Positions 1-45,065 of a DNA stretch of 45,065 bases are shown here, in pieces (the first letter of the stretch is position 1; the number at the start of each line of letters is the position of its first letter). The notes under the pieces are model-generated. The model searched no databases and was not told the DNA's origin. It was given only the letters and a program-made list of their open reading frames with translations. This DNA comes from Saccoglossus kowalevskii (Eukaryota; Hemichordata; Enteropneusta; Harrimaniidae). The DNA lies in NCBI RefSeq assembly GCF_000003605.2, contig NW_003116459.1, positions 8,334 through 53,398 on the forward strand. The letters are read 5' to 3'. Made by a program: the position numbers and the translations under genes.

Positions 1-176
1 GCTTTTTTTTGTGTGGTAGACATGACACCATGATTGAAACTGTAATTTAGTGAGGCCACCAATGCATCCCCAATTTTTTCCCAGAAAAATAAATAAAACT
101 CAGGAGGGTAGCCCGTCACTGCCAGGTGATTTATTTTTGGGGGATTTTGTTAATATTTGTCTAATTTACTTCACAG
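1..176 (+). other. Intron of TRPC gene A (3' part)
   Basis: Non-coding AT-rich sequence ending in a pyrimidine-rich tract and a consensus acceptor (cttcacag, AG at 175-176). The upstream exon, which should carry the S6 and TRP-box region, lies left of the window. I see no coding similarity here. Confidence 0.6.
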
Positions 177-218
177 AAAAAACAAAGCATATTCGCAAAG
201 AAAGAACAGGAATATAAG
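177..218 (+). CDS. TRPC gene A, penultimate coding exon (42-nt microexon)
   Basis: A 14-codon exon in phase 0, between a consensus acceptor (tcacag) and donor (gtaagc). It reads KKQSIFAKKEQEYK and joins in frame to the terminal exon at 596. The junction E-Q-E-Y-K/D-V-I-H-Q-L-V matches the conserved TRPC stretch in which a Tyr-containing segment runs into the calmodulin/IP3-receptor binding (CIRB) helix. Strong support comes from gene B, which has a microexon of the same length and phase at the same place (43161-43202), reading RKQSMLDIKSKEYQ. The exon is too short for ordinary ORF detection. It lies in the cytoplasmic C-terminal domain. The rest of gene A is outside the window, so its full length and pore type are unknown. 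Confidence 0.85.
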
Positions 219-595
219 GTAAGCTTTCGTATAATGTTCTCGATATCCCGATCTGCGCATGTCCGATTGCAGTACAAATGGTGTAAATACGTAGTCGTGC
301 ATGTGACATTGTACAATGAGTGGTACATATCACAATTCGATACAAGTGTTGATGTATATGTGTCACGCGGGGTAAAATATATACAAATAGCCATGAATCC
401 ATTGAAAAAGACAAGTTTCTGGTCAATTTGTTTACCATAATCGATGCGCGCTCGGGTTTCGTTTACGTTGTATTCACAGTTTTTTTTCTCTTATTTTTCC
501 TGACTTACGGCAAGGTGCATTTTTATGAGGGGCGCGCGATGACGAATGAAATGCATATTTATTTGGACGTGACATAACAATGGTATCTTTTGCAG
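219..595 (+). other. Last intron of TRPC gene A
   Basis: A 377-nt intron with donor gtaagc and acceptor ttttgcag, phase 0. I see no coding content. Short open frames in it are unsupported. Confidence 0.8.
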
Positions 596-1039
596 GATGT
601 GATACACCAGCTTGTACAGCGATATATATTTGACAAAAGACGTTCTGGAGAGGATGAAGAGGGCGGAGATCCTTTACTGATGCAACTGAAGGAGGATATA
701 TCCGGCTTTAAATACGACATGTTTGAAGCGCTGACTGACATGGATAGTAAAATGAGACAACTAAAGAGTCAGATTGACCAAAAGCAAGCCGAACCCGTGA
801 GACAGGACCCACCTCATATGATAGGTAGTGAAATGCTCCAAGCCATGCATGATGCTGTCGCTCCGAAACCCAAGTCGCCACAGCCGATAGGGCCGGAAAC
901 GTTCCAACACTGGGGTTCTATACATCTAATAGATGAAACTAGTGACATTTTAGAAGAAGAGGAGGAGGGTAATGAGGAATACGTCGACTCGGAGCAGGAA
1001 TCGTTAGTACATTCCATGTATTCAATCAAAATTGAATGA
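596..1039 (+). CDS. TRPC gene A, terminal coding exon (cytoplasmic C-terminus)
   Basis: Encodes 147 residues and a TGA stop. The exon opens with D-V-I-H-Q-L-V-Q-R-Y-I-F, the amphipathic TRPC C-terminal helix that binds calmodulin and IP3 receptor in studied family members. It continues with the family-typical coiled-coil start L-K-E-D-I-S-G-F-K-Y-D-M-F-E-A-L, which helps tetramer assembly. Then comes a Pro-rich linker (PKPKSPQP), a W-G-S-I-H-L-I-D-E motif also found in gene B, and a strongly acidic tail (E-rich run followed by a Tyr/Ser end). It does not end in an obvious PDZ ligand. The acceptor is tatcttttgcag with AG at 594-595. This is the end of a gene whose membrane domains lie off the left edge. 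It is certain as TRPC family; orthology to a named subfamily cannot be judged. Confidence 0.93.
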   Translation, partial: DVIHQLVQRYIFDKRRSGEDEEGGDPLLMQLKEDISGFKYDMFEALTDMDSKMRQLKSQIDQKQAEPVRQDPPHMIGSEMLQAMHDAVAPKPKSPQPIGPETFQHWGSIHLIDETSDILEEEEEGNEEYVDSEQESLVHSMYSIKIE

Positions 1040-2269
1040 TAATCTAATCAAATTGACGTGAATTAAGTTAATGGCGCGACATGCGCTACGCAGGAGCGAC
1101 GATGAATCTTGTGATTGTACCACGTGTTAACATTGTGTTAACCGGAAGTGTTGACAACATTACCGGAAGTGTCTACGTGTTGCAAGAGAATGATCTACAC
1201 TTACATATATATAATATGATAGTGACTATTTATCGCAATTTTAGTGTTTTGTCACTATGTGTCCATGGCAAGGTTATCGAGATCTGAACGATGCTGAACG
1301 CATTACATGACATCATTAACAACTTGAATGACAATTATGTCGGTTAATTTTTTTGTAATCAGTGGAATTATCAATTAGTTGCAAATACATGCCGTTGACT
1401 TGTAATTCCCCATGTGTACATACTAAATAGTTAAGCCATGCATATCGTGAATTGGTTGGTATATATAAATATGACTTTTAATACTAGTAAGTCAAGTCGC
1501 ATTTAATGCTCAATATAGTCGGATAAATTTGAACTACGGGAGTTTTTTTTTTTTTTTTTCTTTTGTGAATCATGGACTGTATAACAATGGGCCGCAAGCA
1601 ATTATTTTCGTACGCATTACTTGTTAGGCTTGCGATCCTTGGTGTTTAATATATATGACGAGCGCCACCTGCAGGCGAGTCAGAAGTACGATGTTCGACG
1701 CATACATTGATTCATTTGCATATCTAATTTTATATAGTGAATATGGTAATGCAATCTTGATACAGCTAGTTTAGTACCAGATTAGCTTCAATCTTAAGCC
1801 CTCTGTCGTCAGTGTAATCAACTTCGATCGTTTGATAGTCTTTTTTATAATACTGTTTTACAATGCGTATTGCAGTGGTCGTTATTAAGAATGTTTTTAT
1901 CTAAAAATACATTTTTCTGCCAAGTTATTTTAGTTAATTTTACTGCGTAAAAATCATCGAATGTAGAAGATTTGTGTATTGATACATCAAAGATAGTAAC
2001 AAATATGAGAAATTACTATTTGATTGCTTCCTCTATTTTTCCTTGTTCCCATAACACCGAGCAGTCCATAGAACAGTCTAAAAGTGAAATTACATACTGC
2101 ACTAAAAATAAATCAGCATAAACACATTTCGAAACACAACAAAGCTAACAAGCACGAGAGGGGAGGGGGTGCTAACTCGTCTCTGACCAGAGCCTATAGC
2201 TACAGTTGGTGAAAAAGAAACACATTATGACATAACATGTACGTTCTATTTCTGAACCAAGGATTGTAA
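1040..2269 (+). other. 3' flank of gene A and spacer
   Basis: Contains the presumed 3' UTR of gene A. No AATAAA is seen close to the stop; the first clear one is in aaaataaatc near 2107. A poly-T run lies near 1543-1560. Small open frames (for example 1081-1287) show no recognisable protein features. No other gene is supported. Confidence 0.5.
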
Positions 2270-4874
2270 TGATGTAATCCAATTGTTCTGCTGTAATTCC
2301 ATTATATTGTTATAATCCCGCTGTACTGATGTAATCCCGTTATACTTTTTTAATCTCTTTAAACTGACGTAATCCCACTGTACTGCTATAATCCCATTGT
2401 ACTGCTGTAATCCCATTACACTTGTGTAATCCCGTTATTTTGCTGTAATTCCATTGCATTTATGTAATCCCGCTATACTGCTGTAATCCCGTTGTACTCC
2501 TGTAATCCGGCTGTACTGGTGTAATTCCGTTATACTGTTATAATCCCGCTGTACTGATGGAATCCCGTTATACTTCTTTAATCCCTTTATACTGATGTAA
2601 TCCCGTTGTACTGCTATAATCCTATTGCACTGATGTAATCCCGCTATACTGCTGTAATCCGGTTGTACGGCTGTAATCCGGCTGTACTGGTGTAATTCCG
2701 TTATACTATTGTAATTCCGTTATACTGCTGTAATCCCATTGGACTGGTGTAATCCCGTTGTAATGCTGTAATCCAATTGCACTGCTGTAGTCCAATTGCA
2801 CTGGTGTAATCCAGCTATACTGCTGTAATTCCATCGCACTGCTGTAATCCCGCTATACTGCTGTAATCCCGTTGTACTCCGGTAACCCCGCTGTACTGGT
2901 GTAATCCCGCTGTACTGGTGTAATTCCGCTGTACTCCTGTAATCTCGTTATACTGCTGTAATCCAATTGCACTGGTGTAATCCCGTTGTAGTGCTGTAAT
3001 CCAATTGTTCTGATGTAACCTCGTTATATTGCTGTAATCCCGTTGTACTCCTGTACTCCCGCTGTACTGCTGTAATTCCATTGAACTGCTGTAATCCCAT
3101 TAAACTGGTGTAATCCCGTTATACTGCCGTAATCCCGTTGTACTGTTGTGATCCCATTGCACTGCTGTAATCCGTTATACTGCTGTAATCCCATTGCACT
3201 GATGTAATCCCGTTATACTGCTGTAATCCCGTTATACTGCTGTAATCCCATTGCACTGCTGTAATCCCATTATACTGCTGTAATCCAATTCTACTGCTGT
3301 AATCCAATTGAACTGGTGTAATCCCGTTATACTGCTGTAATCTCATTGCACTGCAGTAATCCCATTGCACTGCTGTAATCTCGTTATACTGATGTAATCC
3401 CGTTGCACTGCTGTAATCCAATTGCACTGGTGTAATCCCGTTATACTGCTGTAATCTCATTGCACTGCAGTAATCCCATTGCACTGGTGTAATCCCGTTA
3501 TACTGCTGTAATCTCATTGCACTGCAGTAATCCCATTGCACTGCTGTAATCTCGTTATACTGATGTAATCCCGTTGCACTGCTGTAATCCAATTGCACTG
3601 TTGTAATCCAATTGCACCGCCTTAATCCTGTTTTACTGCTGTAATCCCGTTATACTGCTGTAATCCCATTGCACTGTTGTAATCCAATTGCACCGCCTTA
3701 ATCCTGTTTTACTGCTGTAATCCCGTTATACTGCTGTAATCCAATTGCACTAGTGTAATCCCGTTGTGCTGCTGTAATCCCATTGCACTGCTGTAATCCA
3801 ATTTCACTGGTGTAATCCCGTTGTACTGCTGTAATCCCATTCCAGTGCTGTAATCCAATTGCACTGGTGTAATCCCATTGTAGTGCTTTAATCCTATTGC
3901 ACTGATGTAATCCAATTGCACTGGTGTAATCCCGTTGTAGTGCTGTAATCCAATTGCACTGGTGTAATCCCGTTGTAGTGCTGTAATCCAATTGCACTGG
4001 TGTAATCCCGTTGTAGTGCTGTAATCCCATTGCACTGCTGTCATCCAATTGCACTGGTGTAATCCGGTTGTAGTGCTGTAATCCAATTGCACTGGTGTAA
4101 TCCCGTTGTAGTCATGTAATCCCATTGCACTGCTGTAATCCAATTGCACTGGTGTAATCCCGTTGTAGTGCTGTAATCCAATTGTTCACTTGTAATCCCG
4201 TTATAGTGTTATACTCCCGCTGTTCTGCTGTAATCCCATTGCACTGCTGTAATCCAATTGCACTGGTGTAATCCCGTTGTACTGCTGTAATCCCATTGCA
4301 CTGCTGTAATCCAATTGTACTGATGTAATCCCGTTTTACTGCCGTAATCCCATTGCACTGCTGTAATCCCATTGCACTGCTGTAATCTTATTGCACAGCT
4401 GTAATCCCGTTGTACTGCTGTAATCCCATTGCACTGCTGTAATCTCATTGCACTGGCGTAAACCCGTTATACTGCTGTAATCCCATTGCACTGCTGTAAT
4501 CCCGTTGTACTTCTGTAATCCCATTGCACTGGTGTAATTTCGTTACACTGCTGTAATCCCATTGCACTGCTGTAATCCAATTGTTCTCCTGTAATCCCGC
4601 TATACTGTTATACTCCCGCTGTTCTGATGTAATCCCATTGCACTGCTGTAATCCAATTGCACTGGTGTAATCCCGTTGTACTGCTGTAATCCCATTGCAC
4701 TGCTGTAATCCAATTGCACTGATGTAATCCCATTGCACTGCTGTAATCCCCTTGTACTGCTGTAATCCCATCGCACTACTGTAATCCCATTGCACTGGTG
4801 TAATCGCGTTATACTGCTGTAATCCCATTGCACTGCTGTAATCCCGTTATACTGCTGTAATCCCATTGCACTGC

Positions 4875-5406
4875 TGTAGTCATATTGCACTGGTGTAATC
4901 CCATTGCAGTGCTGTAATCCTATTGCACTGGTGTTATCCTGTTATACTGCTGTAATCCCATTGCACTGATGTTATCCCATTGCACTGGTGTTATCCTGTT
5001 ATACTGCTGTAATCCCATTGCACTGCTGTAGTCCTATTGCACTGGTGTAATCCTGTTGTACTGATGTAATCCCATTGCGGTGCTGTAATCCTATTGCACT
5101 GGTGTTATCCTGTTATACTGCTGTAATCCCATTGCACTGCTGTAGTCATATTGCACTGGTGTAATCCCATTGCAGTGCTGTAATCCTATTGCACTGGTGT
5201 TATCCTGTTATACTGCTGTAATCCCATTGCACTGATGTTATCCCATTGCACTGGTGTTATCCTGTTATACTGCTGTAATCCCATTGCACTGCTGTAGTCC
5301 TATTGCACTGGTGTAATCCTGTTGTACTGATGTAATCCCATTGCGGTGCTGTAATCCTATTGCACTGGTGTTATCCTGTTATACTGCTGTAATCCCATTG
5401 CACTGC
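4875..5406. repeat. Higher-order repeat in the minisatellite, 266 bp
   Basis: Rare variants recur exactly 266 bp apart. The variant tgtagtcatattgcac occurs at 4875 and 5141, and cattgcggtgctg has its ttgcgg at 5075 and 5341. 266 bp equals 14 units of 19 bp, so a 14-unit block was duplicated in tandem. Confidence 0.85.
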
Positions 5407-5780
5407 TGTTATCCCATTGCACTGGTGAAATCCAGTTATACTGCTGTAATTTCGTTGTACTGATGTAGTCCCGTTATACTGCTGTAAGCCCGTTGTACTG
5501 ATGTAATGCTTTTGTACTGATGTATTCCCGTTGTACTCTTGTAATCCAATTGTACTGATGTTATCCCATTATACTGCTGCTATCCCGTTATACTGATGTA
5601 ATCTCGTTATACTGCTGTAATCCCGTTATACTGCTGTAATCCTGTTGTACTGTTGTAATCCCATTGTACTGATGTAATCCCGTTGTACTGCTGTAATCCC
5701 ATTGCACTGGTGTAATCCTGTTGTACTGATGTAATCCTGTTGTACTGTTTGCAATCCCATTGCACTGCTGTAATCCCATT

Positions 5781-6990
5781 GCACTGGTTTAATCCCGTTA
5801 TACTACTGTAATCCCATTGCACTGCTGTAATCCCATTGCACTGCTGTAATCCCGTTATACTGCTGTAATCCCATTGCACTGCTGTAGTCCTATTGCACTG
5901 GTGTAATCCTGTTGTACTGGTGTAATCCCATTGCAGTGCTGTAACCCATTGCACTGGTGTTATCCTGTTATACTGCTGTAATCCCATTGCACTGCTGTTA
6001 TCCCATTGCACTGGTGAAATCCCGTTATACTGCTGTAATCCCGTTGTACTGCTGCAATCCTGTTGTACTGGTGTGATCCCGCTGTGCTGTTGTAATCCCA
6101 TTGTACTGCTGTAATCCCATTGCACTGGTGTAATCCTGTTGTACTGGTGTGATCCCATTGCAGTGCTGTAATCCTGTTGTACTGGTGTGATCCCATTGCA
6201 GTGCTGTATTCCCATTGCACTGCTGTAATTCCATTGCACTGGTGAAATCCCGTTATACTGCTGTAATCCCATTGTACTGATGTAATCCTGTTGTACTGAT
6301 CTAATCCCGTTGTACTGTTGTAATCCCATTGTACTGATGTAATCCCGTTATATTGCTGTAATCCCGTTATACTGCTGTAATCCCGTTGTACTGATGTATT
6401 CCCGTTGTACTGTTGTAATCCCATTGTACTGATGTAATCCCGTTGAACTGCTGTAATCCCATTGCACTGGTGTAATCCTGTTGTACTGGTGTAATCCTGT
6501 TGTACTGTTGTAATCCCATTGCACTGCTGTAATCCCATTGCACTGCTGTAATCCCGTTATACTGTTGTAATCCCATTGCACTGCTGTAATCCCGTTATAC
6601 TGCTGTAATCCCATTGCACTGCTGTAGTGCTATTGCACTGGTGTAATCCTGTTGTACTGGTGTAATCCCATTGCAGTGCTGTAATCCCATTGCACTGGTG
6701 TTATCCTGCTATACTGCTGTAATCCCATTGCACTGCTGTTATCCCATTGCACTGGTGAAATCCCGTTATACTGCTGTAATCCCGTTGTACTGCTGTAATC
6801 CTGTTGTATTGGTGTGATCCCGTTGTGCTGTTGTAATCCCATTGCACTGGTGTAATCCTGTTGTACTGGTGTGATCCCATTGCAGTGCTGTAATCCCATT
6901 GCACTGGTGTAATCCCATTGAACTGCTGTAATCCCATTGCGCTGGTGTTATCCTGTTATACTGCTGTAATCCCATTGTACTGATGTAATC
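5781..6990. repeat. Larger higher-order duplication in the minisatellite, about 740 bp
   Basis: The segment from about 5850 recurs about 740 bp downstream. The variant gctgtagt at 5881 matches 6621, and ctggtgaaatcccgttatac at 6011 matches 6752. The offset changes from 740 to 741 because the first copy lost one base (gtaacccat near 5941). 741 is 39 units of 19 bp. The outer boundaries are approximate. Confidence 0.75.
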
Positions 6991-7616
6991 CTGTTGTACT
7001 GATCTAATCCCGTTGTACTGTTGTAATCCCATTGTACTGATGTAATCCCGTTATACTGCTGTAGTCCCGTTATACTGCTGTAATTCCGTTGTACTGATGT
7101 AATCCCGTTGAACTGCTGTACTCCCATTGCACTGGTGTAATCATGTTGTACTGCTGTAATCCAATTGCACTACTGTAAACCGGTTGTACTGATTCAATCC
7201 CGTTGTAATGGTGTAATCCAAATGCGCTGCTGTAATCCAATTTCACTGCGTTAATCCCGCTGGTTTTTGTGCGAGGTCGAGATAGAATTCTGTTGTTATT
7301 ATTGCCAACAATATAATATTTTATTTGTTTTAACTTGACACTCCCTCTAAATCTCGCTCTATCTCTCTCTGAACTTGTTTCGTATTTCAAGTTAATTTTT
7401 ATATACTAAATAAATAACATGATTTTGCAACATAACCTAATATAGGACTTTGTTGCTAAAGGTCGTTCTTTCAGAAGTATCAGAGATTTTATGATCTGAT
7501 GCAAACTTTATATTTACAATAATGATGTATTATTAAAATAGATCAAATCTCAGGTTATAGTATAAAATTGCATATTAATTAGTGATTGCTCAAATAATTG
7601 ATTATTTGATAATTCC

Positions 7617-8010
7617 GCACATGTGCCACGATTATGATTCTACGCATGTGCCACGATTATGATTCTGCGCATGTGCCACGATTATGATTCTGCGCATGTG
7701 CCACAATTATGATTCTGCGCATGTGCCACGATTATGATTCTGCGCATGTGCCACGATTATGATTCTGTGCATGTGCCACGATTATGATTCTGTGCATGTG
7801 CTACGATTATGATTCTGCGCATGTGCCACGATTATGATTCTGGGCATGTGCCACGATTATGATTCTGCGCATGTGCCACGATTATGATTCTGCGCATGTG
7901 CCACGATTATGATTCTGCATATGTGCCACGATTATGATTCTGCACATGTGCCACGATTATGATTCTGCGCAGGTGCCACGATTATGATTCTGCACATGTG
8001 ACATGATAAT
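7617..8010. repeat. Tandem array, 25-bp unit, about 15-16 copies
   Basis: Unit gattatgattctgcgcatgtgccac (25 bp), nearly homogeneous. Variation is mainly at the TGCGCA core (tgtgca, tgcaca, tgcata, tgggca), most of it in keeping with CpG decay. The last copies diverge near 7995-8015. It is unrelated in sequence to the 19-bp array 350 bp upstream. Confidence 0.95.
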
Positions 8011-8934
8011 GTATCTGTGCGTGTACTGCGCCAGTCATTTTTGTTTTTGCACATTATTCTCATTGTCATAAACTCCAGTGCTTCAGTAATAATTATGAAC
8101 ATTTTCCATGAAATCAGTGGTTATTGTAATGTTGTTTTCGCAAAGTGACATATTGCGACAATTTTCTTTTTATCTTGAATAATTTAATGTAATGTATGAA
8201 AAACTGAAAAGACGAATAAACATTGAAGGAACATGAACATTATTGTTATTGTGTTTTGAGAACTAATTCAGCAATCTTACACTAAACTTTATGTTCTTAA
8301 ATGACGATGACATGAATGTGCAGCAATCTACGCTAGCTACGTGTCTTGTGATATAATCAGGGTGCAGCAATCTTACCTTAAATGTATATTCCTGAAAGAC
8401 GATAACACCAGAGGATTCAATTTGGAAGATACACATAAGTTAGCCGCATTGTACTGTACAACGTGTCTTTTTTGAATACATATCTCTTTAGCGAATTCAG
8501 CGAAGATTTCGCAAACATCTAATTATATATTCAAAATGGTCGTCACTCACTGATTAGTTCTATCACACTTTGCACACGTTAAGAAAACTCAAGAAAACAT
8601 GGTTCCACTGTTACTGTACTGCATAATTGTTAATGAAACAAACATGATTTTCACACATATTTATCATTCATCTGATAGCGAAATATATGTACAAAAATTG
8701 TTTAATCACTCTTATTATTTTGAGCAAGAGGGGAAGGCCGATCATGTCAATTTTAAAAATGCGTATCTCGACAAAAATAAAAATGTCAATTTATCTGTAT
8801 CATTTGGTGCTGCTGTTTAACAAGAATTAGCTAGTTGTGAAATCTTCTATTCTGTTTCGATTGCACGTGGTTCAGTCAAAGCAGTATTATTTGCTGGTGA
8901 CGAAACTCTTTGGGAACATGGTGGGAATTTTGCT
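8011..8934. other. Intergenic spacer, no gene seen
   Basis: AT-rich sequence between two 25-bp arrays. It holds a 73-codon open frame at 8599-8820 with no recognisable motif, splice context or homologue, which I do not call as a gene. Confidence 0.4.
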
Positions 8935-9109
8935 TATAGGGTACTGCCCTATTGAAACCTATAGGGTACTGCCCTATTGAAACATATAGGGTACTGCCCT
9001 ATTGAAACCTATAGGGTACTGCCCTATTGAAACCTATAGGGTACTGCCCTATTGAAACCTATAGGGTACTGCCCTATAGAAACCTATAGGGTACTGCCCT
9101 ATTGAAACA
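8935..9109. repeat. Exact 7 x 25-bp tandem array of hairpin units
   Basis: Seven consecutive 25-bp units (175 bp in all), consensus tatagggtactgccctattgaaacc. Each unit contains the inverted repeat ATAGGG-TACTG-CCCTAT, so each transcript or single strand could form a 6-bp stem with a 5-nt loop. Copies begin at 8935, 8960, 8985, 9010, 9035, 9060 and 9085. They differ by one or two bases, for example CTATAG for CTATTG in copy 6. Confidence 0.96.
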
Positions 9110-12100
9110 TGTGTTAGGATAGTTTGTACTACAATGAGGTATTATCTATAGTGGTTTAAATTGGTTCGACATGAGATTCCTAGTTTTGCAAAGTTATAGT
9201 ATTTGCTTGCCATTTTTTTCTGCATGTTTTGAGATGTTTTGAGTTAGTTTTGCAGGCAGCAAGTGTATATCTGCGGACGTTGGAATGGAATACTCCGCAC
9301 GGAGCAACATTGTTCCACCCGCACAGAAGAAGAATTACTAGTAGGTTAATTTGAAATCAGGAATCCAAGAATGAAGATTGAACGAATCGGAGAATCACAA
9401 ATGCTGCAATAATTATTTTTATAAATTTATGATTTCAATGATTGTAATATTACTAGTGTCAGTCAGTCAGGTTTGCCAGCACACTCCCTAAGCATCATCT
9501 TAACGAGTCAAGCAGGTCACCAACCGTAGTAATCAGTAGAACCCTGGAAAATGGTTTAGGGGGAGTGCACACATGGCCAAATATATATAATACATTTGTT
9601 TTTCTGTGTCTTTGTTGTTCTTGATACCATATTTGTAAATTGTTCATTCTTAACTTTGTTGGAAACCGTGATATATACTAGCATTTCAAAGCGGGATACC
9701 TGTAAGTATGATATACGTCGTTTGATCGTTATAAAATTTCCTACAAATCAATTTACAAAATAAAACAATTAAAATCCTCCACTAATTATAAAAAAGTATT
9801 TTAACATATTTCCGGATTACGGTCAAAATTATGGGATTCTTGAATTTTGTTTTTGCTTCCGGCGGCTGAAAGGATCACAAAAATCAACAGATTGCAATAG
9901 AGGGCGCTATTATAACATGAATCCAGAACTAAGACATATAGTCCTTAGTTACACTGGTTTCCAAGTGGCCAACTGATATGCTTTGGGATTTCAAACAGTT
10001 CACTCAAGTGTTACTAAAATGTTTTCAGCGAGTTTAGAAAAATCCCTATTTTGAGTGAAAACAGGCTAACATCATCAGCGTAATCTATAAGAGAGAGAGT
10101 AGCCCTGTCGTACTATGCTACGCTTGAAATTTATTGGGCTAGTGAGGGAGACATGAACCGTCCTTTGGGCACTAGAATATATGTCTTCAATTAAGTTGAT
10201 AACAAGGTCACCAAAACCAAAACAGGTAATTGTGATTAACTTAAAAGATTGAAAGTATTTCTTCACGACAACGCAACTAATAGATGACTAACTTACAATA
10301 CTCCTACAATGACACCGAACGCCCTACTGTCGCGCTGCTTCGCGATGACGCAGTTGTGAATAAAACTGGCACAGTCTCTGAATTAATGCCAAGAATGAAC
10401 AATAGAAAAACACTCACGTAATCAAATTATTACCCATTTCTGGTACTGGAATGTTATTTATATACATTCTCGTGCGTTCAAATATTGTATTTCGTTTCCC
10501 ATATATATGTGAAGTGAGCTAATTCTCGAGTGAAAAATGATACATTAGAAAAGACTATGTTGTATTAATATACAGAGCATCTTGATGCATGGTAATTCTA
10601 TGCTCATAATGTTGTTACCCTGTACTGTAAAGTAGAGGTCATTGTAGTAGCAATCGATACAGGATAATTATAACCACACTGAGTTATTAGTTGCGATGTT
10701 TATTTTTTATTTATTTGAAGTTGAACTCAAAAACCCATTATTCAAGATCAAAGCAATAAAATTATGTGCGTGACAAATTTATTCCACGGGCCTGGATATA
10801 ACCTCGGCATACAATTGTTCAGCTGATTGACTGAATTATTTTACTTTCTAATAAAATAACATACACTAAGAGATTCAGATCGGATCTGAATGCGTTGCAT
10901 TCTCAGCTGCACAATCTGTAATTGGAAAGCTATATACTAATTCGAGCTTGATTTATTATTATACATTATCGAGTGTAACGTTATAGAGGGTCGTGACATT
11001 GTCAAAGTCATATAAAATAGCATCATCTGAACACAGACGATGTATTGTAAGTGTACAGCTGGAGATCGCATTACGAAAGAAAGATCGTTCGAGCTAATGA
11101 CAGCTTCTGCCGATATCAGTATCGAAATCGCGGAAAATTAATAATTTGGGAGCTTGCATGATCGTAACCTATAGGTAACACAACCAAATTCGGTATTGCT
11201 ACTGACCCAATCAGCCGACCTTCATATTCGAGGTAAACGTATCCCTATTATCACTTTAGACATCGGCAGAAATGTGTGCGATTTTGAATGAAATAAACTT
11301 AGCAACTAGAAAGAAGGATTATTAATGATATTAAATTGGAGGGAGGGAGTAATCATTGAAATGGACGACGTGTCGATTTCACGGAAGGCGAGTTTTACAT
11401 GTTTTGTTTAGAGAAGTTGAAGAGTACTGATCTGATAATTCGGATTTTCATTCCCTAAGTGACTATGGTACGTAGTGGAATGCACCAGACCAGAACTTCC
11501 CTCTTCCTGTTTGCAACGCACGTCAATTCCCTCCCACGAGATTAAATTTGCACATTTCATTAACATTTTAAGTAGAACAACTGTCGGTGACAAATGAACG
11601 TGACTGGCTAATTTATTTCACCTCTGACTTTTACTCTGGATTGTAAATTTCACGAATTCCATTGTAAATTGAATGTCATTCACATGAGTTTGGTTTGAGT
11701 TACACATACAATTTATAAACTATTATTATAAAAGAAAGATGAAATTATTGTCATCACAATTGTAAACTGTCTCACATTTTCTAAATCTCGCTTTATTTGG
11801 ACACTCTCGAGTCAAGTAAATGTGTATAGCTCCCTCTGTGTCAGTAAACAGTAGTGAAAAATCGACACAGTACTGACCATCATAAAGGTGAGGATATGAA
11901 CCTAATGCAAACCACGAACTAAATTATTGAAAACGATCATTGGTATTTGTATTTATTTATGTTTACGCCATAAGATTACGTTTTTGATAAGTCGAGCAGA
12001 CATCTACGATAAGGAAATTGTTAGAACGCAACATGCTGGCCTTTAGATTATCTGTAAACAAACAATGTATCTTTTACGCGATGTGTACCCCCCGGACGGG

Positions 12101-12991
12101 TGGAGCACGGCGACTGTGGTGATTTACGAAGTTCGGGAAATTACTGAACTGTGCAATCCTAAAAACATATAAAAATTGTCAACATATTATTTGACATCAT
12201 GTATGAAATTACATAAGACTGTATTTCATCCCTGATTTCAATGTCTATCAACGCAACGTTCTTGTACCTGTCGACTTGTTTGTGTTTACTCTCGTCCAAT
12301 GATTGAATCGTCCTGTATATCTTGAAGTGAGGAGGGGGACTTGGCAGTTCTGAAACATAATGTAGTTGGCCGGTATTCAATCCGTTGAATAGATCGAGGT
12401 ACAAAAAATACCACAGACACTACATTAAAGACTTTCCGTTTTCAACAATGTGTAAATATTTTTTTTTTTGAAGAAAAAAAAGAAATAAATGAATATTAAG
12501 AATAATAGATTCCCTATGCACCCATAAATAATGCTCATAATTACCGATTACACAAGAATATTACCAAAAAAAGTCTTCATCGCATTGTTCACAATAATTT
12601 GTTTCCAAAATGAAAAAAAAAAAAAGATTATAAATTTGGTACGATGATCATGATCTATTTATCGTAGGAGCAATTAGTTTTCATCCAATTACAGTACCAT
12701 TAAAAGAATAATGCAACACTAAAATGAACATGATTTGGAAAATTACAAATATTTTGATATGTACGTAAACTGTGTCAACTTTAACTGACAAACGCAGTGT
12801 CTTCGAAATTAATGCTCCTAGTGCACTGCCGCCACCTGTGTTTGTTATCACTGCCTCATTACGTATGCACAGCACGGATGTATGTACCATCACAGCGCAC
12901 TGTCCCGCAGTGGTGGATAATACTTGAGTTAGCAGCTGCCGGTAATATTTCGCTGAAAGTCGAACTTTCTGATTCATCACTCGCTACGACA
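9110..12991. other. Intergenic region upstream of TRPC gene B
   Basis: AT-rich, with no supported coding sequence. A diverged inverted repeat lies near 9477-9493 and 9555-9572 (gcacactccctaa against tttagggggagtgcac), possibly the ends of a small mobile element. The promoter and 5' UTR of gene B must lie in its right part. No TATA box or other element can be assigned with confidence. Confidence 0.4.
12431..12600 (+). repeat. Dispersed repeat fragment, related to 34.92-35.11 kb
   Basis: Shares two stretches with intron 4 of gene B. About 60 bp from tattaagaataa to accgattaca (12493-12552) matches 34923-34980. The stretch aagtctTCatcgcattgttcac, from about 12571, matches aagtcttTatcgcagtgttcac from about 35083. 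A reversed copy of the gaaaacggaaagtc segment lies at 12431-12450. This looks like a fragment of a mobile element that also landed in intron 4. Confidence 0.6.
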
Positions 12992-13166
12992 ATGACTGGC
13001 AACTCGACCCAAAAATCAGCCGAGAAGCTGTTTCTCGCCGCTGCCGAGAAAGGGGACAAGAAAATGCTAGTGGACGCGCTTGAACGTTTTCCGGAATTGG
13101 ACATTAATTGCGAAGATTGTGAAGGACGTTCGGCGCTGGTGATTTCAATCATGGCCGGCAATACTG
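12992..13166 (+). CDS. TRPC gene B exon 1 (N-terminal ankyrin region)
   Basis: Encodes residues 1-58 plus one base. A-E-K-L-F-L-A-A-A-E-K-G-D and D-I-N-C-E-D-C-E-G-R-S-A-L match the first TRPC ankyrin helices. The donor is G/gtaggt at 13167. I chose the ATG at 12992 because it has A at -3 and sits about ten residues before family similarity begins. The frame stays open upstream to an ATG at 12797, and those 65 codons do not resemble TRPC, so a longer N-terminus is possible but unsupported. The split codon G/AT gives Asp59 on joining to exon 2. Confidence 0.85.
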
Positions 13167-16100
13167 GTAGGTTATATTGTAATATGAATACATTGATACC
13201 GAGTGTTTTAAGTGCTATATCCCTCGACACTCAAAGAAAAAAGCCACAATTAGTCCACATTGAACTGTAGTGCATGTGTCTTCATGGTAGCTCTATGTCA
13301 ATTGTAGAATAAATTCGAATCTGTACACAACAGTAAAATTGGTTTTATAAATGATAGTAACAATTTGTATGCAACAAGGAGTACATTTATTATCATTACT
13401 GTCTAATACACTATGTCATTTGTTGTCCCAGAATAATGCGAACAAACTCGTTTTTTATCTTACTGTGCAGTATTTTTGATAGTTCATTCTTAGTATGAGC
13501 TACTGGAGGAAAGCGGCATCATATATTTGTAATAGTTTACGCATCCATAGACACTGAAAACAACTTACGTTGAGCTTTTAGTAATAGTGATATAGTGATG
13601 TCTTTATGGGTGCCTTCGGAGTTAGTATTTTATTATCCCTAGCCGTATCTGAAACATTTTAACATTTAACTAAATATACCATATCAAAATTCATTGCACC
13701 ACACACCCGTTTTAAATATTGTGAACACAGAAGTCAATATGTGTCGCATTTCATCAGGAAAAAAAAGCATATCGCTTTTCAAGACATGCATCCATTGGGT
13801 CATAGTAAAAAAACATGAAAATGTAGAAAAAAGGTACCACCAAAATGTTTAAAAAAACGTGCAAAATATGCAAACCTTTCAAGTCGCATTAAATAGCGCA
13901 TTAATTACACATGTGACACATATTACATATTGCACACTAACATGCCCTCGGGTCTCACTATTCTTAGACTATGATATTTTATTCATCATGTATACACATA
14001 ACTATAAGTATGGTGCCGTTTTTCATTAAAACTGTGTATGTTGTAAATTACCAATATGCAACTAACATCTCAGTTATATTAAGAAAAATCATTGTACGAC
14101 GTTAATCATTCTCACCTATAGATCATGATGTTATGGCCTATAATCCTGGGTCAAAATATCATCTATGACAATTTTCGAACGCAAAGGTGGTGAGGGAAGA
14201 TGACCAAGTTATAATTTCCGTAGACTAATGGTAATTCATGTGAATTATATTGCGTTACATTGGCGTTTTTAGTAAAACGAGAGCTTTAGTAATTCTAGCA
14301 GTCGCAATAAATGGCCTAGGTAGTTTGTCATTCCAAAATGAATTGACTATATCGTAAATATATAAATACAATTCTTTGTAGTTTACCGACACCACCACCA
14401 ACCCACATACACTGAAATAAACAATTGTGGGCAAATAATGTCCTGTATGTTGCGGTCGTGGATTTATACTGGTCCTGCTCTTTTGTGAACATTTTTTGAA
14501 TATTTGTATTCCACGCTAGCTGTTCTATTTAGTATTGTTGCTCCCTATTATACCCATTTCCGCCCTTAATAGCTATGGTTCAAAGATAGAATGTAATGAA
14601 TTTAGTTTTTCGCCTTCTCTGAAACCCGAGTTCAATTTCTATTCAATGTTTCCTATAGTGGTGAGGCGTTATATTTACATTATATCGTTATATTCCAAAG
14701 CAAAATATGTAACGCCAAAGCATCCGATACACGCTGCCTATACAACTGATCGCTCATTGCAATGTGCAAAATGTTAGAATCGAGCTCTAAATCTATCTGT
14801 TTGATATCCGTCAATATTGAATAATAATCAACACGATTATTGAGAAATGACACAGCTTTTAAAAGTCGTAACAAAGACGCCAAGTAAACAGCATTACTGA
14901 ATGAGTGGAATTAGAACGGAGAACTATATAGTCCTATTAGTGTGATGTATCTCTGCAATGGACGGGCCCTGATTGGTGCCGATAAAGAGTGTTTACCTAC
15001 GTTATTTTAATAATAAACCAAAAAACAACTGTTTATAAATTCTATATGAAAAATGTAGTTCTCACAATACTACATAAATATGTAATGAATTTGTAGTTAA
15101 TTGTTTCCACAGTTTGTCAATAATACTTAAGTGTGCTTGCTTTGATCTCTTTTTGACCTGTAAATTCCTACGCAAGGCTGTGTATATTTGTCACGTGACT
15201 TATACGACGCCTGTGTACATTTCGGAGCAATGACTGTAACATAATACTTGAAACATGACGTCATCAATGAAATTTAAGATAACATTGCTGTACTATAATG
15301 AATCAAAATTGTTCAAAGGCAAAGACTTACCAAGTTGTATCTATTGCTGACAGGAAGAATTGACAAATTCACATTATTTTGAACGACAATCCTTGTTTCC
15401 ATTGGAACCTATTTTGTACATTATTTGGCAGTTTACTGATAAGTTACAAAATGTGCCGATAAATACGAACCCTTCTATATATAAGTGTAAACATCTTGAA
15501 TTTATCATATCTTCTTAACTTTGAAGAATACCTCGTTTATCAAAATTTAACGCACCAAGCGCATTGGATCGTGTTGTAATGATCACTGTGATACAACCCA
15601 GAGACTCGTGCCTCGGCCGCTTGGTTTAAAATGATTTATTTATTTACGATGAAGTGTGAATAATGAGTTCAACAGCTGCTCCTAGTGATATGGTTCTAGG
15701 TGCCTGCGTATGTCACGATGTACATAAAATACTAGACCGACACAAATAGCAAAGGCTTTTGTTTTGCACACATGACATGTCATCTGCGCAAAGAAACTAG
15801 TAAATAACCAGTAATTACTCATATTAGTATATGTAACTTTCATTATCATAGTTCTCTTTTATTATTAAGTATTAAAAAATATGAGCAAACATAAATTGTC
15901 TGATGACTAAATACGTAATAAACAAAGACAAAAACGTACTTTCTCGTCGGGCACACGTCTACTCAATCTAATAATCAATTATTATTTAGCTTCAAAGGTC
16001 GTTTAAAACGATTGAAGTCGCCTCATCGTACACACTCACGAATCGCGGTTGTCAGAAAATTGCCAGTATTAAAGAACAACGTTAATTCGAGCTTCGAATT

Positions 16101-19100
16101 AATATACTTAATGTTAGATTCAGTAAATTAGGAACTAGAACTAAATATTTATGGACGTTCAAATTAAAATGAATCACGTTTCGACAATAACGCGCTTACT
16201 TTATATTATTTTATTGATGGACCGATTTATTGTGACATCTGCGTGACTCTGCCCAAATTGTCGCGTGGCTTAGCAAAGTGTGTCATGCGTTGTCAGGAAT
16301 TGTTATTTTAAAATCTTAGTAGTTAACTGTAAGATGATTTATTGATCTTTTTTTCACATGTTTTATTCATCTTATTAAGCTTTATATTTAATGACACCGT
16401 TAATTAGTGTTTGTTTTGCCTAATTGTTTCATGATTCTGATTTGTATGCTAATTGCATTTATACATGCGTGAATGTGTAAAATAAAGCAGTAAACGTCAT
16501 GTATGTACTTCCTCCAAACGACTTCTAGCTAGGCATGCGCTTCTATGTTTCAGGAAGAGCTGCAAGTCGTTGCTGCACTATACTTCAGTATTTTCGGCTC
16601 AGACAATATCTCCGATAGATCGACTCATTATCAAATATGACACTGCAAGCAAATCATTATTTATATAGCGTTTACAGTAAAGTAGTATAGTAGTAACGCA
16701 TATGTTTCAAATATTGAGAAAGTCACAAGTGAATTAAACGACAGATTAGTGTGACTACGTAATCGTTACGAAACAAACAGCTCAGGATTTTTGTCAAAAT
16801 ATAATCAAGCCTGAGAAATCTTAGAACAAGTAATGATAGCGATATTTGGCCAACTTTTCTATTCGTTTCAGCTTGTTCAAACTAAATCTACATTCTGCTC
16901 TCCAAATGTTACATCAATGTTTTGAAATTAATTTCGTAAATACATTCCCCTCATTTTGTAAAAAAAAATACTGATAAATGTCAAGACAAAGAAAATAAAA
17001 TCAAGACAAAAAAACCAAGACAAAGAAAAATTCCATGAAGTGAAAGCGTATAATAAAATATCCCTAGTAGACGATAACTCACAGTTGATAGATACTTAAC
17101 TGTAATAATAAAGAAGAGGGTGACATGACCCAGGATTCTCAAATTTCATCGTCTCTTGATTCTGTTCATAAATCTGTAGATGTTGTCTCCACGAAGATCA
17201 ATGGATTAAACAATCACCACACTAGTCTGTGTACAGAAGTTACAAAAACTGCCACAGCACTTACTAATCAAAATGATGACATTTTTCAATGCTTAAATGT
17301 GTCTCAGACATATCTTTATAGCTTAGAGTAATAGAACATAAAGTTGTAGGTAAGAGGGATGTAATCACTATCCTTAAAGAAGACCAGCTATGTATTGTCA
17401 ATGACGTTAGAAGAATTCAACAAGGCCATATATGATTGAATAGTGAATACAGTCATCACAATCAAATCATAATACAGAAATACAAAAACAAACTCAAACA
17501 CTAGAACATACAACAACACTACTGACAACCTCAACTGCTGGTTAAATAATACCATAGATGTTAACTATACATTACACCAGCAGTCACATAATGATTCACT
17601 AGCAAAAAAACATATATGACAAGAATAGCAACTCAGCCATGGGGGTGATTTCTTCGGTTGGTGATTTATTACTAAATGTTGGAGGCGTCGCCCTTCCAAA
17701 ATCAAAATGCAGGAAATATCGTTTCAGAGGATCTAGATTTCCAAGCTTTGAAGGGGAACATGCCCCGACCCCTAGTAAGGTCGCGCCTTCTGTGAGAGGT
17801 TGGTAAGTAGATCTTCCCCTCCCCCGAGCCACCGCCTCTGACTACGTAACGTTAATTTAAGGCGGCTGAACAATGAAATCAGCATTGGAAAATGGTCAGA
17901 CGTAACCAACAAACTATCGAATGCAAACTGACTAGTGACCAGTTCAGATATATAGTTAATGAGTAAAATAAAATAAAATATTTGAAATTGGTGGTGATTA
18001 TAATATTATGTATACTAAGCTGACAATCCCTGAATTGAAAATAATCAGAAAAAACAAGCTGTCACTAAACAAACAATGCATATTAACAGTAATACAGCTT
18101 GCAATTCATTTCAAAACCACTTATTTCAAAAGGTTTAGGAATGTTCTCAATTCAAAATCTGATGAAACTTATTAGCAAGCAATGAGCGTCTAATGAAGTA
18201 ATTTGGCTAAACAGTGTTGTTGAACGTTGATAATACACTAAACCCTGGTTTGAGAAGGAAATCAAAACTGCAATAACTGAAAGAAAACATTCAAATAAAG
18301 CACACAGATAGTGGGTAAAAGAGAATGAGAAATCATCTGCTAGTGACAGCTATTAAACGTAAATCTAAAGTAAATCTAAAGTTAAACAATGTGTTGATAT
18401 CGCAAAATCGGCGGGTAGATCCACACTGCAGTATTGCTTTCTGCTGCTGTAATCCTAAACAAAGAAAATGACCTTATTTACTAATACGTGAACAAAATAA
18501 GGTGAAAAGGAATACTTATTTATGGTGTGTTCCTTGTTGATGACGTAGTTCCCATTGTACCAAACGAGTAATAGTTAATATCAGCGTTTTGTAAACTATG
18601 AAAAATGACAATTAATGAAGAGAAATCTAAAGTTAATAGTAAATAAAAGAATTGACAAAAATAAAGGAATGACAAATTCGTAATTGTAAGATTAAGAAAT
18701 CATTTGAATACAAATACTTAGGCATCTCGATTACCCTCAACCTATCTGACCATACATATGTTATCAATGTATTTGAAAAATGAAAGCAGTCATGGTAACA
18801 TTAACACGGTGGAATTGTGGTTTGTCGCTATGCATTAGTGTAGTATAGCTGTCACTAAAATACGCTGGTAAAATTACAACTCTTAGTCATTCAGATTTAG
18901 AAATAAATTGCAAAGAAAAGTAAAGAAATTTATTCTAAAAGATAAAGGAAATACTGCTAATGAAGCTGTATTTGGGTTGAACACAATGAAAATAAACAAT
19001 AACATTTTTTTTAAAGGTTAATTAACACGAGAGAGTCTAGATGGGCAAAAATAGTGTTTACTTATTTATTTATTTAAATATCCTGAATCACAAGACCGAA

Positions 19101-22100
19101 CAAACTGAATTATGCAAATTGTAGAAAGACATAAATAATGTACTAACAAATGTCAAATTAGACAAAAAACAATTTGAAAATATAACTGCTAATAAAATTA
19201 AACTTTTTGTTCTGAAACATGATGGAGGAAGAGGAGGGTAAAAATGAAAGATAAGTCTAGCTTACTCCACTCTAGAACGTTCAAAAACAAGATGAATAAC
19301 TGCTTACTGTGGAATAAGGGACATATTTTAAGGGGCCCCAACTAAAACTTGAGGCAAGGTACTACACTTATGAAAATGGAAAAATAATACTTCCGAAGAT
19401 TGAACTTGCCCATGTTATAAGAACGAAGATGTGACCCTGAAACATCTGTTTTTCGCTGCAAATGTTTTGCAGTGCAGAGAGATAAGCTAATGACGGGAGG
19501 TTGGTTAAAGGATGTCTTAATGAATATGGGGATACACGATTTTGAACAACGATAGAAATTAATATGCCTCTTGCTGTGAGACAGTACATAAGACTATAAT
19601 GATGACATGTACAGCCATTGACACATTAATCAAACAATTCTTTAACAGTGTCATGGACACACACACACAAACAAGTTTTTAGACTAACCTAAAACAGTGT
19701 TGTTGTTTTTTTCTATAATATCTATAATCTTGGTATTTATTCTCTAATTCGAACGTTTTTTATTGTTTAATTTGTTGGGAATGGCGCTGTATTTTGGATT
19801 CACGTTCTTCACGTCTCTTATATTCTAATATATTTCTGTTTGTTCATCCGATAGAAGTGTTATTTTCCGTATTTGTTTTTGTCTAGCATGTAATTGATCA
19901 ACTGACAGAAGGCACGGTATGGTGCTCGCATATGACATTACTGGGAATACAAGCATTATATTACTCGTAGTGGGGATCGATGCGATCCAGTACTGCATGG
20001 GTGGATACTTTGTGCACTTTTCGTGATAATTCTAGTAGCATACATTTTCCCTGTGTATAGTAATGATTGTACCAGCGTTAAGTACTCGTACCTGCACGTT
20101 GGTTCGTATGATTCTATTCTAGGGATACAATATAATACAATACATTACACTATACAATATGCTTACAGTGGTCAGGCACATTTGCCGTGTAACGAGTTCG
20201 CCTGTTGCGTGTTTATATGCTCGTCTTATGCCAGTAATTAACATATATATTATTCTTTGAAATGCAGCAAACATTGTGTTCACTGGTAGTCTATGCAAAC
20301 GTCCGCCAAAGTGTTTGCGAGTCGGATATGATTGACACCACCACACAGGGGAGTGAGGTTGCAATCAAAAACTACTCGATTGTCCATGATAGTACAATAA
20401 TCACTTGGGATAAGGAGCATCTAAATGTTCATTCCCTGGAGACCATGTACGTGCCCATTACGTGTGTGTGCATTTTAAAATTTGATAAGCAATACTAAAC
20501 ACAATTACGGCTTCACTCATAAATTTCACTCAGAGCAAATTCTAAAGTTGTAATATTTTTTTTTTGCAAATAATAATAGCTCAATATAATTGCGACACTG
20601 AAGGCATTATATGATCATCGGCGCCATACGGTCAAAATGATACATTGATGGAATGCAAATACAGATATGTAATTGTCAGTAATCAATATTGGAACCGATG
20701 GAATTCAACATAGCTTTTACAGGAAAGTATTCTATAACGTGTATTGTATGTAACTACATTTATCAATTCAAATCCTTCCCACATAAAAAATAAGTTACTA
20801 AAGACTGCACGAACGCAACTCAGTCTGTCAGCTCTTATCTCTCATGAGTTAAAAAATGTTTGAATAGTTGATTAAAAGTAACTGAAAGTCCTACAGATTG
20901 AACAATAGGCCGAAACAATATTAGTATAGTCAATCAAATATTACACAAATGAACTTGAACAGATGTTGGATCGTACGAAGTTTCCATAGCATAAATGACA
21001 GTTGTCTACCAGTTGTTACCTGCTAATATGTAACAGTTACCTGCTAAAATGTAACAGTTACCTGCTAATATGTAACAGTTACCTGCTAATTTGTAACAGT
21101 TGCCTGCTAATTTATGACAGTAACCTAATAAAATATAACTGTTACCTGCTAATATGTAACAGTTAACTGCCACTTGCTAATTTCTTTCAGTTATTTAGTT
21201 CATGTTAAAATATGTTGATATTTAGACGAATAATCAGTGACTACTTATACGGACGAGGATGAATAACATGTCAAATTCGATGTCGTTGTCAGATAAAATA
21301 TAAGGCATTTATCAGCATAAATCTAATCTAAAAACTGAATAATTACTCTCTTGAATTAATTTCTCTAGTCGCAAGTGTTTTTTGAACAATTGTTTATGTT
21401 GGGACCTACATAATGTTTGGATCTTTTTAAACATGTTTAATCATTTTTTTCTTTTACCAATGTGGTAACAATAATGCAGTGTTACGCCTATTTTTGTTTG
21501 TGTATAATTCAGCTGACCTTGATTTTTGCATCAACATATAGGAATACTAAGATGAAATATAACGACATTTCAGTAATTAGTACGCGTTTTGCTAATGTTG
21601 TATTAAGCAGTAGCTCATCGTTCATTTTAAGTAATGTTCAATGTCGACGTCAAGCGTAATTCAAGTATGATTGACATGCCATTTATCACTTACGGTGATA
21701 ATATAGGATTATATGACAGCTTATTCACTTGCTAAAACTAACCACTTCTGGAAAGCAAAAGAAGAAAATAATGCTGTCACTTCAAAGTGTCACTTCGTGT
21801 TCGGTATGGGTTCCATACGACGCACACAATGCGAGTCAGATATGTGTGTGTCTATACTGGACGCGCAACTGTGTCTCTTTAATTCACAGTGGTCTCATCC
21901 ATGTCTGGAGTAATGGGTGTGAGTTCACTAACTGGTTATTGCTCGCATACTGGGTGTGGCAAGTTGAAAGTGTCAGTTTTTATCAATATGAGGTGGATAT
22001 GTTTTTCACATTCTTAAACATTAGGTAGTCAATAAATCCGTATTTGTTGTGCAACACATATTATGACTCTGATTATTTTTTATATTGCGAATTTGTATTT

Positions 22101-25100
22101 GTATTTGTATTAAAGTCAACTCAACTCTATATTGTACGCTTTATTGGTACCAACATGACAACTTCGTAAACACGCAGATAAAGGTGCTATCCTAAAATAA
22201 GGATTTTATAATTTCACTGGAAAAATAAATAAATACAATAGCGGTTATGTAGTACGATTTGTCGAAGCTGTCTACAATCAGCAATTGTAACATTTGATGC
22301 GATTAACACGGTTTGTAACACCGAAATATTCATTAAGCGCAAACCTTATCCGTTTAATCAGCTTCATTTTAGGACTTATCTGAGATACTGCTATATAATA
22401 TTTGATTTTTAAAACCAGACAAATAATGTTTGTTTACAATTGAATTCATCTTTAGAGAATAGTGATAATTGTTTTCCCTCTGTCTCAGTCTCAATGATAG
22501 GCACAATGCATTGTAATGTGAGGGAAATTGCTCTAGTATCTGTTATCTCGTACGTTTTGGCACTCTTTGGCAGACGCGATGTCAAGTCACATCTGCTATT
22601 CATTAATGATATACTAGTATTTGTAAAATATTTGTTTAGGACATAGCATGTGACATTATACTTTGAAGGTCAATGCATGTACGTGTTCTCCGCAGTAATT
22701 GGTTAATACTACAACTGCGTCACTAGTTTAAATACACCATGCATCGCTGGTCAAAATAAACATTCCCATTAACTAATGTCTCCAATGGATTACGCAATGG
22801 TTTGGAAATGTACACTTAATACTTAATAAATTTTCTATATGAAAATTACATTACCTTAAGGCAATTTCAACTAAATTCTAATTTAGCATCAAGTGAGCGC
22901 GTCACTACGTATAATTTATTGACATAGTAAAAGTACAATAAAATATATCGAAAACATTAGAAACCCGCTGCACTACAAATAACATTGGAAATATTATTAA
23001 CATTAGATGAATTTCCCAGCAAGCAAAATTCCAATATTTTAATTTTCTACACTCGTGTGTTGAAGTAAAGCCAACTAACATGTATTTGTTTAACGTAGAA
23101 TGACTTTCTATATTTTTCTCGATTAGTGTTATTGTAACAAAGTCCTGTAGGACATCAAATTACTGTAATTAGTTGACAGAGAACGGGGAATAAGAGTGTA
23201 CATTAATATTTCTACACGCATATCTGAATATCTGAGGACAACCTCCAGTAAATATTGTTCAATTCCAATCACCCGCGATTAATTTTATCATTAAACGCGA
23301 TAATACATACATTCCCAACTGGTGTATGTAAACAGCGTCCCACACACCGGAACTAATTTAGTAGCGAAGTCATTCACTCGAAATAATATGAAAGACACGA
23401 GAGGACGATCAAACTGGAAACATCACAACCTACTTGTAAAAAGCATGTCTTGAATATGAACGACGTTGATCTCCTATCTAGAATATAGACATTGATCTAT
23501 CTAGAATGTAAACGACTTTGATCTCCTATCTAGAATGTAGTCGTCACTGACATATCTTGAATATAAACGACGTCGAACTCCTATCTAGATTATAGACGAC
23601 ACTGACCTATGTAGAATGTAGACGACGCTAACCTATATAAAATATAAACGACGTTGATCTCCTATCTAGAATATAGACCACACTGACCTATGTAGAATGT
23701 AGACGACGCTAACCTATCTATAATATAGACGACTTTGATCTCCTATCTAGAATATAGACCACATTGACCTATCTAGAATATACACGACTCTGATCTCCTA
23801 TCCAGATTATAGACGACACTGACCTATCTAAAATATAAACGACGTTGATCTCCTATCTAGAATGTAGACGACGCTAACCTATTTAGAAAATAGACGACTT
23901 TGATCTCCTATCTAGAATATAGACCACATTGACCTATCTAGAATAAAAACGACTCTGATCTCCTATATAGAATGTAGACGACACTTGCATATCTAGAATT
24001 TAGACGACACTGACCTATCTAGAATGTAGACGATGCTAACCTATCTAGGATATATACGACGTTGATTTCGTATCTAGAATGTAGACGACGCTAACCTATT
24101 TAGAATATAGACGATTTTGATCTCCTATTTAGAATATAGACGACATTGACCTATCTAGAATGTAGACGACGCTAACCTATCTAGGATATATACGACGTTG
24201 ATTTCCTATCTAGAATGTAGACGGCGCTACCCTATTTAGAATATAGACGACTTTGATCTCCTATCTAGAATATAGACGACACTGACCTATCTAGAATGTA
24301 GACGACGCTAACCTATCTATGATATTTACGACGTTGATTTCTTATCTAAAATGTAGACGACGCTAACCTATTTAGAATATAGACGACTTTGATCTCCTAT
24401 TTAGAATATAGACGACACTGACCTATATCTAGAATGTAGACGATACTTACCAATCTAGAATATAAATTTTGATCTCCTATCTAGAATGTAGACGACGCTA
24501 ACCTATTTAGAATATAGACGACTTTGATCTCTTATCTAGAATATAGAAAACACTGACCTATCTAGAATATAATTGATACTGTCCTATCTAGAATATAAAC
24601 GACTTTGATCGCCAATCTAGAATATAGACGCCACGGACTTATCTAAAATATAAACGACAATGAGCTACTTTCTGCGCGAAGGCAGTGCGGGGATCGCACC
24701 GACCGACGCACAGCCTAAGTGCATACTTTGCTGTATTCTCAAGATATCCTTGATGTAATTCATCCTGATTTTAGTTCTTATCTAGTAAGAGATTATACCT
24801 CGAAATAAAACTAAAATTGTTTTGTGCTGGGTGTTATTTCCGTTGTGTTCTATAGCGCCTCTGCGTTCAATGTAAATATGGGTAAGTGTTCGAATGTGAC
24901 GTTAATTACCTGGAACGCGTCATTGTTGATGACGTAATCTATTGCACTTAATGTATATGCAGCCGTGTTAAATTACCCATAATTCAGAAGTTTGTGGAAG
25001 CAACAGAAAGAAAGACTCTCTAATGATAAATGGCATGACCTTCTATCCGACAATTACGTGTCTGTCTTTCTTTAACCGAGCATTCAGATTAACAAATTTC

Positions 25101-28100
25101 AGAGGAACGTTCATCAGAGTTGGTTTTTAGGAAAAATTTACGAAATCTGCATGCACTTAATGCAAGGTGCTTAGTATTGTATGCGTGGTGATGTCCGGTG
25201 GATATTGTACTTTTCTACGATGTTTGGAATTCAGTAAGAAAAGCTCTAAGTTCAGTTATAAAGTTCAATTCAATTATATTCCGTATAACTGCCCGTCCAA
25301 TTTTTCATGTAAATATGTCTAGGCATTCCGCAATATCCATGGCCTATCCTTATTAAAAAGTCAATTGACCGTGAAAAAGTATGTATTAACTGTGTATGGA
25401 ACCTACATTCATCCAATCTTAATAAATTATCTTCCTCAAAATTAGTTCTCTTAAACCTTCATTTTAACTACTCAACATTGATAGCCAGGCATGACAAGTA
25501 GAACAACTCTAGTAAATTAACACTGTTCTGGTATCATGTAGGTCGATGCATATCGCATCACTCGTCGTAGTTAAATACCCGCCACAGATCAAGCCTGTGC
25601 CGTAACGCTGTAACTCTCTGCTACTATTGTTAACTAGTATATGGGTCCCACTTAGAAAATATATTTTTGTTTATATGAAAGAAAAAAGGTAATTATAACA
25701 ACAACAAATCTATGTGAGTAAATTTATTACATATATTTGATATAAAGATGACACAACTGACGATACCGACGGAATTTATTATTTAATTGGTGTGTAGACG
25801 AACATTGCTGTTTGCAAACAATTCATTTTGGTAAATTGTTCTTTCTTACAAATTAACCCCACGACCGACACGAATACAAACTCCATGAAAATTCTATCCT
25901 GGGATATAAAGTAAATCGGGCTTATTCATATTTTAATAATTCAACGCTTGGTCTATAATTATAATAATTTTAATTCATCTTTCAATATATGAAACAAAAT
26001 TATCATATTTTCCTACTTGGAAGTGAATACATTTTTCCCGTATGGAACTGAAATTATTTTTTCCTGTATGGAACTGAAATCATCTTCCCTATGTTGAATT
26101 GTACTCATTTCATGGCAAGTCGGCCGGGTAGACCAGATTATTTCAGTTCCACGTTTGGAAAGATTAGTTAATTTCTAATTAGTAAAAGGTGATTTCAGTT
26201 CCACACCGTTAACAGAGGGTATGTCGAGACCTCCTTGCATGAATTTCAATCATTTTACATAATTAAAAAAAAAGAAATAAATAATTGACTGACCAGTATT
26301 TTATTTTACCTTTAAGGATAATAGTACATGAAGTAAAACTGCGAAACTTTAATCGTGTTTCAATACACATAATGTTATGCGTTATGTATTATTATACCAT
26401 TGTGATTAAAATTGTTTTTAGAATTGATCAATATTTTGGCGCCGTGCCAAGCAAATATCATATGCACAGTTCAGGAGTACCGAACAGTCCATGGAGTTGG
26501 CGATATATAAACAATCTATCTATATCCATATTGATAAAATAGAAGCTTACGTTTCCTAGTTTAAACACAAAAACTGAAATCGGTACGGTCAATGTGGCTA
26601 CGTCCAGTACAGCCACATGCAGAGGTCTCCTTCAGTTTATGAGGAACGTTGGCGATGTAACGAGGTACCGAGATTGCAACTACTACTCAGACTATCCACG
26701 GAATGTGATTTAACGTCTTGTTGTGAATTTACATTGGCTTTAATTAGTATGCATTGCAATTAAAACTCTCATGATATCAGATAAAAGACTATGGATCGTT
26801 TTCGTCAAATTGACTACGCCGTTGTGCTATCTAAATCTGCTTATATAATTGGCAATTACGATACACAGTATACAATTTGGTGACCACACGAGTACTGGCA
26901 AACGTCAATATTCTATTTTAATCAGAGTTATTGCCAGAGATACGATCCCACAGCTAAGAATGAACAATTTAATACTCGTTTCCATTTCACATTTCTACAT
27001 CGATGGAAATAACTTTCTATTTAGCGATATGTGCCGTGGTGATGGTTGGCTATACACTTCTTTATAACTTGTTCCGATGCTCCTAGAAACAAAATATGGT
27101 GTTTATCACTGAAGGGGTTAACAACGGGTTCTCTTTCGTAAACGTAATATTGCCTATGGTATGTTAATAGTTATTGTAGTAAAACGAAAATTTAACAGAT
27201 CTTATATTAGGCGGTCGCGATGTAGAACAAATAAAAACCACAAGGTCGAGCAGTATTGAGTAAACGTAATATTGCCTATGGTATGTTAATAGTTATTGTA
27301 GTAAAACGAAAATTTAACAGATCTTATATTAGGCGGTCGCGATGTAGAACAAATAAAAACCACAAGGTCGAGCAGTATTGAGGAAGCTCGGCACATTTTT
27401 GACAAAAAAACAATATTCTACGTACGAAACATGGCTGTGTGTCTATCTTCCTATCATAATGGCATTATGGTGCCAAAAACTCCCGGTCAAACGTAAGCAC
27501 CTACGGCCCTTAGCTAATTTTTCCCCTAAAGTTACATCCCTTCGTGAATGAGTTACTATTGAGTCTTTGGTACTCCGACCCCGGATGGAGAGTGGTCCCT
27601 GTTCGTATTCAATCCTGCGTATAATTTGAAAACAGGTCTGCCGATCATGATTCTGTCGCAGCAACCACTACGCTACCAGTGGGTTTGTTGTGGCCTTGCG
27701 CCACTGCAGTATGGCAGATCTGAACAGTGTCGATACAGTGTCACCCTCATTTATCAGTTGTTGTTCGTGTGTGACACGTGTTATGATGCATGAACCATAC
27801 TGCAAAAACAATACCGTTCAATAGCTTAGCGGGTGTGATACAATCGCCTATTTTACACGTTCTTATTTACTCGCATACCAGTTTGCTTTGTATAAGCGTT
27901 TATTTCTACATAATGATCAACATGGGAAATTTTCCTATGTTAGAATGCGTATTTCAATTTGATTCTTCTGTGATAATGTCAGTAAATGTAAATTTCAGTT
28001 GTCACGTGTTTCTGCATGGTATAAAAAAGTGTATAATGCTGCAATCACTGTAAATTATCAAACAATATCAGTTGATATAGGTCATAGAACACATTTTAGT

Positions 28101-31100
28101 GAAAAAAAATATGATAATGTTTTTTTTAAAAGTTAATATTTTTAAAGTGGCAACTTACGCGAGAATAATATAGTTTAAGAGGCATTAAATATGTATTATT
28201 ATGAACGTGTTATGAACGTCTTTTTAGTTTGGAAATGTACGTTACAGTGACGTCACATTTGAGCAATTTCCTTTGTCTACGACAGACGTTAGCCTAAACA
28301 GACTATGTATTATTGTCTAGACACAAATATTCATCTTATTAATTTAAAGAACTTTCGCTATTGGTTACTTGAGTATACCATTCCTGACCATACCTATTAC
28401 TGTCGGGTTTCACGATTCATTGTTACAGTGTAAGCCCTGCTTATTGATATTGTGAGGGACACCCACAGAACTCAAACTGGAAAGGGGGTTCTTTCACAAG
28501 ACAATAGTACTGGAAATGAAATTCACATATACCAAAATATCAAGTTAAAGCTCTTTTAATACTTTTCAAAATAATTACAAGAAACAAACGACAGAATAAT
28601 ACAATGCATAAATTTACTAAAATAGGAGATTGTGCTTTGGTGATAACTCAGTTGCAGGATGTGGAAATTGATGACAGTCAATGGCTTCTGCAACACAACG
28701 ACGAAGAAATACAGTAGTCTTGCTTGCAGAGGAACGTTGTTATTCTGGAGAACACCACTGAAAGCAGGAGATCGCAGAGCAGTTCATACAAGTCTTACAT
28801 AATGATGATTGAAGCCTGTATTACTTGTGACACAATATCGCAGTAGCAACAGACAGGGTACACAGGTGGACTGTCCTCCGTCTAGACTATTTACATGGCA
28901 TAAATGACCCAGTTTCAGGTACACCACCTGGGGTTCCACAGGAGCCAATCAGAATGTGGTCTTCCTAGCAGCTGTTCTACGATGTCATTCAGGTCAGGTA
29001 CATTGGCAAGTCAGTAGATTGTCAACATCCTATGTTATGTAAATGACAAGCAAACCTGGTAGATTCGAATTATCCTTCCATAGTTGTAAACAAGTATGAC
29101 CTGTCAATCACCTTTATGACAGTTATCACACGGCAATAAACACTGTTGCTTCCTATGATCCATGCACACTTTTATTTGCAAGGTTTGAGGTTATATAAAA
29201 AAACATAGAATAAAGGATGCTGACATTCATCTTATTAAAGAACTTCCCCTATTGGCTACTTGAATGCACTATTCCAGAGATATCATACTGTGCCTACAGG
29301 GCTGATCGTGTTACCATTATATGCAAACACATTTTGTAGTTTATACTACGTGTAACTGGCGCCGGATAAAGATACACTTTTATCACCTACCTGCAATAGT
29401 ATGCGTCTCTCTCGATTGAAAGTAGGGTGTGACAGATTATAACCCGGTGCCTGAATAGTTTTGCTGGTATTTTAGACTGATATATCTTACTAAATAAAGA
29501 CTATAGATGTCGTTATAATAATGTGTTTAACAGCAAACATTATCAGTATTATTCGACCACTAAAATAATGGAAACACCAGTAGATATACGCGTGTATCCC
29601 AAGTGTGTGTGTGTATTTTCTCGTATTTTCCTTTATTTCATCTAAAAGATATATTGTTATATTTGGATCCCGTGTTATTTTATTTCCTCCCAATGTGTTT
29701 TGTTTTCAACCTGTAATCAAAATATATCCTGAGGTGTGGATCAAATGCCGCAATATATTACCGTAGCTAAAATAATAGTTACTCATATGATTATCACAGT
29801 CATCTATGTTGTCTCGTTAAAACAATATTGGAGCATGACGGTTACCAAGCGACAAACAACGAGCTAAAAGTTTTACACTTCTCTGTTTTATCATTTACAT
29901 GTCAACCTAAGCCAAGCTAGTGATACATATGAACACACTCACGCTCACTGTACTTGCACATCGTAACACCCCTTGTGAAGTTGACTGGAACATTTGCGAA
30001 GTGTTTATTCATGATCCAGTTTAACGTACTGTTATATGTATTAGGGGGTGGTTATGTTTAAACATTACGCGCATACATACAGTAATTACTATGAATATAA
30101 ATGAAAACATCCATGCGTACAAGCATAGCAACAAATGTTTGCAGATTTTAAATAACAGTTTCTTGCTGCTGTTTACTTTTAGTCTAAAAATCGCCATGGG
30201 GTGGAATGCATATTAATACTGATTGTACATGTATCATAAGACTGATTTGTTCCATATTACATTTCATAATCGCCAGGAAATGGAACATATCATAGACGCC
30301 CGTATAATCACATTTCCAACAGCGACACTAAATAGTATTCGACAAAACTGATTAAAATATCTGAAAACGTAAATTAACTCCAGTCACTATAACTTCCATT
30401 TATTAATTGTTTTTGTTTTCTATATTAAAACATGCAGTACATTACTGACGGCAACAATCACGCATATCACTTCGTGAATTGAATCAGAAGATGGAATTTA
30501 AACGTTGGTTCTTATTTCGGATGCCTACTGTATAATGTAAATACCCATATTAGTTCCGCTATTTATTGGCGACCGAAGTTTCTGTTTTCAAACTTTTATC
30601 TGAATATATTTGAGGACATGGCTGTGCAGACAAAATAGTAAATGATTGAAGTTTTGACATGTCTTATGCAAAACTACTAATACATGTAATAATTACACTG
30701 ATTGGACATTATGCAAGTAGAAAAATATAAAATTTAAGTCATTAAAATTATGTAACCAGTGTCGATGAATGATAACAGACAATTCACTGAAGATAAACAT
30801 AAACAAATATCAAGACAATAGATATAACAATACAAAATAAAAAATAATAAAAAAAAACATAGTGGAAAAGCAACAAATTACAACACTATTATGAAAGTTA
30901 GCAGCATTACGTACATTCGTTAAACATTCTTCATGTATTCTTCGAAATCATTTACCGAATCTACTTTTCAATTTCAGTTGTCGTAAAATAGATGAAATGC
31001 TGGCAAGCTGCATTTTATCCCTTAGGCCGATAACACTCTTGTTCGTAAACATAGCAACATATTGTGTTACTTATAAACAAACATTGCACTCGGAACAGAT

Positions 31101-34100
31101 CATTTTTTCAAGACAAATCACAACAAGCTTCAATCTAAAAATAATACACGTCACCAAGAGCGGTATCGATAATGAACTTTATGTGCATTTATGCGTACTA
31201 GTTTAGATTCATAATTATTAAACCCATATTATGTTTGCAGTTTAATATCCGACTGCCTTAACAATTTCATTTTACATTTTACACACTTTCATAAACAGCT
31301 GGAATTGTTTACCTTTCGTTATAAAGCTCATGTAATTTAAAGGACAAATAGATCTAGACTATTTTAAATGACATATTCACGCATAACACAGGGAGACTTT
31401 ATGTACTTGCTCATTTAGAGGTTCCACAGTATCTCACCTAGGTTTTTTGAAATGTTTTCCGTGAGCGAAATTACAGTGGTATTATATAAAGACAAACTTG
31501 AAAAATGAGTACTAAAATTATTCTTTTTAAATCTGTTTATTCTAGATTCCAAACTTGATAACTCCTCAGCACCAAGCTCGAAAGTTGCGTCAGGTGGAAG
31601 TAATATTGTTTGGACTGACGTTCGCGTCTGTTTTTCATATTTGCGCGAAAAATAATACCATGAGCATAATGAATTCATTGTTTCAAAGAGTATATTCTAA
31701 AACAGGTACATAAATGTACATACAATAAACATTATTATTGTACAGGCTGTACGTGTGTGTGGTTGATAGAATTTTAGAATACGCCCTCAAACCTAATTAT
31801 TCATCAGTGAAAAGTCAAGATCTGTCTTTCCACAGGGATGAAACATCATTGAACTTCTTTCCCAGTCGTCATTTCTCGTATGTGAATGCAATTCTAAGTG
31901 AAATGGTTTGCTAGTTCGTCCACAGTTTCCCTGTATACACTGACCTCCAGGACACTCATATGGAACGCCTATTTATCAAATAAAATGGAATGTGTAGCCA
32001 ACTTCATCAATAAATATAGTACGTTGTGTGATTAGTCTATTCCATGATTTCTCTTCAACGTGCGTGGCCCGTACCTCGCACAATAAATATAATTGGGGTA
32101 ATTGAATATCTATTACAATTTATCGGCTTCTCAAGTCATATTGCGCATGTAATAATTATATGCAACAGGGTGTAATTGTGTTTTTTCAGATGTTGTAGCT
32201 GTCCTACTAGAGCGTGGGATCGACGTTGCCGATTCACTGTTGCAAGCAGTTGACATACAGATCATTGGTTCAGTGTCAATAATATTGGACCATTTGAAAG
32301 GCAAGCACTTACTGAGGGTAAGAATATACAACATAGCGCAATATTGTGATTTAAAATTGTCCATACATGTGTTAAAAGTTAGATACAATGTAACATTGAC
32401 ATACCAATAACTGTGAGTGGACATATTCATCTAATGATGTCGAAATGTTGTTGTCAGACAACAAGTATTTAACAGGGGAAGAATTTAAAGGTACATTGTA
32501 TATTGAAGGTCATTTTATGATTTAAATTTTTGAAATACAATTGCAAGTAAAGCTAATATTCCCAAATCCACAGAGAGAGTAGAAGGTTTGCGATGGTGTC
32601 GACCGATTAATTTCTTCCCTGTCTAACCTAATCCAAAGAAAGCTATGTGTGAGAAATCTCTATGTCATATTGTGAATAATGCATTCACTTTAATTAAAGG
32701 CATCTAACTGAATTTGCTCTAAGGGTCACATGGCCCTGAGCTGTAGTCTACTCGTGTGAAGTGATTCGGTGATCAGTCCTATGACATCGCACCTCAGTAA
32801 TGAATCAGATACTTACGTACGTGAAGTTAGACGAGTAGCAGATGAATGACGTCATACTAAAGGTCGAAATACAAACTTAGATTAATACAATTTATATGAC
32901 GCCATAGTACTTTAAATCCTGAATTTAATTTGCTAGAAAAAACGTACTCGTAAATAAATCATATTTAGACTGAGGTTGAGCACCAGAAAGGGCAAAATAT
33001 CAGCCACAATGACGTCATATCATGGGAAATGATCTGACATGAAAGATAATATGCTCAAAGGATAATAGCATAAGATGTATAGCTTTGTCATTGATAATCA
33101 CTATATTTCTTCCATTTAATTTTTGTATTGTCACCTACCCAGAATGCTTTGTAAATGTGAACAATACACTGGTCATGACCCGTCCTTTTGTCGCTCTTCT
33201 TTGGCGTAGCTGGTGTACAAGGTAAATTTTGGGATTCTCCCTATACTATACGACGAGCGACATTTCAGCGATATATTGCCTACACCCATTTACGTCATTC
33301 TCAATTAGATGCCAAAAAAGCGTTTTGTTGCTAGAGGGCGCGACTGATTGGTCTATTTTATATATTATTCATTACGTCATTGTTTGTAGACACTTAACTC
33401 ACGATGATTTGGCTCGAACAATTAATGAATAACTAAAATATTATGAATTTTAATCATTAGTGTGGGTTGGAGATCACGTAACAAAATCTGGCCAATGTCC
33501 ATGGAAGGAGATTGGAGGAAGCGTAAATGTTTTTTTTTTCTTTTATAGGAATGTCTCAACTGTCACTCGTTGAATGGAGACTTGCATCCAGATATTACGC
33601 CGATCATCTTAGCAGCCCACCATAACAATTATGATATCATTAAACTTCTCCTCGATAACGGGGCAAATATCGATGATCCAGAATTCTACACATTTAAGAC
33701 CGAACAGTTCACGCTGCAACACTCTCTTGGTTTGATAAATGTATACAAAGCATTGGCCAGTCAGGCCTACATAGCGCTAACCAGTGCAGATCCTATCGAC
33801 ACTGCGTTTGAATTGGGTCAAAAGTTACACCAGCTCAGTAAACGCGACTACGAGTTCAGAAACCAATACCAAGAATTAGCTGATCAATGCGAACAGTTTG
33901 CCTCGGATCTACTCGGGAAAGTTCGGGATTCCGATGAGCAGGCGATTGTTTTGAATCACGATCCAGAAGAGTGGTTGTTAGATGGGTCAGAAAATAAATG
34001 CGACGAACCTTATAAGGTGAAAAGAGCTATTAAGTGTGAACAAAAGAAGGTACGAGATTGATTAACAAGAAATGATTTTCACAAGTTTCAACATTATATT

Positions 34101-37100
34101 CCACATTTTCTGTCACATATACAAGGTTTGATTCCAAACGACAAAGCATAGGTCTAGCACCAGCAGATTTTAAGGTTTATTGTTTTTTCTTTGTTCAAAG
34201 CGGAAACATGTGGAAGGGATTATTATATAACAGCAGAAATTGCTATATTGGTGTTCATTTCCCACGTTTTACCAGGTTGCTTTATGAGTGATCCCTCCCC
34301 ATAAACCTGAACAACTAGATTCTTTTCTTATTTTACAGTTTGTTGCGCATCCTCACTGCCAGCAGCATCTAATAGAGGGATGGTACAGAGGACTTCCTAA
34401 TTGGCGGCAACAGGGCAAAGTGAAAACATTGTTCGTCATAATTGTCATCTTTTTTTGCTTACCAGTATTATGTTTATCGTACGTGATATCGCCAGAAAAC
34501 AGGGCATCCAAATTACTACGTATACCGTATCTGCGATTCGTGTGTCATACGTCTTCCTCGGTCTGGTTTCTGGTGTTGCTAGGGTTACAGGCTGTGGATT
34601 GGGAGGGAATAGACGATAACGTACACGGGACACCGGATCATGATAAATGGGCTTTCGTTGTGAAACAACAGCAGAGAGTTTCGACGCCTTCATTCACCGA
34701 AATTCTCATAATCTTCTGGATTTTAGGTAAGTTCTTACTTTTTATCAGCCTGTCATCCGCCTAGACCATGGTCCAAATTAAAAACCCAAAAGGTACAGCG
34801 TGTTCCACTAGTATTGCGATATAGACTCCCCGTCACAAGTTTTCGACAGAGTGTATTTCTTTCGTTTTTTTGGAGTACAAAAGAGAAAGAAAAATATTTT
34901 GACAAGATAATTCAGAAATGTATATTAAGAATAATTCATAACGATGCACCCATAACTAATTTCCATAAATACCGATTACAACTCATGCATGAACAATAAC
35001 TTTAATAAATATGATTTTACTTAATATAAATACTGTATTTTTCTGCATAAAAACGAAAGAATTTCATATTGTCGAAAACGGAAAGTCTTTATCGCAGTGT
35101 TCACTGGAATAAAACCATTCCCGGCTTACGTCGAAAACAATTCCTGGTAAGTCCACTGAGTAACCATTGTCTTGAAAAACTTGAATAAGTAATGTAATGT
35201 CAAATGGTTTGAATGTTGCTGGTACCATTCATCAGACATATATTGTCAGTGGTAAGAAATAACAGTATGTCGGTTATTGAACTTAGATGCAAACACTTAA
35301 ATCATAATTTAGGTACAAGTAACTGTCAATCATTCCGCGTGACGATTGTTTTGAAATAAGGATATTTGATCAAATATTAACACTGACGCTATTTCAAATG
35401 GATACAACAACGACGATATAAAGTTGTTGTCTTAGCAACCAGAAAACCCGGAACTCGTCCAAAAATTATTAGTTTCTATCCAAACCCCTGATACAAAGCA
35501 TGGTATTGTCTACGCTGAGACTATATACGGCAGTGTAGCAATGACGTAGCGCAATGTCCAAATATGGGCACATGATATAATATTCGATGTATATTTCAGG
35601 GTTGACATGGCAAGAATGTCGTACGTTATGGAAAAAAGGTGCTAAGTCGTTCATGGAGAACTTTCAGTGGAAAGTGTTTGACTTCATTACCTTATCTTTA
35701 TACTGGGGATGGATAGCCCTGCGTGTCACAGTCACAATTCAGGTAGAGCTATTTATATACATTGAACGACGCAATGTGGTTAAACGCATTGTTTAATATG
35801 GTTGTTTGTTACAGTATGTCTATAAATACATTGAATTATGATTTGAAATGAACAACTAACGTTGCCTGTATGTATCAAAGCAGTGTATTAATATTCGTCT
35901 AGCATATTTTAGAACATGAATGGACATTTCTTAAGCTGTGGTCTCACTGTGCGAAAAATTTTTGTAAGTTGAATTTTGTTTTAACAACCTGAAAGAAACT
36001 GAATCCCATTTTCAATTTGATTTGTACATAATGTAACAAGTTTTAACATTTTAGAATAGGAATATTTATGTTTAGCCATCTCAACTTTCGTTTTAACAAC
36101 CTGAAAGAAACTGAATTCAATTTTCAATTTGATTTGTACATAATGTAACAAGTTTTAACATTTTAGAATAGGAATATTTATGTTTAGCCAAATATTAAAT
36201 AATTCATTATAGTGTAATTTAGGGTTATTGTTAATAGTGTTATAAAATAATGAAGGACGGCCACAGCCAGTTTTACTCATATAGTTATTGTTATATGGCC
36301 ATTAATTAGTCCTTGTGTACATATTTTTGAAGGTGAACATTTTTGCCATAATATTATCAGGGGGAAATTCTTCTCCTCTAGGGTTCTCCACACGTGCCAG
36401 GGGGGAATCTCGTCTCGTCTCTCTATCTCGTCCCCTTGAGGTACGGGATCGGGAAAGTCACTTAAGCTTTACAGTCAAATAGACACACACAACGAAATAC
36501 GTTTCAACTCACGTCTTAGTCGGTTATTCGATCACTCTATAAGACACAGCGCTCTGGGGAAAAGTCCCCAAGACTATCGCAAGGCTGACCCAAGACTCAC
36601 CCAAGACTCTCCAGGACTGCGTCTGTTCTGGTGTACTCGCCAAGACCAGCTAAAAACAACTTTATTCGCTTTCAAAACATTAACCAATTACAAAGCAGTA
36701 AAAAGACTCTAGGGCGTAACCTTCAATCATAAAGCCAATCACACTAAGCACTGAACACATCATATCTTTTGATTAATCGTTCACTACATAAATAACTACG
36801 AATACTAAACTGTCAGAAATAGTAGTCCGAATATCGACGGTTATCTCGTACTTAGTTCCAAATCACTGAGTCGAGTTCAGTTCAGAACCTCGCATAGGCT
36901 TAAACGATGACAGACATAACACAACCAAACCATTCACTCGTAATCAACTAATTAAGTCGATTAACAGATACGTGTAAACAATTTCATCATAATATTACAT
37001 TTTATGTATCCCCAGCCAAATCAAAAACTTTCTTATGTAAATATCATTTAATGGGAGAACAAGATTATGAAACCAATTATTGTCAGTTTATTTATGAAAC

Positions 37101-40100
37101 GGGAGAGCTAGAAACTACAAGCGATCACAAATTGTATGGACAAAAATATATACATATTACAGTTTTAAGAAAAAATAGCGATTTCCTTAAAATTTACACG
37201 CATGTAACCTCAAGGCTGTTTTGGGTGTTGGAGGCAAAAGTTCAAAATCACAGTATGTAAGTATGTGTATGTATTTATGTATGTCGACAGTATAAATAAT
37301 AGAAGGGAAAAATAGTCGAACTTAAATGTCAAGGCCAAAGTAATAATATACACGTGTATAAGGCCTAAACAGTGGATGTTGATATAACTATTAATGAAAT
37401 CTAGTGTAGGTTGATGTCTCCTCAGCGTGTTGTCTGGTTGTAGGAACAATTTCACAAGTTAGCCGGCGCCATTTTCTGTTTATGAAAGCTCAGTGTGGGA
37501 ATATGAATGAACTATTATGTTAATATTGTAATTAATTTATTCATTGCTTTCTCTAGACTACAAAACGGGAACTTCAAATTCCTTTGCCGACCAATATGCA
37601 TACATAAAATTGTACTGTTTTTCTTCTAATTAAAATTGTTTTTGTAACCGCATTTTGTGTAGACGTGCAGAAATTTTTACCTGAGAAATTATTCTATGTA
37701 TTAACATTCTACAAAAAACTGAAATTTCCGTATATTTATAATTATGTCGGTACCCACTTTTTATTTTTAAAAGGAATATACTAGTAACCAGCATGTTTTG
37801 TTTTACTTATTCGCCATCGTGTCCAAAAAATGTTTTCTCAATAATTTGGCCCGTGGTTCCATTTTTTTGCATATAAACTTGTATAACAATAGGTAATTTA
37901 TACACGAAGTATATACAACTTTCTAAACGTTTCATGAAAATATATTAGTCGAACATAACAACCGTGTCAGATTTTCTGAATAGATGGATATCGCGTTTTT
38001 TTTATTAACTGTAGTAAATGTAAATTGTTTATGTTGCACATGCTGTACGAATTATTAGAGTATTCTATAGTATACATATTTCGATGTTGAAGTGTGTAGC
38101 TACCGTCCGATTCACCCTCTCATTCTATAATAATATATAAATATTACCCAATGCACTGATCAGGATTATGACTCTTATTTTTATACAGGAAATGAATCGT
38201 GGAGCCGGCGGCTTATCGAGCATTGATAATAATCTGGATGGGTTTTACCACAAAAATTTAAACTTCTCATTTTTTGAACAGTACAGCGAAGGGTACTTTC
38301 AAGTACCGATGTCGGATTACGATTCGTCAAGCTCACAGACAGAAGAAATCGACTCCGTCATTTCATTGGACAGTTACAACGACTCATTTACGGACATGGA
38401 TGATGAAGACGAATTTGAAGGCAGCGCCACCAACGATTTGATCGAACTACGAATACAAATGGAACACATGAACCACCAGCTTGGAAAAGTACTAACCGAG
38501 CAAAAGAAGTTAGAATCAAACTTGACAGGAATCCTAACCGAAATGACAGAAAAAATGGAAAATATCAACGAGATGATGGAATCGTATAGAGTGATCTCTT
38601 CACAAAGATCGACGGGTTACCCGTCCACCCAGTCCAGCCAGACAACTCGTTTCCGAGGAATGAGCTCTGGTATGTATGGCTCACAATCAATGAACAACCT
38701 TGAGCCGTCAGCCAGAAAACGATGGGATGCTTTCGATCCTGTTCTTATATCAGAAGGTCTGTTTGCAATGGCAAAGGTCCTCACTTTCTTACGAGTAATC
38801 CGTATAACCGTCGTCAGCATGCATGTTGGCCCTATGCAAATATCCCTAGGGAGGATGATGATGGATATAGTAAAGTTTCTAATGATATTTTCGTTGGTAT
38901 GGTTCGCTTTCTCTCTCGGTCTTAATCAGCTTTATTGGTACTATTCGTTCGAGATGAAACTAGACTGCAAAGTTCGCAACGAGACCCAATGTTCTCAACC
39001 ATTTGGCACGTAAGTATTAGTGACATTGTTATATCTAGTCTTTAAAGGTAACTACCGAAAACATTGAATTATAAAGATCTCTTTATTAACAACCAGCGGT
39101 GATCTATACACTACTAAACGCACCGTTTTTCTGAGAAGCTACAACTATCAAATCTGCCACAACTTGACTATCACAAAATTCTAAACGTAGGTGGCGCTGT
39201 TCACATACCTGCTGACAGTGAATGTTAAACATCTCTAGACGACTTGATTGTTCCTTTAATATATAAATATATTTCTATTCCCGTTGAAGAAAGAAATCAC
39301 CAAATATAAAATCAGCGATAATAAAATTTATCTTGTATTTTACGTGTAATTACCAGTCCGTGAAAATAAAAATGTACCCCAAACAGGTAAACATGTTCTC
39401 CCACCTGGTAAAGGAATACTTATAAAGCCAAAACATCAAGACATGTTTTACCTGTCACATATATTTAAATAAACATCATCTATATAAATTTCAGTAATAT
39501 TATTTAAACTCTTTTCTTATTTGTTGGCATAAATATGGGAGTAATGCATTTTGAAATAAATAGGGCATATGTGGGAAAAATATTCATGCAAAATTTCAGC
39601 CAAAACAGAAATCTCATCCAAGACTTGATATTTCAGAAATTATATAGTCTCGATTTCCTATTCCTGATATAAGTATGCCCATATACGTCTGTGCATTGTG
39701 TGATGAGACACTAAAAATAAGTTTCATCTTCAACATCATGATTAAGCCAGTATAGTAGAACTGTAGTAAAACTATATTGTCTATGATTTAACGACATACT
39801 GAATGGGAAACATAAAAAAATGTTTTCATATCAGTGTGTGACATACATATACTTTAATAAAATATATTTTTATTTCCATATTATATAATTTTTAAGTAGA
39901 AGTCAAAACTGTATTCTGTATATTTTTTTTTTGTATTTTTGTCGACGATCGCATGAGTGTCTACATAAATTTGTAATACTTTTTATAACTCTTTGTTATC
40001 ATTCATAGAAGGTCGTTTCTAGACACATAAAACCAATCTACATCGTTGGTGCTACTGTATCAGACTCGGCTTCTTTTTTTGGATTTCTTAGATTTGTTTA

Positions 40101-43100
40101 AAGCGTTGGAGTATTCAGTTTGGAAAACCATTTGTGATCATTCTCCTGCCAGATAGATTGAATTTGTACATGTTTTTGCTTCGAGGATTCTTGTTTGCTT
40201 GGATATCCGTGACATACATTCTTTGAGCTCATTCGATCAGATGAAACGCGGACATTTGGGCACAAGAATAATATCATCGGTGTTTACCATAATGTGTTCT
40301 AAATATCTGAACTTATTTAACAGGTATTGTGCCAATGGAAATCAGTGATGGTTTGGCATCAAGTTCTTAACTGAGATACTTTTGTTTGAATGTAATTAAT
40401 ATAGAAGAACAATTTTCTATAATATGATTCAGAGGCGGCAAATGAACAATACATTTATTGACTCGGTAACAAGACTTTTTATGCAATTGACGCAGTTTCA
40501 CATATTACAGTAATAACCAATATATGCACTAAATAACACTCTGGGTTACACATTTATCCTGAGTAGAACTAATGTAAATTTCATTCAAACAATCCAGAAA
40601 AACCCTCAATACAATATGATCTAGCGAGAGATGGAAAAAATATTTAGTGACGTTTTCTATTTGCTATGTATACTGTATTTGTATGTTCAACATGAAAATG
40701 AAATAACCAGAAAATGTGTCAAAACACTAGCATAAGTATAGCCTACATGTCAGCAAGTTCACAACAGTCAACCAAAAATTTGTTTTCATGCAAGATTGAC
40801 CACAATCTGTTAAAGTAAAAGAAATTATATGTATGAATTTATAGATACACAGCATAAAAATCAAACTTTTCTATGAAATCTTTGTTAAAACTTGCACAAG
40901 TCTTAAGAAAATGCGCGTGATATGTAGGAAACAGTGACATGATAGTTCAACAATGTTCAAAATTGTAAAAATTGTAACATTAGACCTTTTAATGCATCAT
41001 GGGTAAAATCAAAATGGCAGTCTGGTGTCAAACTGAACATGTTTTGTCGAAATCCGTGTTTCTATTTTCAGAATACCAGATGCATTAAATACACTTTTCT
41101 GGGCGTTGTTCGGAGTATCTGAATTGGTAAGTCTAGACATAAAAGGTGCGGATCACTGGTTCACTGAAAGTGTTGGCAGGATACTGTTCGCTGCGTATCA
41201 CGTCATCGGTATGGTTGTACTTCTCAATGTACTCATCGCTATGATGAGTAATACATATACGAAAGTGGAGGTAGGTCATGTTCAAACATTTGCACGTTTC
41301 CATGCATAACCGCCCTCAAGCGGTGATGCACTCCGATATAATTATCACGTGAAGAAGATGTCGTTTACAAATAATAACATTGTTTGGTTGTTCATGCCTC
41401 CGTAATATGGAATGTAGTGCTTTTTACAAACTATTTAATTGTTGGACAGTATTTAATATTAAAAATAGTAGAAACTTTGGAATGATTTGTTTGCTACCAA
41501 TTGACAGCAACGTTAACAATTCGTCGTTTGAGGGCGCCATCACTCGTGACTTTTTGTATTTCACGTATTATAATTGCTGTGCTTTGGATTGCGTACAAAC
41601 ACCTTCCATTTCTTATTTTTATGCTAATTAATAATATATTGTAATGTTGAATTATTAATCAATTAATATTAGTGATTTTAGTGACGTTCAATTTATTAAA
41701 TATTACCTTTGCTCTCTAACAGATTCAGATTCTGAATGTCACAGCGAACTAACGTGTTACGTAATATTGTGCCGAGCCGACATCAATATCGGTTCGAAAT
41801 TGCAATTAACGATAGATATAGTAAATTTCTGCTTGAGTCTGTGCAATCAGCGCAACACCAGTCAATCATTTAATCAATGAATCATAGATAAATATACATC
41901 ACAAAACAAATTTGAAGTTTCAAAGTGGAAATACCACAATCACGTGTTGAACGTAAAACTTTAAAATATGACGTACAAAGCACTGTGAATGTTGTTGGAG
42001 GATGTCGGCTCATATATTTTACGTCTTTTTTATTGTCTATGTGGGTCGATAATTTTAATAAAATGTATAATAAGTAAGCCAGCGTGGCTGTGAAATCTGA
42101 TAATCGACATGCTGCTATGAAAGTGTTCGGAATAGGAGTAATGCAATTGTTTGTACAATAAAGGCCCCCTAGATGAAGTCTAACTGTGACTAAATGGAGC
42201 AATTTATTTTGATTGTCGGCGTCATGTCTACGTGCAGTGCTTTTTGAAACTTAAAAGTGCATAAACAATACGATTCATTTCCGCAACGGGAAACCAATGC
42301 CGCAGTTCATTGCACTGAAAATAGACACAATAGTGTATTGGTCAAACTGCGCACGTTTATCTGGTCGGCACCTTAGCAACTTCGTGCTATATTTTTGAAC
42401 CACATTTTCCTAACTGGTTTATATATGAACTTAGTAACTGATCGGGGATAATTTTGTTTTTCCATTTTTCTTTTATCGTCTCTAACATTCGTAGGAAGAC
42501 GCCGATATCCAATGGAAGTATGCTAGATCACGTCTTTGGGTCAGTTTCTTTGGCGAAGGCCAAACAGTGCCCCCGCCTTTCAACGTGTTGCCATCGCTGA
42601 AATGTATAATTGATCTCTTCAAGCGAATACGACTAAGAATGGCCGGGAAGAAAATAATTGACTTGAAAACTGTGAGTAGTAAATATTATGTCGCGTGCTT
42701 TTGACTAATTTGCATACGCCAATGTCCCATGGTGCACTGCGTGATACGAATGGCAGGTGGTCGTTTTTACATAAACTTAATATGTTCATATATAAAGATT
42801 GTTTACATGACATGCTTGTATTGATTATATCTCTAAATACTTTTTCCTCTTTTTTCAAATCGTTCTGTGCGCCTTTGTTATCCCAACTGTCAACCTCAGC
42901 GAATATATTTCTGTTCTAAAATCGTTTAATTCCCGTAAATATGTTTACAATTTGACGTCTTTGAATAAAATAAAAATAAGAGCAGTATCGCATTACCTGG
43001 TTGGTTAGAAATCAGTATTCTGTACAGATACAATTATTGTAATGTTAATAAAAAAACATGTAGAATTTTGAATCTAAGATTCATTATTATTTATTATTTA

Positions 43101-44735
43101 AAAGTCTGCTACTATAATGACAACTGCAATTCATATTAATATCAAAACTGTTTATTCTAGCGTAAACAATCAATGTTGGATATTAAGAGCAAGGAATATC
43201 AGGTACGTCCTACGCATGCGTTGTACAAACTATGTGTTACAAGCCACTCATAGGTCAGAGAAAGCAGAAACAAGGACAGCGACCCTTATTTGCGTTGATG
43301 AGTCTGAAAGAACGATATCCTTAGGATATTTTTAGAATATGAATCTGTTACTATTTATTTAGTTACATATTCAGCTGTAATTAACATTGCTTTGTCAGAG
43401 AAACGGTGTTGAGTGATACGAAATTGATGTTAATTGTACGGTTGTTTCGATGTGATGTTTTCTTAAATTACCCGACATTATGTTACATTTGAGTCTACGT
43501 TAATGATAAGCTATGGTTATCCAGCCTACAGTAGTGGATGCTGAATCATGACGTAATTTCACTTCATATGAAAACACATGTCAGTGATCATAAGAATGAC
43601 AGCATGGTTAAATTAAATAAGCAAATCGAAGTCACAGTGGCACATGCAGGTGATTGCTTCACAAACATATAATACACTGTTTCTGTAAATCATGCCCTCT
43701 ATCATCGACGCGATGATGTGAAGTAAATAAAACTGACACAGTGTCAATAATTTGTTTGTCTGTGGTCGTCTGTCAATAAAACAGACCTGTGCGGTGGTCG
43801 TCGCCCAGCGCTTGTTCGAATTTCATGTAAATAAACAATGTATTTCACACGCGTTGTATACATCGCTGTGAGTCTCCTATCGACGACTGCCGCCCTTTAA
43901 ATATTTTATTTATTCTGGAAAAGAACGACTACATTACCAAATGACTTATAGGAAAGTTAAAATAAAAAATTAATTAAATAATATCGATACCTCTCGATTT
44001 ATTCCTTGGTTAATTATAAATAAAGCCTTACAAAAGAGCGACACTTTCTTACAAACATGTAACTGAGAAACACGGTGGAAGTATCACTCTCCACAAAGCT
44101 TTACTTATCATTATCTTGTGATCTACGTATAATTTATCAGCCCGTTCGTTATATGTTCAGGTGCAATCACCTACACATACGTGGGTCAGGTTTGAAAACC
44201 ACTTCACGCTGACGTCTCTGGACCGTGTTGGCGCTAGAGGGCCGACTCACAGAACAGATTTATTGTCTCGTTTTCTTTCATTCAGGAGGTGGTTCAGCGC
44301 CTTGTTCGTAGGTACATGTTCGACAGACGTCGGGTAGGCGACGAGGACGAGGCTTTCGACCCGGTGCTCATGCAGGTCAAACAGGACATAACAGGTTTTA
44401 AATATGACATGTTTGAAACTTTAAGCAATATGGACGACAAAATGCAAATAATGCAAACTAGAATGAACGACCTTGAAACCATAGTGACGTCTGTCAGAGA
44501 CCAGTCCACGCCTGGTGCTGGACGTGGGTCCTCACCACCACCGACACCACGAACTCCATCCCCGATGCCACCTGACGAGTCGACAGAAGAAACAATGAGT
44601 ACAGTAGACGTGACTGAAGGACCGTGGGAAGAAATGCCTAGTGCGCTACTACCGCTGTACGAGTGGGGTCATATAAGTTATATCGATGAAGTGAGCTCCT
44701 TAGGCAGTCGTGGAAGCCGTACTTCATTTCTGTAA
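12992..44735 (+). CDS. TRPC gene B, complete ten-exon cation channel gene (span)
   Basis: Join of 12992-13166, 32190-32317, 33549-34049, 34339-34726, 35600-35742, 38189-39009, 41072-41270, 42495-42671, 43161-43202 and 44286-44735. The phases agree at every junction and all introns are GT-AG. The total is 3021 coding nt plus stop, giving 1007 residues. The product is a non-selective, probably Ca2+-permeable plasma-membrane channel subunit, in a family typically gated downstream of Gq/phospholipase C. Order: ankyrin region (about 10-145), linker helices (about 155-270), pre-S1 (297-318), S1 (334-352), S2 (387-406), S3 (425-445), an unusually long S3-S4 loop (446-622), S4 (630-655), S4-S5 linker (659-675), S5 (676-697), pore, S6 (about 756-780), TRP box (791-796) and CIRB/coiled coil (859-925). 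Typical TRPCs have about 750-980 residues; the extra length is mostly the S3-S4 insert. It lies downstream of its paralogue gene A on the same strand. Confidence 0.92.
13167..17100 (+). other. TRPC gene B intron 1, first part
   Basis: Start of a 19,023-nt intron (13167-32189). AT-rich, with no exon or RNA gene recognised here. Short open frames (for example 14535-14777) have no splice support or family resemblance. Short caagacaaa-type low-complexity sequence lies near 16980-17030. Confidence 0.5.
17101..18240 (+). other. Possible decayed mobile-element sequence in intron 1
   Basis: Holds a 68-codon open frame (17125-17331, S/T/N-rich, helical-looking) and a locally GC-rich stretch (about 17690-17840: tgccccgacccctag, cttcccctcccccgag) unlike the surrounding intron. 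It directly precedes the reverse-transcriptase remnant, so it may be the 5' part of that element or other nested debris. No protein family is recognised. Confidence 0.3.
18241..19610 (+). mobile_element. Decayed non-LTR retrotransposon (LINE), reverse-transcriptase 3' portion
   Basis: Recognisable in broken frames on the + strand. P-W-F-E-K-E-I-K-T-A-I-T-E-R-K then W-V-K-E (from 18243, one stop) matches the linker before a LINE reverse transcriptase. F-L-V-D-D-V-V-P-I-V-P-N-E (18527-18568) is a degenerate catalytic F/Y-A-D-D block with Val for Ala. M-T-I-N-E-E-K-S-K-V follows at 18605. S-F-E-Y-K-Y-L-G-I (18700 on) is the Y-L-G block. Near 19341-19480, A-R-Y-Y-T-Y-E-N-G and then frameshifted T-C-P-C-Y-K-N-E-D-V-T-L-K-H-L-F resemble the Cys/His C-terminal knuckle of such elements. 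Multiple stops and frameshifts mean it is inactive. The clade is not determined and the boundaries are approximate. Confidence 0.75.
19611..21010 (+). other. TRPC gene B intron 1, no feature seen
   Basis: AT-rich intron sequence with a short CA run near 19660. I found no exon, RNA gene or clear repeat. Confidence 0.45.
21011..21175. repeat. Tandem array, 21-bp unit, about 8 copies
   Basis: Unit ctgctaatatgtaacagttac, 21 bp, with increasing divergence toward the right (tgcctgctaatttatgacag, taacctaataaaatataac). It contains the palindromic-looking GTAACagtTAC core. Lies inside intron 1 of gene B. Confidence 0.9.
21176..23450 (+). other. TRPC gene B intron 1, no feature seen
   Basis: AT-rich intron sequence with no convincing coding exon, tRNA-like structure or long repeat. 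A short tttgta run lies near 22090-22110. The overlapping open frames at 21713-22028 show no family similarity and no splice context. Confidence 0.45.
23451..24661. repeat. 1.2-kb tandem array, alternating 26- and 29-bp units
   Basis: About 44 copies of a unit built on ctatctagaatatagacgac. It ends either in a short form (actgac or gctaac, 26 bp) or a longer form (tttgatctc, 29 bp). The two forms alternate in a loose pattern of two to three units. Nearly every unit has the palindrome TCTAGA or TTTAGA. Lies in intron 1 of gene B. It is unrelated to the intergenic arrays. Confidence 0.92.
24662..26040 (+). other. TRPC gene B intron 1, no feature seen
   Basis: AT-rich intron sequence with a brief GC-richer stretch immediately after the array (about 24675-24720). 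No tRNA boxes, exon or longer repeat could be supported. Confidence 0.45.
26041..26203. repeat. Nested inverted repeats (two arms each side)
   Basis: Left arms tatggaactgaaattat (26041-26057) and tatggaactgaaatcat (26067-26083) face right arms gattatttcagttcca (26136-26151) and gatttcagttcca (26191-26203). The shared core is GGAACTGAAAT / ATTTCAGTTCC. The doubled arms could fold as a cruciform, or be the termini of a small foldback or MITE-like element. Confidence 0.75.
26204..27137 (+). other. TRPC gene B intron 1, no feature seen
   Basis: AT-rich sequence with short open frames (26285-26542, 26849-27067) that show no recognisable protein features. No splice-supported exon seen. Confidence 0.4.
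27138..27381. repeat. Exact tandem duplication, 2 x 122 bp
   Basis: Copy 1 is 27138-27259 and copy 2 is 27260-27381. I could find no difference between them when read base by base. Each starts gtaaacgtaatattgcc and ends gagcagtattga. The lack of divergence means either a very recent duplication or an assembly artefact. Confidence 0.93.
27430..27690 (-). mobile_element. Possible tRNA-derived SINE remnant
   Basis: On the minus strand, ggtagcgtagtgg (complement of 27665-27677) fits a pol III A box (TRGCNNAGTGG). The sequence gttttcaaatt (complement of 27623-27633) is a degenerate B box about 44 nt downstream, close to tRNA-like spacing. A locally GC-richer body follows toward 27440. The open frame on this strand (27443-27664) has no known motif and is better explained as SINE body. 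The B box is weak, so the call is tentative. Confidence 0.45.
27691..28328 (+). other. TRPC gene B intron 1, no feature seen
   Basis: AT-rich sequence with an unsupported 87-codon open frame (27790-28053). It is somewhat hydrophobic but shows no motif and has no splice context. Confidence 0.4.
28329..29276. repeat. Block of about 840 bp flanked by diverged direct repeats
   Basis: attcatcttattaa...agaactttcgctattggttacttgagt (28329-28383) recurs as attcatcttattaaagaacttcccctattggctacttgaat (29225-29275). The enclosed block (about 28440-29110) has a different texture from the flanks, with gagggacacccacag and gaacaccactgaaagcag. It could be a decayed inserted element, or a segmental duplication with later insertion. 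No coding capacity is seen. Confidence 0.5.
29277..32189 (+). other. TRPC gene B intron 1, last part
   Basis: AT-rich intron ending in the acceptor ttttttcag (AG at 32188-32189). Short open frames in both strands have no support. No RNA gene or long repeat seen. Confidence 0.5.
32190..32317 (+). CDS. TRPC gene B exon 2 (ankyrin region)
   Basis: Encodes residues 59-101 (Asp59 spans the junction). D-V-V-A-V-L-L-E-R-G-I-D-V-A-D-S-L-L-Q-A-V-D continues the ankyrin helices begun in exon 1, and is typical of TRPC (V-x-L-L-L ... D-A-L-L-x-A-I). The donor agg/gtaaga starts at 32318, phase 0. It is only 128 nt and lies 19 kb from exon 1, but phase and family similarity make the join secure. Confidence 0.88.
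32318..33548 (+). other. TRPC gene B intron 2
   Basis: A 1231-nt phase-0 intron, gtaaga to ttttatag. No internal exon, repeat or RNA gene recognised. Confidence 0.75.
33549..34049 (+). CDS. TRPC gene B exon 3 (last ankyrin repeat and linker helices)
   Basis: Encodes residues 102-268. It contains the TRPC signature P-D-I-T-P-I-I-L-A-A-H-H-N-N-Y-D-I-I-K-L-L-L, then Q-H-S-L-G-L-I-N-V-Y-K-A-L-A, then D-P-I-D-T-A-F-E-L-G, then E-F-R-N-Q-Y-Q-E-L-A-D-Q-C-E-Q-F-A, and A-I-V-L-N-H. Family members normally have a His/Cys cluster between the ankyrin repeat and the R-H-S-L-type segment, which binds zinc in solved structures. Here residues 142-160 contain no cysteine. The exon instead opens with E-C-L-N-C-H (102-107). 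The donor is aag/gtacga. Confidence 0.93.
34339..34726 (+). CDS. TRPC gene B exon 4 (pre-S1, S1, start of S2)
   Basis: Encodes residues 269-397 plus one base. F-V-A-H-P-H-C-Q-Q-H-L-I-E-G-W-Y is the conserved TRPC stretch before the membrane domain. A hydrophobic pre-S1 segment (about 297-318) ends in Y-V-I-S-P. S1 covers about 334-352. A loop follows (W-E-G-I-D-D-N to P-S-F), then S2 begins (T-E-I-L-I-I-F-W-I-L). The acceptor is ttttacag and the donor is g/gtaagt. It ends in phase 1 and matches exon 5. Confidence 0.93.
34727..35599 (+). other. TRPC gene B intron 4
   Basis: An 873-nt intron, gtaagt to atatttcag, with a mobile-element fragment inside it (34814-35110). No other feature seen. 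Confidence 0.75.
34814..35110 (+). mobile_element. LINE-like 3' fragment in intron 4
   Basis: A 61-codon open frame (34814-34999) includes Y-F-D-K-I-I-Q-K-C-I-L-R-I-I-H-N-D. This resembles the I-x-x-I-Q-K-R-x-x-R-I-I segment found after the reverse transcriptase of many non-LTR elements. Nearby DNA (34923-34980 and about 35083-35104) is repeated upstream of gene B near 12.5 kb, as expected of a dispersed element. It is short and decayed. Confidence 0.5.
35600..35742 (+). CDS. TRPC gene B exon 5 (S2 end and S3)
   Basis: Encodes residues 398-445. G-L-T-W-Q-E-C-R-T-L-W-K-K-G completes S2 and the S2-S3 turn. The segment F-Q-W-K-V-F-D-F-I-T-L-S-L-Y-W-G-W-I-A-L-R-V is the conserved S3. The exon ends in phase 0 at T-I-Q, just after S3 reaches the outer face. 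The acceptor is atatttcag and the donor is cag/gtagag. Confidence 0.93.
35978..36190. repeat. Direct duplication of about 101 bp, offset 112 bp
   Basis: gttttaacaacctgaaagaaactgaat ... gaatatttatgtttagcca occupies 35978-36078 and again 36090-36190. The copies differ near gaatcccatt / gaattcaatt. About eleven bases separate them. Confidence 0.92.
36358..36660 (-). mobile_element. Possible solo LTR or other mobile-element fragment
   Basis: Clearly more GC-rich than the intron around it, with internal short repeats (cccaagactcacccaagactctcc) and a gggggaatctcgtctcgtctctctatctcg tract. Read on the minus strand it has gaataaag followed by a GC-richer segment, as in the R region of some LTRs. No terminal repeats or target duplication could be defined, so this stays tentative. 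Confidence 0.25.
38189..39009 (+). CDS. TRPC gene B exon 6 (large S3-S4 loop insert, S4, S5)
   Basis: Encodes residues 446-718 plus two bases. Residues 446 to about 622 form an S3-S4 loop far longer than the family norm of roughly 20-50. It has D-Y-D-S-S-S-S-Q-T-E-E and T-D-M-D-D-E-D-E-F-E acidic runs, a predicted coiled coil (about 528-577), a Ser/Thr/Gly-rich stretch, no Cys, and sequons at N470 (NFS), N509 (NDS) and N556 (NLT). Family sequence resumes at R-K-R-W-D-A-F-D-P-V-L-I-S-E-G-L-F-A-M-A (S4). It continues with G-P-M-Q-I-S-L-G-R-M-M-M-D-I-V-K-F (S4-S5 linker) and S5. C705 and C713, around sequon N709, precede the pore. The acceptor is ttatacag and the donor is ac/gtaagt. Confidence 0.92.
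39010..41071 (+). other. TRPC gene B intron 6
   Basis: A 2062-nt phase-2 intron, gtaagt to tctattttcag. AT-rich, with no additional exon, repeat array or RNA gene recognised. Confidence 0.75.
41072..41270 (+). CDS. TRPC gene B exon 7 (pore helix, filter, S6)
   Basis: Encodes residues 719-785 (Thr719 spans the junction). I-P-D-A-L-N-T-L-F-W-A-L-F-G-V-S-E-L carries the pore helix with the TRPC LFW triplet and the F-G filter region. S6 is Y-H-V-I-G-M-V-V-L-L-N-V-L-I-A-M-M-S-N-T, very close to the family consensus, which supports a conducting pore. The donor after V-E is gag/gtaggt at 41271, phase 0. The open frame running on past the donor is intron read-through. Confidence 0.95.
41271..42494 (+). 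other. TRPC gene B intron 7
   Basis: A 1224-nt phase-0 intron, gtaggt to cattcgtag. No additional feature supported. Open frames at 41380-41631 and on the minus strand at 41882-42202 lack any recognisable motif. Confidence 0.75.
42495..42671 (+). CDS. TRPC gene B exon 8 (TRP box and proline motif)
   Basis: Encodes residues 786-844. E-D-A-D-I-Q-W-K-Y-A-R-S-R-L-W carries the TRP box; the usual E-W-K-F-A-R is Q-W-K-Y-A-R here. V-P-P-P-F-N-V-L-P-S at 810-819 is the conserved Pro-rich segment that follows the TRP helix. A basic stretch (F-K-R-I-R-L-R) ends the exon. The acceptor is cgtag and the donor is act/gtgagt. It acts at the inner membrane face, coupling S6 to the cytoplasmic domains. Confidence 0.94.
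42672..43160 (+). other. TRPC gene B intron 8
   Basis: A 489-nt phase-0 intron, gtgagt to ttattctag, with no other feature seen. Open frames across it are shadows or unsupported. Confidence 0.75.
43161..43202 (+). CDS. TRPC gene B exon 9 (42-nt microexon)
   Basis: Encodes residues 845-858, RKQSMLDIKSKEYQ, between tttattctag and gtacgt, phase 0 at both ends. It aligns over its whole length with gene A's microexon (KKQSIFAKKEQEYK): K-Q-S at positions 2-4 and E-Y near the end are shared. It joins directly to the E-V-V-Q-R-L-V helix of exon 10. Without it the frame would stay open, so it could be an alternative cassette. That is inference. Confidence 0.87.
43203..44285 (+). other. TRPC gene B intron 9
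   Basis: A 1083-nt phase-0 intron, gtacgt to ttcattcag. AT-rich, with no other feature seen. Confidence 0.75.
44286..44735 (+). CDS. TRPC gene B exon 10 (CIRB helix, coiled coil, C-terminal tail)
   Basis: Encodes residues 859-1007 and a TAA stop. E-V-V-Q-R-L-V-R-R-Y-M-F-D-R-R-R is the CIRB-like amphipathic helix. V-K-Q-D-I-T-G-F-K-Y-D-M-F-E-T-L then a heptad-like segment to about 925 is the C-terminal coiled coil. A Pro/Ser/Thr-rich linker follows (P-P-P-T-P-R-T-P-S-P-M-P-P; several S/T-P sites and PxxP motifs). W-G-H-I-S-Y-I-D-E (985-993) is shared with gene A. The last residues are T-S-F-L, which fit a class I PDZ ligand (S at -2, L at 0). The acceptor is ttcattcag with AG at 44284-44285. 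Confidence 0.94.
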   Translation, partial: EVVQRLVRRYMFDRRRVGDEDEAFDPVLMQVKQDITGFKYDMFETLSNMDDKMQIMQTRMNDLETIVTSVRDQSTPGAGRGSSPPPTPRTPSPMPPDESTEETMSTVDVTEGPWEEMPSALLPLYEWGHISYIDEVSSLGSRGSRTSFL

Positions 44736-45065
44736 AGAATTGATGATATCGCTGGTTCTATCGTTATTTTTTAAGCACTATTTTGCATGATATTGCTATA
44801 GCTATAATTTCTGTCACGTACCTGCACCATATAAGTAATCTGTCACGTGACACATACATCAAGAGTGCATACCATAAACATAAGTCTTGCGTCATCGCGT
44901 GTCAGTATGGGTACTTTCAGTATTTAGTGATGTTAATTTTATCAAGTGCTTCTTCCATAACAGTCATAAACCGAGCATTGCTACTCTTCGATAAAAACAT
45001 TGAGATCATATGATAAGAATTATTATTGTATTGTGGTACTGTGTGTACAGCCATTTTACGACCTA
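44736..45065 (+). other. 3' UTR and flank of TRPC gene B
   Basis: Presumed 3' UTR. No AATAAA or ATTAAA is seen before the window ends, so the polyadenylation site probably lies further right. The small open frame here is not supported as a gene. Confidence 0.5.

Follow-up and report, generated by a model that had tools for sequence, protein, structure and literature searches.

A TRPC channel gene of Saccoglossus kowalevskii with an enlarged S3-S4 loop and a predicted coiled-coil helix

Gene content of the window

The window, i.e., the whole analysed stretch of 45,065 nucleotides, contains on its forward strand what reads as a complete TRPC gene, here called gene B. Its ten exons encode 1007 amino acids with one terminal stop codon and none internally, and all nine junctions show GT-AG borders with consistent phases (Table 1). 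The exon boundaries are predicted from sequence, i.e., they were picked among neighbouring GT/AG candidates by reading frame and TRPC similarity; within this model, exon 9 and the choice of start codon carry the greatest uncertainty. Exon 6, which is of main interest here, follows exon 5 in phase 0 via the acceptor TTTTTATACAG directly followed by GAAATG, and is left via the donor CAC followed by GTAAGT.

Several further elements accompany this gene. Intron 1 spans 19 kb and contains a satellite-like array (23448-24658) with reported periods of 55, 81 and 136 bases. Within intron 5, just ahead of the unusual exon 6, a stretch of about 112 bases is tandemly duplicated with 97% identity (35974-36190), which is probably a recent event. 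Just upstream of gene B and on the same strand, positions 578-1039 comprise the final exon of another TRPC-like gene, gene A. Since its part at 593-778 matches the C-terminal end of gene B with 53% identity across 62 residues, both genes look like tandem duplicates; the S3-S4 region of gene A falls beyond the window. A 19-base unit repeated about 263 times forms an array (2263-7258) that is open in reverse-strand frames, and its long repetitive ORFs look like artefacts rather than genes. Scanning the whole window with Rfam at gathering thresholds gave 0 matches.

Table 1. Coordinates of the gene B exons and of the parts of the S3-S4 insert within the window.
Feature	Position	Strand	Remarks
Exon 1	12992..13166	+	start codon (inferred choice), ankyrin region; Pfam ankyrin
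Exon 2	32190..32317	+	ankyrin region
Exon 3	33549..34049	+	ankyrin, TRP_2 domain
Exon 4	34339..34726	+	pre-S1, S1, bulk of S2
Exon 5	35600..35742	+	S2 end to S3; phase 0 end at residue 445
Exon 6	38189..39009	+	S3-S4 insert, S4, S4-S5 linker, S5, start of pore loop
Exon 7	41072..41270	+	pore helix with LFW motif, S6
Exon 8	42495..42671	+	TRP helix QWKYARSRLW, VPPPFN
Exon 9	43161..43202	+	14 codons
Exon 10	44286..44735	+	cytosolic C-terminus, coiled-coil segment (residues 904-931), stop codon
Whole insert	38189..38713	+	residues 446-620; net +143 to +169 vs 33/33 PDB TRPC sequences
N-terminal linker of insert	38189..38422	+	residues 446-523; acidic, Ser-rich; sequons N470, N509
Long helix of insert (predicted)	38423..38608	+	residues 524-585; heptads; sequon N556
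C-terminal linker of insert	38609..38713	+	residues 586-620; Ser/Thr-rich, pLDDT <50

TRPC identity of gene B

The top PDB match of gene B is TRPC4a, presumably the zebrafish sequence, with E = 5.6e-150, where the alignment falls into two parts (residues 8-444 and 621-905). TRPC5 (9v6j) aligns in a similar manner (7-444 and 620-937), and these two obtain the best PDB scores, i.e., 504.5 bits for TRPC4a and 502.1 for TRPC5, followed by TRP-gamma (497.4), TRPC3 (459.1), TRPC6 (423.7) and TRPC1 (398.8). By score, the predicted channel is thus nearest to TRPC4/5 and TRP-gamma. This order suggests a placement in the alpha-TRPC group, i.e., TRPC1/4/5 plus TRP-gamma (PMC13402157, available portion), though TRPC1 scores lowest.

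The hydrophobic segments S1 to S6 occur in TRPC order, and the ankyrin region, TRP_2, S1-S6, pore and TRP helix of vertebrate TRPC4/TRPC5 (e.g., PDB 7b05, 6aei) can be aligned with gene B on either side of the insert. Pfam reports TRP_2 (PF08344; E = 9.2e-15, 55.0 bits vs. cut-off 27), Ank_2 (43.8 vs. 27.3 bits) and Ion_trans (residues 636-788; 67.7 vs. 25 bits). We further find the motifs LFW at residue 727, QWKYARSRLW at 791 and VPPPFN at 810, where the TRP helix and the proline motif following it are TRPC traits. The LFW pore motif is given as a TRPC trait as well (PMC5967863, available portion). With NCBIfam TIGR00870 (trp), gene B reaches 495.1 bits (E = 2.9e-148), i.e., 3.7 bits below the curated cut-off of 498.75. 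The match is split into two stretches (best 8-445); we read the shortfall as a probable effect of the insert rather than as a sign against family membership. The TRPC assignment made in the first-pass annotation is therefore supported by PDB alignments, Pfam domains and the pore and TRP-helix motifs; the reading frame, splice phases and flanking family motifs reported there likewise hold, given in-phase exons, GT-AG borders and TRPC matches on both sides of the insert.

Size of the S3-S4 loop

S3 ends with residue 445, the final residue of exon 5, and the S4 entry starts at R621 of RKRWDAFDPVLI. In between, 175 residues follow in frame, all of them from exon 6. The first-pass annotation had given 177, counted up to residue 622.

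For comparison, we measured the loop as the number of residues from the last aligned S3 position to the first aligned S4-entry position. Here, 33 of 35 PDB sequences were kept, leaving out 6djs (TRPC3, matches only residues 9-241) and 5vkq (NompC). All 33 distinct sequences show a gap of 6-42 residues compared to 175-185 in gene B, which is in line with the roughly 20-50 residues given for TRPC loops in the first-pass annotation. The gap is 6-7 residues for TRPC4/TRPC5 (gene B: 175-176), 15 for TRP-gamma (175) and 35-42 for TRPC3/TRPC6 (178-185), which are more distant by score; the TRPC6 count takes in part of S3, since the alignment stops at residue 434. The net excess of gene B thus amounts to 143 residues relative to TRPC3/6, 160 relative to TRP-gamma and 169 relative to TRPC1/4/5. 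TRP-gamma (PDB 9vqq, which we take to be from Drosophila) is also the best single match for exon 6 and shares the R-x-R-W-D-A block at the S4 entry.

Judged by this set, the gene B loop lies outside the size range of solved TRPCs in 33/33 comparisons, though a short S3-S4 loop does not formally define a TRPC channel. The 33 sequences represent few genes (TRPC1, 3, 4, 5, 6 and TRP-gamma), some of them as fusion constructs; TRPC7 is not among them, and by name the set is without TRPCs of molluscs, annelids, echinoderms and cnidarians. Calling the loop unprecedented therefore holds for solved members only. An extended TM3-TM4 loop has been remarked for the TRPC family in general (PMC9242649, available portion).

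Coding character and splicing of the insert

We scored codon usage by log-odds trained on the remainder of gene B. In frame, the insert obtains 0.254, compared to -0.166 to 0.104 in the other five frames. Four leave-one-out blocks covering 700 of gene B's other 832 codons range from 0.155 to 0.203, while 297 windows of introns 2-9 have a mean of -0.121 and a maximum of 0.101; the intron values are somewhat lowered because stops were skipped and the background was set by these very introns. Synonymous choice alone hardly separates coding from intron sequence, since the value of the insert (0.068) is below the intron maximum of 0.103 (mean -0.076, 150 windows), with the four blocks at -0.007 to 0.011. 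All of 20000 composition shuffles of the insert contain in-frame stops, and the longest open stretch in any gene B intron on the same strand has 103 codons. The GC content of the insert is 0.43 (GC3 0.51), compared to 0.33-0.50 for whole exons and 0.30-0.37 for the nine introns. That is, the insert scores as coding.

Splice sites were scored with approximate matrices. The acceptor at 38189 reaches 8.2, i.e., rank 4 among the nine acceptors of gene B (range 0.7 to 11.4). Within exon 6, the in-phase acceptor 38282 scores 3.6, which is above 3/9 model acceptors; its use would drop residues 446-476. Two further in-phase acceptors, 38633 (-0.1) and 38642 (-2.8), score below all nine. Their use would shorten the loop to 27 and 24 residues, respectively, which is inside the 6-42 range of solved TRPCs. 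The best in-frame candidate for a hidden intron in exon 6 extends over 84 bases from 38669 to 38754, with a donor score of 3.6 and an acceptor score of 4.1. Its splicing would remove the conserved S4 entry along with only about the last 15 insert residues and thus fails to explain the insert away; this intron is probably not used.

Predicted helix and heptad array

AlphaFold2, applied to exon 6 alone as a single sequence and single chain, gives a model that is weak overall (mean pLDDT 58.3, pTM 0.26). It predicts one continuous helix for residues 524-585, with a mean pLDDT per block of ten residues of 85-94 across 526-575 (five blocks) and of 66 in 576-585. Values below 50 are observed at residues 446-510, 520-523 and 586-629.

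A heptad register spans residues 527-579, in good agreement with the heptad-like segment located before at about 528-577. Its a positions are L529, M536, L543, Q550, L557, M564, I571 and Y578, and its d positions L532, M539, V546, L553, I560, K567 and M574, i.e., 13/15 are hydrophobic and Q550 and K567 are polar core positions. The 3.5-residue hydrophobic moment of 527-578, a segment chosen after inspection, is matched by 0/20000 segment shuffles. When the whole protein is scanned in 955 overlapping segments of 53 residues, the one with the strongest periodicity starts at residue 527 (0.231), compared to 0.192 for the best segment that does not touch the helix. The COILS-type score is moderate, with 1.44 (p 0.88) for a 28-residue and 1.53 (p 0.80) for a 21-residue window, where the GCN4 control obtains 1.83 and 1.81. 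The score of the insert is reached by 1/300 shuffles of the whole insert and by 86/1000 shuffles of the segment only, and it therefore owes much to composition. In summary of both measures, the coiled coil proposed earlier is backed by the periodicity and the predicted helix and less so by the COILS-type score; as modelled, the segment is coiled-coil-like, i.e., it shows regular hydrophobic heptads in a continuous predicted helix.

Beyond the core, e positions are hydrophobic in 4/7 cases (a count reached by 129/20000 shuffles) and g positions in 0/8, one of the latter being the sequon residue N556. The heptads L543/V546 and L557/I560 are of the kind with Leu at a and a beta-branched residue at d, a pattern that favours four-stranded bundles in GCN4 variants. 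Following this rule, the e positions together with these two heptads lean towards a four-stranded bundle. The a/d/e-hydrophobic pattern may hint at a four-helix bundle that would match the channel's four subunits.

Topology, charge and sequons

The extracellular domain of solved TRPC3 is built from the S3 helix together with the linkers S1-S2 and S3-S4 (PMC5967863, available portion). Given that the S3-S4 linker is extracellular in this fold, the insert should lie outside the cell. Its charge is consistent with this side, i.e., 30 D/E vs. 11 K/R in the insert compared to 2 vs. 5 in the cytosolic S2-S3 stretch 401-423. As a mild point against an extracellular placement, the acidic and Ser-rich stretch 484-526 (43 residues; 14 D/E, 0 K/R) would suit a cytosolic segment too. 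The sequons N470, N509 and N556 as well as the lack of cysteine are found in the insert as first annotated. However, with 13 Asn and 38 Ser/Thr among the 175 residues about 2.8 sequons are expected by chance, such that the three provide no evidence for the extracellular side. The extracellular placement of the first-pass annotation thus follows from the TRPC3 fold, as far as covered by the available portion of PMC5967863, and is consistent with charge, while the sequons are uninformative and the acidic stretch fits the cytosol as well.

Relatives of the insert

No Pfam family passes its curated cut-off over the insert; DUF948 (E = 0.005, 17.4 bits vs. cut-off 37.2) and four other matches are weak. 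Likewise, the PDB search yields nothing with E < 0.05 over this region. Its seven sub-threshold matches, just as the weak Pfam ones, are coiled-coil-like, with CCDC39 (E = 0.068) as the best and a fibritin fusion (0.17) as the next. Concerning a copy from elsewhere in the window, we find no blastn match with E < 0.8 besides the insert itself and no tblastn match. We also considered that gene B's own cytosolic C-terminal coiled coil had been duplicated into the loop. Local alignment to it scores 42, which is reached by 18/500 shuffles, and the C-terminal exon of gene A scores 30 (382/500 shuffles); this origin was rejected as unconvincing. Pattern scans of viral contigs gave no match with the whole gene B protein and 23 with exon 7, of which 0 were confirmed; scanning prokaryote genome contigs with exon 6 gave 28, again with 0 confirmed. 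This absence of relatives says little because the searched libraries hold few invertebrate proteins. In the literature on TRPC/TRP loop inserts, extracellular coiled coils and TRPC surveys, no such insert is described by title or opening of the abstract among the matches listed.

Interpretation

The most likely reading of the insert is a genuine extracellular coiled-coil domain, specific to this lineage, which would tie the S1-S4 domains of all four subunits together or bind a partner. Subunit tethering, binding of a ligand or matrix protein and mechanical sensing, as suggested in the first-pass annotation, are putative functions. We tentatively favour, at somewhat short of an even chance, that the S3-S4 loop of gene B has grown into an extracellular helical domain whose four copies pair as a parallel bundle. 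Such a loop would consist of a flexible acidic, Ser-rich stalk (446-523), the heptad helix (524-585) with a length of about 90 Angstrom and a flexible Ser/Thr-rich return (586-620). Above the membrane, the four helices of a channel may associate in parallel. Such a bundle would connect the peripheral S1-S4 domains of all four subunits and thereby restrain assembly and gating, with an extracellular partner, calcium or force as possible modulators. Both linkers look long enough for the helices to reach the pore axis. Arithmetic with about 3.4 Angstrom per residue gives a contour length of >100 Angstrom for the 35-residue return linker, therefore reach is unlikely to limit a bundle. The specific architecture of an extracellular four-helix bundle with one helix per S3-S4 loop, which would form an external crown above the pore and link the sensor-like S1-S4 domains, is possible but rather doubtful. 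A working channel and translation of the loop are presumed in all of this.

The main rival to the four-helix bundle is a binding arm, i.e., the extracellular domain would be real, but its helix would pair with a matrix protein, a cell-surface protein or an accessory subunit instead of the other three copies and yield an anchored or ligand-gated channel, which we consider conceivable if on the unlikely side. The low-confidence, probably flexible linkers on both sides suit such a tethered arm, as does the acidic stretch free of basic residues. Moreover, a glycan on N556 at its g position would hinder a tight tetramer and thus counts against the bundle, and the polar core positions weaken tight self-assembly. 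On the other hand, four copies of one helix at such a high local concentration should first pair with one another, the e-position pattern suits a homo-bundle, and no partner protein is known for the arm. It is improbable that the helix is a mere spacer and the acidic stalk (484-526) the working part, concentrating or sensing extracellular calcium near the pore. Extracellular acidic sites do tune TRPC4/5 by calcium and lanthanides, and the charge bias of the stalk fits; yet cation binding is purely conjectural from sequence, and the regular, improbable pattern sits in the helix rather than in the stalk.

A tolerated expansion without specific function, i.e., an intron remnant or a loop under low constraint that has drifted into frame, seems unlikely to us. 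It would agree with the lack of above-threshold matches in Pfam, PDB, the rest of the window and viral or prokaryote contigs as well as with flanks that are rich in few residues and modelled at low confidence. Against it, codon use is coding-like, the GC content exceeds that of all nine introns, and a heptad array with the protein's strongest periodicity is unexpected for a drifting intron, a regularity that makes neutral expansion less likely. We also give little credence to an optional cassette, where an acceptor within exon 6 would often yield a short ordinary loop and the long form would be a minor or tissue-specific isoform. The in-phase acceptors 38282, 38633 and 38642 are present, and the latter two would leave loops of a size normal for solved TRPCs. 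However, these two score under all model acceptors, far from the value of 38189, while 38282 takes out only 31 residues such that the helix stays.

Comparison with known channels

A precedent for an enlarged extracellular S3-S4 region is given by TRPC3/TRPC6/TRPC7 (for TRPC3: PMC5967863, available portion). There, the S3 extension of TRPC3 together with the S3-S4 linker forms an extracellular domain proposed, rather than demonstrated, to sense external stimuli. In contrast to gene B, the TRPC3 enlargement lies in S3 itself, and the portion of PMC5967863 available describes no outside coiled coil. Among the compared solved TRPC structures, the surplus of about 150 residues with its long, predicted coiled-coil-like helix has no counterpart.

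In PKD2 and TRPML, the extracellular domain is located between S1 and S2 and shows a mixed fold, whereas that of gene B would be located between S3 and S4 and is a single long helix in the model. Both are TRP channels likewise known for a large extracellular domain (PMC7001106, available portion).

A natural TRPC with an external helical module of about 150 extra residues would provide a clean test of whether S3-S4 can relay outside signals to the pore. It would also offer a natural example of how a channel made of four subunits may gain a possible oligomerisation domain on its outer side. Gating of TRPC channels is mostly attributed to lipids and G proteins acting from inside; if true, the crown would make such an internally gated channel responsive to external ligands, calcium or force as well.

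The extracellular S1-S2 loop encoded by exon 4 (34597-34689) is longer, too, with 17 gap positions relative to TRPC4a and TRPC5. More than one outside loop is therefore enlarged in gene B.
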